From positions 62,001-126,000 of the forward strand of contig DATIYJ010000011.1 of assembly GCA_035517655.1 (NCBI GenBank): 64,000 bases of DNA. Reading direction: 5' to 3'. The notes below the pieces were generated by a model. The model saw only the letters and a program-made list of their open reading frames with translations, made no database searches and was not told the DNA's origin. Positions 1 through 64,000 of the stretch are shown in pieces (position 1 is the stretch's first letter; each line of letters begins with the position of its first letter). Source of the DNA: Nitrospiria bacterium. GTDB lineage: Bacteria > Nitrospirota > Nitrospiria > JACQBZ01. The position numbers and the translations under genes are program-made.

Positions 1-741
1 GTCGGAAGTTCGGATGCGAAGCGATGGGTGCTGAATCGGATCCACCGCAGCCGGCTGGTCTACAAGCCCGGAACCCAGAGTCTCTACAGTGATCTGGGAT
101 TCATCCTTTTGGGTGAGGTGGTCGAACGGGCCGTCGGGCTGACCTTGGACCGTTTCTGTCGTGAGCACGTCTTCCGTCCGCTCGGTCTGAAACGGACCTT
201 CTTTATCAAGACCGGAACCCGCCGTTCCGGAAGGTTCGCGGCGACCGAGCAAAGCGATTGGCGGCGTCGTATCGTGATCGGTCAGGTGCATGACGACAAC
301 GCCTATGTGATGGGAGGAATCGCGGGGCACGCGGGGCTGTTCGGAACGGCGGCCGATCTGAATCGCTTCGCACAGGGAATGTTGGAAGCGTTGCGCGGTC
401 GCTGCAGTTTTGTCTCCCAGAAAACCGCGAAAAGTTTCGTGTCACGACAGACGACGCCGGGCTCAAGCTGGGCATTGGGCTGGGATACCCCATCGGAGTC
501 TTCCGGGACGCCGTCTTCCTCGGGCCGGTTCTTTTCCGCGCGTTCCTTTGGCCATCTCGGATATACGGGCACCTCGATCTGGATCGATCCGGAACAAGAC
601 TTGGTCGTTGTGTTGCTGACGAACCGGGTACATCCGACCAGCCGGAATATTAAAATCCGGAGGTTCCGCCCGATTATTCATGATCTCATTGTCCAGGAAA
701 TCGTTCCGGGGGGCCGACCATGGTCAAACCGAAGAGGCTAA
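1..741 (+). CDS. Serine hydrolase, beta-lactamase/PBP-like family (5' end outside window)
   Basis: The reading frame is open to the left window edge, so the N-terminus, including the expected SxxK nucleophile motif, lies outside. About 246 residues are visible. The YxN-type motif appears as YSD near visible residue 29. The block VHDDNAYVMGG followed by AGHAGLFGTA is characteristic of YbbE/AmpH-like members of PF00144. The third active-site element is GHLGYTG near visible residue 185, in the place of the KTG/HxG motif. The product is probably a periplasmic penicillin-binding-protein-like esterase or peptidase acting on peptidoglycan fragments. It overlaps the downstream LD-carboxypeptidase gene by 22 bp, which suggests coupled expression in a murein-recycling operon. 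The exact substrate cannot be told from sequence. Confidence 0.85.
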   Translation, partial: VGSSDAKRWVLNRIHRSRLVYKPGTQSLYSDLGFILLGEVVERAVGLTLDRFCREHVFRPLGLKRTFFIKTGTRRSGRFAATEQSDWRRRIVIGQVHDDNAYVMGGIAGHAGLFGTAADLNRFAQGMLEALRGRCSFVSQKTAKSFVSRQTTPGSSWALGWDTPSESSGTPSSSGRFFSARSFGHLGYTGTSIWIDPEQDLVVVLLTNRVHPTSRNIKIRRFRPIIHDLIVQEIVPGGRPWSNRRG

Positions 742-1637
742 AACCGGGCGACACGATCGGCGTCATTGCACCGGCCGGTTCGGTGGATCCCTCCGAATTG
801 GCGCAAGGAGCGGACCGTTTAAAGGAAATGGGATTTCATGTCGCATTGGGAGAAGCGGTTGCCAAACGGTCTCGTTATCTGGCCGGAACCGATCGCGAGC
901 GTGCGGACGATCTGAACCGGATGTTTTCGGATTCCAAGATAGCGGCCATTGTCTGCGCCCGCGGCGGTTACGGGACGGCGCGGATCATTCCCAATTTGGA
1001 TAGGGGCATGATCGCCTCCCACCCGAAGATTCTGGTCGGAAGCAGCGATGTCACCCTTTTGATCAATTATCTGCACCAGCAATTTGAATGGGTCACGTTC
1101 CACGGTCCGATGGTGGCGCCGAACTTCGGCAAGCTGCCGTCGAGGTTGACCGATACGTGGTTTCGGAAAATTTTAATGGGTAGTCACGGGGAAGGTCCGA
1201 TCCCGGTAGAGGGTGTGAAAAGTTTGAGGGGAGGACAGGGTCAAGGTCCGCTGGTGGGCGGTTGTCTCACCATGCTCTGCAGCGCGCTTGGGACCCCCTA
1301 CGAGATTCAGACCGACGGAGCCGTCCTTCTTTTGGAGGACATTGACGAAGCCCCTTATCGGATCGATCGGATGTTGAACCAGTTGAAGGCCGCGTCCAAG
1401 TTTCGCAATGTGAAAGGGATGATCTTCGGAAAAATGCCGGGATGCCAGCCGCCGACCCGTTCCGCTTACGTCCTGGAAGATGTCATCCGTGATCTGTTGG
1501 CCGATCAAGACTTTCCGATTCTGTACGGATTTCCGGCCGGCCACGGCGGGGATCAGGTGACGCTTCCCATCGGGATTCCGGTGCGAATCGATGGAGAAAC
1601 GGCCACGGTAACGCTTTTGGAATCGGCGGTTCAATAA
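720..1637 (+). CDS. ldcA: Muramoyltetrapeptide LD-carboxypeptidase (family S66)
   Basis: 305 residues, the normal family length. The enzyme removes the terminal D-Ala from murein tetrapeptides during cell-wall recycling. The N-terminal GVIAPAGSV strand and the nucleophile elbow GSSDVT (Ser109) are clear. Glu206 in LLEDIDE and His275 in PAGHGG complete a Ser-Glu-His triad with the same spacing as the S115/E217/H285 triad known in the Pseudomonas enzyme. No signal peptide is seen, so it is probably cytoplasmic. The ATG at 720 lies inside the end of the serine hydrolase gene, pointing to translational coupling. Confidence 0.93.
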   Translation: MVKPKRLKPGDTIGVIAPAGSVDPSELAQGADRLKEMGFHVALGEAVAKRSRYLAGTDRERADDLNRMFSDSKIAAIVCARGGYGTARIIPNLDRGMIASHPKILVGSSDVTLLINYLHQQFEWVTFHGPMVAPNFGKLPSRLTDTWFRKILMGSHGEGPIPVEGVKSLRGGQGQGPLVGGCLTMLCSALGTPYEIQTDGAVLLLEDIDEAPYRIDRMLNQLKAASKFRNVKGMIFGKMPGCQPPTRSAYVLEDVIRDLLADQDFPILYGFPAGHGGDQVTLPIGIPVRIDGETATVTLLESAVQ

Positions 1638-1684
1638 AATCAAACCGGAGTATTGACCTTGTATAACGTAACGGGGGGGGGACC

Positions 1685-2704
1685 ATGATTGCATCCGGCA
1701 GCCGTTTGATGCGATTGGGCCAGTTGGTGGATCTATTAATTGCGGTTTTGATCGTCTCGGGGTGCGCCGGATCGGGTGACATCCTTTCGGAGTCCCCATC
1801 GTCCGCTTCATTTACCGAACGCTTAAACGATGTTTATTTCCTCAATGCGAGTGAGGGTTGGATCGTCGGGAACGGCGGCACCCTTCTCCACACGCGAAAT
1901 GGAGGGGCCACATGGTTCTCTGAACAGAGTGGGACGACCCTGGACCTGAGGGCCATCGAGTTTTCGACCTCGAATGCGGGATGGGCGGTCGGGGACGGCG
2001 GCGTTGTTCTTCAGACCGCCAATTCCGGACTGAATTGGGTCCGACAGACCAGCGGCACGTCGAATCCGCTGAACAGCGTTTTCTTCCGGCCGAATGAAAC
2101 GATGGTCGGTTGGGCCGTGGGGGACAACGGAACGATCCTCCACACCGTCAACGGAGGATTTTCATGGATGACCCAGGTCGGAGCGGGAAACGGCCATCTT
2201 CACGACGTTTTTTTCAGGGACCCCGACACCGGTTGGATCGTCGGCGATCAAGGTTTGATTCTGCATACCACCACCGGCACGAGCGGGGCGCTCTGGTCCG
2301 CCCAACTCAGCGGCACATCCCGAAACCTGAACGCCATTTACTGGAACGGAAACACCGCCGGATGGGTCGTGGGGGAGGGCGGTGTTCTTCTCCAGAGCGC
2401 GAACGATGGTCTGACCTGGGTGCGCGGCCCCCAAACGGTCGCGACGGGCACCTTGACCGATATCCTGTTTTCGGGTTCGACGGTCGGCTGGATTTCAGGG
2501 GAGGGTGGAACCCTTCTTCAGACCACGGGCGGCGCGGCATCCAATGTTGGCACGTTTTGGATACCCCGGTCCACCGGTACGGACGCGACCCTGCGTGCGA
2601 TTTTTTTTATCAATGACAAGACCGGTTGGGCCGTGGGGGACAACGGAACGATTCTGTATTCCGTCGATGGAGGAAGCTTCTGGATCAAACAGTTTAAGCG
2701 ATAG
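1685..2704 (+). CDS. Ycf48-like/BNR seven-bladed beta-propeller lipoprotein
   Basis: 339 residues. A hydrophobic signal ends in the lipobox VSGC (Cys27), so the protein is probably an envelope lipoprotein. The rest is seven repeats of about 40-45 residues, each with a core like GWAVGDNGTILHT followed by NGG.TW, as in the photosystem II assembly factor Ycf48 and sialidase BNR blades. Nothing here is photosynthetic, so the function is unknown; a protein-binding or assembly scaffold is an inference. The ATG at 1685 follows a run of nine G (1673-1681) sitting where a Shine-Dalgarno would be. An alternative ATG is at 1709. The gene ends tail-to-tail with the next one, overlapping by 11 bp. Confidence 0.82.
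   Translation: MIASGSRLMRLGQLVDLLIAVLIVSGCAGSGDILSESPSSASFTERLNDVYFLNASEGWIVGNGGTLLHTRNGGATWFSEQSGTTLDLRAIEFSTSNAGWAVGDGGVVLQTANSGLNWVRQTSGTSNPLNSVFFRPNETMVGWAVGDNGTILHTVNGGFSWMTQVGAGNGHLHDVFFRDPDTGWIVGDQGLILHTTTGTSGALWSAQLSGTSRNLNAIYWNGNTAGWVVGEGGVLLQSANDGLTWVRGPQTVATGTLTDILFSGSTVGWISGEGGTLLQTTGGAASNVGTFWIPRSTGTDATLRAIFFINDKTGWAVGDNGTILYSVDGGSFWIKQFKR
2107..2136 (+). repeat. 30-bp direct repeat, copy 1 (within propeller gene)
   Basis: Thirty bases identical to 2623-2652, encoding the GWAVGDNGTI core of blades 3 and 7. It shows recent duplication or conversion between blades of the Ycf48-like gene. Confidence 0.9.
2623..2652 (+). repeat. 30-bp direct repeat, copy 2 (within propeller gene)
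   Basis: Second copy of the 30-bp stretch at 2107-2136, in the last blade of the propeller gene. The two copies are 516 bp apart. Confidence 0.9.
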
Positions 2705-5528
2705 GCGGAGGGGGAGGCGAAGCATCGGCGGCCCTTGTCGCCGTTTCGTACGCCTCCTCGAGGATCTGGGCTATATGCTTTACGGGGATCCCGTTTTGCG
2801 TTCCGGTTTTTAATTGGATCATGCAGGCAGGGCAACTGGTGGCGATCACGTCCGCCCCGGACTCGGTGATCGCCCGTTGCTTACGCTCGAAGATCCGCCG
2901 GGACTGCGCATCGTTTTTGATGATAAAGGTTCCCGCCCCGCCCGCGCAGCGGTCGGCGTCCCGCATCTCGATAAACCGCATGCCGGAAAATCGGCGGAGC
3001 AACTCCCTCGGTTCTTTGGTGACCCCGGCCGCGCGTAGATGGCAGGAGGAGTGATAGGTGACCGTCTTTGGGATAACGTCCGTCTCGGCGACGGGTAAAT
3101 CGATTCCTGACTGCACCAGGTATTCCGTGATATGCTTCACCCGTCCGGCCAGATCAGTCGCCTGGTTTCGTTCCTGTTCGTTCGAGAAAAGTCGCCCGTA
3201 ATCCTTCAACATGAAGGTGCAGGAGGCGCATCCTGTCACGACTGTTTCAAACCGGCGCAAGGACTCGATATTAAACCGCGCGTATTCCCGGACCCGATCC
3301 CGATGACCGTAGGTCTCGATCGGCGTTCCGGAGCATCGCTGCCGGGGAAGCACAAGGCTTGTCCCCTGCCGTTGAAGAAGACGGATCACGGCGTCCCCAA
3401 CGCCGTCCCGGAAATAGTTGGCCGCGCAGCCGTGGAAATAGGCCAGCGTTCCATTGCTCCCCGCGTCATCCGTCAAGGAGGCAAAACGTTGGCGTAGTGT
3501 CCGTGTGGCCAGCCGGGGCAGGATGATATGGCGGGAAAAGCGTGCGGTCGGTGAAAGTCCTTTTAAGACCGGCCGGGTGAGATAATCCAGAACCGATCGC
3601 CCGATGGAATTATCCCAGACCGCTTGAGTCAGCCCCGCCAGCTTCAGCAAGGATTCAAACAGCAGGGGTCGCGTTTGAAGACCGAAAATAAAACCGGTCA
3701 ACCGGTTCGGGTGTTCCGCGCGTTTTTCAAGAACGTATTTTGAGACATCGATGCCCGCGGGGCAGACGGCGTAGCAGGATTTGCAGTTGACACAGGCCTC
3801 GACGGTGCGGGAAGCCTTTTCATAGGAATAGTCGGGCGCGGTGAGGATGTGGAACCAGCCGCGGGCCCCGTTCGATTCTTCCTGTGTGACGTCGTAGACC
3901 GGGCAGACGGTGTTGCATTTGCCGCAGGTGGCACAGGGTTTCGTTAACCGTTCAACGTCCAGATGGCTCGTGAACGGCACATCGGTGAGTTTGACCCCCG
4001 GATTGAGGATTCGGTCCGGATCGAAAAGTTGCTTGACCTGAGTGAAGAGGGCATAGACTTCTTCCCCGTACAGTTCGCGCAGGAACTCGCCCCGGACCCG
4101 CCCGTCCCCGTGCTCTCCGCATAGCGATCCGCCAAATTGATGGATGACGATGGAATGAATCTCTTTCGAGATGGTTGCCATCCGCTGTATGTCTTCCGAA
4201 TTTTTCAGGTCCATCAGCGGATTGATGTGGGCGTTGCCGTCGCCGATGTGGCCGTAGATCGCCACGGGGATACTCATCTCTTTGAAATAGTGATCCAGGT
4301 AGGCGATCAGTTCCGGGAGCCGTGCGGCCGGGACCACGACGTCGTCCACGAAATTGATCGGTTTTTTTTTGGCGTCGTACCGGTAAAGGGTCGGGTAGAT
4401 CGCTTTGCGGACCCGCCAAAGCGCCTCTTGTCGTTCCTGCCCATCGGGTTCGTCGCTTCGGGCGACCTCCACCGGCCGGCTGAGCCGATAGGTCTTTGTC
4501 GCTTCACGGATGAGATGAATTTTTTGCTCGATCGGTTCTTCGTCGATCTCAACCAGGAGCATGGCTGCGGCTTCGGGCGGGATGCCGAAACGGCCCCGGC
4601 CGATCAAGTCGAGCGAACTGGCATCCATCAATTCCATCGCGCTGGGATGAAGGGGAAGAAGGTCATTGACCGCATGGCCGACCTCCTCCAGACGGTTGAA
4701 GTAGACCAGCGCCGTCGCGGTCCGGGCCGGACGGTCCCTCAACCGCAGCCGAGCTTCTGTGGTGAAACCCAATGTTCCTTCGCTTCCGATAAAGAGTTTT
4801 GTGAGATCGAAGAGACCTTGTTCCAGATGGTCGACCATGTCAAAAAGATTGTAACCGCTGCTGTTCTTGCTCACGCCGATCCGATGCCTCCGGATCAAGG
4901 ATCGGTTGGATTGTAATAAGGCGTAGAGTTCGCGAAGACGGGTCTCTTGATCGATCAGCCGTTCGAATTCGGGACGACCCAATGGATAGGGACGGGCCGC
5001 AAGGGCTCGCCCATCGGACAGAATCGCGCGGAGTTCAAGGACGTTGTCCTTCGTGGCTCCGTACTTGAGGGTGTGAGGGCCCGCCGAGTTGTTGCCCAAC
5101 ATTCCCCCGATCTTGCAAACTTCGCCACTGGAAGGGTCAGGTGCGAAGAAAAGACCGTGGCGTTCCAGATCCCGGTTCAACTCGCCGTAGATCTTTCCGG
5201 GTTGAACCCGGACCCATTTTTCTTCGCGATTCAATTCAAGGATGCGGTTCAGTCGAGAAAATTCGAGAATGATCCCTTCTCCGATGGCGTTGCCGGTTAG
5301 ATTGGATCCGCCGCACCGCGCCGTGAGGGGAATCCGGCGTCGTCGGGCATATTCGATCACCTTCAGGAGGTCGGTTTCCTGTTCGATCAGCACAACGGCC
5401 TGCGGGTCGATCCGGTAGATGCTGGCGTCAATCGCGTAAGCGGTCCGTGCGGCATAGTCGGACAGAACCTTTGACTCTCCGAGAAGATGAACCAGGTCTG
5501 AAACGAGGGAGGAGACCGAAGCGGTCAT
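2694..5528 (-). CDS. FAD-linked dehydrogenase fused to Fe-S/CCG-domain subunit (GlcD-GlcF/YdiJ type)
   Basis: 944 residues. An FAD-binding (PCMH-type) domain spans roughly 40-215, with GGSNLTGNA and NNSAGPHTLKYGATKDN motifs. An FAD-oxidase C-terminal domain follows, with GHIGDGNAH (426-434) and GEHGDGR (471-477). Two 4Fe-4S cysteine clusters lie at 532-542 and 579-589. The C-terminal half has two CCG-type modules; both read RC instead of CC (RCSGTP at 731, RCAGGAG at 860). This architecture oxidises D-2-hydroxy acids such as D-lactate, glycolate or D-2-hydroxyglutarate and passes electrons through Fe-S clusters to a quinone or other carrier; which substrate is used is not decidable here. A strong promoter sits immediately upstream and the transcript may be leaderless. 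Confidence 0.9.
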   Translation of the reverse strand: MTASVSSLVSDLVHLLGESKVLSDYAARTAYAIDASIYRIDPQAVVLIEQETDLLKVIEYARRRRIPLTARCGGSNLTGNAIGEGIILEFSRLNRILELNREEKWVRVQPGKIYGELNRDLERHGLFFAPDPSSGEVCKIGGMLGNNSAGPHTLKYGATKDNVLELRAILSDGRALAARPYPLGRPEFERLIDQETRLRELYALLQSNRSLIRRHRIGVSKNSSGYNLFDMVDHLEQGLFDLTKLFIGSEGTLGFTTEARLRLRDRPARTATALVYFNRLEEVGHAVNDLLPLHPSAMELMDASSLDLIGRGRFGIPPEAAAMLLVEIDEEPIEQKIHLIREATKTYRLSRPVEVARSDEPDGQERQEALWRVRKAIYPTLYRYDAKKKPINFVDDVVVPAARLPELIAYLDHYFKEMSIPVAIYGHIGDGNAHINPLMDLKNSEDIQRMATISKEIHSIVIHQFGGSLCGEHGDGRVRGEFLRELYGEEVYALFTQVKQLFDPDRILNPGVKLTDVPFTSHLDVERLTKPCATCGKCNTVCPVYDVTQEESNGARGWFHILTAPDYSYEKASRTVEACVNCKSCYAVCPAGIDVSKYVLEKRAEHPNRLTGFIFGLQTRPLLFESLLKLAGLTQAVWDNSIGRSVLDYLTRPVLKGLSPTARFSRHIILPRLATRTLRQRFASLTDDAGSNGTLAYFHGCAANYFRDGVGDAVIRLLQRQGTSLVLPRQRCSGTPIETYGHRDRVREYARFNIESLRRFETVVTGCASCTFMLKDYGRLFSNEQERNQATDLAGRVKHITEYLVQSGIDLPVAETDVIPKTVTYHSSCHLRAAGVTKEPRELLRRFSGMRFIEMRDADRCAGGAGTFIIKNDAQSRRIFERKQRAITESGADVIATSCPACMIQLKTGTQNGIPVKHIAQILEEAYETATRAADASPPPPPIA

Positions 5529-5534
5529 GACTAC

Positions 5535-5563
5535 ATTATAACAAGCCCGACGCGGGTGCGCAA
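5535..5563 (-). promoter_or_regulatory. Sigma-70-type promoter for the FAD/Fe-S dehydrogenase
   Basis: Reading the minus strand, -35 TTGCGC (5558-5563), a 17-bp spacer and a perfect -10 TATAAT (5535-5540). The -10 ends only 6 nt before the ATG, so the predicted transcription start falls on or next to the A of the start codon (5528). Confidence 0.6.
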
Positions 5564-5609
5564 TGCGCAGGTTGCTGAAAAATGAGTGATCGGTCGGTAA
5601 ACAGGCCCT

Positions 5610-6392
5610 CTACTTTAAGCGGGCGGCTCCGGCCGCCTCGATTACCAGCGTGGCGTACTGTGCGAAGATCATGAGAAGTTTGAGGTCGTATTCCGTAAAG
5701 TGCCGTTTTGTGGGGTCGGTGATGGAATAGTTGATGACCCCGATGATTTTGTTCCGACTGCGTAGCGGAGCGCAGATTCCGGAGCGCAATTCGGTCGCTT
5801 TGACCTCGAAGTTCTTAAACTGGTCCGGATTGATCTTGGAGGGCAGGAGCAAAGCCTCTCCGGTTTGGACGACGTACCCCGCGCATCCCTCGCCGATTTT
5901 GGGACGGCTCTGGGCCAGGACTTCCGGTTTGATGCCCACGGACGAGGCGATGACAAGCCTTTGGTTTGCCTCATCAACCAGTTGAATGGAACCGCGATCG
6001 GCCATAAAAAGCTCCATGGCGGCCTTCAGGATCGTGTCGAGAGCTTTTTCGGGTTGTGTTTCCATTCCGATGGCCGCCATCGCTTTCTGCAGCACCGTCA
6101 ATTCCTTGAGCCGCACCTGCAGTGCCGAGATTTTGATTTGTTCCTCAAGCACTCTAAATTGTTCCTCCCGCAGTTGTTTCTGGATCTTTTGAAGTTTGAA
6201 TTCATTGTCTATGATGTAAGCGCAGAAGAGCAGAAAAAAAACGCCCAGGAAGATGATGATGATCGGGGGTTGTTCTGTTACAAGGCTGAAAACGATGACG
6301 GTTCCGGCCGAGGATAGCAGGAGGAAGAAGGAGATGGCCCAGAGCTCCCATCGCTTCTTTTCAACCGGGGTCATCTTTTTGGTTGGGCTCAT
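5610..6392 (-). CDS. Membrane-anchored GAF-domain protein
   Basis: 260 residues. Two hydrophobic segments at about 17-37 and 43-62 form a membrane hairpin. A coiled-coil region follows (about 64-105), and then one GAF domain (about 106-255) with SGICAPL and KIIGVINY core strands. There is no kinase, cyclase or phosphodiesterase output domain, so the protein either signals through a partner or is a stand-alone sensor. The ligand is unknown. It is 67 bp downstream of the 103-aa gene on the same strand, probably in the same transcript from the promoter at 6796-6824. Confidence 0.8.
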   Translation of the reverse strand: MSPTKKMTPVEKKRWELWAISFFLLLSSAGTVIVFSLVTEQPPIIIIFLGVFFLLFCAYIIDNEFKLQKIQKQLREEQFRVLEEQIKISALQVRLKELTVLQKAMAAIGMETQPEKALDTILKAAMELFMADRGSIQLVDEANQRLVIASSVGIKPEVLAQSRPKIGEGCAGYVVQTGEALLLPSKINPDQFKNFEVKATELRSGICAPLRSRNKIIGVINYSITDPTKRHFTEYDLKLLMIFAQYATLVIEAAGAARLK

Positions 6393-6459
6393 AAGATGGA
6401 CCTGAACAATCTCTCCCTGCGCGCCGCGAACCTGGTGACGAAACCAACGTCCGCCGATG

Positions 6460-6771
6460 TCAGGCGCGACCGGCTTTGTTCAACGCCCTTTCGGGATAAC
6501 TCACCCAAGGTTCTCGCTCTGCGAGATAGCGGGGACCCCGGAAATTCAAACGGGTGCGAAGGTTGGAGAAGCCGGACCGTTGTAATTGAGAAACGAAACT
6601 GCGAAGCGCGTCGTCGACGGTCCGGAACGCCTCCGTCTCAAACGTCAGTCCCTCATAATGAAAGACGGCCTTGTACCCTTTGTCGATTCGCTGAATATCC
6701 ACCAACCGATTGAAGACCCGTTGTCGCTCGTCTTGTCCTTCGATTTGGTGTCGTTCGGTAATGCGCTGCAT
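6460..6771 (-). CDS. Small hypothetical protein, 103 aa
   Basis: I do not recognise the family. The protein is soluble, charged, without a signal peptide or membrane segment. It is supported as a real gene by a near-consensus promoter 25 nt upstream, a GAGGGG ribosome-binding site before the ATG at 6771, and co-orientation with the GAF gene. The central part (VFHYEGLTFETEAFRTVDDAL, about residues 36-56) looks like a beta-beta-alpha unit. No function is proposed. Confidence 0.65.
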   Translation of the reverse strand: MQRITERHQIEGQDERQRVFNRLVDIQRIDKGYKAVFHYEGLTFETEAFRTVDDALRSFVSQLQRSGFSNLRTRLNFRGPRYLAEREPWVSYPERALNKAGRA

Positions 6772-6795
6772 CCACCCCTCTCCAGGATGGCGCTG

Positions 6796-6824
6796 ATTAT
6801 AGCGACTTCAACCTGAGCAATCAA
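6796..6824 (-). promoter_or_regulatory. Sigma-70-type promoter for the 103-aa gene and GAF gene
   Basis: Minus strand: -35 TTGATT (6819-6824), 17-bp spacer, perfect -10 TATAAT (6796-6801). The predicted start is about 18 nt upstream of the ATG at 6771. Confidence 0.65.
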
Positions 6825-6900
6825 TAACTTTTTTGCATGGCGATGGGCTTAACGGGTTTCGATTCGCCTGCATGAAACCGGATAGGGATGTCGCAGTCGT

Positions 6901-6929
6901 TTGACAATCCATCCCTTGTTTCTTATAAT
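6901..6929 (+). promoter_or_regulatory. Full-consensus sigma-70 promoter for pgsA
   Basis: -35 TTGACA (6901-6906), 17-bp spacer, -10 TATAAT (6924-6929): identical to the textbook consensus at all 12 positions. The predicted transcription start is near 6936, so pgsA cannot start upstream of it; the ATG at 6964 gives a leader of about 28 nt. Confidence 0.85.
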
Positions 6930-6963
6930 CCATAAAGCTTTCTGTGACCCATGGCCGTTGAGG

Positions 6964-7500
6964 ATGAACTTACCCAATTTACTCACGATCCTTCGCATTC
7001 TGTTGATACCGGTTTTCATTAATTTGTTGATCTACAGATACCATGCATGGGCCCTGGCTGTTTTTCTTTTTGCCAGCTTGACGGACAGTCTGGATGGTCT
7101 GATCGCGAGGCTCGCAAATCAGAGAACGCGACTGGGGACCTATCTTGATCCCATGGCGGATAAGTTGCTCCTAACAGCCTCCTTTCTGACCCTCGCAATC
7201 CTGCAGATTATTCCGGTGTGGAGTGCCGTGATCGTCGTCAGTCGTGACATGATTTTGATCTTAGGCGCCTTGATTCTCCACCTGACCCAGGCTCGTCTGG
7301 AAATCTCACCTACGTTTCTTGGAAAAAGCACAACGGCGCTTCAGTTGGCCTATGTCACTTTGGTTTTATTTGTTGCGGTGGTTCGGGGCAACACAGTTGG
7401 TTTATTTCCAGTCCTAGTGGCAACGGTGGCGTTGACGATTCTCTCCGGTCTTCATTATATCTATCGGGGAGTGCGTCATTTGAATTCTGAACACGTTTAG
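6964..7500 (+). CDS. pgsA: CDP-diacylglycerol-glycerol-3-phosphate 3-phosphatidyltransferase
   Basis: 178 residues from the ATG at 6964. It makes phosphatidylglycerol phosphate, the committed step to acidic phospholipids, in the inner membrane. The CDP-alcohol phosphotransferase signature D-G-x2-A-R-x8-G-x3-D-x3-D is complete at residues 44-66 (DGLIAR, then GTYLDPMAD). Several hydrophobic segments match the six-helix fold. A longer reading frame opens at a TTG at 6901, but that codon is part of the -35 element and lies upstream of the likely transcript start, so the shorter start is preferred. The N-terminal MNLPNLLTILRILLIP is typical of PgsA. Confidence 0.93.
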   Translation: MNLPNLLTILRILLIPVFINLLIYRYHAWALAVFLFASLTDSLDGLIARLANQRTRLGTYLDPMADKLLLTASFLTLAILQIIPVWSAVIVVSRDMILILGALILHLTQARLEISPTFLGKSTTALQLAYVTLVLFVAVVRGNTVGLFPVLVATVALTILSGLHYIYRGVRHLNSEHV

Positions 7501-7548
7501 TGAGTGCTTTAACGGCAGCCGGGTAGTCCATCTAAAATAGGCCAATTG

Positions 7549-8403
7549 ATGAACAATCGAACCCGATGGTTTGGCATCATCGGGTATCCCATACGTCATT
7601 CCCTTTCCCCATTGATGCATAATGCCGCTTTCGAGGCGCTGGGCCTTGATTACTGCTACATTCCCTTGACGGTTGAACCCCCTCGGGTGCGATCCGCGGT
7701 AAAAGCGTTGCGATGGCTGCAGTTCCGAGGTTTCAACGTGACGATTCCCCACAAGCAACGGATTATGGCCTATCTGGATCGGTTGACCCCGGAGGCCAAG
7801 CTCATTGGAGCGGTGAACACCGTTGATATTCACCAAGGTAGATTGATCGGTCACAATACGGACGGTCGGGGATTCCTTAGATCCGTCATGGAAGTGACCG
7901 GTCAAACGGTAACAGACAAGCGCGTTTTGCTTTTAGGAGCGGGAGGGGCGGCGCGGGCGGTTGCGTTTCAATTGATCCTTGAAAACGTGGCAACAATGTT
8001 CATCTCAAATCGATCATCGGCGAGGGCCCATGGGCTGGCCCGTGATCTAGGGCGATCGCCGAACCGGTGTTTCCTTTCTGTCCTTCCCTGGACTGAAAAG
8101 GCTCTTAAAAAAGCCGTTCAAGAGACCGATATCATTATTAATGCCACATCGGTGGGAATGAATCCGTCTGATCCCCCCCTTCTTGCGTCTGATGTTTTGA
8201 AATCGCGTCATATTGTTTGTGATCTTGTTTATAAACCGGCAACGACGGGTCTGCTTCGGCAGGCACAAGCGGCCGGGGCCACGGTGATCACGGGACTTGG
8301 GATGCTGGTTCATCAAGGGGCGCTTTCCTTTGAAATCTGGACCGGTCAACGACCTCCGGTGGATGTCATGCGGGAGGCCGTTGGGCGGGCTATCATGGGA
8401 TAG
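7549..8403 (+). CDS. aroE: Shikimate dehydrogenase (NADP+)
   Basis: 284 residues from ATG 7549 (a TTG one codon earlier is less likely). It reduces 3-dehydroshikimate to shikimate in aromatic amino-acid synthesis. The substrate-binding SLSPLMHNAAF, the catalytic Lys69 in NVTIPHK, Asn90 and Asp105 in GAVNTVD...GHNTDG, the NADP-binding GAGGAARA and the NATSVGM loop are all present. It lies 48 bp after pgsA on the same strand and probably shares its transcript. Confidence 0.95.
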   Translation: MNNRTRWFGIIGYPIRHSLSPLMHNAAFEALGLDYCYIPLTVEPPRVRSAVKALRWLQFRGFNVTIPHKQRIMAYLDRLTPEAKLIGAVNTVDIHQGRLIGHNTDGRGFLRSVMEVTGQTVTDKRVLLLGAGGAARAVAFQLILENVATMFISNRSSARAHGLARDLGRSPNRCFLSVLPWTEKALKKAVQETDIIINATSVGMNPSDPPLLASDVLKSRHIVCDLVYKPATTGLLRQAQAAGATVITGLGMLVHQGALSFEIWTGQRPPVDVMREAVGRAIMG

Positions 8404-8419
8404 GAGTCGGGAGACGACA

Positions 8420-8448
8420 TTGACAATTTGAAAACCATCCAGTAAACT
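8420..8448 (+). promoter_or_regulatory. Probable sigma-70 promoter for the pilBTCSR cluster
   Basis: -35 TTGACA (8420-8425), 17-bp spacer, -10 TAAACT (8443-8448, 4 of 6). It lies between aroE and pilB, with a predicted start near 8455. Confidence 0.55.
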
Positions 8449-8491
8449 GAAAAAGCAGGGGTTTCGTTCGTCCGAATTAGAGGTGACAACC

Positions 8492-10198
8492 TTGGTTCCT
8501 GAACGATTGGGGAAAGTGTTGACGGCGGCTCGACTCATTTCGGAGGAACAGCTCCAGAAAGCTCTTCTAATCCAGAAAAAGGAGGGCGGCCGACTGGGAG
8601 GTATCCTCATCAAGATGAATTTTGTTGAAGAGGATAAGCTCCTTAAGTTTCTAAGCCAGCATTATGGTATTCCCGCCATTGACCTTTCGAAGATCCAGAT
8701 CGATCCCGCCGTCACGAAACTGGTACCGGCCGAAGTGGTTCACAAATACCATGTCATACCGGTCAAACGCTCCGGTGCCACGCTCAGCCTAGCCATGGTG
8801 GATCCCACCGATGTCTTTGCGGTTGATGATATCAAGTTCATGACCGGATACGAGATCGAGCCCATGGTCGCCTCAGAAGCGGCTGTGACGGCGGCCATTA
8901 CCAAGTCCTACGATGCTTCGACCAAGCAACTCCAGACGGTGCTTAAAGACATTGAAGTGCAGGAATCCGAGGCGAATCTCTCCGTCGTACGCGAAGAGGA
9001 AGTGGATATTAATAAATTGAAGGCGGAGGTGGAGGATGCGCCGGTGGTGAAGCTGGCGAATCTGATCCTGGTGGAGGCGATCAAGAAGAAAGTGAGCGAC
9101 GTTCACATCGAGCCGTATGAACACAGCTTCCGGGTACGTTACCGGTTGGACGGATCCCTTTACGAGGTGATGGCTCCGCCGAAGAAACTCCAAGCGGCCC
9201 TCACCTCCCGGTTGAAGATCATGGCCGACTTGGATATTGCCGAACGGCGACTTCCTCAAGACGGGCGTATTAAAATGAGATTTGAGGAAAAAGAGGTTGA
9301 CCTTCGCGTGTCATGTCTTCCATGCCTGTTCGGCGAGAAAATTGTGATGCGTCTGTTGGATAAGAGCAACCTGACGCTGGATCTCACCAAGCTGGGATTT
9401 GAGCCCAATGCCTTGGAAGATTTTATGAAAGCGATCGGTAGTCCCTATGGCATGGTGTTGGTCACGGGTCCAACCGGAAGCGGAAAAACCACCACGCTCT
9501 ATTCGGCCTTAAATTATATTAATACTATCGATGTGAACATCATGACGGCCGAGGACCCTGTCGAGTACAACCTGATGGGGATCAACCAAGTCCAAATGAA
9601 GGACGAAATCGGTCTGAATTTCGCAGCGGCCCTTCGTTCTTTCCTCCGACAGGATCCCGACATCATCATGGTCGGCGAGATCCGGGACTATGAAACGGCC
9701 GAGATCGGTGTCAAGGCGGCCCTGACCGGTCATTTGGTCTTGTCCACGTTACACACCAACGATGCACCCAGTACGATCAACCGTCTTCTCAACATGGGGA
9801 TCGAGCCGTTCTTGGTGGCCTCTTCAGTGGTGTTGATCTTGGCCCAACGGCTCGTTCGGCGGATTTGCAAGGAATGTAAAGAAGTTGAAAAGATTCCGGT
9901 CCAGACGCTTATCAAAGCGGGCATGTCGGAAGAGGAAGCTAAAAATGCGGTCTGTTACAAAGGCAAAGGGTGCCAAACATGTAGCGATACAGGGTATAAG
10001 GGACGTGTGGCTTTGTATGAAGTGATGCCGATCGGGGAAGGGGTTCGGGAATTGGTCCTTCAAGGGGCTTCAGCAGATGAGATCAAAAAGCGGGCGATCA
10101 GCGGAGGAATGAAAACGTTGCGGATGAGCGGCCTAGCCAAAGTCCGCGAAGGATCGACCACGTTGGAAGAGGTTGTGGACTCGACTTTTTCGGATTGA
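8492..10198 (+). CDS. pilB: Type IV pilus extension ATPase PilB
   Basis: 568 residues. This is the hexameric GspE/PulE-family ATPase that powers pilin polymerisation at the cytoplasmic face. An N-terminal MshEN-like domain (GKVLTAARLISEEQL...) covers about 1-150. Walker A GPTGSGKTTT is near residue 326, and the Asp/His-box region ends in RQDPDIIMVGEIRD. A four-cysteine zinc site is made by CKEC and CQTC. Start choice: a TTG at 8492 sits 5 nt after AGGTGA (8481-8486), whereas the alternative GTG at 8483 would lie inside that ribosome-binding site. It heads the cluster pilB-pilT-pilC-pilS-pilR. A second GspE paralogue for T2SS is at 37472. Confidence 0.93.
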   Translation: MVPERLGKVLTAARLISEEQLQKALLIQKKEGGRLGGILIKMNFVEEDKLLKFLSQHYGIPAIDLSKIQIDPAVTKLVPAEVVHKYHVIPVKRSGATLSLAMVDPTDVFAVDDIKFMTGYEIEPMVASEAAVTAAITKSYDASTKQLQTVLKDIEVQESEANLSVVREEEVDINKLKAEVEDAPVVKLANLILVEAIKKKVSDVHIEPYEHSFRVRYRLDGSLYEVMAPPKKLQAALTSRLKIMADLDIAERRLPQDGRIKMRFEEKEVDLRVSCLPCLFGEKIVMRLLDKSNLTLDLTKLGFEPNALEDFMKAIGSPYGMVLVTGPTGSGKTTTLYSALNYINTIDVNIMTAEDPVEYNLMGINQVQMKDEIGLNFAAALRSFLRQDPDIIMVGEIRDYETAEIGVKAALTGHLVLSTLHTNDAPSTINRLLNMGIEPFLVASSVVLILAQRLVRRICKECKEVEKIPVQTLIKAGMSEEEAKNAVCYKGKGCQTCSDTGYKGRVALYEVMPIGEGVRELVLQGASADEIKKRAISGGMKTLRMSGLAKVREGSTTLEEVVDSTFSD

Positions 10199-10304
10199 CA
10201 CTAAGAAAATCATGATGATTTACATCTGATATGCAGTTTTCCGATAACTGGATGCCCCGGCGGGGGGTCTTTGCCGGTTGTGAAGAGGAGAGTAAGCTAT
10301 AACT

Positions 10305-10320
10305 CCGGGAGGTTTCCCGG
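10305..10320. promoter_or_regulatory. Inverted repeat upstream of pilT
   Basis: CCGGGA, four bases, TCCCGG: a perfect 6-bp inverted repeat about 30 nt before the pilT ATG, just ahead of a TATACT (10321-10326). It could be an operator or a small hairpin in a pilB-pilT transcript; no T-tract follows, so it is not a terminator. Confidence 0.35.
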
Positions 10321-10350
10321 TATACTAACATAGTCACAGCAAGGAGACGA

Positions 10351-11457
10351 ATGGCCAATCTGTATCAGTTACTCCAGACTATGATTGAGAAAGGTGCCTC
10401 CGACCTCCACATCACCACGGGAAGTCCGCCACAAATCCGGGTGGACGGCGATCTGGTCCCGTTAAACGCCCCGCCTATGACGCCTGCCGAGACCAAGCAG
10501 CTGGTGTACAGCGTTCTCACCGACGCCCAGAAACACAAATTTGAAGAGGAGAACGAACTGGACTTCTCCTTTGGATTAAAAGGGTTGAGCCGGTTTCGCG
10601 CCAACGTTTTCATGCAGCGTGGGGCCGTGGCCGCAGCGATCCGGACCATTCCGTTCAAGATCATGACCTTTGAGGAATTGGGATTGCCGGCGATTGTGAG
10701 GGACTTGGTCAAGCGTCCCCGTGGATTGATTCTGGTTACCGGTCCGACAGGGAGCGGGAAATCAACCACCCTGGCTACGATGATCGACAGCATTAACTCC
10801 GAGCGGCATGAACATATTGTGACGATCGAGGACCCGATTGAATTCCTTCATCCTCATAAAAAATGCCTGGTCAATCAAAGGGAGGTCAATTCGGACACCA
10901 AATCGTTTAAGACCGCCCTCAAATATATTCTCCGGCAGGATCCCGATGTGGTGCTGGTCGGTGAAATGCGTGATCTTGAGACGATCGAGGCCGCTTTGAC
11001 CATTGCCGAAACGGGACACCTCACTTTTGCCACTCTCCATACCAACTCTTGCGCCCAGACGATCAACCGGATCGTCGATGTCTTCCCCCCGTTTCAGCAG
11101 CCCCAGGTGCGGGCCCAGTTGTCGTTTGTTCTGGAAGGCGTCATATCCCAACAACTCATGGCCAAGGCCAGTGGACAGGGAAGAGTTCTGGCTTTGGAGA
11201 TCATGGTTCCCAACCCCGCTATCCGTAATTTGATTCGAGAAGATAAAGTCCATCAGATCTATTCCACGATGCAAACCGGCCAGTCAAAGTATGGCATGCA
11301 GACGATGAATCAGTCCTTGTTCGACCTCTACCAACGGCGGTTGATCACCTATGACGATGCCATTAACCGCAGCAGCAACGTGGAAGAGTTGATGAATATG
11401 CTGGGCCGGAGCGGAATGGCTCCGCAACCGGCGAAGGAACAGCGGGCAGTCCGCTAA
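10351..11457 (+). CDS. pilT: Type IV pilus retraction ATPase PilT
   Basis: 368 residues. The motor disassembles the pilus and drives twitching motility. An N-terminal PAS-like domain (ASDLHITTGSPP) precedes Walker A GPTGSGKSTT (131-140). The Walker B region reads RQDPDVVLVGEMRD. The AIRNLIRE motif, diagnostic of PilT retraction ATPases, is at about 287-294. The ATG at 10351 is preceded by AAGGAG. It lies 152 bp after pilB, leaving room for its own promoter. Confidence 0.95.
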   Translation: MANLYQLLQTMIEKGASDLHITTGSPPQIRVDGDLVPLNAPPMTPAETKQLVYSVLTDAQKHKFEEENELDFSFGLKGLSRFRANVFMQRGAVAAAIRTIPFKIMTFEELGLPAIVRDLVKRPRGLILVTGPTGSGKSTTLATMIDSINSERHEHIVTIEDPIEFLHPHKKCLVNQREVNSDTKSFKTALKYILRQDPDVVLVGEMRDLETIEAALTIAETGHLTFATLHTNSCAQTINRIVDVFPPFQQPQVRAQLSFVLEGVISQQLMAKASGQGRVLALEIMVPNPAIRNLIREDKVHQIYSTMQTGQSKYGMQTMNQSLFDLYQRRLITYDDAINRSSNVEELMNMLGRSGMAPQPAKEQRAVR

Positions 11458-11477
11458 CCCGGGAGCGCGACGGATTT

Positions 11478-12680
11478 ATGGCTACCTTTGCTTGGACAGG
11501 AAAAACGAGACAAGGATCTCCGCAAAAGGGCGAGCTTGTGGCCAAAAGCCGGGAGGAAGTGATCGGGCTTCTTCGGAAGCAGAATATCCTGGTGACTTCG
11601 ATTCAGCAAAAGGCGGGGGCATTTAATCTCAATCTTAGTTTCGGCGGCTCCGTCTCAGACAAGGACATTGTTGTTTTTACCAGGCAGTTCGCCACGATGA
11701 TTGACGCCGGGCTGCCCCTGGTTCAATGCCTGGAAATTCTTTCGACGCAAACCGAAAACAAATTCCTGGCCAAGACGGTGGGCGATGTCCGACAGGAAGT
11801 GGAATCGGGCTCCACCTATGCCGATGCTTTGAGGAAACATCCTAAGGCTTTTGACGAACTGTATGTGAACATGGTGGCGGCCGGAGAAGCCGGCGGCATT
11901 CTAGACACCATCCTCAACCGTTTGGCCAAACATATCGAGAAAGCCGCAAAGTTGAAAAAACAGATCAAGTCGGCCATGGTCTATCCGAGCACGATTATGG
12001 GTGTGGCCGTGGTCATCGTGGCCATTCTAATGATCTGGGTTATCCCGGTCTTTGCCAAAATGTTCTCCGACTTCGGTGGGACCCTTCCCGCGCCGACTCA
12101 GATCGTCATCAACGCCAGTAACTTTTCGAAGCATTATGCACCGTATATGGCCGTGGGGGCTGTGGCGGCGTGGTTCGGATTGAAGCGGACTTACAAGACG
12201 CAGATGGGTCGAAAGCTCATGGATCAGCTGGCGCTGAAGATGCCGGTGATCGGTGATCTCATCCGCAAAGCGGCCGTTGCCAAATTTACTCGGACCCTCG
12301 GGACCTTGATCAGCAGCGGCGTTCCAATCCTGGAAGGACTGAACATTACAGCCAAAACGTCCGGCAACAAGGTCATTGAAGAAGCCATCATGGTCGCCCG
12401 ACAGAGCATCAGCGAAGGCAAGACGGTTTCCGATCCGCTCGGACGGACGAAGGTGTTTCCCCCGATGGTGGTTCAGATGATTGCGGTGGGTGAAACAACC
12501 GGGGCCTTGGATGCGATGCTGGGCAAGATCGCCGATTTTTACGAGGAAGAAGTGGACGCGGCGGTTGCGGCGTTGACGTCTCTCTTGGAGCCGCTTCTGA
12601 TGGTTTTCCTGGGCGCCATTATCGGGTTCATTGTGGTGGCCATGTACCTGCCGATCTTCAAGATGGCCGGCACCATCTAG
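11478..12680 (+). CDS. pilC: Type IV pilus inner-membrane platform protein PilC
   Basis: 400 residues with two T2SF domains (about 65-190 and 270-395), each preceded or followed by long hydrophobic helices (VVIVAILMIWVIPVFAKMF; LLMVFLGAIIGFIVVAMYL). PilC is the polytopic platform on which PilB and PilT act. It begins 20 bp after pilT. It is paralogous to gspF at 39191; the pil context and the N-terminal FAWTGKTRQG segment assign it to the pilus. Confidence 0.93.
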   Translation: MATFAWTGKTRQGSPQKGELVAKSREEVIGLLRKQNILVTSIQQKAGAFNLNLSFGGSVSDKDIVVFTRQFATMIDAGLPLVQCLEILSTQTENKFLAKTVGDVRQEVESGSTYADALRKHPKAFDELYVNMVAAGEAGGILDTILNRLAKHIEKAAKLKKQIKSAMVYPSTIMGVAVVIVAILMIWVIPVFAKMFSDFGGTLPAPTQIVINASNFSKHYAPYMAVGAVAAWFGLKRTYKTQMGRKLMDQLALKMPVIGDLIRKAAVAKFTRTLGTLISSGVPILEGLNITAKTSGNKVIEEAIMVARQSISEGKTVSDPLGRTKVFPPMVVQMIAVGETTGALDAMLGKIADFYEEEVDAAVAALTSLLEPLLMVFLGAIIGFIVVAMYLPIFKMAGTI

Positions 12681-12777
12681 GATCACAGATGTCTCCTATA
12701 TCGAGGTTCCAATCTTGCGGCCGGAACTTTTATAGGGCGGCCCCTCCTCTCGTTCTGTTTACCTCAGCCGGATTGTG

Positions 12778-14493
12778 ATGTGGGCGATGGAGCTCCAATG
12801 GATCCAGCAGGAAGAAATGCGGGCCAAGCTGAAGTGGCTGATGGTCCTGCGTGTCGTGATCGTTACGGTTTTGCTGGGTGCCTCGATCGTTCTCCAGGTC
12901 GGTTACGGACATGTCGGGAAAACGACCACCTCGTTTTCTTATCTGATTGCTTCAACGTATTGTCTCACGATCGTTTACAGCCTTCTTCTCAATCGGCTGA
13001 AACACCTCACACTGTTTGCCTACGCCCAGATCTTCTTTGATCTGAACTTTGAAACTCTCTTGGTTTATTTAACGGGAGGCATCGAAAGCCCGTTTTCACC
13101 ATTTTATATGATCACCTTGATGGCCGCGAGCGTGATCCTGGGCCGGAAAGGCGGGGTCCTGACCGCGTCCATGGCCAGCGTACTGTTCGGTTTGCTGGTC
13201 GACCTCCAATATTTTCGACTTCTGCCCGAAACGGGAGCCGGCACCTATTCCAATCGGCAAACACTTTATTTCCTTTTTTTAAATGTCGTTGGGTTTCTGA
13301 CCGTGGCGTATTTGGGGGGGGAACTGGCCGAAAAATTGAGCACGACGCGCGAACGCCTGAAAGAGAAAGCGGCCGGCTTGGCGGAGTTACAGGCTTTTCA
13401 CGAACATGTGGTGCAGAGCATGAGCACCGGCTTGATGACTACCAGGCTTTCCGGTGTGATTACCTCCTTCAACCGGGCGGCCGAAGAAATGATGGGATAT
13501 CGGTTTGGAGAGGTAAGGGAAAAACCCTGGTGGGAGATTTTCGGGGCGCCCGAGTTAAAAGAATTGATCAGCACCGAAAAACCGCTGATGGAACCCTTCC
13601 GTTTCGACCGGGAGTGCCGCCGAAAAGACGGGGGGCGCCTGGTGTTGGGCATGACCGTATCCCCTCTAAAAAACGAAGAAGGGCGGCAGATCGGCGGAGT
13701 CTGGATCTTCCAGGACCTGACCCGTATCCGAAAGATGGAACTTGAGATCGAACACAGGAAAAGACTCGCGACGATCGGCGAGATGGCTGCCGGTATGGCT
13801 CATGAAATCCGAAATCCCCTGGCCTCGTTGAGCGGGTCCATGCAGGTGCTGAGCCGTGACCCTCGGCTGGATGATGAGGAATCGCATCGGCTGATGGAGA
13901 TCGCGTTGCAAGAGACGGAACGGCTGAACGGCATCATCACCGCCTTTCTATTATACGCCCGGCCTTCGCCGTTGAACAAAAAACAGTGGGACATTAACCA
14001 GCTCGTGATGGATACGTTGAGCCTTCTACAAAACGGCAAGGAATATCACGACAATATTGATATCCAGTCGAATTTGTCCCTGGGACCATTGGAGGCCGTT
14101 GTGGACGCGGATCAGATCCGTCAAGTTTTCTGGAACCTGTCGATCAATGCGTGTCAGGCCATGCCTAAGGGTGGACGGCTGCTGGTGACGACCCGTCCCG
14201 TCGCGATGCACTCCGATAAAAAATCTCTCGAAACCGCCTGGGTCGAAGTGGCGTTTTCAGACAGCGGTCATGGGATTGACAAAGAACATATGGACAAGAT
14301 TTTCTACCCCTTTTTTACAACCAAGGATCGCGGTTCAGGTCTGGGTCTTTCGATCGTGCACCGCGTGATCGAGACCCATCAGGGCCGCGTGCACGTGGAG
14401 AGCCAGCTGGGCAAAGGAACGCGGTTTATCGTCTTGTTGCCGGTTGGGGAAACGACGTCCGCAACCCGACTTGATAAATCAAGGAGCCATTGA
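12778..14493 (+). CDS. pilS: PilS-type membrane sensor histidine kinase
   Basis: About 571 residues. Roughly six N-terminal membrane helices (about 20-185) are followed by a short coiled coil, a PAS domain (about 195-310), the phospho-acceptor helix with His near 342 in MAHEIRNPLASL, and an HATPase domain with NLSINACQAM, DSGHGI and GSGLGLSIV boxes. In the known pathway PilS phosphorylates PilR and senses pilin levels in the membrane. Possible starts are GTG 12775, ATG 12778 and ATG 12787, none with a strong ribosome-binding site. The reading frame contains a run of eight G (13314-13321). It overlaps the beginning of the pilR frame. Confidence 0.92.
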   Translation: MWAMELQWIQQEEMRAKLKWLMVLRVVIVTVLLGASIVLQVGYGHVGKTTTSFSYLIASTYCLTIVYSLLLNRLKHLTLFAYAQIFFDLNFETLLVYLTGGIESPFSPFYMITLMAASVILGRKGGVLTASMASVLFGLLVDLQYFRLLPETGAGTYSNRQTLYFLFLNVVGFLTVAYLGGELAEKLSTTRERLKEKAAGLAELQAFHEHVVQSMSTGLMTTRLSGVITSFNRAAEEMMGYRFGEVREKPWWEIFGAPELKELISTEKPLMEPFRFDRECRRKDGGRLVLGMTVSPLKNEEGRQIGGVWIFQDLTRIRKMELEIEHRKRLATIGEMAAGMAHEIRNPLASLSGSMQVLSRDPRLDDEESHRLMEIALQETERLNGIITAFLLYARPSPLNKKQWDINQLVMDTLSLLQNGKEYHDNIDIQSNLSLGPLEAVVDADQIRQVFWNLSINACQAMPKGGRLLVTTRPVAMHSDKKSLETAWVEVAFSDSGHGIDKEHMDKIFYPFFTTKDRGSGLGLSIVHRVIETHQGRVHVESQLGKGTRFIVLLPVGETTSATRLDKSRSH

Positions 14494-14495
14494 CC

Positions 14496-15935
14496 GTGGA
14501 GAAGATCTTAGTCGTCGATGACGAGAAAAGCATGCGGGACTTCCTGAGCATCGTGCTCAAGAAGGAGGGCTATGCGGTGACGACCGCCGAAGACGGCGAG
14601 ACGGCGAGCCGGTTGGTCCAGAAAGAAATCTTTGATCTGGTTTTGACGGATGTGAAGATGCCCAAGATGAGCGGCCTGCAAGTCCTCAAAACGGTGAAAG
14701 AGACGTCGCCGGACACCATCGTGGTGATGATTACAGCCTTTGCGTCCACCGAGACGGCGATCGAGGCCATGAAGGAGGGGGCGTACGATTACCTCACCAA
14801 ACCGTTTCAAATCGAAGAAGTGAAACTGATTATCCAGAATGCTTTGGAAAAGAAACGGCTCCGGGCAGAAAATCAGCTTTTGAAGAGAAAAGTAAAAGGC
14901 ACCGCTACGCTGGAGGATATGATTGGCCAAAGCGGAGCCATGCAGAGCGTCATCCAGGTGGTGAAGAAAGTCGCGGATACCCAGAGCAATGTCTTGATCC
15001 TCGGCGAGAGCGGAACCGGGAAGGAACTGGTGGCCCAGGCGATTCATTCGGACAGTCTGCGGAAGGACAAACCCTTTGTCACCGTGAATTGCAGCGCGCT
15101 TCCCGAGCCGCTTCTTGAGAGCGAACTGTTCGGCCATATGAAGGGTTCCTTTACAGGAGCGCATGCGAACAAACCGGGTCTGTTTGAGATCGCCCATGAG
15201 GGAACGATTTTCCTGGATGAAATTGGAGATACCCCATCGGGGATTCAGGCCAAGCTGCTGCGGGTTTTGGAGGAGAAGGAGTTCCGACGGATCGGCGGGA
15301 CGCAGAATATTCATGTCGATGTCCGAATCATTGCGGCCACCAACAAAGACCTCGAAAAGGCAGTTGCGGAGGGGACGTTTCGGGAAGATCTCTATTATCG
15401 GTTGGATGTCATCCCCATTCATCTGCCGCCCCTGCGCGATCGGATGGAGGATATTCCACTCCTGACCCGCCATTTTCTAACCGTTATGAATCATGGGTTG
15501 AATAAAAAGATCCGGGCCATTACGCCCGACGCCATGAAAGCCTTACAGGCTCATCCCTGGCGGGGAAATGTGCGGGAGCTTGAAAATGTCATCGAGCGCG
15601 TTGTGGCTCTAACCACGGGAGAGGCCATCGAACTCAAGGATGTAATGGAATGTTTGCAACGGCCGGCGGGTTTCAAGGAATCGTCGTTGACGACCCTGCC
15701 TCCCGAAGGACTGGATCTCGATAAAGTGATCGGAGATTTGGAAAAAACACTTCTCGTGAAAGCCTTGGAGAGAACCAACTGGGTCAAGCGGAACGCCGCC
15801 AAGCTTCTCCAGTTGAATATGCGGTCCTTCCGGTACCGTTTGGAAAAGCACGGTATCCGGAAAAATCGTGAACCCGGTTCTCCTCCGGACGCTCCGGAAA
15901 ATGATGAAATGGAATCGGACACCTCCGCTCCTTAA
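14496..15935 (+). CDS. pilR: Sigma-54-dependent response regulator PilR
   Basis: 479 residues. The receiver domain has Asp8, Asp9 and phospho-acceptor Asp52, with the conserved Lys in YLTKPFQ. The AAA+ domain has Walker A GESGTGKE, the sigma-54 contact loop as GSFTGA (usual in PilR) and GTIFLDEIGD. A Fis-type helix-turn-helix ends the protein (NAAKLLQLNMRSFRYRLEK). It should activate sigma-54 promoters such as that of pilin, which is outside the window. Start: GTG 14496 lies 9 nt after AAGGAG; an upstream TTG at 14490 would overlap the pilS stop and sit only 3 nt from it. Confidence 0.94.
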   Translation: MEKILVVDDEKSMRDFLSIVLKKEGYAVTTAEDGETASRLVQKEIFDLVLTDVKMPKMSGLQVLKTVKETSPDTIVVMITAFASTETAIEAMKEGAYDYLTKPFQIEEVKLIIQNALEKKRLRAENQLLKRKVKGTATLEDMIGQSGAMQSVIQVVKKVADTQSNVLILGESGTGKELVAQAIHSDSLRKDKPFVTVNCSALPEPLLESELFGHMKGSFTGAHANKPGLFEIAHEGTIFLDEIGDTPSGIQAKLLRVLEEKEFRRIGGTQNIHVDVRIIAATNKDLEKAVAEGTFREDLYYRLDVIPIHLPPLRDRMEDIPLLTRHFLTVMNHGLNKKIRAITPDAMKALQAHPWRGNVRELENVIERVVALTTGEAIELKDVMECLQRPAGFKESSLTTLPPEGLDLDKVIGDLEKTLLVKALERTNWVKRNAAKLLQLNMRSFRYRLEKHGIRKNREPGSPPDAPENDEMESDTSAP

Positions 15936-15983
15936 GCGGTTTCAATCACCTTCCACCGAATTTCATTGGACGAATCCTCTCGC

Positions 15984-16943
15984 ATGCGTTCACGCGAAAC
16001 CGTAACCGTCCGCGCACCGGCCAAGATCAACCTCCTGTTATATGTTCTGAAGCGTCAAGCGACCGGATATCATAAGATCCTCTCCTTGATGCAGATGGTG
16101 GATCTACTGGACCGCTTGACCTTGACGTTGCGGCCGAAGCGGTATGGGATTCGGATTGTGACACGGACACGGACCCTGCCCTTGGGCGAAGATAACCTCA
16201 TCACCCGGGCGGCCCGTATTTTTATGAAGCATTACGGCATCCTGACCGGTTTGAGAATCGATTTGGACAAGGCCATCCCCCTCGGCGCGGGACTGGGGGG
16301 GGGCAGCAGCGATGCCGCGGCGACGCTCTACGGGCTTGATTCTCTCTATCGGCTGGGCCGTCCTCATTCGGAACTCGCAGACTTGGGCCGGGGTCTTGGA
16401 AGCGATGTTCCGTTTTTTTTCGGTGGGCCTACCGCGTGGGTCTCCGGGCTGGGAGACCAAATTCGTCCCGCCTCGCTGGGAGAAAACCTCTGGGCCGTAT
16501 TGGCCAATCCCGGTTTTGAGGTCTCGACGGCCTGGGTCTATTCGGAGCTGGATCGGGTCCGGACCGCGGGAGGCATTCCGCAGAGAAGATCCATGAAAAA
16601 AATAGGATTGACTTTGAACCGGAATCGGCATAAAATCTTTCCCCGTGCGAGCAAGACCTTCCCGCTGACGAATCGATCATTCCCCCTCCACAATGACTTG
16701 GAAGTGATCACGATCAGACGATATCCGGTCATTGAAACCATGAAGGAGCGCCTGTGTTCATTGGGAGCGAAGGGGGCATTGATGTCCGGCAGCGGACCGA
16801 CCGTTTTTGGATTGTTTGAGGAACGCTCGTGCGCGCACGAAGCGGCCGCGATCCTTCGACAGGATACGTTGAGGGGGTGGCCGCATCCGGACGGGGGCTG
16901 GACGATCCGGGTGGCGAGGCTGCTGGTCCGGCCTCCCTGGTAG
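15984..16943 (+). CDS. ispE: 4-diphosphocytidyl-2-C-methyl-D-erythritol kinase
   Basis: 319 residues from ATG 15984; a TTG at 15966 would add six residues and neither has a clear ribosome-binding site. It is the GHMP-family kinase of the MEP isoprenoid pathway. APAKINLLLYV with the following GYH is the substrate-binding start, PLGAGLGGGSSDAAATL is the ATP-binding loop, and LMSGSGPTVFGLF is GHMP motif 3. The ATP loop is encoded by a run of nine G (16295-16303). An insertion rich in basic residues at about 205-230 is slightly unusual. Confidence 0.93.
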   Translation: MRSRETVTVRAPAKINLLLYVLKRQATGYHKILSLMQMVDLLDRLTLTLRPKRYGIRIVTRTRTLPLGEDNLITRAARIFMKHYGILTGLRIDLDKAIPLGAGLGGGSSDAAATLYGLDSLYRLGRPHSELADLGRGLGSDVPFFFGGPTAWVSGLGDQIRPASLGENLWAVLANPGFEVSTAWVYSELDRVRTAGGIPQRRSMKKIGLTLNRNRHKIFPRASKTFPLTNRSFPLHNDLEVITIRRYPVIETMKERLCSLGAKGALMSGSGPTVFGLFEERSCAHEAAAILRQDTLRGWPHPDGGWTIRVARLLVRPPW

Positions 16944-17003
16944 GGTCAAGGACCGGTTTGATCGTTCCGTGCCTTCCAAGGGTTCCATGAGTTCCCTGGC
17001 TGG

Positions 17004-17032
17004 TTAAGACGCGCGTTAGACCGAAATAGTAT
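17004..17032 (+). promoter_or_regulatory. Possible promoter for tRNA-Gln
   Basis: -35 TTAAGA (17004-17009), 17-bp spacer, -10 TAGTAT (17027-17032); each box matches 4 of 6. The predicted start lies about 6 nt before the tRNA. Confidence 0.35.
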
Positions 17033-17045
17033 ACAAGGGGAATAT

Positions 17046-17119
17046 TCGGAGGTCGTCCAACGGTAGGACAGCAGCCTTTGGAGCTGCGAATTGGGGTTCG
17101 AGTCCCTACCTCCGAACCA
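17046..17119 (+). tRNA. tRNA-Gln (anticodon TTG)
   Basis: A complete cloverleaf: the acceptor arm TCGGAGG pairs with CCTCCGA (17109-17115), the D-stem is GTCC/GGAC, the anticodon stem GCAGC/GCTGC encloses the loop CTTTGGA with anticodon TTG, and the T-arm carries TTCGAGT. The discriminator base is A (17116) and CCA is genomically encoded at 17117-17119. TTG reads CAA (and probably CAG) codons. It lies directly upstream of prs. Confidence 0.95.
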
Positions 17120-17152
17120 ACCATAAGCATCGGCCATTAGCATCGGAATGAT

Positions 17153-17170
17153 GCGGGAAGGGGCTCCCGC
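17153..17170 (+). terminator. Weak hairpin after tRNA-Gln
   Basis: GCGGGA, six bases, TCCCGC forms a GC-rich 6-bp stem; a short T-rich stretch (TAATTTT) follows after six bases. It could end the tRNA transcript or be a leader hairpin of prs. The T-tract is too weak for a firm call. Confidence 0.3.
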
Positions 17171-17197
17171 TGTGCCTAATTTTACGGTGGGTTCTTT

Positions 17198-18139
17198 GTG
17201 CTGAACGAATTAAAACTGATTTCTGGAAATTCGAATATTCCGCTGGCCAAGGAGATCTGCGACCACCTCGGGGTTGCCTTGGGCGCGGCGACCGTCTCGG
17301 CGTTCAGCGACGGGGAAATTCTCGTCCGGATTGAAGAGAACGTTCGCGGAATGGATGTGTTTGTGGTTCAATCCTGTTCGGATCCGGTCAACAAGCACAT
17401 CATGGAACTCCTCATCATGATCGACGCGCTGAAACGTTCCTCGGCCCGTCGGATTACGGCCGTCATTCCGTACTTCGGTTACGCGCGACAGGATCGGAAG
17501 GATCAACCGCGGGTGCCGGTTACGGCCAAGTTGGTGGCGGATTTGATCACGACGGCCGGCGCCCATAAGGTCTTGACGGTGGATCTGCACGCCGGACAGA
17601 TTCAGGGGTTCTTTAATATCCCGGTCGATCACTTGTATGCGACGCCGGTGCTTCTGAACCACCTTCGTTCGATGGATTTGAAGGACTTGGTGGTGGTGTC
17701 GCCGGACGCCGGCGGTGTGGAGCGGGCCCGTGCGTTTGCCAAGCGACTCAACGCGAGTCTGGCGATCATCGATAAGCGCCGCGAAGGACCGAATCAGGCC
17801 AAGATCATGAACATCGTTGGCGACGTCGACAACCGGGATGTCCTTCTCCTGGATGACATGATCGACACCGCCGGAACGATTACCCAGGGGGCCCAGGCGT
17901 GCGCCGATAAAGGGGCCCGTCGCGTCTTGGCCGGTTGTACGCACGCCGTTTTATCCGGCCCGGCTTTGCAGCGTCTCAACGACTCGGTGCTGGGCCAGGT
18001 GATCGTCACAAACACCGTTCCCTTGGCCGGTAAGGAGCAAATCTGCAAGAAGATCGAAGTTCTGTCCGTGGCCCCGCTTTTGGGCGAGGCGATTCGTCGG
18101 ATTCATAATGAAGAGTCGGTGAGTTCACTGTTTGTTTGA
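17198..18139 (+). CDS. prs: Ribose-phosphate pyrophosphokinase (PRPP synthetase)
   Basis: 313 residues, GTG start. It makes PRPP from ribose-5-phosphate and ATP, feeding purine, pyrimidine, NAD and histidine synthesis (the his genes are at 51565-57515). Characteristic segments are NELKLISGNSN at the N-terminus, the ATP/ribose-binding DLHAGQIQGFF, PDAGGVERA, and the PRPP loop VLLLDDMIDTAGT. It is followed after 14 bp by rplY, a common bacterial arrangement. Confidence 0.96.
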   Translation: MLNELKLISGNSNIPLAKEICDHLGVALGAATVSAFSDGEILVRIEENVRGMDVFVVQSCSDPVNKHIMELLIMIDALKRSSARRITAVIPYFGYARQDRKDQPRVPVTAKLVADLITTAGAHKVLTVDLHAGQIQGFFNIPVDHLYATPVLLNHLRSMDLKDLVVVSPDAGGVERARAFAKRLNASLAIIDKRREGPNQAKIMNIVGDVDNRDVLLLDDMIDTAGTITQGAQACADKGARRVLAGCTHAVLSGPALQRLNDSVLGQVIVTNTVPLAGKEQICKKIEVLSVAPLLGEAIRRIHNEESVSSLFV

Positions 18140-18153
18140 AGAAGGAGTGAAAA

Positions 18154-18933
18154 ATGCAGCGTATGGATTTGGAAGCGGAGCAGCGTCAGCAGAGCGGAAA
18201 AGGAGTGGCCCGCGCCCTTCGGCGGTCCGGGAAGATTCCCGCGGTTTTGTACGGCGAAGGGAAATCGAGCCTGTTGGCCGTTGTCCCCGCGGATCTGATT
18301 AAAATTTTAAAATCGGAGTCGGGCGAGAACGCTCTGATCAATCTGAAGATTAAAGGCGGAAAATCCGTCGAGACCCGGACGGCGATCCTTCGCGATTTTC
18401 AAAAAGATCCCATCACGGGGGGCATCTTGCACGCGGACCTGTTCGAGATCAACATGAATAAAGCGATCCGGGTGAGAGTCCCCATCATGGTCAAGGGCGA
18501 CGTGCCGGAGGGTGTCAAATTGGGCGGCGTCCTCCAGCACAACCTGCGGGAGATGATGATCGAGTGTCTTCCGTCCATGATTCCGGACCATCTTGACGTT
18601 GACGCGGCCTATCTGAAGATCGGGGAGTCGATTCACGTCAGAGACCTTCAGGTTGAACAGGGGATCCGGATTCTGGAAGATAAGGATCTCGCGATTGTAT
18701 CGGTCGCGGCTCCGATGTCGGAGGCGAAGCTGGAGGAAATTCTGGCGGGAACGCCGGCCGAGACGAAGGAGCCCGAGGTCATCGGGAAGAAGAAGGAGGA
18801 AGGGGAAGTGGAAGCGGCGGCGGAGCCTGCGGCCGGCGGAAAAGCGGGTGAGAAAGCCGAGGCCAAGGGCGAGGGCAAGGCCCCGAAACCAAGCGGCAAG
18901 GAAGAGAAGAAGGAGACTGGAGCGAAAGGTTAA
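18154..18933 (+). CDS. rplY: 50S ribosomal protein L25, long CTC form (bL25)
   Basis: 259 residues. An N-terminal 5S-rRNA-binding L25 domain (about 1-95) with SGKGVARALRRSGKIPAVLYG is followed by the beta-rich TL5/CTC domain (about 96-190) with VPIMVKGDVPEGVK. The last 60-odd residues are a low-complexity Ala/Glu/Lys tail. It is preceded by AAGGAG and sits between prs and pth, the usual place for this gene. Confidence 0.95.
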   Translation: MQRMDLEAEQRQQSGKGVARALRRSGKIPAVLYGEGKSSLLAVVPADLIKILKSESGENALINLKIKGGKSVETRTAILRDFQKDPITGGILHADLFEINMNKAIRVRVPIMVKGDVPEGVKLGGVLQHNLREMMIECLPSMIPDHLDVDAAYLKIGESIHVRDLQVEQGIRILEDKDLAIVSVAAPMSEAKLEEILAGTPAETKEPEVIGKKKEEGEVEAAAEPAAGGKAGEKAEAKGEGKAPKPSGKEEKKETGAKG

Positions 18934-18940
18934 TTTCATA

Positions 18941-19513
18941 TTGAAGATCCTTGTGGGACTTGGAAACCCCGGGGCGGACTACGCGCGCAGCCGTCACAAT
19001 GTCGGTTTTATGGTTCTCGATGCCTTCGCGAAGTCCCTGGCTGTTTCTTTTCGGAAAACATCTTCGCGGATGGTGACCGCCTTCGGTACGATCCGCGGCC
19101 GAGACCGAAACGATGAACGCGTGATCCTTGCGAAGCCGCAGACCTATATGAATCGAAGCGGCTCCGCGACCTTGGAACTGCTCCGGGAAACCGGAGCCGG
19201 TCCGTCGGATCTTCTCGTGGTTCACGATGATTTGGATCTGGGTCTCGGGCGTCTCCGGCTTAAGTCCAAAGGAGGGCATGGCGGTCATCGCGGGGTTCAA
19301 TCCATTATCGCGTCACTCCAGACCCACCAGTTTTATCGCTTCCGAGTAGGCATCGGCCGCCCGCCCGCGCACTTGGCGGCGGATGAATATGTTCTCTCGC
19401 TTTTTCTTCCGGAAGAAAGATCCATCGTACAGGGAATGATCGCGCGATCCGTCATGGCCTTGGACTGCTTTCTTAAGGAAGGGCCGGAAGCAACCATGAA
19501 CCGCTTTCATTAA
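18941..19513 (+). CDS. pth: Peptidyl-tRNA hydrolase
   Basis: 190 residues using a TTG start at 18941, which gives MKILVGLGNPG, the family's standard N-terminus. It recycles peptidyl-tRNAs released from stalled ribosomes. The catalytic His lies in SRHNVGF, the substrate-binding Asn in PQTYMNRSG, and the conserved Asp in VVHDDLDL. The segment GGHGGHRGV carries Arg where Escherichia coli Pth has the tRNA-contacting Asn114. The same frame continues upstream into rplY, but that extension overlaps coding DNA and adds only Arg/Lys-rich sequence, so it is dismissed. Confidence 0.92.
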   Translation: MKILVGLGNPGADYARSRHNVGFMVLDAFAKSLAVSFRKTSSRMVTAFGTIRGRDRNDERVILAKPQTYMNRSGSATLELLRETGAGPSDLLVVHDDLDLGLGRLRLKSKGGHGGHRGVQSIIASLQTHQFYRFRVGIGRPPAHLAADEYVLSLFLPEERSIVQGMIARSVMALDCFLKEGPEATMNRFH

Positions 19514-19580
19514 CAGAAAAAGTTCGACATGCACGGATTTCAATCTCACAGACCGATGAGCGGATAAGGAGGCGTCAAGC

Positions 19581-21614
19581 ATGGATTTGACAAGCGGTTC
19601 GATCTTTTTTGCCCTGGTTTGCGGGGCGGCGGCGGTGGTTTACGGGGCTGTGGCGGCTCGATGGGTTCTGGCCCTTCCGGCCGGCTCGGAGCGGATGCAG
19701 GAGATTGCGAAGGCCATTCAGGAGGGAGCGAAGGCCTTTTTAAACCGCCAATATACGACGATTGCGGGTGTCGGTCTGATCTTGTTTGTCATTCTGTGGG
19801 CCACTCTGGGAGCCAAAACGGCGATCGGATTTCTGATCGGTGCGGTCTCGTCCGCGGCGGCCGGTTATATCGGAATGAACATTTCCGTGAAGGCCAACGT
19901 GCGGACAGCCGAAGCGGCAAAACGAGGACTCTCCGCGGCGTTTAACGTGGCCTTCCGGGGTGGATCCGTTACCGGTCTTCTCGTGGTCGGCCTGGGCCTT
20001 CTATCGGTCGCCGGGTACTACGGCATTTTGGTGGGACTTACACCGAGCGGCCAGAAAGTCGATATCACCCCCTTGGTGGGTCTGGGGTTTGGAGGGAGCC
20101 TGATCAGCATCTTCGCTCGGCTGGGCGGCGGGATCTTCACGAAGGCGGCCGACGTCGGTGCGGATCTGGTCGGCAAAGTGGAGGCTGGAATTCCGGAGGA
20201 CGATCCGCGTAACCCGGCCGTCATTGCGGACAACGTCGGCGACAACGTCGGAGACTGCGCCGGCATGGCGGCCGATCTGTTCGAGACGTATGCCGTCACG
20301 ATCATCTCAACCATGCTTCTGGGCCTTCTGGTCTTCAGAGACGCCTCACAGGTCCTGGTCTACCCGCTGGTCGTGGGCGGGGTCTCGATCATCTCCTCGA
20401 TCATCGGTACCTTTTTCGCACGCATCGGCATCAAAGGCTATATCATGGGCGCGTTGTACAAGGGTCTGGCCGTCTCCGGACTCCTCGCGGCGATCGCGCT
20501 TTACTTTGTGACCGCCTGGATCTTTCAAGGACTGGGGACGGTCGATCCGACACGTATCTACGGGTCCGTGCTTGTCGGTTTGGCGGTAACGGCTGCACTG
20601 GTGATGATTACGGAATATTACACGTCGACTTCTTTCGGGCCGGTGAGGAGCATTGCGAAGGCTTCCACCACCGGCCACGGAACAAACATTATCGCCGGTC
20701 TGGCCGTGAGCATGAAAGCGACGGCGCTGCCGGTGCTGGTGATCGGAGCGGGAGTCCTGGCCGCGTTTCACCTCTCTGGCCTTTACGGCGTGGCCGTGGC
20801 GGCCGTTTCAATGCTGTCCATGGCCGGAATGGTTGTGGCGCTGGACGCCTACGGTCCGATCACCGACAACGCGGGCGGAATCGCCGAGATGGCCGGTTTG
20901 GATAAAAGCGTCCGAGCCGTTACCGACCCTCTGGATGCGGTCGGCAACACGACCAAGGCCGTGACCAAGGGCTACGCGATCGGATCGGCCGGTCTGGCCG
21001 CGATCGTTCTTTTCGCATCGTATACGCAGGATCTGAACAACCTGCTCGATATCAAAGTCGTCTTCACTCTGAGCGATCCCTATATCTTGGTCGGCCTTTT
21101 CATCGGCGGTATGCTGCCGTATCTCTTTTCGGCGTTGAGCATGGAGGCCGTGGGGAAGGCCGCCGGAATGATCGTGGAAGAGGTCCGTCGCCAGTTCCGC
21201 GAGATTCCCGGCATCATGCAGGGGACCGGCCGACCGGACTATGGCCAGGCCGTGGACATTGTGACCCGTGCAGCGATCCGCGAAATGATCATTCCCGGAT
21301 TGATTCCGGTTCTCTCGCCGATTGCGGTCGGGTTGATCCTGGGACCAAAGGCCTTGGGGGGAGTCCTGGTCGGAAGCATTGTCACCGGCCTGTTCGTGGC
21401 GATCTCGATGACCAGCGGCGGGGGCGCGTGGGACAACGCCAAAAAGTATATCGAGGAGGGAAATTACGGAGGCAAGGGAAGCGAGGCCCATAAGGCGGCC
21501 GTGACGGGCGACACCGTCGGTGATCCATACAAAGACACCGCCGGCCCGGCCATCAATCCGATGATCAAGATCATCAACATTGTGGCCTTGTTGATGATCC
21601 CGTTGCTCGTGTAA
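19581..21614 (+). CDS. hppA: Membrane-bound H+-translocating pyrophosphatase (K+-independent)
   Basis: 677 residues, about 16 hydrophobic helices. The enzyme couples pyrophosphate hydrolysis to proton pumping. The pyrophosphate/Mg-binding signature covers about 189-225 ([30 protein letters not shown]). GNTTKA at 455-460 carries Lys459 where K+-dependent enzymes have Ala; in the known classification this marks the K+-independent H+-pumping type. It has a strong ribosome-binding site (AAGGAGG, 19567-19573) and is followed after 6 bp by ychF. Confidence 0.95.
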
Positions 21615-21620
21615 TCGAGT

Positions 21621-22715
21621 ATGGGATTTAACTGCGGCATCGTTGGGCTTCCCAATGTGGGGAAATCGACCCTCTTTAACGCCTTGACGGCCGCGGGCGC
21701 GGCCGTGGCCAATTATCCGTTCTGCACGATCGAGCCGAACGTCGGAGTCGTGGAAGTTCCGGACGATCGACTCGATCGCTTGGCCGAGATCTTCAAGTCC
21801 AAAAAGATTGTTCCGACAACGGTGGAATTCGTCGACATCGCCGGACTGGTCAAAGGAGCGAGCCAAGGCGAAGGGCTGGGCAATAAATTCCTAAGTCACA
21901 TCCGAAACGTGGACGCGATCGTCCATATCGTTCGCTGTTTTGAAAATCCGGATGTGGCGCATGTTTCGGGTTCGGTCGACCCCGCGCGGGATATCGAGAT
22001 TATCGAGACCGAGTTGATTTTGGCCGATCTGGAAACGGTGGAGCGGCGCCTTCAGACTGTCGAGAAAAAGGTCCGATCGGGAGAGGCGAAGGCCGCGGAG
22101 GAGCATGCCTTCACGCAGCAGCTTCACGCGTTGTTGGCCAAAGGTGAACCGATCCGCGGGAGACCTTACACGCCGGAGCAGATGCGGCTGCTGCACGAGG
22201 TGCATCTTCTGACGGATAAACCGGTCTTGTATGTGGCCAACGTGTCGGAAGCCGATCTGGGTCGGGAAACCGATTATGTTCGGCAGGTTCGTAAAATCGC
22301 GGAGCGGGAAGCGGCTCGTGTGATCGTGATCAGCGGTCAGGTCGAGGCCGAGGTGATCGCGCTGCCCAAAGAGGATCGGCCTGCATTCTTGAAGGAATTG
22401 GGATTGGCCGAGTCCGGACTGGATCGCCTCATACAGGCCGGGTATCAAATGCTGGGGCTTATCACCTTTTTCACGGCCGGCGAGCCGGAGTCAAGGGCCT
22501 GGACGGTTTCACAAGGCACCAAGGCCCCGCAAGCGGCCGGAAAAATCCATAGCGACATGGAAAAGGGCTTCATCCGCGCGGAGGTGATGGCGTATTCCGA
22601 CCTGATGGTTTGCGGAAATGCGACCTCGGTTCGTGAACGGGGCTTGCTTCGAGTAGAGGGCCGGGATTATGTCATTCGGGATGGAGATATCCTGCACTTC
22701 AGGTTTCAGGTCTGA
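21621..22715 (+). CDS. ychF: Redox-regulated ribosome-binding ATPase YchF (Obg family)
   Basis: 364 residues. G1 loop GLPNVGKST near residue 8, switch [10 protein letters not shown]3 [17 protein letters not shown], and NVSEADL in place of the GTP-specifying NKxD, which is why this family prefers ATP. A helical coiled-coil insert and the C-terminal TGS domain (about 280-364) are present. It is cytoplasmic and associated with translation and the oxidative-stress response. It begins 6 bp after hppA, so the two are probably co-transcribed. Confidence 0.95.
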
Positions 22716-22832
22716 AAAGGCCTGTTGATTTTAACGGGAAGGATGTGTTACAAGGGTTACACATTGTCCGTATCAGGACACCTCGCTCTCAACGTGGCTT
22801 GAGGGCTTGACATCCAGGAGGGAGCGAATTTT

Positions 22833-23234
22833 ATGCAGATGTATGAGTCCATTTTCATCCTTCGGCCGACCTTGACGGAGGAAGAAGTGACGAAGGTGGT
22901 TGAAAAAATGAAAGGGGCCGTCGAGAAAAACGGCGGCACCATCCTGCAGTCCGAAAACTGGGGAAAGCGGAAGCTGGCCTATGAAGTGGAAAAGGAAAAA
23001 AAGGGGACGTACGTCATTTTTCGTTTTAAGGGAGACGGAAAAGTGATCAACGACCTGGAGCACAACTATCGAATGGAGGATTCCATCATCAAGTTTCTCA
23101 CGGTGAAGCCTTCAAAAGGCGATTCGGGCACGCTGGTCATGCCGTCACCGGATGAAGGACGCCCCTTCCGGAGCCGATCCGGACATGACCGGGACGATCG
23201 CCGGTGGTCGGAATCGGGTAAAAAGGCGGATTAG
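22833..23234 (+). CDS. rpsF: 30S ribosomal protein S6 (bS6)
   Basis: 133 residues. MYESIFILRPTLTEEEV is the standard N-terminus, and GKRKLAYEVEKEKKG is the central strand. The C-terminal 30 residues are charged and disordered. AGGAGGGA precedes the ATG. It heads rpsF-ssb-rpsR. The 117-bp upstream region could hold an S6:S18-binding leader, but I cannot identify it with confidence. Confidence 0.95.
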   Translation: MQMYESIFILRPTLTEEEVTKVVEKMKGAVEKNGGTILQSENWGKRKLAYEVEKEKKGTYVIFRFKGDGKVINDLEHNYRMEDSIIKFLTVKPSKGDSGTLVMPSPDEGRPFRSRSGHDRDDRRWSESGKKAD

Positions 23235-23239
23235 AATAG

Positions 23240-23659
23240 ATGGTCAGTTACAACAAGGTCATCCTGATCGGCAACCTCACCAAAGATCCCGAGATCCGTT
23301 ACACGCCCAGCGGCACGCCGGTGGCCAACTTCCGTCTTGCGGTCAACCACAAATACAAGCAGGGCGACGACCTCAAGGAAGAGGTCTGTTACATCGATGT
23401 GGTCGTTTTTGGAAAACAGGCTGAGAATTGCGGCCAGTATTTGAATAAGGGACAGAGCGTCATCGTGGATGGGCGGCTTCAGGAGCGCCGATGGGAGACC
23501 GAGGACGGCCAGAAACGAAGCAAGCATGAAGTGGTGGCTCAGGCCGTCCGTTTCATGCCTAAGCGCGGGGAGTCGGCCCCTCCAAGCGGAAAGGCGGACT
23601 CCGTTTCGGAAGATGTCGAGCCGGCCTTGGGGGGAGCGGAAAACGATGTGCCGTTCTAA
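23240..23659 (+). CDS. ssb: Single-stranded DNA-binding protein
   Basis: 139 residues. An OB-fold (about 1-105) opens with YNKVILIGNLTKDPE and contains VANFRLAVN and WETEDGQKRSKHEVVA. A flexible linker leads to the conserved acidic tip ending DVPF, which recruits repair and replication partners. It starts 5 bp after rpsF, matching the common rpsF-ssb-rpsR order. Confidence 0.96.
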   Translation: MVSYNKVILIGNLTKDPEIRYTPSGTPVANFRLAVNHKYKQGDDLKEEVCYIDVVVFGKQAENCGQYLNKGQSVIVDGRLQERRWETEDGQKRSKHEVVAQAVRFMPKRGESAPPSGKADSVSEDVEPALGGAENDVPF

Positions 23660-23784
23660 TTTCCCCGGCGCGTTTAATCCATGACCCGATCGAAGGTCTG
23701 CGTGCGAAGCACAAAGCGACGGCATGCATGGCCATAAATAAATAAAAAAGCGAGACCACTTCAGGCAACGACAAGGAGGATTCA

Positions 23785-24015
23785 GTGGAGAAAGGCCGGT
23801 TTACCCAGCGGAAGAAGAATTGCCGCTTTTGCACCGACAAAATCAAGTTTATCGATTACAAAGACACCTCGCTGTTGCGAAACTTTGTGACGGAGCGGGG
23901 CAAGATCGTTCCGCGACGGATTTCCGGCAATTGCGCGTCCCATCAGAGAGATGTCGGCCAAGCCATTAAGAGGGCCCGGAGCATTGCTCTTTTGGCGTTT
24001 GCCGAAGAACGATAG
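23785..24015 (+). CDS. rpsR: 30S ribosomal protein S18 (bS18)
   Basis: 76 residues, GTG start at 23785 placed 4 nt after [35 protein letters not shown] and [14 protein letters not shown] are family hallmarks. In most bacteria rplI (L9) follows; here the next gene is convergent and unrelated. The N-terminal CxxC suggests the zinc-binding variant of S18. Confidence 0.95.
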
Positions 24016-24030
24016 AATTCGTGACCCGTC

Positions 24031-24519
24031 TCAAGGTTCTTTCTGAAGCCGTTCGATGATCTCCGAGATGAGTTCAATCGGATTGAGCACAAGCGGGATG
24101 GCTTGATCCGGCAGATGGCCGGGCGTAAACTGAAAATGACCTTCTTCCCACCGAAAGAGGCTGTAGATAATTTCCTTGACTTGAAGCTTGAGTCCGTCGA
24201 ATAATTCCTTGGGAGTTAGAAATCCCAGCTCCACAATGATCGCGCCGAATTTTTTATGGGTGGCACCCTGGAGTTTAAGCGCCGCATCCATTTGCTCGCG
24301 TCTGAGTTTTCCGGCGTTGATCAGGATATATCCCAGCCGGTCCCCCGATAAGTTTGATGACGCAGAGACGATGTTCCCGTCCTTAACGTAGATCGATTTT
24401 TCCTGCCCGTCGTGTTGCAGAGTCAGTGTTCCGGTAACCTTGGATGATTGGAGATTCTGGAGGAGGTCCGATAAAGGGATGTTTTGAAGGTTACCGGAAA
24501 AGGGTTCATGGTTGGTCAT
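24031..24519 (-). CDS. DUF4388 (PATAN-like) domain protein
   Basis: 162 residues from the ATG at 24519. The N-terminal DUF4388 domain (FSGNLQNIPLSDLLQNLQSSKVTGTL, residues about 6-31, then IYVKDGNIVSA) is followed by a helical segment ending in WEEGHFQF. Such proteins are linked to gliding, pilus and two-component signalling in other bacteria; no exact role is assignable. An in-frame ATG at 24636 would add 39 residues, but a near-consensus promoter (24539-24566) lies inside that extension, so the shorter form is chosen. It is divergent from the PilZ gene. Confidence 0.82.
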   Translation of the reverse strand: MTNHEPFSGNLQNIPLSDLLQNLQSSKVTGTLTLQHDGQEKSIYVKDGNIVSASSNLSGDRLGYILINAGKLRREQMDAALKLQGATHKKFGAIIVELGFLTPKELFDGLKLQVKEIIYSLFRWEEGHFQFTPGHLPDQAIPLVLNPIELISEIIERLQKEP

Positions 24520-24538
24520 CGTTGGCCGCGTTGTTTTA

Positions 24539-24566
24539 ATTATATCCAAACCAAACGCCTTGTCAA
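24539..24566 (-). promoter_or_regulatory. Sigma-70 promoter for the DUF4388 gene
   Basis: Minus strand: -35 TTGACA (24561-24566), 16-bp spacer, -10 TATAAT (24539-24544). The predicted start is about 13 nt before the ATG at 24519. Confidence 0.75.
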
Positions 24567-24597
24567 GAATGAGAACCCCGGCCGGATATAAATTTTC

Positions 24598-24626
24598 TTG
24601 ACGGATGAACCGCAACTTGTTATAGT
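24598..24626 (+). promoter_or_regulatory. Sigma-70 promoter for the PilZ gene
   Basis: -35 TTGACG (24598-24603), 17-bp spacer, -10 TATAGT (24621-24626). It is back-to-back with the DUF4388 promoter, 31 bp apart, so the two genes could share regulation. Confidence 0.7.
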
Positions 24627-24663
24627 TCTCGGGCATTGAGTAGGGTCCTCGGCGGAGTCGGAA

Positions 24664-25080
24664 TTGAAAATCAAGTCCCAGACACAGTTTAATCCGGTTT
24701 CACCCAATAAGGACGGCCTTCAGGCCTTTATCGAAAAGCGGCGGTCACTTCGTTTGCCCTTGTTCGTATTGGAAATAAGATGGAGAAAATACAACAAGGT
24801 ATTCATCGGTCATACGCAGAACATCAGCATCGGCGGTCTGTTCATGTCCACCGAACGTCCCCTTCAAGCCGGGGAACAGTTTCCGATCGAGTTTGTCCTT
24901 CCGGACAGGAAAACCAAGATCAACTGCACCGGAGAGGTCACCTGGACGCGGTCTTATGCGGCGGAGGGAGCCGGCTCGGAAGGCATCGGCGTCCGTTTCG
25001 TGGATCTCAATGACCAAAAAATGAAAGCGATTGGTCAATGGATCAAGAAACAGGAGACCTCCAAAAAGAAACAGGCCTGA
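24664..25080 (+). CDS. PilZ-domain c-di-GMP-binding protein
   Basis: 138 residues, TTG start 6 nt after GGAG (24654-24657). A short N-terminal tail precedes a single PilZ domain. Both halves of the c-di-GMP-binding signature are intact: RxxxR as RRSLR (about residues 27-31) and D/NxSxxG as NISIGG (about 52-57). The protein should therefore bind the second messenger. It is a stand-alone receiver without an output domain. Partners may be the pilus or secretion machinery in this window, but that link is inference. Confidence 0.88.
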   Translation: MKIKSQTQFNPVSPNKDGLQAFIEKRRSLRLPLFVLEIRWRKYNKVFIGHTQNISIGGLFMSTERPLQAGEQFPIEFVLPDRKTKINCTGEVTWTRSYAAEGAGSEGIGVRFVDLNDQKMKAIGQWIKKQETSKKKQA

Positions 25081-25335
25081 GAAGGTCGTGGATCTATGGG
25101 GTCCATCGGTACCGATCCCGCCGCGTAGCACGGTTCCGATTTCTGCGACGATCACCTCGGGTTATCCCATTTTACTTCTCCATCCGCCAACTGTTCGGCA
25201 TGCAGACCGATTCATGGACCTTCAGGTTTAGGCCACGGCCCGTCACCGGGGTTTACGGGCTTCCGAAGCTCGTCCCTGAAACTAAAGTGTAAGCCGCCGC
25301 GGCCTTCGACCCGGATAAAAGAGAGGCTTTTCTGG

Positions 25336-25566
25336 ATGGGCGGAAAGACGAAGACGGCCAAACCGGAGGCGGAAAAGCGAAAACGAAGGGATCGTAGGGA
25401 TCCGCTTCGTGACCGACGGACGAATGAACGCCGCAAAACGGAACGGCGCAAGGCCGGTCGGCGCAAAGAGTTCTGTCCCACTTGCGGGGGAGAATTAACC
25501 CCAACCGACTATTGTCCTTCCTGCAAGGTCCGGGTCGTCAAAATTCGGGTGTCGCCCCAACGTTGA
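25336..25566 (+). CDS. Small basic zinc-ribbon protein, 76 aa
   Basis: Residues 1-45 are extremely Arg/Lys-rich (RRDRRDPLRDRR, ERRKTERRKAGRR) and the C-terminus holds two CxxC knuckles (CPTCGG and CPSC) spaced 13 residues, a zinc-ribbon pattern. It might bind nucleic acid, but the family is unrecognised. GAGAGG lies about 10 nt before the ATG. The 255-bp gap before it shows no other gene. It ends 8 bp before rlpA. Confidence 0.6.
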   Translation: MGGKTKTAKPEAEKRKRRDRRDPLRDRRTNERRKTERRKAGRRKEFCPTCGGELTPTDYCPSCKVRVVKIRVSPQR

Positions 25567-25574
25567 GCGCGCGG

Positions 25575-26231
25575 ATGAAACATCCCGTATTCATGCCGCT
25601 TTCGGGATTCATTCTGGCGATGGCCGTTGTTTCTTGCGCCTCGATTCCCCGGTCTCGGCTTGATTATCCGGTCGGGTACCGAGAGAGCGGTATCGCCTCC
25701 TGGTACGGAGAGGAATTTCAAGGGAGACCGACCGCCAACGGTGAGACGTATAACATGTACGCCATGACGGCCGCCCACCGTCTGATGCCGCTCGGGACGA
25801 CGGTCAAGGTCACCCGCCGAGAGACTGGACAATCGGTCATGGTGAGGGTAAACGACCGAGGCCCCTTCGTGCGGGGACGCATTCTGGATCTTTCCTACGG
25901 AGCGGCCAGGGCTTTGGGCATGACCGGGACCGGTACGGCTCCCGTCCTGATCGAGGTGGTCTTCCTCCCGAAAGATTCCTCGATGACGGCGGGCGGTCTG
26001 TTTACCGTACAGGCGGGTGCGTTCGAGGTGGAGGAGAATGCAAAACAATTGGCGGAACGGTTGAGGAAGAAGTACCCCGATGTTTATTTGATGACGATGC
26101 GGTCGAATCAGAGCATGATTTACCGTGTGAGGGTGGGTTTGCTTGGTCGAAAAGAGGTTGCATTTGAACTGGCCGAGCGATTGTCCAGGGAAGAACGGCT
26201 GGACCCCTTCGTGACGCGGAAAGATCCTTAA
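25575..26231 (+). CDS. rlpA: RlpA-like septal-ring lipoprotein with SPOR domain
   Basis: 218 residues from ATG 25575. The signal ends in lipobox VVSC. The double-psi beta-barrel (about 35-125) has the lytic transglycosylase hallmarks SGIASWYG, GRPTANGE and VRVNDRGPF. A SPOR domain (about 145-218; FTVQAGAF) would bind denuded glycan strands at the septum. RlpA cleaves such strands during cell separation. An upstream in-frame extension to 25482 overlaps the zinc-ribbon gene and is rejected. Confidence 0.92.
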   Translation: MKHPVFMPLSGFILAMAVVSCASIPRSRLDYPVGYRESGIASWYGEEFQGRPTANGETYNMYAMTAAHRLMPLGTTVKVTRRETGQSVMVRVNDRGPFVRGRILDLSYGAARALGMTGTGTAPVLIEVVFLPKDSSMTAGGLFTVQAGAFEVEENAKQLAERLRKKYPDVYLMTMRSNQSMIYRVRVGLLGRKEVAFELAERLSREERLDPFVTRKDP

Positions 26232-26349
26232 GATTGCAAATACGGCCACGACTCGGATGAAAATCCTGGTGCGCGGCCCTCGTTACGTCGCCAAGTTTAC
26301 GGCAGCGGGCTTCAGGAACTCAATCGAACCTGTTCAAAGGAGAAATGCG

Positions 26350-26613
26350 ATGGCCGATGTGGCTAAACTGGAAGAGAAGATAAAGCGCGTTAAGAAAACG
26401 TTATCAGAAAAAAGAAAAAAAGAATCGGAGTCGGAAGCACGCCCGCTTGAACTCCGGCCCGTTCGAAAACGGTTGAAGCGTCTTCAACGCCGGCGACGAG
26501 TCCTGGCCGCCTTTCTGCAGCGCGGGATAAAGGGCAAGGGTGAGACATTGGAAAAGGGAAAGACCCCGGCGGCGGAGAAACCGGCCGCTGAAAAAGAAGT
26601 CAAAGCCGGTTAG
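26350..26613 (+). CDS. Small basic coiled-coil protein, 87 aa
   Basis: ATG 26350 follows AAAGGAG by 7 nt; an in-frame ATG at 26257 lacks such a site. The protein is almost entirely charged: an N-terminal helix (LEEKIKRVKKTLSEKRKKE), a second basic helix (RPVRKRLKRLQRRRRVLAAF) and a Lys/Ala/Glu tail. I do not recognise it. A nucleic-acid or ribosome association would fit the charge but is not shown. Confidence 0.55.
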   Translation: MADVAKLEEKIKRVKKTLSEKRKKESESEARPLELRPVRKRLKRLQRRRRVLAAFLQRGIKGKGETLEKGKTPAAEKPAAEKEVKAG

Positions 26614-26670
26614 CGAAATTCAAATTCATCATCGGTATGATCGACGGCGTGATGGGATAGGGGAACATCT

Positions 26671-27195
26671 ATGAATATCAATGGCCCTGTCGGGGCGCTG
26701 AGCCTTGCCCGGGTCGTCTGGGCCGCGGCGCTTTTTTTCATCATCAACGGTTGCGGCGCGCCGGTCATCTCGAAAGGAGTCCGGGATCAGGCGGATCCGA
26801 CCGCGACGTTCAAGGCCGTGTTTCACGACCCGGACGCCTACAAGGGCAAGACGGTTCTTTGGGGGGGGATCATCATCCGAACCCGCAACGCGAAGGACGT
26901 GACTTGGATCGAACTGGTGCAGGAGCCGTTGGCCGGCGACGATCGCCCGATACGAAGAGAGGCATCGGAAGGGCGTTTTTTAATCCGTCACGATGGCTTC
27001 TTGGATCCGGCCGTTTATGGACGAGGCCGCGAGGTCACGCTCGTCGGGGAGGTCCGGGGCCTGGAAACTCGATTGCTGGACGAGGCGGAATACCGCTACC
27101 CGGTCGTGGCGGACAAGCAGTTGGTGCTCTGGGGGCCCGCCCAGGAGCCGGCCTTTCATTTCAACCTGGGTTTCGGGGCCGTCTTCTCGAGATGA
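26671..27195 (+). CDS. Slp-family outer-membrane lipoprotein
   Basis: 174 residues. The signal peptide ends in lipobox INGC (Cys28). The body matches Slp (starvation-inducible lipoprotein, PF03843): VLWGGIIIRTRN, TWIELVQEPL, EGRFLIRHDGFLDP, GREVTLVGEVRG and YPVVADKQLVLW. Slp proteins are outer-membrane lipoproteins expressed in stationary phase or acid stress in Escherichia coli; the biochemical role is unknown. Confidence 0.88.
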   Translation: MNINGPVGALSLARVVWAAALFFIINGCGAPVISKGVRDQADPTATFKAVFHDPDAYKGKTVLWGGIIIRTRNAKDVTWIELVQEPLAGDDRPIRREASEGRFLIRHDGFLDPAVYGRGREVTLVGEVRGLETRLLDEAEYRYPVVADKQLVLWGPAQEPAFHFNLGFGAVFSR

Positions 27196-27222
27196 TTCAT
27201 GTTCATTTTAACATCGGCCGAA

Positions 27223-27675
27223 TCAGGATCGGTTGATCAGCCGGTCCAACCCCGTCTTCACCTCCTTCAATTTCGTGTTGGCCCGCGGATCGGACCGGTG
27301 AACGGTCTCGATCACGCCACCAAGGGAACTTTCCAGCCCGGTCAGCGCTTCCCCGACTTCTTTTGACGCCATCGGGAGCGCGGTATGAAGCTCCTCCTTG
27401 GCCGACGTCAATTCCTTCTCGGCCGTTCCAAAATTTCGCTCCTTGATGTTGTTCTCGGCCGAAAGCATCCGGTCGCGGGCCGTCGTGAGTTGCATTCGAA
27501 ACCGCAGTGAACGGACTTCGCCTTCCAGGCCGACGACTTTCATCGACATTTCGGACTTGGCGGCGGTCAAAAGCCGGTTGAGCTTTTCCGCCTTGAAAGA
27601 GCCCGTGAGATATCCGGCTCCGAATGCAACGATCAATAGGAACAGAAAAGAGATGAACTTAAAAAACGATTTCAT
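27223..27675 (-). CDS. Membrane-anchored coiled-coil protein, 150 aa
   Basis: An N-terminal signal anchor (FFKFISFLFLLIVAFGAGYL) is followed by about 125 residues of predicted helix and coiled coil, probably periplasmic. The family is not recognised. A good ribosome-binding site (AAAGGAG) precedes the ATG at 27675. It is the last gene of a ubiB-HEAT-coiled-coil operon, 18 bp after the HEAT gene. Confidence 0.7.
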   Translation of the reverse strand: MKSFFKFISFLFLLIVAFGAGYLTGSFKAEKLNRLLTAAKSEMSMKVVGLEGEVRSLRFRMQLTTARDRMLSAENNIKERNFGTAEKELTSAKEELHTALPMASKEVGEALTGLESSLGGVIETVHRSDPRANTKLKEVKTGLDRLINRS

Positions 27676-27693
27676 CGGAACAGAACTCCTTTC

Positions 27694-28950
27694 TTAGGAT
27701 GGATGGGTGCGAAAGACCATCGGGTTTTGTAGCGACGCATCGCGACGCGTCGCTGGCGTTTGCGGCGCTTCATGAAGGATCCGCAGAATTGCGCCGGCCG
27801 CATAACATCGCACGGATCCTTCGGCATCGTTCAGCCGTTCGGTCAGGTCCGGCAAGACCTCGGGTTTTCCGATCATCCCCAGTGCGCGCGTCGCGGCCGA
27901 GCGCACTCTCGAAGAGGGATCCTTCAACAAAGGCACAAGCAGCGCAGCCGCCTTTCTTCCAAAGTCCGGGTCCTCCGACGGAACAATTTCTCCGAACGAC
28001 CGCGCGGCCGCGCTACGAATCCCGTAATCGGAATCGGCCAGGGCTCTTTTCAACAAATCCAGGGTCTGAGGGTCGTTCTGTTTGGACAAGGCCACGGCGG
28101 CCGAAAGCCTTACGAACGGATCGCTGTCTTGGGCGGCCTGTTGAAGCAGAATAGAGACGTCGGATGTTCTGTACGCGCCCAGCGCGAGCGCGACCTGACT
28201 GCGGACTCCGGCATCGGGGTCGCTTAACGCGTTGGACAACACCGGAACGGCATGAACGGTGCCGAGATCGGTCAGGGCCTGGGCGGCGTAGCTCCGGACG
28301 GTGGCATCCGGGTCCCGGAGGGTGTGTGCGAGCAGAGGCAATGCGCGGACATCGCCCGTTTTGCCGAGACCCGTCGCTGCGATGAGACGGGTTTCCGGAT
28401 TTTCGTTTTTCAATGCCTTCTCAAAAATCTTGAGCGCGCCGGGATACGAATCCATTCCCAGGGCACCGACGGCGGTGCCCAGTCCCAGCAATTGTACGGC
28501 CGGGTCTTCGTCCGTCAACGCTTTTTTCAGGAGCGATGGAGGGGCCGCGGATTTCAATCCGCTCAGGACGCGAACGGCCGTCAGCCGGACCGACGGGTCC
28601 GGATCGGCCAGCGCCGGATCGATGAACCGAATCGCCGTCTGAGCGCCGAAGCGGGCCGCGGCCTCGACTGTAAAAAGGCGAACGGTGGAATCGGTGTCTT
28701 TCGAGGCGGTCGCAAGCCAGGAAAGAACGGCCGGATCACGGCTGTCTCCCATCGCCTTGGCCGCCGCGCCGCGCGAAAACGGATCCTGTTCCTGGAGAGT
28801 GTCCTGAAGGATCTTGAGAGACCTTTCCCGGATTTGAAAGTTCAGACCCTGTTTGGACAACGATCGGGTCAGAATGAGACCGATGACGATCAACAGGAGA
28901 GCCAGACCGGTCATCTGAAAGGCCTTTTTTCCAACGGGCCACCGGCTCAT
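27694..28950 (-). CDS. Membrane-anchored HEAT-repeat protein
   Basis: 418 residues. One N-terminal membrane helix (about 12-30) is followed by roughly eleven HEAT/PBS-lyase-like repeats of about 31 residues, each with a DPDxxVRxxAAxALG-type core (DPDATVRSYAAQAL, DPDAGVRSQVALALG). Such solenoids are protein-binding scaffolds; partner unknown. It overlaps the ubiB-like gene by 4 bp (ATGA). The last 20 residues are partly encoded by a palindromic element (27731-27754) and are not repeat-like. Confidence 0.85.
   Translation of the reverse strand: MSRWPVGKKAFQMTGLALLLIVIGLILTRSLSKQGLNFQIRERSLKILQDTLQEQDPFSRGAAAKAMGDSRDPAVLSWLATASKDTDSTVRLFTVEAAARFGAQTAIRFIDPALADPDPSVRLTAVRVLSGLKSAAPPSLLKKALTDEDPAVQLLGLGTAVGALGMDSYPGALKIFEKALKNENPETRLIAATGLGKTGDVRALPLLAHTLRDPDATVRSYAAQALTDLGTVHAVPVLSNALSDPDAGVRSQVALALGAYRTSDVSILLQQAAQDSDPFVRLSAAVALSKQNDPQTLDLLKRALADSDYGIRSAAARSFGEIVPSEDPDFGRKAAALLVPLLKDPSSRVRSAATRALGMIGKPEVLPDLTERLNDAEGSVRCYAAGAILRILHEAPQTPATRRDASLQNPMVFRTHPS
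27731..27754. repeat. REP-like palindrome in the 3' end of the HEAT gene
   Basis: AGCGACGC, eight bases, GCGTCGCT: perfect 8-bp arms, and the centre is itself nearly palindromic. It encodes the RRDAS stretch at the C-terminus of the HEAT protein. It resembles the short GC-rich palindromes dispersed in many bacterial genomes. Confidence 0.6.
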
Positions 28951-30602
28951 CGCCGACCCTTCATAAGAGACCGGACGAGAAAGCCGCCCAGGACTATCGC
29001 GGCGGCCCAGGCCGTGCGGCTTTCCAAGGTGTCCCCCTGATGCTGGAAAAAACGGGCGATGATCAGCAGAGCCAGAAGAAATGCCGCCAGGATGGCGCGG
29101 TAAACCAACCGATAAAGCCTCAGCAAGGCGCCGGTGACGTCATCCGACGACATCTTGGTCTTGAACTCGCCCCGGTTGGCCAGGGTCAGAAAGGTCTCCA
29201 GCGTCTTGGGCAGAGCCAGGAGAGAGCCGCCGATCTCCCGTCCGGTTTTCCACAGCCGGTCGAACGCATCCTCTTCCGATCGGATAAACGGAACGGCGAA
29301 AGGTTTGGCCAGATCGATGATGTTCATGTTCGGATCCAGTTTGGAATTGATCCCGTTTAGCATCCCCAGCGTCCGCCAGATCAGGATGAAGTCGTTGGGA
29401 ATCTGCAGCGTCGAGGAGACGCTGAAGATCTGGTGCAGATCGTACGCGATGTCGCCGATGCCGATCTCTTGGAAGGCTTTGGGCGAAATGTCCCGGTATC
29501 TCTCGATGAAAAAGGCCGCCACTTTTTCAATCGCGTGGTGATCGCCCGCGCGGTCGATAAAGCCGAGGTCCGCCAGCCCCCGCATAATGAGGGGGATATC
29601 CCGGTCGATGATCCCTCCGACCGTGGTCTTGATGCCTTCCCGCATGGCGGGCGTGAGGGGCTGCATCAGGCCGAAATCGACGAAAATCAGAACCGGGTCG
29701 CGGGCGAGGCCGTCCGCGGACGTCGGGCCCGGGCGGACGAACAGGTTTCCGGGATGCGGATCCCCGTGAAGAAACCGGTGGGCGAAAAGTTGCTTCATGT
29801 AGGACTCCATCAGAAGCCGCGCCAGGGCCGGGAGTTCCACGCCCGCGGCCCGGATCTCCTCGAATTCGGCGATCTTGATTCCGTCCACGAATTCCAGCGT
29901 CAGGACATGCGACGTCGTGTAGTCCCAGATCACTTCGGGGACCACGATCCGGTCGTCCCCCTCGAAATTCTGACGAAACCGCTCGGCGTTCCGCGCTTCC
30001 TGAAGGTAATTCAACTCCTGCTGGAGGATCCGGGAAAATTCCTGGTAGAGGATGTCGAAGCGGATCTGACGGAGAAACCGTTGCAGAAACGCGGCGGCCC
30101 AACGCGCCGCGCGAAGATCCGCCTGGACGATCCGCCGGATTCCGGGGTACTGGACCTTGACCGCGACCCTTCGTCCGTCTTTGAGAACGGCCTCGTGAAC
30201 CTGTCCAAGCGAAGCAGCCGCAATCGGGGTTTCGTGAAAGACCGCGAATACCTCCTCAGGACTTTTACCCAGGTCCATCCGCAGACGTCGTTTGATCACC
30301 GCGAAATCGCTTGGGGGAATGGAATCCTGAAGCTGGGCCAGGGTTCGGGTATACTCCTCCGGCAGGAGATCGACCCGGGCGCTCAAAAACTGTCCCAGTT
30401 TGATTAGAATGCCTTTGAGTTCGATGGCCAGACGACACAGTCGGTCGGCCTTCTTCTGATGTAAACGGGAACGCCTCCGGAGGAGGGTCTCTTCGCGGTA
30501 AAACGGCGAACACCAGAAATGAATGCGGTAGGAGACGGCGACATCCAATGCAAAGGAAAGAATCCGGATGACTCGGAAGCCTAGCCGGGAGCGAAATGGC
30601 AC
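28947..30602 (-). CDS. UbiB/ABC1/AarF-family atypical kinase
   Basis: 551 residues, GTG start. The family's KxGQ motif reads KLGQFLSAR (about 69-77). The Ala-rich nucleotide loop is AAASLGQVH, the ATP-binding Lys is in VAVKVQYPG, and the catalytic and metal sites are in FLHGDPHPGNL and FVDFGLMQPL. Two C-terminal membrane helices are typical. Members support ubiquinone or other isoprenoid-lipid metabolism. It heads an operon with the HEAT and coiled-coil genes. A hairpin touches its start codon (30602-30616). Confidence 0.9.
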   Translation of the reverse strand: MPFRSRLGFRVIRILSFALDVAVSYRIHFWCSPFYREETLLRRRSRLHQKKADRLCRLAIELKGILIKLGQFLSARVDLLPEEYTRTLAQLQDSIPPSDFAVIKRRLRMDLGKSPEEVFAVFHETPIAAASLGQVHEAVLKDGRRVAVKVQYPGIRRIVQADLRAARWAAAFLQRFLRQIRFDILYQEFSRILQQELNYLQEARNAERFRQNFEGDDRIVVPEVIWDYTTSHVLTLEFVDGIKIAEFEEIRAAGVELPALARLLMESYMKQLFAHRFLHGDPHPGNLFVRPGPTSADGLARDPVLIFVDFGLMQPLTPAMREGIKTTVGGIIDRDIPLIMRGLADLGFIDRAGDHHAIEKVAAFFIERYRDISPKAFQEIGIGDIAYDLHQIFSVSSTLQIPNDFILIWRTLGMLNGINSKLDPNMNIIDLAKPFAVPFIRSEEDAFDRLWKTGREIGGSLLALPKTLETFLTLANRGEFKTKMSSDDVTGALLRLYRLVYRAILAAFLLALLIIARFFQHQGDTLESRTAWAAAIVLGGFLVRSLMKGRR

Positions 30603-30616
30603 GAAGGACCCCTTCG
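30602..30616 (-). promoter_or_regulatory. Hairpin covering the ubiB-like ribosome-binding site
   Basis: CGAAGG, three bases, CCTTCG forms a perfect 6-bp stem. On the minus strand it contains the only plausible Shine-Dalgarno (AAGGGG) and its last base is in the GTG start codon, so it could limit translation. Confidence 0.4.
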
Positions 30617-30629
30617 GTAAAGTGCCAAG

Positions 30630-30658
30630 TTTATATCATACGCCTCTGGGAGAGTCAA
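30630..30658 (-). promoter_or_regulatory. Sigma-70 promoter for the ubiB-HEAT-coiled-coil operon
   Basis: Minus strand: -35 TTGACT (30653-30658), 17-bp spacer, -10 TATAAA (30630-30635). The predicted start is about 20 nt before the GTG at 30602. Confidence 0.7.
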
Positions 30659-30780
30659 CGTCGATGACATTGCGTCTTGGGCTATGTCACGGACTGCCTT
30701 ACCGATGACGGCATTCGGTCCGCGGCCGAACAGGATCCGCCGTTTCCGTCGTTCGTCCTACGGGGGAGAGGCCGTGTCTG

Positions 30781-30811
30781 TTGACAATCCATTTGAAATA
30801 TGACAGATTAT
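30781..30811 (+). promoter_or_regulatory. Possible promoter for the DUF11/TPR gene
   Basis: A perfect -35 TTGACA (30781-30786), with the same 12-base start as the pgsA promoter, followed at 19 bp by GATTAT (30806-30811). The -10 is poor, so this is tentative. If used, translation must start downstream of 30817. Confidence 0.35.
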
Positions 30812-30871
30812 CATTGGTTCAGGCCCCTCATGCGACCGAGACTCCATCTTATGACCCGTTGTCCTTGGACG

Positions 30872-32914
30872 ATGCGGAGGATCCTATTCTCCGCTTGTCT
30901 TGTGCTCATACTTCTGCCGTTGCTTTGGGCCGATATCGCCGCTGCCGAGGAACAGGAAGACACGACTCTTTTTTACCAGGGCCAGTCCCTGATGGAAAAA
31001 AAGCATCCCGAGGAGGCCGCGACCAAGTTCAACGAGCTTCTGAAAAAATACCCGAAGAGCAACATTCGTGACCTGACGTTCTACTGGCTGGGCCGGGCCT
31101 ATCTGGACCTTCATCGGACTTCCGAAGCCGAAACGATCTTGCACGAGCTTCAACGGGAGTTTCCGGATAGCCCGCTGGTTCCGAAACTGAACAAGGAAGT
31201 GGCTGCTCGATCGCTTAAACCGCAACCGCCGGTCGCAGAAGCCGTTCCTCCGGCGACCGCTCCAAAACCTTCAAAGCCGGCTCCGCCACCGAAGGTGGCC
31301 GAGAAATCCGTCTCTCCTCCCGCTTCTCCATCGACGAAGAGTGCGGCGCCGTCTCCCGCTCCCAAACCGCCCGCTCCGCGAAAAACCAAACCGCCGGTGG
31401 TCCAGACCCTGCCCGTTCCCGCCGGCGGATCGTCAAAAGGATTTTCGCTCACGATTACGCAAGTGGCCGACCTTAAGGTCGAGGCCAAGGAGGTGCAGCT
31501 CTCGGTCTACCCGGGGGAGTCGGGCGCCATCCCGTTTCAGGTGACCAATACCGGCAATGCCGAGGACAGCTTTACTTTCCGGACGACGCTTCCGCCCGAA
31601 TATCAGCCCGTCTTCTACTTGGACAGCAACGGGAACGGGCAGATCGATGCGAGTGAACGGGCGGTCCAGGCCACGCCGTCGCTTGACGTCAACCGTTCGG
31701 CTTCGGCCGTCCTCGTACTTCATCTTCCTCCGACAACGCCGGACGGGCAGAGGCAAGAGTTTGAGATTCTGGTCTCCTCTTCGTTCGATCCGAACATTTC
31801 ACAATTGGTGAAGGCCGCCGTGAATTCCAAGGGGCCCTTGATTCGAGCCGACTTCAAAGCCGACAAGGAGCGCGTCAAACCGGGCGATCGCCTGAGCTAT
31901 ACGCTGGTCCTCCAGAATACCGGAAGCGCCGAAGCCCGGGAGGTGAAATTTCAGTACACCTATCATCCCAACCTGATCTTTCTCTCGGCTCAGCCGACGC
32001 CCAACATCGTTGAACAGGCCTCCCGCACGCTGGCCTGGACGCTGGATAACTTTCCCAGCCAATCTTCCAAACGGATGGAGGTCCGCTTCAAGGTCGGGGA
32101 TGAGGCGACGGCGGGGCAGGAAATCACCAACCGGGGCGGACTCGAAATGGCGGCCGGCGGTGAGCCGATGCTCTTATCGTCCCCCTTGGTGACGGTGGAA
32201 CAAGTGGCGATGGTAAACCTGGAGGGATCGCGGGAGGAAATGACCGTGACGCCCGGCGATATTTTGGATCTTCCGTACCTGGTCAAAAATATGGGCAACG
32301 GTGCGGACAGTTTCAGCCTCCGCCTGGAGGGCGATGAAGCCGTCGAAGGTCTGGTCTACACCGATCAAAATAACGACGGCCGGTATGAATCCGGAGAACC
32401 GGTCCTGACCGAGACCCCGCCGTTGGGCAGCCGGGAAGCCTTTCCGGTGATGGTTCATGTGACCGTTCCGGTTCGGCAGGCCGATGGGCAAAAACTCGAG
32501 GCGCGTCTCATGGCCCAGTCCAAGCTGGACCGTGCGGTTTCGGCCCGCACGACCAAAGTGTTCCATTACACGTTGCCGATCGTGACGGTTTCGACGCAGC
32601 AAGGCGCTCGGGACAGCATCCCGGGCGGGATTATTTCCTACCAACTGACCGCCATCAATTCGGGTTCCGGAATCGCCCGGAACGTGGTCATTACGGATCT
32701 GCTTCCAACCGAGCTGGAATATGTCAATTCCGATCCGCAACCGTCCGACCGGCCGGAAGGCGGTTTGGTGTGGCAGGTGACGGAGCTGGCGCCGAATCAA
32801 AAAAAGGTGTTTGTAGTCAATGTAAAGACCAAGACCGGTCTTCGAGCCGGAACGGTAATCCAGAAGGACACGCGGGTGCGGTATTCGGACCTGAACGGCA
32901 ATCGCTATGAATAA
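30872..32914 (+). CDS. Exported TPR and DUF11-repeat protein
   Basis: 680 residues from ATG 30872, which gives the best signal peptide (MRRILFSACLVLILL...IAAA). In-frame ATGs at 30800, 30830 and 30851 would add residues in front of it. Two TPR-like helical hairpins (LFYQGQSLMEKKHPEEAATKF onward) cover the first 100 residues, then a Pro/Ala/Lys-rich linker, then at least three beta-sandwich repeats of the DUF11/CARDB type (VTNTGNAEDSFTF, LQNTGSAEAREVKF, AINSGSGIARNVVITDLLP). DUF11 repeats are usual in surface or periplasmic adhesin-like proteins. It lies directly before the GspA-like gene and the T2SS operon, so it could be an accessory or a substrate; that is inference. Confidence 0.75.
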   Translation: MRRILFSACLVLILLPLLWADIAAAEEQEDTTLFYQGQSLMEKKHPEEAATKFNELLKKYPKSNIRDLTFYWLGRAYLDLHRTSEAETILHELQREFPDSPLVPKLNKEVAARSLKPQPPVAEAVPPATAPKPSKPAPPPKVAEKSVSPPASPSTKSAAPSPAPKPPAPRKTKPPVVQTLPVPAGGSSKGFSLTITQVADLKVEAKEVQLSVYPGESGAIPFQVTNTGNAEDSFTFRTTLPPEYQPVFYLDSNGNGQIDASERAVQATPSLDVNRSASAVLVLHLPPTTPDGQRQEFEILVSSSFDPNISQLVKAAVNSKGPLIRADFKADKERVKPGDRLSYTLVLQNTGSAEAREVKFQYTYHPNLIFLSAQPTPNIVEQASRTLAWTLDNFPSQSSKRMEVRFKVGDEATAGQEITNRGGLEMAAGGEPMLLSSPLVTVEQVAMVNLEGSREEMTVTPGDILDLPYLVKNMGNGADSFSLRLEGDEAVEGLVYTDQNNDGRYESGEPVLTETPPLGSREAFPVMVHVTVPVRQADGQKLEARLMAQSKLDRAVSARTTKVFHYTLPIVTVSTQQGARDSIPGGIISYQLTAINSGSGIARNVVITDLLPTELEYVNSDPQPSDRPEGGLVWQVTELAPNQKKVFVVNVKTKTGLRAGTVIQKDTRVRYSDLNGNRYE

Positions 32915-32952
32915 AGACCTCGAGAAACGGGTTAACGAGGATTTGGTCGTTA

Positions 32953-34734
32953 ATGTATGAGAAGTTCTTCCAGTTTAACGAGCCGCCCTTCAATCTAACC
33001 CCCGACCCCCGATTTTTTTTCTTCAGCAAGGAACACGAAGAGGCCTTCGATCATATCCGCTACGGGATTGAGCAGCGGAAAGGATTCATTGTTGTGACGG
33101 GCGAGGTGGGAACGGGCAAGACCACGCTTTCCCGGCTGCTGCTGGAAAAACTGGACAAAAAAGTCCGGACATCGATGATCTTCAACCCCAGCCTCAACAC
33201 GATCGAACTGCTGCAGGCGGTCAACCAGGACTTCGGGATCTCCGAGGAGGGCCCGTCGAAGAAGGGTTTATTGATGAGGCTAAACCAGTTTCTCCTGAGT
33301 ACCTTGGCGGACGGGGGGAACGCCCTCCTGATCATTGACGAGGGCCAGAACCTCTCGATCGAGTGCCTGGAAGAGATTCGGATGCTTTCCAATCTGGAAA
33401 CCGAGAAGGAAAAACTGCTACAGATCCTTTTGCTCGGCCAGCCGGAACTACGAGAGATGCTTCGGCTCCCCGCGCTGCGCCAACTGAATCAACGTATCGC
33501 GATCCGATATCACATTGATCCGCTGGATTTGGAGGAAACGAAGACGTATGTGATGTATCGTCTGAAAATAGCGGGAGGCCAGGATCGCTTGTTCTTTACG
33601 CCCAAGGCGCTTAAAAAGATTTACCAGCACAGCGGCGGTATTCCCAGACTGATCAACGTTCTGTGCGATAAAGCGCTCCTGGCCGCGTACGCACGGGAAA
33701 GCCACGTGGTCGATGATGCGACCGTCCACCAGGCGGCTGCGGAGCTCGAAGGGCCGTCGTCAACCCCGGTTCGTCGAGACCTGCCGGTCGAGAAAACCGG
33801 CCGACGCCACCGCCCGATGGAAAAGAAACGCAAATCGGATACCCGTTGGTTCACGCCTATGGGAACAACCGTCATCGGCTTGTTGCTTGCCCTGCTTTCT
33901 GCTCTGGTGTGGGGAGTGCCGGTCTGGTTCAATCCCCACCCCTCCGTTATGAATGCGGCCTCGCCGAAATCTTCGATAGCCTCGAACTCGGTTCCAGACA
34001 TCCCGACCGAGGCCGTCAGGCCGCCGCCGGCGGCCGTGCTTCCACCGGCCGAGTCCGTCACATTGTCACCACGAGAAAACCGGGCCGGATGGTTTGACGA
34101 AAACGGTGTGTTTCGAGTGACCCGTCCTGAAGAGACGTACAAGGCAGCCTTATTGACGCTTCTGAAAATCTGGGGGACCCCCCAGAATCCTTCAGCCGAA
34201 GAATTCAAATCCTTAAATGCCGATCGGCTCATGTCCGCGAAAGGGTTTTCAACCCATCTCTTCACGGTCAACTTGAAACGGATCCGCCTACTTGATTACC
34301 CCTGCGTGATCCGTGGACATTGGGCCCATACCACGGCCACCACCTATGCGGTGCTAACCAATCTCACCAAGAAGGATGCGACGGTCTTGGATCCTTTGAG
34401 CGGGGAGATCACGGTCAGTCTGGACGTGTTAAAGGGGTTGTGGGGAGAGGAAGGGATGATCTACTGGAAACGGTTTCCCGGAATCGCTTTACCATTAATA
34501 AAAACGAAAACGGCGGATCCGTCTGTCAAAACGGTTCAGAAGGCCCTTAAGATCCAGGGACTGTATGTGGGAAAGACGGATGGGATAATGGGCATGAATA
34601 CCAAACGAGCCATTCGCTTTTTCAAGCAAAAATACGGCCTAAAGGATGATGGGGTTTTCGATCTCGAAAGTTACCTCGTTTTATCGAGAGTCATGTTCCG
34701 GGGAACGCCCGGACTTCAAGCAGGGAATCTATAG
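32953..34734 (+). CDS. gspA: GspA/ExeA-like ATPase with peptidoglycan-binding domain
   Basis: 593 residues. The cytoplasmic AAA domain (about 1-270) has Walker A GEVGTGKTT, Walker B ALLIIDEGQNLS and sensor-like GGIPRLINVLCDKALL. A single membrane helix follows (about 301-323). The periplasmic part begins with a Pro-rich linker, then a C39-like domain (about 410-510: DYPCVIRG, TYAVLTNL, ATVLDPLSG), and a peptidoglycan-binding domain (about 525-580: VQKALKIQGLYVGKTDGIMG). ExeA in Aeromonas uses ATP to help assemble the secretin through the wall; this is the likely role. No separate GspB gene is seen. Confidence 0.88.
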   Translation: MYEKFFQFNEPPFNLTPDPRFFFFSKEHEEAFDHIRYGIEQRKGFIVVTGEVGTGKTTLSRLLLEKLDKKVRTSMIFNPSLNTIELLQAVNQDFGISEEGPSKKGLLMRLNQFLLSTLADGGNALLIIDEGQNLSIECLEEIRMLSNLETEKEKLLQILLLGQPELREMLRLPALRQLNQRIAIRYHIDPLDLEETKTYVMYRLKIAGGQDRLFFTPKALKKIYQHSGGIPRLINVLCDKALLAAYARESHVVDDATVHQAAAELEGPSSTPVRRDLPVEKTGRRHRPMEKKRKSDTRWFTPMGTTVIGLLLALLSALVWGVPVWFNPHPSVMNAASPKSSIASNSVPDIPTEAVRPPPAAVLPPAESVTLSPRENRAGWFDENGVFRVTRPEETYKAALLTLLKIWGTPQNPSAEEFKSLNADRLMSAKGFSTHLFTVNLKRIRLLDYPCVIRGHWAHTTATTYAVLTNLTKKDATVLDPLSGEITVSLDVLKGLWGEEGMIYWKRFPGIALPLIKTKTADPSVKTVQKALKIQGLYVGKTDGIMGMNTKRAIRFFKQKYGLKDDGVFDLESYLVLSRVMFRGTPGLQAGNL

Positions 34735-34756
34735 AATGGATATGGAGCGTTTCTAT

Positions 34757-34785
34757 TTGAACTTTATCAAGAAAACGTCTATAAT
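34757..34785 (+). promoter_or_regulatory. Sigma-70 promoter for the gsp operon
   Basis: -35 TTGAAC (34757-34762), 17-bp spacer, perfect -10 TATAAT (34780-34785). The predicted start near 34792 gives a leader of about 58 nt to the gspC ATG at 34850. Confidence 0.65.
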
Positions 34786-34849
34786 TGAACAAGGTTAATG
34801 CGTTTACGTCAGCATACCGGCCAGGCTGATTATGGGGGGGAGATTCGCC

Positions 34850-35734
34850 ATGAGAAAATATCTTTGGACGTTGAATGTTCTATTTCTGTTGGGTTTTAGT
34901 TATTTTGTGGCCGATTTGGTGAGCCTGTTTATCGGTCGTCAACTGGATTTGCCGTCCCGCTCGCCCGTGGCGGAATGGGCCGCCACGACCGAGGCGCAGG
35001 TGAAACCGACAACAGAAGTTTACTCCTCCATTATCGACCGGAATATTTTTGGGATCAAACCGGCGGCGGCCATCGCAAGCCCTGCAGAAACGGCGCCTCA
35101 GGAGGTTCAATTGCCGCCGCTCCGACTCCGGTTGGTGGGAACGGTTGTGGGCGGCCCGGAAGAATCCTTCGCCGTCATTGAGGATCTCGGGACCAAGGAA
35201 CAAAGCCTTTATCATATCGAAGATATTGTTGGATCGGATGCCAAGCTGATCGAGGTGAGTCGTGATGAAGTGACGTTTTTACGCGGGAAGGTTCGGGAGA
35301 CCTTGGCGGTTGAGATGGAAGACACGCCGGGCCAAGCTGTGCCGGGCCGAACCTCCTCAAACCAACCCAACTCCGCGACGCCCCCCGTGACCCCCCGACC
35401 GGCCGGACCCCAGAACAGTTGGGTTCTGGACAAGCAGGAGGTGGCGTCCGCCTTGGAAAATCTGCCGCAGCTCTTGACCAAGGCGCGTGTGGTGCCGGAC
35501 CTAGGCCCCAATGGCCAAAGCGACGGATTCCGGATCGTCTCGATCTCTCCGTCGAGTTTTTATGAGCGGATCGGGTTGCGGAACGGAGATGTCATTCAGC
35601 AGATCAACGGGATCGAAGTCAAGGATCCCCAGACCTTTATGCAGGTTTTTACACAACTGAAAGATGAAACCAACATCACGATGGATCTGATGCGAAACAA
35701 CCAAAAAGAGTCGTTCACCTATGAAATTCGTTAG
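34850..35734 (+). CDS. gspC: T2SS inner-membrane protein GspC
   Basis: 294 residues from ATG 34850, which is 7 nt after GGGAG (34838-34842); an in-frame ATG at 34832 lies inside the G-rich run. One N-terminal membrane helix (about 5-25), the HR domain (SIIDRNIFGI, then LRLVGTVVGG, about 75-150), a Pro/Thr-rich linker and a C-terminal PDZ domain (about 205-290: ISPSSFYERIGLRNGDVIQQINGIEV). GspC links the platform to the GspD secretin. Confidence 0.92.
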   Translation: MRKYLWTLNVLFLLGFSYFVADLVSLFIGRQLDLPSRSPVAEWAATTEAQVKPTTEVYSSIIDRNIFGIKPAAAIASPAETAPQEVQLPPLRLRLVGTVVGGPEESFAVIEDLGTKEQSLYHIEDIVGSDAKLIEVSRDEVTFLRGKVRETLAVEMEDTPGQAVPGRTSSNQPNSATPPVTPRPAGPQNSWVLDKQEVASALENLPQLLTKARVVPDLGPNGQSDGFRIVSISPSSFYERIGLRNGDVIQQINGIEVKDPQTFMQVFTQLKDETNITMDLMRNNQKESFTYEIR

Positions 35735-37463
35735 AGGGACTCGGGTCGAGTTGCGGTCGCCCGGCCGCCGAAGACGAGTTCGAACATGTCAAATGCGGAA
35801 GCGCATGCCGATCTTGAAATGGATTTTTCTGATGTTCGGGGCGGTCCTGTCTTCCGGATTTCTTCTGCAGGCCGACGTTGCGGCCATTGCTCAGGCTCAG
35901 GAACCTTCCGAGACCCAACACCCCTTGCCGCTCCCGTCTACGGCACCGGAATCGCCCAAACAAAATCAAAAAGGGGGAGACGCAACCACTCCGGAAACGA
36001 CCGTGACCCCATCCCCTCCGTCTACATCCCCGACAGCGGAACCGCCGAGGCAAAATCCCCCCGCAACGTCTCCGATACCGGAACCGCCAAAATCGGCCAA
36101 GGAACGGCTCATCACGCTTGATTTCAACAACGTCGACCTTCCGGTTTTCGTGAAATTCGTCAGCGAAATGATCGGGAAAAATTTTATTATCGATGAACGG
36201 GTACGCGGAAAGGTGACGATCTTTTCACCCGCCAAGATTTCGGTCGATAAGGTCTACCCGGTCTTTCTGTCGGTCCTGGATATCAAGGGACTCGCGGCCG
36301 TTCCTGCCGGAGATGTCATTCAGATTCTCCCGGCGTCGGACGTCCCGCCGGAACGGGATATCAATGTTTACTATCTTGAAAACGCCAACGCGGAAGACAC
36401 CGCCAAGCTGCTGACCAGCATCGTGACCCGGACCGGCGCCCCGGCGCCGGCCGGGCGGCCGATCGTCAAAGCCACGGGCGAGTTCGAGGGAACCGTACAG
36501 ATTATTCCGGACAAGACGACGAACGCCTTGTTGATCACGGCCTCCCCCAAGGATTATGAGATGCTGAAAGAGGTGATCAAGAAACTCGATGTGCGTCGAC
36601 GTCAAGTCTATGTCGAGGCGGTCATCATGGAAGTCAGCCAGGACAAGCTGCGTCAATTGGGAACCCAGTTGGGCGCCGTGGGCGGTTACCAGTCGACCAA
36701 TCAAAAACTAACGGCCTACGGCGGTGCGAATGAAGATATTTCGGATCTGACGAGCCTCACGACCTTGGCCGGGACGGGAGGAGTGAACATCGGATTGAGC
36801 ACTGTGAATGTCAAGGTGCTTCTGAGCGCGTTGCAGAGCTCTTCGGATGTCAATACCCTGTCTACGCCGCAACTTCTGACAACCAACAATCAGAAAGCCA
36901 AGATCGTTGTGGCCCAGAATGTTCCGTTTATCACCGGGAACAATCAGACGGTGGGGGGGGTGACGCAAACACAGATCAGCCGTCAGGATGTCGGCGTAAC
37001 GCTGGAACTCACGCCGGAGATCCTGGAAGGCGATCGCGTCCGGATGGATGTCCGTCAGGAGATCTCCAGTTTAGCGGATACCCCGCAGGCGGTTCTGGTT
37101 CAACTGGGACCGACCACGAATAAGCGGGAGGCGACGACCACCGTCATCGTGTCCAACAATCAAACGGTCGTCATCGGGGGCTTGATGACGGATAATGTAA
37201 ATAAGTCGGAATCAAAGATCCCGCTACTTGGAGATATTCCCCTCATCGGCTGGCTGTTCAAATATGAGTCGAAACATCTGACCAAAACGAATCTCCTCAT
37301 CTTCCTCACCCCCCACCTCGTACATGAAAACGAGGATCTGGATGCGCTCCGGCAGCAAAAGAGCATCGATATGCAGCGGACGTTGGCCGAAGGAGACTTG
37401 AGGAACCAGACCCTGAGCGAACAATTTCTGAAAAGTATCAACCCTCCCCAGGGCAAGAGGTAG
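35721..37463 (+). CDS. gspD: T2SS outer-membrane secretin GspD (short form)
   Basis: 580 residues if the ATG at 35721 is used; ATGs at 35793 and 35805 give a better signal peptide (start of ILKWIFLMFGAVLSSG). A Pro/Thr-rich stretch (60-125) precedes an N0 domain (129-205), one N-domain most like N3 (213-298), then the secretin core (VYVEAVIMEVS to LIFLTPHLV, about 296-550) with the conserved VPFITG and PLLGDIPLIGWLF. Usual GspD has N0-N1-N2-N3; two N-domains seem absent. It forms the outer-membrane channel and overlaps gspC by 14 bp. Confidence 0.92.
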   Translation: MKFVRGTRVELRSPGRRRRVRTCQMRKRMPILKWIFLMFGAVLSSGFLLQADVAAIAQAQEPSETQHPLPLPSTAPESPKQNQKGGDATTPETTVTPSPPSTSPTAEPPRQNPPATSPIPEPPKSAKERLITLDFNNVDLPVFVKFVSEMIGKNFIIDERVRGKVTIFSPAKISVDKVYPVFLSVLDIKGLAAVPAGDVIQILPASDVPPERDINVYYLENANAEDTAKLLTSIVTRTGAPAPAGRPIVKATGEFEGTVQIIPDKTTNALLITASPKDYEMLKEVIKKLDVRRRQVYVEAVIMEVSQDKLRQLGTQLGAVGGYQSTNQKLTAYGGANEDISDLTSLTTLAGTGGVNIGLSTVNVKVLLSALQSSSDVNTLSTPQLLTTNNQKAKIVVAQNVPFITGNNQTVGGVTQTQISRQDVGVTLELTPEILEGDRVRMDVRQEISSLADTPQAVLVQLGPTTNKREATTTVIVSNNQTVVIGGLMTDNVNKSESKIPLLGDIPLIGWLFKYESKHLTKTNLLIFLTPHLVHENEDLDALRQQKSIDMQRTLAEGDLRNQTLSEQFLKSINPPQGKR

Positions 37464-37471
37464 TTCCGTCC

Positions 37472-39184
37472 ATGTCCAGCCCGTGGCAACGCATCGGTGA
37501 AATTCTTCAAGAGAAGTTTGCCGTCACGGCCGAACAGATCCGCGAGGCCCTGGCTCTTCAGCAGGAAAAGGGCGGGCTGCTCGGAGAGGTTTTGGTCCGG
37601 ATGCATGCGGTGAAGGAAGGCGAGGTGCTGGAGGCCCTGGGTCTTCAATTTCATCTTCCCTTCATCCCCGATATCCTTCCGACCCAGGTGGACCCCGTTT
37701 TTCTATCGAAAATCCCGATCGGGTTTGCAAAGCGGTACGAACTGCTTCCCCTTCGCGAGGAAAACGGCCGTGTGATGACGGCAACGGCCAATCCGCTCCA
37801 GCTCGCCGCGTTGGATGACGCCCGCGTTCTGCTGGGTTGCGACGTTCAGGTCGTCCTGTCGCCCGCCCGAGTGATACTAAGCTGCATCAATCAAGTCTAC
37901 GACCGTGCTTCCGATACGGCGCAACAGGTCATTGATGACCTGAGCACCGAGAACCTGGACCTGTTGGCCAGCGAGCTGCAGGAACCGGTCGATCTGCTGG
38001 AGGTTACGGACGAGGCGCCGATCATCCGGCTGGTGAACTCGACCATGTTTCAAGCCGTCAAAGACCGGGTGAGCGACATTCACATTGAGCCGTTTGAACG
38101 CGACCTCGAGATCCGGTACCGCATTGACGGGATCATGTACAAGATTCTGTCCCCCCCGAAGCGGTTTCAGTCCAGCATCATCTCCCGGATCAAGATCATG
38201 GCCGGAATGAACATCGCGGAGAAGCGTTTGCCCCAGGACGGACGGATCGGGATCAAGATCGCCGGCCGGGATATCGATATCCGTGCCTCGGTCATCCCGA
38301 CGGCCCACGGGGAGCGGGTTGTTCTGCGGCTTCTGGACAAAAGCACCAGTCTATTGAACCTTGAGGACATCGGTCTGACGAGGCAAGATCAAGAGACCAT
38401 GTTCCATCTGATTCAACTCAGTCATGGCATCGTGCTGGTCACGGGGCCGACCGGCAGCGGAAAGACGACGACGCTGTACGCGTCGTTGAACCGGATCAAT
38501 TCCCCGGACAAGAATATCATCACGATCGAAGATCCCATCGAATACCAGCTCAAGGGAATCGGGCAAATGCAGGTCAACCCCAAGATCAACCTGACATTCG
38601 CCAACGGCCTCCGCTCCATCCTCCGGCAGGACCCAGACGTGATCATGGTGGGGGAGATCCGGGACGCCGAGACGGCGGAGATCGCGATACATGCTTCCCT
38701 AACCGGCCACCTGGTTTTTTCAACCCTGCACACCAACGATACGGCCGGCGCCATCACGCGGCTCATTGACATGGGGATCGAGCCCTTTTTGGTCGCATCC
38801 TCCGTGATTGCGATCCTCGCCCAGCGGTTGGTGAGGTTGCTCTGCCCCGATTGTCGGCAAGCCTACTCGCCCACATCGCAGGAGTTGTCCAAATTGGGTT
38901 TCAAGGCGGGCGCATCGCCGCCGTCCTTTTACCGCGCGGTGGGTTGCGGCCTTTGTAAACGGACCGGGTATCACGGGCGGACCGGAATTTACGAGATTCT
39001 TCTCATCGATGACGAGATCCGTCAGATGATTTTGAGCAAGGTCGATTCCAACCGGATTAAGAACCGCGCGGTCGAAAAGGGCATGAGAACGCTCCGGGAC
39101 GACGGCGCGCGAAAGGTGCTGGACGGCGTCACGACGGTGGAAGAGGTCTTGCGGGTCACGCAGGAAGAACTGGTGATGGAGTAA
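37472..39184 (+). CDS. gspE: T2SS assembly ATPase GspE
   Basis: 570 residues. An N-terminal MshEN-like domain (EILQEKFAVTAEQIREALAL, then VLVRMHAVKEGEV) is followed by the GspE/PulE core with Walker A GPTGSGKTTT near 326, RQDPDVIMVGEIRD, and a zinc site from CPDC and CGLC. It powers pseudopilus growth at the inner membrane. It lies 8 bp after gspD and 6 bp before gspF. It is nearly the same length as PilB, its paralogue in this window. Confidence 0.94.
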   Translation: MSSPWQRIGEILQEKFAVTAEQIREALALQQEKGGLLGEVLVRMHAVKEGEVLEALGLQFHLPFIPDILPTQVDPVFLSKIPIGFAKRYELLPLREENGRVMTATANPLQLAALDDARVLLGCDVQVVLSPARVILSCINQVYDRASDTAQQVIDDLSTENLDLLASELQEPVDLLEVTDEAPIIRLVNSTMFQAVKDRVSDIHIEPFERDLEIRYRIDGIMYKILSPPKRFQSSIISRIKIMAGMNIAEKRLPQDGRIGIKIAGRDIDIRASVIPTAHGERVVLRLLDKSTSLLNLEDIGLTRQDQETMFHLIQLSHGIVLVTGPTGSGKTTTLYASLNRINSPDKNIITIEDPIEYQLKGIGQMQVNPKINLTFANGLRSILRQDPDVIMVGEIRDAETAEIAIHASLTGHLVFSTLHTNDTAGAITRLIDMGIEPFLVASSVIAILAQRLVRLLCPDCRQAYSPTSQELSKLGFKAGASPPSFYRAVGCGLCKRTGYHGRTGIYEILLIDDEIRQMILSKVDSNRIKNRAVEKGMRTLRDDGARKVLDGVTTVEEVLRVTQEELVME

Positions 39185-39190
39185 CGCGCG

Positions 39191-40453
39191 ATGGCGGTAT
39201 ACGAGTACAAGGGCCTGACGACCGAAGGCCGGGATATCTCCGGCATCATTGACGCGGACAGCCCAAAGACCGCGCGGGCCAAGCTACGGCAGTCGGGCAT
39301 TTATCCCACCGATGTCGTGGAGGGGGCAGGCGAAGCGTCGTACGGCTCCGATTCCGCCGCTTCATCGGGTCATCCGGACCGTTCCCTTTCGTGGCTGTCG
39401 CGCATCCGGGTGGCGGAACGGGTTGGAAGCATGGAGGTGTCCCTCATGACCCGCCATCTGGCCACGTTGACCGGGGCGAAGCTTCCGTTGATGGAGGCCC
39501 TTTCGGCCCTGATGGATCAACTGGAAAAGGGAGAGTTAAAGCGGGTCGTGGCGGGCGTTCGCGAACGGGTCAAGGAAGGCAGTTCTCTGGCGACGGCGCT
39601 TGCCCAATACCCGTCCGCGTTCTCGGAGATTTACATCAATATGGTGCGGGCGGGCGAGGCGAGCGGCACTCTGGATGGCATGCTTCTCCGATTGGCGGAT
39701 TATCTTGAACACCAGGTCAAGCTTCGCAATCAGCTCGTTTCAACGCTGACCTATCCTATCTTCATGGTGGTCATCGGCGGATTGATCTTGCTGGGATTGG
39801 TGACGTTTGTGGTTCCCAAGATCACGCTGATTTTTGAGGAAGTGAATCAGGTCCTGCCGTTACCGACGGTGATTCTCATCGCGGTCAGCCATTTCCTGAA
39901 CGACTACTGGTGGCTCATTTTGTTGGCCGTTGTCGTTGGAATATTTGCCCTGCAGCAATACATCAGGACGCCCGCGGGCCGGATCCAGTATGATCGCTTC
40001 GTGTTGCGGGTCCCGATTATGGGCCGGGTGACCCTGATGGTGGCGATTTCGCGTTTTACGCGGACGCTCAGCACCTTGCTCAGCGGCGGCGTACCCCTGC
40101 TCCAGGCTCTCGACGTGGTCCGAAACGTCGTTCAGAACAATGTGCTGGCCGAGGCGATCGATCGGGCCCGACAAAACATCGGGGAGGGCCAGAGCTTGGC
40201 CGAACCGTTGAAAAAGAGCGGAATGTTTCCTCCGCTCGTGACGCACATGATCGCTGTCGGTGAGAAAAGCGGCGAACTGGAGCCGATGTTGGTCAAGGTC
40301 TCGGAGGCTTACGACAACGAGGTGGAAGCCATCATCAGCACGCTGACGTCCCTGATGACCCCGGTCATGATTCTGGTGATGGGGGCGATCATCGGATTTA
40401 TCGTGATGGCGATTCTTCTCCCGATATTTGAACTCAGCCAAATTGTGAGGTAA
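39191..40453 (+). CDS. gspF: T2SS inner-membrane platform protein GspF
   Basis: 420 residues with two T2SF domains (about 80-205 and 285-410) and membrane helices such as IFMVVIGGLILLGLVTFVV and MILVMGAIIGFIVMAIL. The N-terminus (AVYEYKGLTTEGRDISGIID) is the standard GspF start with a GID-like motif. It is the polytopic platform for GspE. Six bp after gspE. Confidence 0.94.
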   Translation: MAVYEYKGLTTEGRDISGIIDADSPKTARAKLRQSGIYPTDVVEGAGEASYGSDSAASSGHPDRSLSWLSRIRVAERVGSMEVSLMTRHLATLTGAKLPLMEALSALMDQLEKGELKRVVAGVRERVKEGSSLATALAQYPSAFSEIYINMVRAGEASGTLDGMLLRLADYLEHQVKLRNQLVSTLTYPIFMVVIGGLILLGLVTFVVPKITLIFEEVNQVLPLPTVILIAVSHFLNDYWWLILLAVVVGIFALQQYIRTPAGRIQYDRFVLRVPIMGRVTLMVAISRFTRTLSTLLSGGVPLLQALDVVRNVVQNNVLAEAIDRARQNIGEGQSLAEPLKKSGMFPPLVTHMIAVGEKSGELEPMLVKVSEAYDNEVEAIISTLTSLMTPVMILVMGAIIGFIVMAILLPIFELSQIVR

Positions 40454-40458
40454 AAGTA

Positions 40459-40962
40459 ATGGATCACGCTGTTCGAAACGCCGCGGACCGGAGGTGCATG
40501 AACCGCCGTACTCCCGCTTTGACGGTTCCGGAGAGTTTTTCGCGTCAATCTGGATTTACATTGATTGAGATCATGGTGGTTGTGTTCATCTTGGCGCTGC
40601 TAGCCGGAATCGTCGTGCCAAAAATCATGGGCCGGACGGATGAGGCCCGTCGGACCGCGGCCAAAGTCCAAGTCAAGAACATCGAAGAAGGGTTGCATCT
40701 GTACAAACTGGACAACGGTGTTTATCCCACCACGGAGCAGGGCCTCTCGGCTCTGGTGACGAAGCCCTCGATCGGCTCGATCCCGCCGCATTGGCGGGAA
40801 GGCGGCTATCTGCCCAAGCTACCCAAAGATCCCTGGAGCCATGATTACGTCTATATCAGTCCGGGCTCCCACGGGGATTATGACTTGATGAGCTACGGGG
40901 CGGACGGCGAGCAGGGCGGAGAAGGGAAAGACGCCGATGTGGAAAGCTGGGATATCGAATAG
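40459..40962 (+). CDS. gspG: T2SS major pseudopilin GspG
   Basis: 167 residues. The type III signal is unusually long (32 residues): prepilin peptidase should cut after Gly32, exposing FTLIEIMVVV with Glu at +5. An ATG at 40498 would shorten the leader to 19 residues. The globular part has the GspG features YKLDNGVYPTTEQGLSALV, KDPWSHDYVY and YGADGEQGGEGKDAD, the last part being the calcium-binding loop. It forms the bulk of the pseudopilus. Confidence 0.95.
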   Translation: MDHAVRNAADRRCMNRRTPALTVPESFSRQSGFTLIEIMVVVFILALLAGIVVPKIMGRTDEARRTAAKVQVKNIEEGLHLYKLDNGVYPTTEQGLSALVTKPSIGSIPPHWREGGYLPKLPKDPWSHDYVYISPGSHGDYDLMSYGADGEQGGEGKDADVESWDIE

Positions 40963-41488
40963 ACGGGGCCTGCCTGTCCGGCAGGCAGGCTTCACGTATC
41001 TCGAACTGGCCGTGGTGATGCTGATCCTCGGCGTGGTTGTGGCCCTGGCTTTTCCGACCATCCACAACTTCGGCTCCAGCGCCTTGAAACAGTCGGCCCG
41101 TCATCTGGTCCGGACCGTCTATTTTCTGACCGATCGGGCCGCGGCTACCAAACAGATCTATCGTCTGAATTTCGACCTGGACCGCCGGGAGTACTGGGTG
41201 ACCGTCCAGTCCGGGGAAGGCGAGTTTGTCCGGGCGGACTCCGACATCGTGACGCGCACAAGCCTGCCGGAAACGGTTCGGTTTGCGGATGTAGACACCC
41301 TGCATCAGGGTAAATTGACGCTGGGCGTGGCCTACATGGATTTTTTTCCCGTGGGGCGCGTGGATAAGACGACGGTGCATTTAACCGATGAGCAGAAGGA
41401 CAACTTGACGCTCGTCGTCAACCCGGTTACGGGACGGGTCAAGGTATATGAAGGGTATCAGGAAGAGACGACCAAATCGACCTTCTGA
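40937..41488 (+). CDS. gspH: T2SS minor pseudopilin GspH
   Basis: 183 residues, overlapping gspG by 26 bp. Cleavage is expected after Gly18 (RQAG), giving FTYLELAVVML with Glu at +5. The globular part is GspH/FimT-like (SARHLVRTVYFLTDRAAATKQIYRL). The leader GLPVRQAG is encoded by a 23-bp palindromic element (40968-40990), which is odd for a coding region. Confidence 0.88.
   Translation: MWKAGISNRRGLPVRQAGFTYLELAVVMLILGVVVALAFPTIHNFGSSALKQSARHLVRTVYFLTDRAAATKQIYRLNFDLDRREYWVTVQSGEGEFVRADSDIVTRTSLPETVRFADVDTLHQGKLTLGVAYMDFFPVGRVDKTTVHLTDEQKDNLTLVVNPVTGRVKVYEGYQEETTKSTF
40968..40990. repeat. 23-bp palindromic element inside gspH
   Basis: GCCTGCCTG, five bases, CAGGCAGGC: perfect 9-bp arms. 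It encodes GLPVRQAG, the residues just before the prepilin cleavage site. This type of palindrome is dispersed in many environmental bacterial genomes; no second copy was noticed in the window. Confidence 0.75.
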
Positions 41489-41858
41489 TCGATCGACCCA
41501 GAAGGGGTTCACGCTTTTGGAAGTGGTCGTCGCCCTTTCCATTCTGGCCGTGACCTTTGTGGTCCTCTTGGGACTCCGGAACCGTGACATCCTTCAGCAT
41601 CTGGAGGCCCGATACTTGACCCGTGCCACGTTGCTGGCCCAGAAAAAGATCTCGGAAGTGGAGATGGCAGGTTTCCCTCCGCTCGGCATTATGGCCGGCG
41701 ATTTTCCCCAGCCGGACGATATGTTCCATTGGACCCAGACAGTCGGTACCACCCCGTTGGATTTTGCCCGGGAAGTTACAATGGAGGTGGCCTGGCGGGA
41801 GGGCGAGCATTCGCAATCGGTCGTTTTGGTCACTTTTGTGATGGATGAACAATCGTGA
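41448..41858 (+). CDS. gspI: T2SS minor pseudopilin GspI
   Basis: 136 residues, overlapping gspH by 41 bp. Cleavage is expected after Gly20 (TQKG), exposing FTLLEVVVALSILAV with Glu at +5. The C-terminal part (ATLLAQKKISEVEMAGFP, then REVTMEVAWREG) matches GspI. With GspJ and GspK it forms the pseudopilus tip complex. Confidence 0.92.
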   Translation: MKGIRKRRPNRPSDRSTQKGFTLLEVVVALSILAVTFVVLLGLRNRDILQHLEARYLTRATLLAQKKISEVEMAGFPPLGIMAGDFPQPDDMFHWTQTVGTTPLDFAREVTMEVAWREGEHSQSVVLVTFVMDEQS

Positions 41859-42514
41859 GGAGAGGACACTGGAATGACCCGCGGGGGTTCACGCTCCTGG
41901 AACTGCTGGTTGCGCTGGGAATTGTCGCGATCGTTGTGACGCTTCTGTATGAGACCTTTAATGCCGTGCTCAGGTCCACGAAGGAGGTGGATGCGGAGAG
42001 CGAAATCGATCAGATGGTCCGGATCAGCATGGAAAGAATGACGAACGAACTGCGGTCGGCGTATTGGCGCCCCTCATCCGGGACCGGCGGGCCGACGGTG
42101 TTTATGTTCGTCGGCCAGGACAGTTCCGACAGCGATCAGCCCGCGGATACGCTTCAGTTTACGACGCTTTCCTACGCCCGCGTCGGCGAGGGGAGCGCCG
42201 ATCCGACCGTCACGGTCGTGGAGTATGCATTGGTTCCGGACCCGGAAACTCAGACGAGCGTTCTGATGCACCGGGAGGAGACCGTCCCGCTCGAGCCATC
42301 GGAGAACAGTCTTGAAGAATATGAACTGGCCGAATCGGTGATCGGATTGAATTTTCGGTATTTTGATGGACAGAATTGGTTGGATCAATGGAGCGATGCG
42401 GATAAAAAGAGATTGCCGAAGGCGGTCGAGATTCAGCTCATTATCAAAGATTACTCCGGTCAGGAACGTCAGTTCATTACACAAACCGATATCCCTATCG
42501 GCCAGGCATCATGA
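41855..42514 (+). CDS. gspJ: T2SS minor pseudopilin GspJ
   Basis: 219 residues, GTG start overlapping the gspI stop by 4 bp (GTGA). Cleavage is expected after Gly11 (DPRG), giving FTLLELLVALGIVAI with Glu at +5. The downstream pattern (MERMTNELRSAYWRP, SLEEYELAESVIGLNFRYFDG) is typical GspJ. It is part of the tip complex. Confidence 0.92.
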   Translation: MRRGHWNDPRGFTLLELLVALGIVAIVVTLLYETFNAVLRSTKEVDAESEIDQMVRISMERMTNELRSAYWRPSSGTGGPTVFMFVGQDSSDSDQPADTLQFTTLSYARVGEGSADPTVTVVEYALVPDPETQTSVLMHREETVPLEPSENSLEEYELAESVIGLNFRYFDGQNWLDQWSDADKKRLPKAVEIQLIIKDYSGQERQFITQTDIPIGQAS

Positions 42515-43566
42515 CTCTTAGGAGGCGGCTCCAATGGGTGAGTCGGCATCGGGCCGGATTGATCACGACCATCGGGTACGCCACCGCCGCCGTGATCACG
42601 ATCACGGTTTTTGTCTATCTGACGTTCCCCTGGCAGAAACTTTCGGAGTGGATCCGGATCAAGATCGAACGGGCCACGGATCTTCAGGTTTCGGTTCAGA
42701 ACAGTCGTGTTCGGTTTCCGTTCCTTCTGGTCTGGGATGGAGTTGAGATAAGTCGGGCGGGACATCCTGCTCCGGTCTTGATGGCGGTGGATCGGATATC
42801 GGTCGGCTGGCCGATCGGCGCGATCCTTCGGCGACATATCGATCTGGACCTGGCGGTCCGGGCCTGGGGAGGAGAAGCCCACGGCCGTTTAACGGCTCGC
42901 CGGGCGCCCCAGGGAATGCAATACCGCCTGGAAGCGAGCGGCAAGGGTTTTCAGCTCGGAAAGTTGGCCGCCGTGTTTCAACTTCCATCCGAGGGCGTGG
43001 TTGGTACGGTTCGGATCAATCGGTTTGAGCATGATTGGATGAATCAGGACTGGATGCAAGGGCAAGGCGTCTTGTCGTTGGAGGCGGCGGAGGTGGAACT
43101 TAAACAGTGGGAAATCCGTTTCAAGCGTCTGAACGGAAATGTGACCTTGAAAGCCGGAATGAGCAACCTGGAAAACTTTTCCGTTCAGGGAGAGGCCCTG
43201 GATCTGGTGGGCAGCGGAAGCCTCCTGCTCCGGGCGGATTTTATGGAAAGCCTGTTGAACTTTAACTCGCGCGTATCGTTACACAAGCCGAGCGGGCCGC
43301 TTACATTGTTGTCTACACTGGCCTCTCCCGACGGCCGCTTGGATTTTGCGCTTCGGGGGCCTTTGAAACAACCGATTCCGTATATAAACGGAGCTCCGTT
43401 TCCGGCGCTTGGTGCAGGCGGTTCCAGTCTGCCCGCGGGAACCGACCGGAAGGTTAAATCGATACCTCCGTCCACGATGGCTCCGGCTCGTCCCGGTTTG
43501 TCTTCCGCACCCGGACCCTTCCCGCAGCCGCCTGTCCGACCAAACGTTCAGGGAGACCGTAATTGA
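42511..43566 (+). CDS. gspN: T2SS protein GspN
   Basis: 351 residues, overlapping gspJ by 4 bp (ATGA). One N-terminal membrane helix (about 17-38) precedes an AsmA-like beta-rich periplasmic region (IKIERATDLQVSVQNSRVRFP, LEASGKGFQLGKLA), ending in the GspN-type LRGPLKQPIPYING segment and a disordered Pro-rich tail. GspN is dispensable in some systems; in lineages like this one it is a standard member of the operon. Exact role unknown. Confidence 0.82.
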   Translation: MTLRRRLQWVSRHRAGLITTIGYATAAVITITVFVYLTFPWQKLSEWIRIKIERATDLQVSVQNSRVRFPFLLVWDGVEISRAGHPAPVLMAVDRISVGWPIGAILRRHIDLDLAVRAWGGEAHGRLTARRAPQGMQYRLEASGKGFQLGKLAAVFQLPSEGVVGTVRINRFEHDWMNQDWMQGQGVLSLEAAEVELKQWEIRFKRLNGNVTLKAGMSNLENFSVQGEALDLVGSGSLLLRADFMESLLNFNSRVSLHKPSGPLTLLSTLASPDGRLDFALRGPLKQPIPYINGAPFPALGAGGSSLPAGTDRKVKSIPPSTMAPARPGLSSAPGPFPQPPVRPNVQGDRN

Positions 43567-45185
43567 TGAACTTTCGTCTGACACAGCCCATTCTGGGTCT
43601 TGATCTCGGATCTTCTTGCGTCAAAGCGGTTTCTCTACGAAAAAAACTGACGGGTCTGGAATGGGCCGGAGCGTATCAGAGAGATTGGTCCAGGACACAA
43701 GACCTCTTTGAATGGGCCAAGGAGCCGTTTTCAGGATTGAAGGAATGGCTTGCGGAGCATCGGTTGGCAACCGACCGCGTGGTGGTTTCGGTGCCCCTCC
43801 ATCTGATCTCGCTGAGAACCCTGACCCTTCCCTTTCAGGACGCCCGGAAACTCGAAAAGGTGGTTCCATTTGAGATCGAAGCCCTTCTTCCCTATTCGCT
43901 GGAAGAGGTGGTGGTGGACTATCAGGTCATGGACATCGGGGACGGCAAGTCCCATCTCTTGGTGGCGGCCGTTCCACGCAGTCTGATGAAAAATTATCTG
44001 GACCAGCTGATCCGGGTCGGTGTTGATCCGGAATCGGTGGAATTGGACGGCATGGCCCTCGCGAATCTTGCGCGCCACGCGTTTCCCGAACCGCCCGGCG
44101 AAGGAGATCGCGCGAGCGACGATACGGCCGTCTTGGATATCGGGGCATCGAAGACGGTAGTCTGCATCCTGCGACGGGGACAGCCCTGTTTTCTGCGGAC
44201 CCTTTTGTGGGGAGGCCGGAATGCGACGGCGGCCCTGTCGGAGGGGTGCGGGATTTCTCCGGCCGAGGCCGAGGAATGGAAGCGACAGGCCGGTTTGATG
44301 GATGACGGGATTCCGCACCTTCACCAGAAAGGGGTATCCAAGATCATCGGTCAGTCGCTGGATACGCTGGTGTCGGAATTGGTCCGGACCTTCCATGGTT
44401 ACCAGGGGCAGGAACCGACGGCGGACCGGGCTACCGTAACCGAACTGGTCCTTTACGGCGGAGGGAGCAAGCTCAAAGGTCTGGAGTCCTATCTCGGATC
44501 CGAACTGGGGGTGCGCACTTCCACCCACACGCCCAAGATCGCTTCGAACAACGGAAACCGATGGGATCCGGCCTTGGCCATGAGTTTGGGACTGGCGCTG
44601 AAAGGAACCCAAACCGCCGACGGGTCGCGGATGAACTTTCGCAAGGGCGAGTTTGCGTACGGTCAAGAGACCTCGGTATCGGCGACCCGCGCGCGCTACG
44701 TTTGGATCGGGGCCTTTCTCGTGGCGGCCGTCGCGGCCACGGATCTCTACATGAAGTACAACATTCAAGTCAACAAGTATCAGGGACTGAAGACCCAAGT
44801 CCGAGAGGAATTCCATGCCATGTTCCCGGAAGTTAAGAATGTGGTGGATGAAGTTCAGCAGGCGAAGACGGCCGTTACCGAGATGAGGAAGAAATCGGCT
44901 CTGTTTGGACTGGATGATTGGTCCCCGTTGCAGCTGATGGCCGAACTGACCCGGCGGATCCCTCCCTCGGTCAAGATCGAGGTTCAGGATTTTGTAATCG
45001 AGCCGGGGCGACTTCGGCTGGAGGCCGAGACGGATAGCTTCGAGTCGGTGGATAAGATCAAGGCGTCGCTGGGGCAATTCGAGGCGTTTAAGGACGTGAC
45101 GGTCAGCGACGCGAAGGTCAGCGCCGATCAATCCCGCGTGCGCTTCCGTTTGACGATGACCGTGGCGCCGAAAGGAGCGGGATGA
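43566..45185 (+). CDS. gspL: T2SS inner-membrane protein GspL (PilM-like cytoplasmic domain)
   Basis: 539 residues from ATG 43566; its first base is the last base of the gspN stop. The cytoplasmic actin-like/PilM-like domain (about 1-350) has ILGLDLGSSCVKAV, the LDIGASKTVV phosphate loop and LVLYGGGSKLKG. A membrane helix at about 377-395 and a ferredoxin-like periplasmic domain (about 400-539) follow. GspL couples GspE to the membrane platform with GspM. Confidence 0.9.
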   Translation: MNFRLTQPILGLDLGSSCVKAVSLRKKLTGLEWAGAYQRDWSRTQDLFEWAKEPFSGLKEWLAEHRLATDRVVVSVPLHLISLRTLTLPFQDARKLEKVVPFEIEALLPYSLEEVVVDYQVMDIGDGKSHLLVAAVPRSLMKNYLDQLIRVGVDPESVELDGMALANLARHAFPEPPGEGDRASDDTAVLDIGASKTVVCILRRGQPCFLRTLLWGGRNATAALSEGCGISPAEAEEWKRQAGLMDDGIPHLHQKGVSKIIGQSLDTLVSELVRTFHGYQGQEPTADRATVTELVLYGGGSKLKGLESYLGSELGVRTSTHTPKIASNNGNRWDPALAMSLGLALKGTQTADGSRMNFRKGEFAYGQETSVSATRARYVWIGAFLVAAVAATDLYMKYNIQVNKYQGLKTQVREEFHAMFPEVKNVVDEVQQAKTAVTEMRKKSALFGLDDWSPLQLMAELTRRIPPSVKIEVQDFVIEPGRLRLEAETDSFESVDKIKASLGQFEAFKDVTVSDAKVSADQSRVRFRLTMTVAPKGAG

Positions 45186-45769
45186 ACGCTTTTTTCCGGG
45201 CGGATTTTGTTCGGCAACTTCTGGCGCGCCTTCGACGCGACCGGATCACATCCCGCGAGCGGATCTATATCATCATCGGCGGCGTGACCCTGGTCGGGCT
45301 CCTCCTCTACGGACTTTATTCCGCGGCCACTTCTTACCTCGATCGGACGAAAGAAATCGACCGGCTGATCCGTCAGAAGGAAGAAGCTCTGACCACGCTG
45401 GATCAATTTCGTCGGGAATATGTCCAGATCAAAGGCCAAGTCGGTGCTCTGGATGAACGGATCGGAAAGGACCAGGGGAATTTTTCACTTCTGTCGTTTC
45501 TCGAGTCTCTGGCCGGGACGACCGATGTCCGGTCAAAGATCGCCTACATGCGGCCCCAGGCGGCCGTGCCGGTGGACCAGTACCGGGAGACGTCGGTCGA
45601 GATGAAGATCGAGAATGTCACGTTGGATCAGGCTGTGCGGTTTCTCTCGGCGATCGAACAGGCCCCGCATGTCCTGAAGATCAAGAACCTCCATTTTAAG
45701 ACGCGTTACGCCGATCCCCAATTTTTAGATGTGACCTTCCTCGTCAGCACCTATGAGAAATCCGGCTGA
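45182..45769 (+). CDS. gspM: T2SS inner-membrane protein GspM (PilO-like)
   Basis: 195 residues, overlapping gspL by 4 bp (ATGA). A short cytoplasmic N-terminus, one membrane helix (about 35-55), a coiled coil and a ferredoxin-like domain (about 105-190) fit GspM/PilO. It partners GspL. The gsp transcript on this strand is then interrupted by an opposite-strand gene before gspK. Confidence 0.85.
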   Translation: MNAFFRADFVRQLLARLRRDRITSRERIYIIIGGVTLVGLLLYGLYSAATSYLDRTKEIDRLIRQKEEALTTLDQFRREYVQIKGQVGALDERIGKDQGNFSLLSFLESLAGTTDVRSKIAYMRPQAAVPVDQYRETSVEMKIENVTLDQAVRFLSAIEQAPHVLKIKNLHFKTRYADPQFLDVTFLVSTYEKSG

Positions 45770-45774
45770 ACGGG

Positions 45775-46674
45775 CTAGGGACCGGCGGCGTCGATGCTTG
45801 GGTAGACGGGATAGAAATGAGAGTTGGGCTGGTTTGCATCCAACCGGCCGTCCGTGAAGCGGTCGAAGCGGGTGTTCTGCGGGGCCGTGGCGTCTGTTTC
45901 GTCATAGAAGAACATGCCGCCCGCGTGAACGGTCAGGGTCAGGGCAAAGATGCCTTTCGGGCTGTCCGGGATCGTGAAGAACTTGGGAAGGTCGATTGTG
46001 ATGAGGGAATTGTAGTCGTGAAGGGGGAATCGGGCTGCAGGGACCTGCAGAGGGACGGTGGGCCGAGTCGCCGCGAGCGGCACGTAAGTTCCATCGCTCG
46101 TGTCGATCCAGCTGAACTGTGGGTTGTCCGTCACATTGCCGACCAGGACGTCGCCCGCATCGACCGGAACCCCGAGAGTCGGATCGGTGAGATCGAGCGT
46201 ATAAAAGCGAAAGCGCCGATTAACAGGGGCGCCGTTTTCATACACCGGGATCTGAATCTCGAAATAGGTCAGTTCGACCTGCACTTGGCTGAAGTCGCAG
46301 GGACAAGCGCTTGGATAGACGGAGTTCACATCGGCGGATTGGGGCGTCGTGGTCAGATTAAGGACGATGGGCGCAGTGGTGCTCTGGGTATCGAAGACGG
46401 TGTACGATGGAGAGGTTTCACCCGGCTTGATTAACTGAACGCTCTTCACCCCGACCGTGACCGTTGAATTGTTGGGACTAATAAATCTGTCGGGCCAGCT
46501 GTCGTTGTCGCCGCTGGGGTCGGAATTCCCGAAATCGGCCACAACCAACGCCTCGACCCCTTGGTTTTTTTTCCCGCCGCAGGCCGTGAGCAGAAGCGGA
46601 AGAAAAAAAAATCCCAGAGCCCAAACAAATCCGGGGGCCGGCAGGAGATTTCTAATGGAGAAGAATAAACTCAT
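45775..46674 (-). CDS. Unknown lipoprotein encoded inside the gsp cluster
   Basis: 299 residues from ATG 46674 (an in-frame ATG at 46686 is possible). The signal ends in lipobox LTAC followed by GGKK. The mature part looks beta-rich, starting with a Ser/Asp-rich stretch (GNSDPSGDNDSWPD); it contains a CPC pair and ends NSHFYPVYPS. I do not recognise the family. It lies 5 bp from the end of gspM and its start is about 21 bp from that of gspK, on the opposite strand. A lipoprotein here could be a secretin pilotin or a T2SS substrate, but no sequence evidence shows this. The same frame runs on to 47265 under gspK; that extension is rejected. Confidence 0.75.
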   Translation of the reverse strand: MSLFFSIRNLLPAPGFVWALGFFFLPLLLTACGGKKNQGVEALVVADFGNSDPSGDNDSWPDRFISPNNSTVTVGVKSVQLIKPGETSPSYTVFDTQSTTAPIVLNLTTTPQSADVNSVYPSACPCDFSQVQVELTYFEIQIPVYENGAPVNRRFRFYTLDLTDPTLGVPVDAGDVLVGNVTDNPQFSWIDTSDGTYVPLAATRPTVPLQVPAARFPLHDYNSLITIDLPKFFTIPDSPKGIFALTLTVHAGGMFFYDETDATAPQNTRFDRFTDGRLDANQPNSHFYPVYPSIDAAGP

Positions 46675-46695
46675 CCCGGAAACCATTTTAGCAGA

Positions 46696-47688
46696 ATGGT
46701 CGTCGGATTGAAAATGAAAAGTCGGGCGGTCGTGAATATGGGAAACCGTAAGCTGCCGGGTGATGAACGGGGCGTCGCGCTGCTTCTGACCCTGGTGATC
46801 CTGGTATTGCTCACGGCGATCATCGTGGAATTCGATTACGGCGCCAAAGTGAATTTGATTACGGCCGCCAATTTCCGGGATGAGGTGCAGGCGGTCTATC
46901 TGGCGAAATCGGGCGTGGCCGCGGCCCGCGCGGTGTTGAAGGATGACGCCCTGCACCACGGAGCGTATGACGCCTTGACCGAGTTCTGGGCCCAACCCAT
47001 CCCTCCTTATCCCGTGGGTGACGGGTTTGTCTCGGTCGAGATCGCGGATGAGGCCGGCAAAATCGATATCAACCGTCTGGGGAATAATCGTAGTCAAGCA
47101 AGAGACGACGCCGCCTATATGTTGAAAAGGCTGTTGAGGGTGTTGGAAGTTGATCCCGGGGTGATCGATCCGATTGTCGAGGCGATCAAGAATTGGGTGG
47201 ATCCGGACGCCGCGCACGACTGCCTGGACGAGTTTTATTATCAACAACAGAATCCGCCGTATCATTGCAAAAAGGGTCTGATGGATACACTTTCGGAGTT
47301 GCTTTTAGTGAAGGGGGTCACGCCGGAGATCTACAAGAAAATCCGGCCCTATGTGACGACGGTCTCATCCCCATCCCGTCCAATCAATGTCAACACGGCC
47401 GGCCTGCCGGTTCTGGAGGCACTGGATGATAATATCGACCCGGAAACCGCGGCCTGCATCCAGGATCGTCGACCGTATGAAAACAGCTCGATGTCCGATT
47501 TTTTCGGTTGTGCGGTTGCCACTCCATGCAAGGATCCGTCTTCGGTCTGTTCCAGGCAGATCGGGGTTCAGAGCAGTTACTTCTCGGTGAAATCGAGCGG
47601 AAAGATGTATGATACGGAGAAGGTCATTACGGCCATGATTCAGAGGCAAGGAAGCAAGGCAAACCTTGTTTCATGGCAGATCGAATAA
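46696..47688 (+). CDS. gspK: T2SS minor pseudopilin GspK
   Basis: 330 residues from ATG 46696; ATG 46714 and 46738 are possible. The leader ends DERG, with cleavage before VALLLTLVILVLL; Glu at +5 is absent (Leu), as is usual for GspK. The large globular domain has KIDINRLG, the helix-hairpin-helix-like IKNWVDPDAAHD, NVNTAGLPVLEALDD and YFSVKSSGKM. GspK caps the pseudopilus tip with GspI and GspJ. It is separated from gspM by the opposite-strand lipoprotein gene and may need its own promoter. Confidence 0.92.
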   Translation: MVVGLKMKSRAVVNMGNRKLPGDERGVALLLTLVILVLLTAIIVEFDYGAKVNLITAANFRDEVQAVYLAKSGVAAARAVLKDDALHHGAYDALTEFWAQPIPPYPVGDGFVSVEIADEAGKIDINRLGNNRSQARDDAAYMLKRLLRVLEVDPGVIDPIVEAIKNWVDPDAAHDCLDEFYYQQQNPPYHCKKGLMDTLSELLLVKGVTPEIYKKIRPYVTTVSSPSRPINVNTAGLPVLEALDDNIDPETAACIQDRRPYENSSMSDFFGCAVATPCKDPSSVCSRQIGVQSSYFSVKSSGKMYDTEKVITAMIQRQGSKANLVSWQIE

Positions 47689-47716
47689 TCCGGTGCGATG
47701 ATCATCAACAGAAGCA

Positions 47717-48136
47717 TCACTCCGTCTGGACCGATTTGATACTGTACTTGATCCTTCCCTCAAGCCACCGGTCCGGACAGTTTTTTGTGTCCTGGATGAA
47801 GTTGCCGATCTCCTGCGGATTCACGGGCCGCAGCTCGCCCTTCGGGTTTCCGGGAACGATGACGCGAAGCGGCAGCGTCAGATCTTCCTGAGTCAGATCC
47901 TTTCCTTTCGAGTCCAGCATCTCAAGATGAAGCGTAAAGCTTTTAATAGGTTGACTTCCGGTGTTTTTGATTTCGCCAAACACCTCGCAAACAACCGCGT
48001 TCCGCTGGAAGTCTTGATAGCGGTGCGCATGGACGGCAAGGGGAGTGATCGGCATTGGCACTTTCGCGGGTTGGGCCGGCCGATTCCATAAGACAAGACT
48101 GAAGAACGTGACAACAAGAATTAGACGGAAACGCAT
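47717..48136 (-). CDS. Exported FxLYD-like domain protein
   Basis: 139 residues. A signal peptide (RLILVVTFFSLVLW) is followed by a small beta-sandwich: VVCEVFGEIKNTGSQPIKSF and LHLEMLDSKGKDL resemble the FxLYD domain. These are periplasmic or surface proteins of unknown role. It is convergent with gspK, 28 bp apart. Confidence 0.65.
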   Translation of the reverse strand: MRFRLILVVTFFSLVLWNRPAQPAKVPMPITPLAVHAHRYQDFQRNAVVCEVFGEIKNTGSQPIKSFTLHLEMLDSKGKDLTQEDLTLPLRVIVPGNPKGELRPVNPQEIGNFIQDTKNCPDRWLEGRIKYSIKSVQTE

Positions 48137-48278
48137 GTGTTTTGCTTATTCACGTATTGTGTGATCAACCGCTTGAAGCCCGATCTCGGATGTGTTATCC
48201 TTCAATAGTTTTTTCTCACGAGAGTCACGCCATAGTGTACGCAGAACAGCTGTGAAATTCAAGCCCTAAGGATCAAAC

Positions 48279-50273
48279 GTGATCGAAGATCATTCCTATG
48301 TTTTAAAACGGCTATCCACGACTCAGGCTTCACCGCGTTTTACGATCGATTACGAAAAAGAGCTTAACCCGGCGCAGTATGCCGCCGTCAGCGCCTTGGA
48401 AGGGCCCGTTTTGGTCATCGCCGGTGCCGGCAGCGGCAAGACCCGCACCCTGGTTTATCGTGTCGCCCGTCTGATCGAATCGGGTTTGCCCCCTCAAAAT
48501 CTTCTCTTGCTGACCTTTACCCGAAAAGCGGCTCAGGAGATGCTGAACCGCGCGGGCCTTCTGCTTGGAACCGCGTGCGATCGCGTGGCCGGAGGGACCT
48601 TCCATTCCTTCTCCAACACCATCCTTCGACGATATGGGACGGCCATCGGATTGGATCCGGCATTCACGATCCTGGATCGATCCGACAGCGAGGATGCGAT
48701 CCATCTCCTGCGGAACGCTCGCGGGCTTGGGGATCGTGAAAAACGCTTCCCTCGCAAGAATACCCTCGCCGACATCTTCAGCGCTTCGGTGAATAAGGCC
48801 ATCGCCCTTGAAGAGATTGTTCTCACAAGTTATCCCCACTTCTCCGAGCATCTCGGACCGATTCTAAGGTTGGAAAAGGCCTATGCCGAGTACAAAGGAC
48901 AAAGAGCGCTTCTGGATTACGATGATCTGTTGCTTAAGCTTCGGGAGCTTCTGGAAACCCGACGCGACATCCGCGAGCAACTTTCGGAGACTTACCGGAC
49001 CATCATGGTGGATGAATATCAGGATACCAACAAAATTCAGGCGCGTGTTGTTCGTCTCCTCTGCGCTCGGCATGAAAACATCATGGTGGTCGGCGACGAC
49101 GCTCAGAGTATTTACTCCTTCCGAGGGGCCCACTTCAAGAACATCATGGACTTTCCAACGGAGTTTCCCAAGGCGCGAATTTTCAAATTGGAAGAGAACT
49201 ATCGAAGCACGCAGCCGATTCTCAATCTGACGAACGAGATTATCAACCAAGCGTGTGAAAAATATTCCAAACATCTCTTTACGCATCAAAAGGAAGGACG
49301 TCAACCGGTGCTGGTCCGGGCTGAGACCGAGAACTGGCAATCCCGGTTCGTTTGTCAGAGAATATCGGAACTGCGAGACGAAGGAGTGCCACTGGGGGAA
49401 ATCGCGGTTCTTTTCCGGTCCAGCCACCATTCCTTTGATCTTGAGATTGAATTGGCCAAGCATGGCCTGTCGTTTGTGAAGCGGGGAGGTTTTAAGTTTA
49501 TCGAGACGACTCATGTGAAGGATGTCCTCGCCCATCTCCGGGTTATACAGAATCCCCGCGATGCCGTGAGTTGGAACCGGCTCCTGCTGTTGATCGAAGG
49601 GGTGGGGCTGAAAAAGAGCCAGATGATAATTACGGCCATGGCCAAGGAAACGGATTGGCTCAAAGCATTGAAAGCGCAATCTCTGCAAGGTTCAGGTGGG
49701 GCGGTATTGAAAGAGGTGGCCCGTTTATTCGAAGACCTTCGGGGGACCGTTTCGGTTCCCTCCGAGCAATTGAATCGGGTCTACGATTATTACATGCCGC
49801 TCCTATCGCAACGCTTTGACGACCACCCCAAACGGATCAAAGATCTTGAACATCTGTATGCGATTACAGAACGTTATCTTAGGCTCGATGAGTTTCTCAG
49901 CGATATCACGCTTGAACCGCCGGCCGAATCCCTTTCCGAGAGCGATCTAACAGCAAAGCATAACGGTCCTGAAAATGAAAAGCTTATTCTATCGACTATT
50001 CATTCGGCCAAAGGGCTGGAATGGCATGCCGTCTTTATTATCTGGGCACTGGATGGGAAATTTCCATCGATGTATTCATTTGATAATACAGAGGAACTTG
50101 AAGAGGAACGACGGTTGATGTATGTGGCCGCCACCCGTGCCAAGAAGGAGTTATACATTACATATCCGATAAATGTTTATGAGAAGGTTTTAGGAACGGT
50201 TTTATCAAGGCCCAGCCGTTTCTTAACTGAGATCCCACGGGCGTTGTTCGACGCATGGTCGCTTTTAGAGTAA
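48279..50273 (+). CDS. UvrD/Rep-family superfamily 1 DNA helicase
   Basis: 664 residues, GTG start. Canonical SF1A motifs: Q-motif LNPAQYAAV, motif I AGAGSGKTRT, Ia TFTRKAAQEM, II VDEYQDTN, III GDDAQSIYSFRGA, IV NYRSTQPIL, V STIHSAKGLEW, VI VAATRAKKELY. It is a 3'-5' helicase used in repair or replication restart. The C-terminus is short compared with Escherichia coli UvrD (about 720 residues), which favours a PcrA/Rep-like enzyme without the long tail. No AddA-type nuclease domain is present. Confidence 0.92.
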   Translation: MIEDHSYVLKRLSTTQASPRFTIDYEKELNPAQYAAVSALEGPVLVIAGAGSGKTRTLVYRVARLIESGLPPQNLLLLTFTRKAAQEMLNRAGLLLGTACDRVAGGTFHSFSNTILRRYGTAIGLDPAFTILDRSDSEDAIHLLRNARGLGDREKRFPRKNTLADIFSASVNKAIALEEIVLTSYPHFSEHLGPILRLEKAYAEYKGQRALLDYDDLLLKLRELLETRRDIREQLSETYRTIMVDEYQDTNKIQARVVRLLCARHENIMVVGDDAQSIYSFRGAHFKNIMDFPTEFPKARIFKLEENYRSTQPILNLTNEIINQACEKYSKHLFTHQKEGRQPVLVRAETENWQSRFVCQRISELRDEGVPLGEIAVLFRSSHHSFDLEIELAKHGLSFVKRGGFKFIETTHVKDVLAHLRVIQNPRDAVSWNRLLLLIEGVGLKKSQMIITAMAKETDWLKALKAQSLQGSGGAVLKEVARLFEDLRGTVSVPSEQLNRVYDYYMPLLSQRFDDHPKRIKDLEHLYAITERYLRLDEFLSDITLEPPAESLSESDLTAKHNGPENEKLILSTIHSAKGLEWHAVFIIWALDGKFPSMYSFDNTEELEEERRLMYVAATRAKKELYITYPINVYEKVLGTVLSRPSRFLTEIPRALFDAWSLLE

Positions 50274-50300
50274 AGTGTTAGAAATCAATTAGTTGTAAAT

Positions 50301-50329
50301 TTGACAAAGACGCCGTTAGGTGGTAAATT
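50301..50329 (+). promoter_or_regulatory. Promoter for the orphan exported protein
   Basis: -35 TTGACA (50301-50306), 17-bp spacer, -10 TAAATT (50324-50329). Just downstream ATCAC, four A, GTGAT (50338-50351) forms a perfect 5-bp inverted repeat that could be an operator. The leader is strikingly A-rich. Confidence 0.55.
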
Positions 50330-50395
50330 TAAAAAAAATCACAAAAGTGATCAAAAAATTGATTGGAAATAAAAAAAAGAGTGAAGGTTTAAACC

Positions 50396-51115
50396 GTGAA
50401 AAGAGTCCGCTCGCATACTCTAGTCTTACTGTTAACCATCCTGACGAGTGCTCCCCGCGGAGGATATGCATTTGATGGGACCTTGAATCCTATTATACAT
50501 ACTCCTTCCCAGGCCGATGTTATTCAGGAAAACAACCGAACATTTCTGACGACCTTCTCCAACAATCTTGATCTGGCTTTCCAGAAAACACTGAACGACC
50601 GATACCCGCTCCTCTCACTTTATTATCGTGATATTTCGACAAACGCAGGGTCGGCTTACCTATTGTCGGACACCGAACGGAATGAGGAAAGCCGTTTTGT
50701 GACTCGACAGGCCCTATTTAAAGCCCTTCAGGACACCGTTAACGATGTAAATCTCCTCTACACATTAAAGGAGTACAGTCGGGCCATGACGACGGCCAAT
50801 ATGAAAGTTAGTGATGGGAACGTAAATTTTGAAGGGCCATCCTTGAATCATGCCGGCAATCATGACGATTCCTTAACCCAGGACGCACTTCGAAGCAGCC
50901 TGATGTTGGTCAACAACGCGGATTTTGGCTTGAACTTCCAGACGAGCTTTGGCTCGGTCCATTCCAATCTGACCTATTTCTTGGCGGGGCACGATATTCT
51001 GGGGGCCAGCCTTCAGAAGGATCTCTCCCAACATTCCAGACTCGTCTTGGAATATCGCATGGCGCCGAATGAAAACAGGGCGCTGCTCAGTCTCCATCTC
51101 CCGTTTCAATACTGA
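50396..51115 (+). CDS. Orphan exported protein, 239 aa
   Basis: GTG start 9 nt after GAAGG-type ribosome-binding site. A signal peptide (HTLVLLLTILTSAPRGGYA) precedes a Thr/Asn/Ser-rich helical region (NRTFLTTFSNNLDLAFQKTL) and a C-terminal part with alternating hydrophobic strands ending SLHLPFQY, an aromatic terminus reminiscent of outer-membrane beta-barrel proteins. I do not recognise the family. Its own promoter and an A-rich leader distinguish it from the neighbours. Confidence 0.7.
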   Translation: MKRVRSHTLVLLLTILTSAPRGGYAFDGTLNPIIHTPSQADVIQENNRTFLTTFSNNLDLAFQKTLNDRYPLLSLYYRDISTNAGSAYLLSDTERNEESRFVTRQALFKALQDTVNDVNLLYTLKEYSRAMTTANMKVSDGNVNFEGPSLNHAGNHDDSLTQDALRSSLMLVNNADFGLNFQTSFGSVHSNLTYFLAGHDILGASLQKDLSQHSRLVLEYRMAPNENRALLSLHLPFQY

Positions 51116-51218
51116 CAATTTCCTCGATTGGTCAAGATTTGTGACACCGACCTTCGATACAAGTGCCTTAATCTTTCAGAGCGTCTTCACGAGCTTTCAA
51201 CTTGATGCTTTTCGGAAA

Positions 51219-51563
51219 TTAGCCCGGTGGCCAAGTCATTTGACGGCCGCCCATCAGATGAACGTGTAGGTGGTAGACGGTTTGCCCGCCTCCCGGTCCT
51301 GTATTGATCACGGCTCGGAATCCGGACGGGTTGAGGTCGTGCGTCTTCGCCAGTTCGTTTGCGACCATAAAAAGAGAACCCATCAGTTCCTTGTCCCCTT
51401 GGGTCAGGTTCATCAACGAATCGACATGTTTCCGTGGAACAACGAGAATATGGACGGGGGCTTGAGGGTTGATGTCTTCAAAAGCCACGACCGCTTCGTC
51501 CTCATAAACGATGCGGCCCGGGATTTCTTTTTTAACGATGCGACAGAACAGGCATTGGGTCAT
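51219..51563 (-). CDS. HIT-family (histidine triad) nucleotide hydrolase, HinT-like
   Basis: 114 residues. The triad HLHVH (His98, His100, His102) is intact, preceded by NTGPGGGQTVY. Cys4 and Cys7 at the N-terminus are usual. HinT proteins hydrolyse adenosine phosphoramidates. It is the last gene of the rho-to-his run, one base after hisIE. Confidence 0.93.
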   Translation of the reverse strand: MTQCLFCRIVKKEIPGRIVYEDEAVVAFEDINPQAPVHILVVPRKHVDSLMNLTQGDKELMGSLFMVANELAKTHDLNPSGFRAVINTGPGGGQTVYHLHVHLMGGRQMTWPPG

Positions 51564-51564
51564 G

Positions 51565-52245
51565 TCAGGATCTCCTCTTTCGAATGAATCGGCTCATTTT
51601 GCCGAAACGTTTCTGCAATTCTTCATAGATGTCGACGGGGGCGATATTGTGATAGCCCATCAAAACCAATATGTGAAACCACAAATCGGCGATCTCCCAG
51701 ATGATCTCGGGCGTGCGATTGTTTTTTGAACCGATGATCAATTCGCCCGATTCTTCCCCGATTTTTTTTAATATTTTATCCCGACCCGAAGTCAACAACC
51801 AGGAAACATAGGATTTCCGTTTAGGCGATTGTTTTCGATCAAGGATAACTTCATAGATACGGTCCAGGACCAACGCCCTTGCCGATGTCGGTTTCAGCCG
51901 AAGGAGACGGCCGTTCTTTACAGTTCTGAAGAAACAGGACCGCTGGCCGGTGTGACAGGCAGGTCCATCCGGTTCGACGCGGACCAAGAGGGTGTCTCCG
52001 TCGCAATCGATCTGGATTTCCTGCACGTTCATATAGTTCCCGGAAGTGGCCCCTTTGTGCCAGAGCAATTTTCTCGAGCGGCTCCAGAAATGGGCCTGGC
52101 CGGTCCGCATCGTCTTTTCCAGCGACTCGCGGTTCATGTAGGCCATCATCAGAACCGAGTTGTCCCGTTGATCCTGGACGATCGCGGGAATCAGGCCTTC
52201 TGCATTGAATTTCAAACCGGCGGGCAGTCGTTTTGAAAACCTCAT
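51565..52245 (-). CDS. hisIE: Bifunctional phosphoribosyl-AMP cyclohydrolase/phosphoribosyl-ATP pyrophosphatase
   Basis: 226 residues. The HisI part (about 1-125) has [18 protein letters not shown], the metal site DCDGDTLL and [11 protein letters not shown]. The HisE part (about 130-226) has [15 protein letters not shown] and [13 protein letters not shown]. It performs steps 2 and 3 of histidine synthesis. It overlaps hisF by 4 bp. Confidence 0.95.
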
Positions 52246-53012
52246 TTGAACCTCACCGGAAAGCGAACCGGGACGCCTTTGGACCGGAGAAACGTCTTGG
52301 CGTCGAGCAGGGTATACTGTTTATAATGGAAGATCGAGGCCGCCAAAACGGCATCCGCCTTTCCATCGGCCAATACGTCGTAGAGGTGTTGCAAGTTGCC
52401 CGCTCCGCCCGACGCGATGATCGGGATCGAGACGGCATCGGATACCGCCCGCGTGAGTTCAATGTCGTAGCCTTTTCGAGTGCCGTCCTGATCCATGCTG
52501 GTCAATAAAATTTCACCCGCGCCAACTTCCGCCATTCGGACCGCCCAGGCGACGGCCTCCAGCCCGGTCGCTATTCTCCCGCCGTGGGTGTAAACCTGCC
52601 AGGTATTCTGAGATCGTTTGGCGTCGATCGCGACCACGATGCATTGGCTGCCAAACCGTTCCACGGCGGTCTTTACAAAAGGGGGGTCCTCCACGGCAGC
52701 GGTGTTGATCGAAACCTTGTCGGCGCCCGCGAGCAGGAGTTCACGGATGTCCTGGAGGGTCCGGATCCCGCCCCCGACCGTGAGCGGCATGAACACCTCG
52801 GCGGCCGTCCGCTCCACGACGTCCAGGAGGATTTTCCGTTTCTCGTGGGAAGCGGTGATATCGAGGTAGCAAAGCTCATCGGCGCCTTCTTCGTCATAGT
52901 GCCGTGCGATCTCGACGGGGTCGCCGGCATCGCGTAGGTTCAGAAATCCGACGCCCTTCACGACACGTCCATCCTTTACATCCAGGCAAGGGATGATTCG
53001 CTTGGCCAGCAT
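52242..53012 (-). CDS. hisF: Imidazole glycerol phosphate synthase, cyclase subunit
   Basis: 256 residues from ATG 53012, giving the standard [20 protein letters not shown] start. An upstream extension to 53120 overlaps hisA and is rejected. The catalytic Asp residues lie in CLDVKDG and VVAIDAKR; phosphate loops GGGIRT and SGGAGN complete the TIM barrel. It works with HisH. Its start codon shares one base with the hisA stop (TAATG). Confidence 0.96.
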
Positions 53013-53743
53013 TAGACCGCCCCTCGCCCGATCATAAGCGCCTCGCGGAGGTTGACGGTGCCGGTATACAGGGCCTTTCCGATGATGATGCCGGCGACCC
53101 CGGATGACTCCAATTCGCACAACGACCGGATGTCTTCGAGAGAAGAAACGCCTCCGGAGGCGATGACCGGGATCTCCACGGAGTGGGCCAGTTCCCGAAT
53201 GGCATCGAGATTGGGTCCTTGGAGCATGCCGTCTTGTTGGACGTCGGTGAAGATGATGGAAAGGATTCTAAGTCCGCCCAGTTTTTTGGCAAATTCGATT
53301 ACACCCTCCCCTGTGGGTTGAGTCCATCCCTGTACTAATATCTTTCCCTCTCGAGCATCTAATCCCACCGATATTCCGCCGGGAAATAAATCACAGGCTG
53401 ATTTTAGAAACTCAAAGGATTGTAATGCTTTTGTCCCTAGAACAAGCCTGGATGCTCCTATCCGTCTGTAATTCTCAATGTCAAGGAATGTCCTTATGCC
53501 ACCCGCTGCCTGAATCGGGATTTTGACGGATTGAACGATCTTCAGAATTTGGTTGCGGTTTTTAGGAGACCCGCTGAACGCCCCGTCCAGATCCACGACA
53601 TGGATCAATTCGGCTCCTTCGGATTCCCACCGGCGGGCGACCGCGACCGGGTCGTCCGAATAGATCGACTCGGTTCCGAGACGGCCCTGTTGGAGTCGGA
53701 TGCATTTCCCGTCCTTGATATCGATCGCTGGGATGATTACCAT
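53012..53743 (-). CDS. hisA: ProFAR isomerase (phosphoribosylformimino-AICAR isomerase)
   Basis: 243 residues. The TIM barrel has catalytic Asp residues in AIDIKDGK and VGLDAREG, with phosphate loops AAGGIRT and ASGGVSS. It carries out step 4 of histidine synthesis. One-base overlaps with hisF and the upstream lipoprotein gene indicate tight translational coupling. Confidence 0.95.
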
Positions 53744-54390
53744 CAGCGCGTCTTCGCTTGGGCCCAGGGGGAGGCCGCCATGAGCTGCTCGACTCCGTCA
53801 TCGGACAATTCGGCCGCCGTGAGCCATCGTCCTCCGCGTCTGAAGAAAAGGTGGAAGGCCGAGATATCTTCCATCAATGACTTTTGAGTTTCGTTATAGC
53901 TGGCCTTCCAAAGGAGATGGCCGTCTTCGGGATGGATGAGCTGAACCGTGAACCCGACCGAGGCCGGTTTACGGATTCCATAAGCGTCTCCCTCCCGCTC
54001 CGTAAATGTCGTCACCGATCCGAAAAGCACGGTGGATGTTTTCAGAATCTTCCCGATCTGTTCGGCCCGCTCTAAATCGGAGAGGGGCGCGGCCCCGCCG
54101 TCCGACGGAAGGGGCGCTTGGTTCCCCCAGCGGATGACGGTGACGTGGCGTTCGATCAGTTTTTGGTAAAACTGGTCCGTGATCATTTGGGCCCCGTCGT
54201 CCTCGACCCTGCCGGAACGGATCTCGCCCGTGGATTGAGGTTCCACGATGAACGGAATGAGGCCAACCTCCTGGATGGAATGTTTTTCAAGTTCGGCCGG
54301 CAACAAACTTTGGATGTATTTTGCCCCGCAGCCGGCCAGCGCGGCCCCGAGAAGCAGGATCAGAAAAAAGCCTGTTGTTCTTATCGGCAT
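53743..54390 (-). CDS. Unknown lipoprotein within the his operon
   Basis: 215 residues. A signal peptide ends in lipobox LAGC. The body looks alpha/beta: VGLIPFIVEPQSTGEI, MITDQFYQKLIERHVTVI, then ERAEQIGKILKTSTVLFGSV and LIHPEDGHLLWKASYNE. This resembles the CsgG/LpoB-like fold of envelope lipoproteins, but I cannot assign a family. It overlaps hisH by 10 bp and hisA by one base, so it is an integral part of the operon despite having no obvious link to histidine. Confidence 0.75.
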   Translation of the reverse strand: MPIRTTGFFLILLLGAALAGCGAKYIQSLLPAELEKHSIQEVGLIPFIVEPQSTGEIRSGRVEDDGAQMITDQFYQKLIERHVTVIRWGNQAPLPSDGGAAPLSDLERAEQIGKILKTSTVLFGSVTTFTEREGDAYGIRKPASVGFTVQLIHPEDGHLLWKASYNETQKSLMEDISAFHLFFRRGGRWLTAAELSDDGVEQLMAASPWAQAKTR

Positions 54391-54986
54391 CGGGCAAAGT
54401 TCCGAAGGAGCCTCAAACCGACCGCCTGACTTTTTTCCGGATGAAACTGGCAGGCAAAGACGTTTTCGACAGCGATGCTCGAAGCGAAAGGTTGTCCGTA
54501 TTCCGTCAGGGTAGCGATCGTGTCCTGATCTTCGGGTTCCACATAATAAGAGTGAACGAAATAGACCATCGCGTCCGTGGGAAGATCTTCAATCACCGGT
54601 GCGGGTTTCTGAATCGACAGGGTGTTCCATCCCATATGCGGCACTTTCAGCGCGTCATGCGGGAAGCGAACGACGCGGCCCCGGATCCATCCCAATCCTT
54701 TATGGAGTCCGAATTCTTCGCTCTCCGTGAAGAGGAGTTGCAGTCCCAGGCAGATGCCGAGAAACGGTTTTCCGCTCGACAAGGCCCGATGGATGGGATC
54801 GATCAGGCGCATCTCCTCGAGGTTGCGCATGCAGTCCGGAAAGGCGCCCACGCCGGGAAGCACGACGTGGCTCGCGTCCGCGATACGCCGGGGGTCGCGC
54901 GTGACGTCGGCCGCGAAGCCCAGCCGTTCGAAGGCCTTCGAGACGCTGCGAAGATTGCCCATGCCGTAATCGATGATCGCAATCAT
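54381..54986 (-). CDS. hisH: Imidazole glycerol phosphate synthase, glutaminase subunit
   Basis: 201 residues. The class I amidotransferase has nucleophile Cys in GICLGLQLLF and catalytic His-Glu in FHPEKSQ; the N-terminal IDYGMGNLRSV and VLPGVGAF are typical. It supplies ammonia to HisF. It lies 8 bp after hisB. Confidence 0.96.
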   Translation of the reverse strand: MIAIIDYGMGNLRSVSKAFERLGFAADVTRDPRRIADASHVVLPGVGAFPDCMRNLEEMRLIDPIHRALSSGKPFLGICLGLQLLFTESEEFGLHKGLGWIRGRVVRFPHDALKVPHMGWNTLSIQKPAPVIEDLPTDAMVYFVHSYYVEPEDQDTIATLTEYGQPFASSIAVENVFACQFHPEKSQAVGLRLLRNFARCR

Positions 54987-54994
54987 GTCGTTCG

Positions 54995-55588
54995 TTACAA
55001 TTTTCCCTTTGTGGATGGAACGCCGCGTGTCCGCGCATCGATCTGCACGGCCTGATCCAGCGCCCGTCCAAACGCCTTGAAGATCGCCTCGAGTACGTGA
55101 TGGGGATTCTTCCCGTAGGGAACATTGATATGGAGCGTGGTTCCGCTGTGGACGACGAACGCCTTAAAGAACTCTTCAATGAGCTCCACATCGAAATCCC
55201 GGATCATTTTCTTTTTCGGCAGGGGGACCTGATAAATCAGGTACGGCCGGCCGGAAAGGTCCAGATCCACATGGGCGATCGCTTCGTCCATCGGCACGGA
55301 AAAGGAACCATACCGTTTGATGCCCTCCTTGTTCCGCAGCGCCTTGGCCACGGTCTCCCCCAAAACGATTCCGATATCCTCCACCGTATGATGAAAGTCG
55401 ACCTCCGTGTCCCCCCGAGCCATGACCGTGAGGTCGAGCCGACCGTGTTTGGCCATCAGGGTCAGCATGTGATCCAAAAACGGCATCGTGGTATGAATGC
55501 GGCTCTGCCCGGTGCCGTCCAGGTCCAAGCGGATTTTCACCTGGGTTTCGGATGTCTTCCTCTGAACCTCGGCCAAGCGCGTCTTCAT
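54995..55588 (-). CDS. hisB: Imidazoleglycerol-phosphate dehydratase
   Basis: 197 residues: the monofunctional form without a histidinol phosphatase domain. The metal-binding repeats [42 protein letters not shown] and [13 protein letters not shown](K)NPHHVLEA are clear. It overlaps hisD by 4 bp. The phosphatase must come from elsewhere. Confidence 0.96.
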
Positions 55589-56868
55589 TGCGTGCGAACC
55601 TCCACGGCCCGGGCGTGTGCCTGAAGCCCTTCCATCTCCGCGATCCGAATCGCGGCTTCCTTGACCCGTGACAGGCCTTCACGGCTGAACGCAAGGAGGC
55701 TGGTCTTTTTCACAAAATCGTCCACCGACAGGGGCGACGAGAAACGGGCCGTTCCCCCGGTGGGCAGGACATGGTTTGGACCCGCGACATAATCGCCGAG
55801 CGACTCGGTGGTGTAGTGACCGAGGAAGACGGCCCCGGCATGTTTGACCATCGGGAGCAGGCGATCCGGTTGGTCCACGGCCAATTCGAGATGCTCCGGC
55901 GCAATCGCGTTGGCCATCATGACCGCCTGGGCCAAGTCTCGAACCCGGAAGATTTTTCCCGAACGACGGAGCGATTGGGTGATGATCTTCTTCCGCGGCA
56001 GATCCTTGATCTGCTCTCGCATCCGCGTCCGGACTTTTCGGATCAGCGAGTCGCTGGGGGTGATCAGGATCGAGACGGCTTGCTCGTCGTGTTCGGCCTG
56101 TGACAGGAGATCGGCCGCGACAAATCGGGGGTCGGCCGTGTCATCCGCGATCACGACGATCTCGCTGGGACCGGCGATCATGTCGATGTCCACCAGGCCG
56201 AAGACCAGCCGTTTGGCCGTGGCGACGTAAATGTTTCCCGGTCCCACGATCTTGTCCACCCGGGCGAGAGTCTTGGTCCCGTAGGCCATCGCCCCGATCG
56301 CCTGCGCGCCGCCGATGGTATAAATTTCGTCGACGCCGGCCAGATCGGCCGCGACGAGCAGATGAGGGTTCATCTCCCCCCGATGGGTCGGCGTGCACAT
56401 CACCACTTCCGGAACGCCGGCCACTTTGGCCGGGACGGCGTTCATCAGGACGGAAGAGGGATAGGACGCTTTCCCTCCGGGGACATAGATCCCGACCCGA
56501 TCCAGCGGGCGCACCAATTGGCCCAGGGTGATCTGTTGCTCCTCATAATTCCAGCTCTTGAGCTTTTGTCGTTCGTGGAACGACCGGATTCGGTGGGCGG
56601 CGAAGCGGAGCGACTCCACGGCCTCGGGCGCGACCTGACGGTAAGCCTCTTTGATGCGATCCGGACGAATTCGAAGCCGGTCGGCGGTAAGACGGATTTG
56701 ATCGAATTCGCGCGAATAGCGAAGGACGGCGGCGTCTCCCTGCCGTCGGACCGCTTCAAGAATGGTCCGGACCGTCGTCTCGACGCCCGCCGGGCTTGAA
56801 GGGGTCCTTCGCAGTCGGGCCAGCCACGCCCGGGTTGACGTTTGTGTGTTGAGCCGGATCAGCTTCAT
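55585..56868 (-). CDS. hisD: Histidinol dehydrogenase
   Basis: 427 residues, normal length. It oxidises histidinol to histidine in two NAD+-linked steps. [67 protein letters not shown] and [17 protein letters not shown] are conserved blocks, including the zinc ligands. It overlaps hisG by 4 bp. Confidence 0.96.
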
Positions 56869-57515
56869 GGGGCCGCCTCGGAGATCGTTTTTTCCAGTCG
56901 TTGGATCAGGTCCGTGATCGTTTTGGTTTTTGTCTTAAGGCTGGCCCGGTTGACGATCAACCGGGCGGTGGACTCCGCGATGACCGCCTGTTCCTCGAGG
57001 TGGTTCTCGCGCAGGGTCGTCCCGGTGGTGATCAGATCCACGATCTGTTCCGACAGCCCCACCAACGGGGCCAGCTCGATCGCCCCGGACAGCCGGATGA
57101 TCTCGACCGGCAGCCCCTTTTCGTTGAAATACCGCTCCGCAATTTTAGGATATTTCGTCGCGATCTTAAGCTTACCCGAGGACCAGCTGGGCGTCAGGGC
57201 CGCCCTGCGGGGTCCCGCCACCACGATCCGGCAGGCCCCGAAACGAAGATCGAGCGGTTCGTACACGTCGGGTTCCTGCTCCAGCAGAACATCTTTGCCC
57301 GCGATGCCCATGTCGGCCGCGCCGTACTCGACGTAAGTGGGCACATCCACCGCGCGCACGATCACCATCCGGATCCGATGCGGGGCGTCTTCGAAAAGGA
57401 GTTTACGGCTGTCGGCTTTTAACCCCCGCGGAAGAAGTCCGTTTTTCTTGAAGAGGGCGATGGACGAGTTCAGCAGGCGGCCTTTCGGCAATGCGACGGT
57501 CACGGTATCTTTCAT
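56865..57515 (-). CDS. hisG: ATP phosphoribosyltransferase, short (HisZ-dependent) form
   Basis: 216 residues, the short HisG type that lacks the C-terminal regulatory domain and, in the known systems, needs the HisZ partner for activity and feedback control. Conserved blocks: ALPKGRLLNSS, VPTYVEYGAADMGIAGKDV and the PRPP loop DLITTGTTLREN. It is the first his gene, 120 bp after murA, the gap being filled by a REP-like element and a hairpin. hisZ is not in the window. Confidence 0.94.
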   Translation of the reverse strand: MKDTVTVALPKGRLLNSSIALFKKNGLLPRGLKADSRKLLFEDAPHRIRMVIVRAVDVPTYVEYGAADMGIAGKDVLLEQEPDVYEPLDLRFGACRIVVAGPRRAALTPSWSSGKLKIATKYPKIAERYFNEKGLPVEIIRLSGAIELAPLVGLSEQIVDLITTGTTLRENHLEEQAVIAESTARLIVNRASLKTKTKTITDLIQRLEKTISEAAP

Positions 57516-57531
57516 GGCGTTTGTTTATTGG

Positions 57532-57584
57532 TAGGGGCTTGCGTCGCCCCCTCCACCGGCCAAGCCGGATGGAGCCTCCCCCTA
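57532..57584. repeat. REP-like nested palindrome between murA and hisG
   Basis: TAGGGG (57532-57537) pairs with CCCCTA (57579-57584). Inside, GGGGC/GCCCC (57534-57538, 57546-57550) forms an alternative stem and CTCCACCGGC pairs with GCCGG-A-TGGAG (57551-57574). The first 24 bases (57533-57556) recur with one mismatch at 62952-62975. Confidence 0.7.
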
Positions 57585-57604
57585 TCGCTCACGTTGTTCG
57601 CCGG

Positions 57605-57639
57605 GTAGATACACACGAGCAGATCCCGCGAGTATCTAC
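57605..57639 (-). terminator. Hairpin at the end of murA (possible terminator or processing site)
   Basis: GTAGATAC (57605-57612) pairs perfectly with GTATCTAC (57632-57639) around a 19-nt loop, and the murA stop codon is inside the stem. No T-tract follows on the minus strand, so intrinsic termination is doubtful. Confidence 0.3.
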
Positions 57640-58892
57640 GTGATCCGGGTGATTTTGCCCCCAAGGTTTGAAAATTTCTGCTCGAGCTGTTCGTAGCCCC
57701 TGTCCAGATGATACACGCGTGAAATCTCGGTCTCGCCTTCCGCAGCCAGTCCCGCGAGCACCAAGGAGGCGCTGGCCCGAAGGTCCGAGGCCATCACCGG
57801 TGCCCCGCTCAAGCGGCGAGTCCCTTTGATGACGGCATTGCTTCCTTGGACGTTGATGTCGGCGCCCATTCGGCGGAGTTCGGCCACGTGGGTGAAGCGG
57901 TTCTCGAACACCGTCTCGGTGATCACGCTCAGACCGTCCGAGAGGGCCATCAAGGCCATCATCTGGGCCTGCATGTCCGTCGGGAAACCCGGGTAGGGGA
58001 GCGTCTTGATGTCCACCGCCCCGATCCGCCCCGTTGCCGCGGCCCGGACACCATCCGTTTCCTCGCCAATCTCGACGCCCGCCTCCCGCAGTTTTTGCAA
58101 AACGGCGTCCAGGTATCGAGGACCGCAACCGCGGACGAAGATTTCTCCCCGGGTGATGGCGGCGGCCGTCAGGTACGTTCCGGCCTCGATGCGGTCGGGC
58201 ATGATGCGGTACGAACACGAATGGTCCAGCGATTCAACGCCGTCGACCGTGATCACGTCCGTGCCGGCGCCGTGGATCTTCGCACCGCACCGGATCAGGA
58301 AATGCGCCAGATCCACCACCTCCGGCTCGCGGGCGGCGTTCTCGATCACCGTGACCCCGTCCGCCAGCGTGGCGGCCATCATCAGATTCTCCGTGCCCGT
58401 GACCGAGGCCAGGTCCAGGTAGATGCGCGCTCCTTTGAGACGCCGTGCCTTGACGGCGACGTACCCGTGTTCGATCTGAATCTCGGCCCCCATCTTCTCA
58501 AGCCCCATCAAATGGAGGTTGATCGGCCGGGCTCCGATCGCGCAACCTCCCGGAAGCGAAACTCGGGCTTCCCCGAAGCGCGCGGCCAGCGGGCCCAGGA
58601 CCAAGACGGAGGCACGCATGGTCTTGACGAGCTCATAAGGCGCTTCATGACGGGTCAGGGCGGGCATCCGGATCGTCCATCCGCCCTGTCCGTCGTCTTC
58701 GATGACGGTGCCCAGATGGTTCAAGAGGCGTTTGATCGTCGCCACGTCCATCAGCTTCGGAACATTGAGGACGCGGTGTTCGGCCCGGCTGAGCAGGGTT
58801 GAGACGAGGATGGGCAATGCGGCGTTCTTGGCCCCGCTCACCTTGACCTCGCCTTTAAGTCGCTTGCCTCCCTTGATCCGGATTTTATCCAT
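57636..58892 (-). CDS. murA: UDP-N-acetylglucosamine 1-carboxyvinyltransferase
   Basis: 418 residues. It performs the first committed step of peptidoglycan synthesis. Lys22 in SGAKNAALP and the fosfomycin-target cysteine Cys117 in [11 protein letters not shown] are present, so the enzyme should be fosfomycin-sensitive. The two inverse alpha/beta domains have the usual ETVFENRF and DLRASASLV blocks. It lies 6 bp after prmC, upstream of the his genes. Confidence 0.96.
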
Positions 58893-58898
58893 GCGGGT

Positions 58899-59792
58899 TC
58901 ACGGTTTCGTCAGAACGACCGCCCGGTCAATTTTTTGCAGGTCTTTTTTGATTTCGTCCACCCGCCAGCCGGCTTCCTCGGCCAGGGTCCGAACGTCGTC
59001 GGCCTGCCGGATTCCGATCTCCAAACCCATGCGTCCGCCGGAGCGAAGCAGCTCAATGCCCTGAGCAAGAATCCGTCGATAATAATCCAGGCCGTCGGGC
59101 CCGCCGTCCAGCGCGATCCGCGGTTCGTGGTCCCGGACCTCCGGTTGCAGGACCGGGATCTCCCCCGTCGGGACATAGGGCGGGTTGGAAATCAAAAGAT
59201 CAATGCACCGGGCCGGTCCCGCGGTTCTCAATGGACCAAAGAGGTCCCCTTCCAGGAATTCGATCCGGCCGTCGGCGTCGTGCCGGACGGCGTTAAGACG
59301 GGCGATCCGGAGGGCGTCCGCCGACAGGTCGGTTGCAAGAACCCGGGCCCATGGAAACAGTTTGGCCAGGACGACGGCCAGACAGCCGCTCCCGGTTCCA
59401 AGGTCCGCCACGGTGATCGAGGCATCCGACGGTTCCGGGATCGACTCCAGGGCGATCTCGATCAACAGTTCCGTCTCGGGTCGCGGAATCAGAACATCCG
59501 GGGTTACGTAAAACTCCAGGCCCCAGAATTCCTGGCCGCCGAGGAGGTACTGAAGCGGTTCCCGTCCCGCGCGGCGTCGGATCAGATCTTCAAAAATCGA
59601 TCGGCGATCGGGATCGAGCCCTAACGCGTCGGACCGATAAAGGTCCAGGCGCGTGCGGCCCAAAACGTGCGCGAGCAAGGTCTCGGCTTCCCGGCGGGCC
59701 TCCGGGAGGCCGGCGTCGGTCAGCGCGCGCGTCGCCGTTTTGAGAACGTTCTGCCGTTCTTGTGTCGGGGGTGTCGTGATGCCCATTTTCAT
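58899..59792 (-). CDS. prmC: Peptide chain release factor N5-glutamine methyltransferase
   Basis: 297 residues. An N-terminal helical domain (LGRTRLDLY, GREPLQYLLGGQEFWG) is followed by the class I methyltransferase with SAM-binding DLGTGSGCLAVVLA and the substrate motif NPPYVP. It methylates the GGQ glutamine of release factors, matching its position 6 bp after prfA. Confidence 0.96.
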   Translation of the reverse strand: MKMGITTPPTQERQNVLKTATRALTDAGLPEARREAETLLAHVLGRTRLDLYRSDALGLDPDRRSIFEDLIRRRAGREPLQYLLGGQEFWGLEFYVTPDVLIPRPETELLIEIALESIPEPSDASITVADLGTGSGCLAVVLAKLFPWARVLATDLSADALRIARLNAVRHDADGRIEFLEGDLFGPLRTAGPARCIDLLISNPPYVPTGEIPVLQPEVRDHEPRIALDGGPDGLDYYRRILAQGIELLRSGGRMGLEIGIRQADDVRTLAEEAGWRVDEIKKDLQKIDRAVVLTKP

Positions 59793-59798
59793 GATGGA

Positions 59799-60899
59799 TC
59801 AGGATGTCGTGACCGTGTTGAGCCGGTCGGATTGATCGGCCGCAATGAGTGTGTCGACGATCTCGTCCAGATCCCCCTCAAGGATTTGGTTGAGCCGGTG
59901 CAGAGTCAATCCGATCCGGTGGTCGGTCACCCGGTTCTGGGGGAAATTGTACGTGCGTATTTTCTCGCTTCGATCCCCCGTACCGACCTGCGATTTTCTC
60001 GCCTTGGCCGTCTCGGCTTCCTGCCGTGTTTTTTCCACCTCCAGAAGCCGGGAACGCAGCACGCGCATCGCCTTATTTTTGTTCTTCAACTGAGATCGCT
60101 CGTCCTGACAACTGACGACCGTGCCGGTCGGAATGTGGGTGATCCGGACGGCCGAATGGGTCGTGTTGACGCCCTGTCCGCCCGGCCCGGAGGAGCAGAA
60201 CGTGTCGATCCGGAGATCGTTCGGGTCGATCGTGATGTCCACCTCTTCCGCTTCCGGAAGCACCGCGACGGTGACGGCCGAGGTGTGAATGCGCCCCCCC
60301 GCTTCGGTGACGGGAACGCGTTGAACCCGATGAACTCCGCTTTCGAATTTCAGATGCCGGTAGGCGCCTTTGCCTTCGATGGCGACGATGACCTCTTTCA
60401 AACCGCCGATTCCGGTCGGGCTGGAGGTGACCATCTCGACATGCCACCGGTGATTCTCGGCATAGCGGGTGTACATCCGGAACAGTTCGGCCGCGAAGAG
60501 GGCGGCTTCGTCTCCCCCCGTGCCGGCGCGGATTTCCAGGAAGGTGTTCTTGTCGTCCCGGGGGTCTTTCGGCAACAGAAAGGCCTTGAGCTTCTGTTCC
60601 AGCGCTTCCTTGCGTTTCAGGAGGTCCTGATATTCGTGCTCGGCCAGTTCCCGAAACCCGGCCTCCGCCCCGGTGTCGCGCAGGATCTCTTCCGTGGCCT
60701 CGACCTCTTTGAGGACGGCCTTGTACTCTTGGTATTGATCCACAACCTCCGAGAGATCCGACCGCTCCTTCGCGAGGCGCTGGAGCTGCGTCGCATCCGC
60801 GAGGACGCGCGGGTCGCTCAGGGCCTGATTCAAGTCGTCGAATTTATCTTCGATCGACTCGAGCTTTTTAATGAAAATTGGATCGATGTTCATCGTCAT
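59799..60899 (-). CDS. prfA: Peptide chain release factor 1
   Basis: 366 residues. The stop-codon recognition tripeptide PxT reads PVT in [14 protein letters not shown], which marks RF1 (UAA/UAG). The catalytic GGQ is in [15 protein letters not shown]. Coiled-coil N-terminal domain present. ATGs at 60899 and 60893 are both possible. It is 6 bp after rpmE. Confidence 0.96.
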
Positions 60900-60905
60900 C
60901 CAAGC

Positions 60906-61106
60906 TTATTTCTTCTTGTACTTTTTCCGGAACCGCTCGACGCGACCTTCCGTGTCGATCAGTTTCTGCGTGCCCGTAAAAAAGGGATGGCAGGAGGAAC
61001 AGATCTCGACATGGATATCGCTCCGGGTTGAACGGGTGTTAATGATGTTTCCGCAAGCGCACGTGATCGTGGTCGTTTGATACGCCGGGTGAATCCCTTC
61101 TTTCAT
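60906..61106 (-). CDS. rpmE: 50S ribosomal protein L31, zinc-binding form (bL31)
   Basis: 66 residues. KEGIHPAY start, and four cysteines (16, 18, 36, 39) in CAC and [10 protein letters not shown] make the zinc-binding (C+) type. AAGGAGGA precedes the ATG. A promoter (61220-61248) and a hairpin (61138-61156) lie upstream. Confidence 0.96.
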
Positions 61107-61137
61107 TTTATTTAATCCTCCTTGTTTATTAAACCGT

Positions 61138-61156
61138 GGGGGTTCTCTCCACCCCC
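61138..61156 (-). promoter_or_regulatory. Hairpin in the rpmE leader
   Basis: GGGGGT, seven bases, ACCCCC forms a 6-bp GC-rich stem within the roughly 107-nt leader of rpmE. It could be a protein-binding or attenuation element; no T-tract follows on the minus strand. Confidence 0.35.
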
Positions 61157-61219
61157 GGAGTCAAACCGGCCGCTTGGATATCCCTTGTTTAGGTGAAGCC
61201 GTGTCTGAGCAAACAGGTC

Positions 61220-61248
61220 ATTATAACATTTTTGATTTCTTGTGAAAA
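61220..61248 (-). promoter_or_regulatory. Sigma-70-type promoter for rpmE and downstream genes
   Basis: Minus strand: -35 TTTTCA (61243-61248), 17-bp spacer, perfect -10 TATAAT (61220-61225). It lies between rho and rpmE and would allow prfA-prmC-murA-his expression independent of rho. Confidence 0.6.
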
Positions 61249-61327
61249 GGGCCTGGTTTGGGAATGCCTTGATCGAGAACCGAAAGGGGGTTTCCCGTCC
61301 TCGATTCGAGACGAGGGGATCGAAGGG

Positions 61328-62575
61328 CTACTTGTTCATAGATTCAAGGAACTCTTTGTTGGTTTTAGTGTTTTTGATTTTATCGATCAGGAATTCCATG
61401 CTCTCCACGGTCGAAAGGGGACTCAGAACCTTTCGCAGAATCCACATTTTGTTCAGGTCGTCCCGGTCCACCAGCAGTTCTTCCTTTCGGGTCCCGGACT
61501 GGTTGATGTCGATGGAGGGGAACACGCGCTTGTCGGCCAGTTTCCGATCGAGATGGACTTCCATGTTGCCCGTTCCTTTGAATTCCTCAAAGATCACGTC
61601 ATCCATCCGGCTGCCCGTGTCGACCAGGGCCGTCGCCATGATCGTCAGGCTGCCCCCGTTCTCGATGTTCCGGGCCGAGCCGAAAAATCGTTTGGGCCGC
61701 TGAAGGGCATTCGCGTCCAAGCCGCCCGACAAAACCTTGCCGCTCGGTGGGATGATGGAGTTGTAGGCCCGGGCCAGTCGCGTAATGCTGTCCAGCAGGA
61801 TCACCACGTCGCGTTTGTGTTCGACCAGACGTTTGGCTTTCTCCAGAACCATTTCCGCAACCTGCGCATGGCGCTGCGCGGGCTCATCGAAGGTTGAACT
61901 GACCACTTCGGCCTTTACCTGGCGCTGCCAATCCGTGACCTCTTCGGGCCGCTCATCGATGAGCAGAACGATCAAGGTGATTTCGGGATGATTAGAGAGA
62001 ACGGCCTTCGCGATATTCTGAAGGAGAACCGTTTTGCCGGTGCGGGGGGAGGCGACGATCAATCCGCGCTGTCCTTTCCCGATCGGCGTGATCAGTTCCA
62101 TGACCCGGGTCGACAATTCCAGGGGATCGTGTTCCAGGCGGATCTTTTCTTCCGGGTACAGCGGGGTGAGGTTATCGAACAGGATCTTGTCCCGCGCCGT
62201 CTCCGGATCTTCGAAATTGACCTTTTCCACTTTTAAGAGTGCGAAATACCGCTCGCCTTCCTTGGGGGGGCGGATCTGTCCGGAGACGATGTCGCCGGTG
62301 CGGAGGTTGAAGCGGCGGATCTGGGAGGGAGAAATATAAATGTCATCGGGCCCGGGGAGATAATTGTAATCCGGCGCCCGCAGGAAACCGAAGCCGTCCG
62401 GGAGCGTTTCCAGGACGCCTTCGCCATAAATGACGCCGTTCTTTTCGGCCTGGGCCTGAAGGATGGCGAAGATCAGCTCCTGCTTTCGGAGGTTGCTGGC
62501 TCCATCGATCTTCAAATCCTTCGCGACGTCATTCAGCTCCGCGATGTTTTTTTCCTTTAGTTCTTGAAGATTCAT
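61328..62575 (-). CDS. rho: Transcription termination factor Rho
   Basis: 415 residues from ATG 62575, which follows AAGGAGAA; the frame extends to 62635 but without such a site. N-terminal helical domain ([16 protein letters not shown]), RNA-binding cold-shock domain with [20 protein letters not shown], and the ATPase domain with P-loop SPRTGKT, Walker [18 protein letters not shown]-loop around [10 protein letters not shown] and R-loop [13 protein letters not shown]. The P-loop reads RTGK rather than the more usual KAGK. The transcript seems to start about 330 nt upstream. Confidence 0.96.
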
Positions 62576-62909
62576 TCGGTTCTCCTTGACATTATCCATC
62601 ATATGCGCTCTCAGTCGTGACCCGGATTGCAACAAGCCAAACCCGGGTGAGTTTGAACGTGCGTTTTTAGTGTTTAGTATTTAAGCGTCAACGGTTTCTT
62701 CATCCAACGTGTCTGCTGCGACCCGCAGCATGCAGGTCGGCCGCAATGGAGCAGTCGATCAAGTTCGGGTGAGGGTGATGTTGTGTAGGATAGTTCACTC
62801 GGAGGACTCAAGGCTGCCGCAATTTATGCTGCATGTAATAACTTAAAGATGAGATGTCTGGATTTATTTCCCTGTTGAAGAATCGGTTTCTTGCGGTGTG
62901 TATTTTCAT
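62576..62909 (-). promoter_or_regulatory. Long untranslated leader of rho
   Basis: From the predicted start near 62903 to the ATG at 62575 there are about 330 nt without a convincing gene. It contains a perfect 6-bp hairpin GCTGCG/CGCAGC (62715-62729). Rho is autoregulated through its leader in other bacteria; the length here fits such control, but no specific element is recognised. Confidence 0.5.
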
Positions 62910-62939
62910 ACTATAGCCGATCCTTATGGATTTTGTCAA
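62910..62939 (-). promoter_or_regulatory. Sigma-70 promoter for rho
   Basis: Minus strand: -35 TTGACA (62934-62939), 18-bp spacer, -10 TATAGT (62910-62915). Confidence 0.7.
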
Positions 62940-62951
62940 CTCCTTATTTAA

Positions 62952-62975
62952 AGGGGCATGCGTCGCCCCCTCCAC
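62952..62975. repeat. REP-like repeat, second copy of the murA-hisG element
   Basis: Twenty-four bases matching 57533-57556 with one mismatch, including the GGGGC/GCCCC inverted repeat. The flanks differ, so only the core is shared. Confidence 0.7.
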
Positions 62976-62999
62976 TGAAGCTTCCGAAGGTTCCGGTTT

Positions 63000-63069
63000 C
63001 CCTTATTTACGATTTACCATTCTCGATTCACCAAATTCCCCGCCAAAGGTCGTAAATCGTAAATAGGGG
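63000..63069. repeat. Long inverted repeat upstream of rho
   Basis: Left arm 63000-63017 and right arm 63052-63069 are complementary at 17 of 18 positions (core TATTTACGATTTAC), around a 34-nt loop. The arms are AT-rich, unlike the surrounding DNA. This may be a small non-autonomous element or the end of a transcript from the FGE-like gene. Confidence 0.7.
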
Positions 63070-63093
63070 AAAATTTCCCTGCGGGGAATTTTC
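63069..63093. repeat. Second inverted repeat upstream of rho
   Basis: GAAAATTTCCC, three bases, GGGGAATTTTC: 11-bp arms with one mismatch, adjoining the larger inverted repeat. Together with it this makes a compact structured block after the FGE-like gene. Confidence 0.65.
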
Positions 63094-63128
63094 GGCCACC
63101 CCCTCCGGCTTGCTTTGCCCGCCGGCAA

Positions 63129-63935
63129 CTACTTTAAATCTCTCGCGCACCGAAAACCGGCGTCCGGGAAGGCTCCTTCGGGACTGATGTAGAAACGGTA
63201 GGAGGTTCGATAAAAATACGGAATCGCGTAATGCCCCATGCCGCCCCAGCTGCTGCCTCGAATGACCTTGAATTTTTCCCCGAAGGTTTCGCTGGTATAA
63301 TCGGATCCGGGGTAGGGTTGATACCAGTCCGCGGTCCATTCCCAGACGTTTCCGGCCATGTCGTACACGCCGTAAGGACTTTTCCCGGCTTCGAAATGGC
63401 CGACGGGGGTTAAATCGCCGATGCCGGTGTCTCCGGTGTTGGCCTTGGCGGCGTCGAATTCATTGCCCCAGGGATAGTCCCGTCCGTCCGTGCCGCGAGC
63501 CGCCTTCTCCCATTCGGCTTCGGTCGGCAATCGTTTTCCGGCCCATCCGCAGAAACGCTCCGCGTCGTACCAGTTCACGTAGGCCACCGGGTAACTTTCT
63601 CGTCCGGCGGGAATCGTGCCGGACGGCCAGTTCTCCGGCGGCCTTGAGCCCGTGGCGTCCACAAACGTCTTGTAGGCGGCGTTGGTCACTTCATACTTAT
63701 CCATAAAATAACTCGGAAGATTGACCTTGTGTTGGGGATGCTCGTCCAGATACCAGGGTTTTACGGTTCCGAATTCGGCGCCCTTTCCTTCGGTATCCAC
63801 TTTATTGCTGCCCATGATGAATTCGCCCGCCGGAATCAAGACCATGCCTTCGGGCGGGGTCTGATTTTTTATACATCCCGCCAGAATCAGCAGGCAGAAA
63901 ATCAGAACGGCCGGGCGTCTCGTGTTTCGGACCAT
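63129..63935 (-). CDS. FGE/SUMF1-domain lipoprotein (non-catalytic type)
   Basis: 268 residues. The signal ends in lipobox LAGC. One formylglycine-generating-enzyme-like domain covers almost all the rest: MVLIPAGEFIMGS, VTNAAYKTFVDATG, YPVAYVNWYDAERFC, LPTEAEWEKAARG, YDMAGNVWEWTADWY and IRGSSWGG to GFRCARD. The two active-site cysteines of true formylglycine-generating enzymes, in the stretch after RGGSW, are missing (Gly/Tyr/Phe there), so it should not be a sulfatase activator. Many such proteins are binding modules in the envelope. A second copy lies just upstream. Confidence 0.88.
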   Translation of the reverse strand: MVRNTRRPAVLIFCLLILAGCIKNQTPPEGMVLIPAGEFIMGSNKVDTEGKGAEFGTVKPWYLDEHPQHKVNLPSYFMDKYEVTNAAYKTFVDATGSRPPENWPSGTIPAGRESYPVAYVNWYDAERFCGWAGKRLPTEAEWEKAARGTDGRDYPWGNEFDAAKANTGDTGIGDLTPVGHFEAGKSPYGVYDMAGNVWEWTADWYQPYPGSDYTSETFGEKFKVIRGSSWGGMGHYAIPYFYRTSYRFYISPEGAFPDAGFRCARDLK

Positions 63936-63966
63936 GTGAAAACGATGTCCTTTCTCGGAGGAAAAG

Positions 63967-64000
63967 TTACAGGGATTCGGCGCATCGAAAACCGAAGCCG
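63967..64000 (-). CDS. C-terminus of a second FGE/SUMF1-domain protein (cut by window edge)
   Basis: The last ten codons on the minus strand read GFGFRCAESL then TAA (63967-63969). GFRCA is the usual end of FGE-like domains, so this is the tail of a paralogue located in tandem upstream of the 63129-63935 gene, 31 bp away. Confidence 0.7.
   Translation of the reverse strand, partial: GFGFRCAESL

Follow-up and report, generated by a model that had tools for sequence, protein, structure and literature searches.

The locus described here raises a simple question: why should a lipoprotein gene lie on the opposite strand inside a type II secretion system (T2SS) operon, and does its product serve that system? 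The window, i.e. the whole 64,000 nt stretch of Nitrospiria DNA that was analysed, carries this gene at nt 45775–46674 (minus strand; 299 aa, stop codon TAG). It is convergent with gspM (nt 45182–45769, plus strand; Pfam PilO/T2SSM), and it separates gspC–M from gspK (nt 46696–47688, plus strand; Pfam T2SSK), which encodes the minor pseudopilin of the pseudopilus tip. The spacing is tight on both sides: the stop codon begins at nt 45775, leaving a 5 bp gap after the end of gspM (nt 45769), and 21 bp lie between the ATG of the lipoprotein gene (nt 46674) and that of gspK (nt 46696). The antisense position between gspM and gspK, and the distance of about 21 bp to the gspK start, both given in an earlier note on this DNA, are confirmed by these coordinates. 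The upstream part of the operon (gspC, D, E, F, G, H, I, J, N-like and L; nt 34832–45185) is all on the plus strand, as the earlier note had it for gspC to gspM, with the correction that a gspN-like ORF of 351 aa (nt 42511–43566, plus strand), which has no Pfam match, is located between gspJ and gspL. Pfam matches support gspC (T2SSC and PDZ), gspD (N0 and secretin domains), gspL, gspM and gspK; gspE–J, which follow in order on the plus strand from gspD to gspL, were named by sequence and by matching across relatives. Upstream of gspC is a gspA/exeA-like gene (nt 32953–34734, plus strand; AAA_22, C39-like and PG_binding_1), a candidate secretin-assembly ATPase. Two other ORFs border the cluster. 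A 704 aa protein with TPR and DUF11 repeats, possibly envelope-associated, is encoded upstream (nt 30800–32914, plus strand), and a 139 aa protein with a signal peptide and no Pfam match is encoded antisense directly after gspK (nt 47717–48136, minus strand) and is kept at 81–86% identity in two congeners (L014, L018).

Residues 1–32 of the lipoprotein (nt 46579–46674, minus strand) form a signal peptide and lipobox, LLTA-C32-G (LLLTAC with glycine at +2), in which a hydrophobic stretch precedes the cysteine and cleavage is predicted before Cys32. The Cys-Gly of the lipobox is invariant in all 12 family sequences. That the ORF codes for a protein is certain, because the frame is kept in 12 genomes at identities falling to 25% and its dN/dS values (0.17–0.42) indicate purifying selection. 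A 496 aa ORF of the same frame (to nt 47265) was rejected as an antisense run-on through gspK, as homologues begin at the position of nt 46674; the next in-frame ATG upstream of this falls within the conserved -10 element described below. The protein has no match in Pfam (E≤10), NCBIfam, PHROGs or PDB sequences. Marginal matches of individual members, to DUF7537 (E 0.058) and to the SrpA, LptM and invert_tail models (E 0.001–0.03), were taken as matches to the lipobox and set aside. The window therefore holds the founding member of an unnamed lipoprotein family, in an arrangement that is apparently undescribed.

The gene was found in 12 Nitrospiria genomes belonging to three families: f1, that of the window (6 of 7 genomes), f9 (5 of 6) and f7 (a single genome). 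Candidatus Manganitrophus is among the carriers (GAC4 record, f9). Protein identity is 25–33% across the three families. In all inspectable carrier loci, the gene lies antisense between gspM and gspK, and no copy occurs elsewhere in the searched genomes, so that the expectation of homologues always being placed there, and never away from a T2SS, was borne out in all 12 carriers. A first scan of genome contigs gave no match; a single degenerate pattern run against 84,980 species recovered six loci, all in Nitrospiria/Nitrospirae MAGs of this same set, and no homologue was found on the plasmids and viral contigs scanned. A profile search over 246 genomes of the phylum added one further match (G346), but this covers only profile positions 4–50, that is, the signal peptide and lipobox, and was dismissed as spurious. 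In the single f7 genome (G012; L024:213–1811), the homologue is dissimilar after about residue 270 and belongs to a much longer frame, suggesting a frameshift from assembly error or decay.

Of the 197 genomes of the class, 119 have a detected gspM and 133 a detected gspK, as against 12 with the lipoprotein gene. The f9 genome that is without it (G044) also has no detectable gspM or gspK, and the f1 genome that is without it (G003) is considered below. In the 19 non-carrier loci inspected, gspM directly adjoins gspK or is parted from it by a short gap, which in one locus reaches up to about 140–215 bp. That gap (L048; G008, family f3) contains GTAACAGGA, which resembles the promoter region of carriers and is possibly the remnant of a lost gene. 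Judged by genomic context, the gene is T2SS-dedicated but accessory, because it is always flanked by gspM and gspK, yet most T2SSs of the class are without it.

Since the gene occupies the same place wherever it is found, the probable product is a surface protein which the T2SS either exports or works with. The reading we tentatively prefer is that it is an accessory, T2SS-dedicated outer membrane lipoprotein that the adjacent T2SS exports to the cell surface or displays there, as a candidate cargo or cargo-like partner. Two features of T2SS-exported lipoproteins are seen, namely a Sec signal peptide with lipobox, and a gene located at the T2SS in 12 of 12 carriers. In the proposed route the protein would be acylated, then sorted by the Lol system on account of its +2 glycine (a rule which, like Lol sorting itself, is extrapolated from proteobacteria), and then moved to the surface by the adjacent T2SS. 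Exclusive linkage, the lipobox, a beta-rich fold and the pattern of divergence (below) all fit this reading, which is accordingly the one favoured here.

The predicted structure is consistent between families. AlphaFold2 models of the f1 protein (pLDDT 79, pTM 0.77) and of the f9 protein (pLDDT 74, pTM 0.77) are both all-beta apart from the signal helix, and have an identical strand order. With neither model did Foldseek find anything in PDB at E≤0.001, and the f1 model gave nothing significant against viral models. Thus the fold of the protein alone has no confident match to an unrelated family, and because, in addition, the searches gave no homologue away from a T2SS, the connection to the T2SS is strongly supported. 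A possible distant similarity to DUF4382 (PF14321), a domain of uncharacterised bacterial and archaeal proteins, was suspected from the strand pattern and lies over residues 70–137 (nt 46264–46467, minus strand), where strand order and motif positions seem to be shared. In hhalign, a profile of 15 DUF4382 domains from related genomes scored 30.6 (probability 25%, E 8e-4 for a single comparison, 64 columns); this was reached by none of 300 block-shuffled controls (best 28.0) and by none in a set of 60, likewise block-shuffled, and the unrelated GspM and GspK profiles scored 18–21. The DUF4382 relatives in these genomes, which were identified by their domain, also start with lipobox-like sequences. 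In contrast to them, the C-terminal half of the lipoprotein has no alignment and all members are below Pfam detection; because Pfam calls DUF4382 in none of the 12, the family is kept out of it. Taken together, the models and the profile comparison are suggestive of an all-beta sandwich, the core of which distantly resembles DUF4382.

A different role for a T2SS-linked lipoprotein would be that of a periplasmic accessory or assembly factor rather than cargo, whether as a new kind of pilotin or by clamping the secretin or the tip of the pseudopilus. The exclusive linkage to the T2SS, a start adjoining that of gspK and an outer membrane type of lipoprotein are all compatible with this, and pilotins already differ in fold, AspS being unrelated to PulS-OutS (PMC3542185). 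With these the protein shares its lipoprotein nature and its T2SS link. The pilotin domains, PulS/OutS (PF09691) and AspS, are small, and helical (PulS) or alpha/beta (AspS), whereas the protein described here has about 267 aa when mature and is predicted to be all-beta; the remark of the earlier note that it is larger than known pilotins and has no recognised domain thus stands. No member of the family (0 of 12) has a Pfam match to a pilotin family such as PF09691. A pilotin would bind the GspD S-domain and carry it to the outer membrane, and the type of S-domain should go with the pilotin that is present; yet the C-terminal tail of GspD is the same in the genome lacking the gene (G003) as in carriers of its family (G001, G002, G004 and G005), and other non-carrier families have similar GspD endings. 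Furthermore, GspA is the archetype of an alternative to the pilotin, as partner of GspB in other bacteria (PMC9239104), and by analogy the GspA/ExeA-like gene upstream of gspC suggests secretin assembly of the GspA type. A pilotin role is unlikely, given the size of the protein, its all-beta fold, its absence from most relatives, the unchanged GspD tail where it is missing and the presence of a GspA homologue. The broader proposal of a periplasmic factor also faces the limited distribution (12 genomes, against gspM in 119 of 197) and an evolution that is faster than that of the T2SS machine genes and, unlike theirs, involves recombination; we consider it unlikely. Of the two roles suggested in the earlier note, pilotin or substrate, the former is thereby disfavoured; the latter, in the form of a substrate or surface partner, is favoured by the divergence described below.

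A position so constant might also reflect nothing but inheritance, with a generic outer membrane lipoprotein hitchhiking by descent and having no functional link to the T2SS. The small number of carriers is in keeping with this. However, no copy was found outside a T2SS in the searched genomes, and one exact position is kept over three families as divergent as 25–33% identity, while gspM and gspK are contiguous in most relatives. Simple hitchhiking is therefore unlikely. As to how the gene came to be distributed as it is, a T2SS tree (GspE, F, G, L, M and K; FastTree only, with weak deep nodes) does not unite the three groups of carriers in one clade. A simple history of three gains was considered for this reason, but it is less fitting because lipoprotein identity declines together with that of gspM, gspL and gspN (Pearson 0.94–0.96 over pairwise distances, a value largely driven by group structure) and because position and promoter are the same. 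Ancient presence followed by repeated loss, or transfer of the gene together with the flanking gsp genes, would fit better, and both accommodate the sequence comparisons. In G003, the gspM stop codon is followed by GCGGGATTGTAACAGAGTTATG, and a -10 element is left directly before gspK. This has the appearance of a scar, as would be expected from a clean deletion of the gene; alternatively, it may be an older promoter that predates the lipoprotein gene.

The lipoprotein gene is a sharply bounded divergence hotspot. Between G050 and G042 (L019 and L021), the lipoproteins share 63% amino acid identity (dS 0.65), in contrast to 99% for gspM (dS 0.20), 98% for gspK (dS 0.14) and 87–99% for all other gsp genes (dS 0.12–0.41). 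At the DNA level, identity between these two drops from about 90–98% to 55–86% within tens of bp of where the gene starts and stops, and rises again outside it. The window and G002 (L018) differ similarly (lipoprotein 52%, dS 1.56, against dS 0.41–0.93 for the neighbours), as do G001 and G002 (L014 and L018; 56%, dS 2.0, against 0.27–0.86), so that clear excess divergence is seen in three species pairs, each represented by single genomes that are mostly MAGs. The confinement of the jump to one gene points to allele replacement, and the high dS is better explained by replacement with a divergent allele than by faster protein evolution alone. The G002 allele is basal to all other f1 alleles, while the T2SS of G002 groups with its own genus; this discordance could possibly be due to long-branch attraction. 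In G005, the assembly breaks within the lipoprotein gene and there are two slightly differing 5' copies, one on each of two contigs (L016:1–1094 and L025:11137–11397), compatible with strain variation. Local divergence of this kind is typical of surface-exposed proteins and so favours an exported lipoprotein, although relaxed constraint, or recombination unrelated to surface exposure, can also produce rapid divergence. If the protein is exported, exposure to phages, grazers or competitors would drive the repeated replacement of alleles. The same pattern, confined as it is to the gene, together with the patchy presence, probable loss and close linkage to the tip-pseudopilin gene, could instead be read as that of an immunity-like or decoy surface lipoprotein, directed at a phage or rival whose receptor is the secretin or the tip of the pseudopilus, and placed within the T2SS operon for co-regulation; as the scanned viral sequences held no homologue and the partner or phage is itself hypothetical, this seems a long shot.

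The predicted promoter region is conserved among carriers. On the lipoprotein strand of the window, an extended -10 sequence match, TGC-TAAAAT (nt 46685–46693, minus strand), lies 10 nt before the ATG, preceded by a -35-like hexamer, TTTTCA (nt 46709–46714, minus strand), which is inside the gspK start region and weak on its own. A promoter scan gave 9 of 12 consensus matches for the -35/-10 pair, with TG before the second hexamer. The extended -10, TGNTANNNT, is on the lipoprotein strand in 12 of 12 carriers and ends 6–10 nt before the ATG; the element reads TGCTAAAAT in the window, TGTTACAAT or TGCTACAAT in the other f1 genomes, and TGGTATACT or TGCTATACT in f9 and f7. It occurs in about 2% of shuffled upstream sequences, and the 12 matches are not 12 independent events because the sequences represent three lineages. 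The element is kept in G003 and is missing from all 18 of the remaining non-carrier loci that were tested. At the usual spacing from a -10, transcription would start 0–4 nt before the ATG, giving a leaderless or near-leaderless mRNA. The supposition of the earlier note that the promoters of the lipoprotein gene and gspK must overlap found no support, as the lipoprotein strand alone yielded a promoter-like site: the consensus scan found none on the plus strand before gspK in the window, and among relatives there is one weak site in L014 and none in L022. Similarly, a bidirectional -10 of the Warman type was sought, and the window scan finds only the lipoprotein-strand site; a GTATAC palindrome is present in some f9 genomes.

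Between gspM and the lipoprotein gene there is no convincing terminator, and the number of terminator-like sites found (3) does not exceed what shuffled sequences give (mean 1.7, sd 1.2). Given neither a plus-strand promoter nor a convincing terminator, gspK may thus need read-through across the antisense gene, in the layout of a noncontiguous operon. The lipoprotein would be made from its own promoter, and gspK from the gspC–M transcript read through the antisense gene; the two transcripts would overlap, and could therefore interfere with each other. Reciprocal control has been shown for noncontiguous operons (PMC7154746). That regulation at the RNA level is the primary function, the antisense mRNA tuning gspK against gspC–M with the protein secondary, agrees with such control, with the fully antisense arrangement, the 5 and 21 bp gaps and the conserved promoter, but is very improbable for a protein under purifying selection (dN/dS 0.17–0.42) that keeps invariant residues across 25% identity. 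Returning to the preferred reading of an exported or displayed lipoprotein, a more speculative extension, which we regard as doubtful, is that the antisense slot before gspK is a cassette for swapping alleles of a surface lipoprotein, in which the flanks and the near-leaderless promoter are conserved, alleles would be exchanged under pressure from phages or competitors, and the antisense mRNA would couple expression of the lipoprotein to gspK.

Among the Nitrospiria are bacteria of groundwater and oxidisers of nitrite and of manganese. Literature searched on T2SS and lipoproteins in Nitrospirota, and on secretion in Manganitrophus, yielded passing mentions only, and T2SS function in Nitrospiria is essentially undescribed there. 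The present family provides a dedicated candidate substrate or partner for the T2SS of this class. The locus is also a conserved natural case in which a secretion operon harbours an opposed gene, whose start is predicted to be leaderless. In environmental bacteria, the local divergence hotspot may be the mark of a receptor or antigen at the surface.

Among known systems, PulA of Klebsiella and SslE of E. coli, although much larger than the 299 aa protein, are also lipoproteins encoded at their own T2SS. They differ in that the gene described here lies not beside the operon but within it, flanked by gspM and gspK, and in the lack of Pfam or NCBIfam similarity. PulA is exported by its T2SS (PMC7857515), and by analogy export is plausible here. 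As regards gene layout, the noncontiguous operon menE-menC-MW1733-ytkD-MW1731 of S. aureus likewise contains an opposed gene inside one operon, here without a convincing terminator; in the present case the resemblance is one of anatomy, seen in the window and 11 other genomes. The lipoprotein family is new and its setting of a known kind; the layout with an opposed gene is conserved, and the divergence hotspot is sharp.
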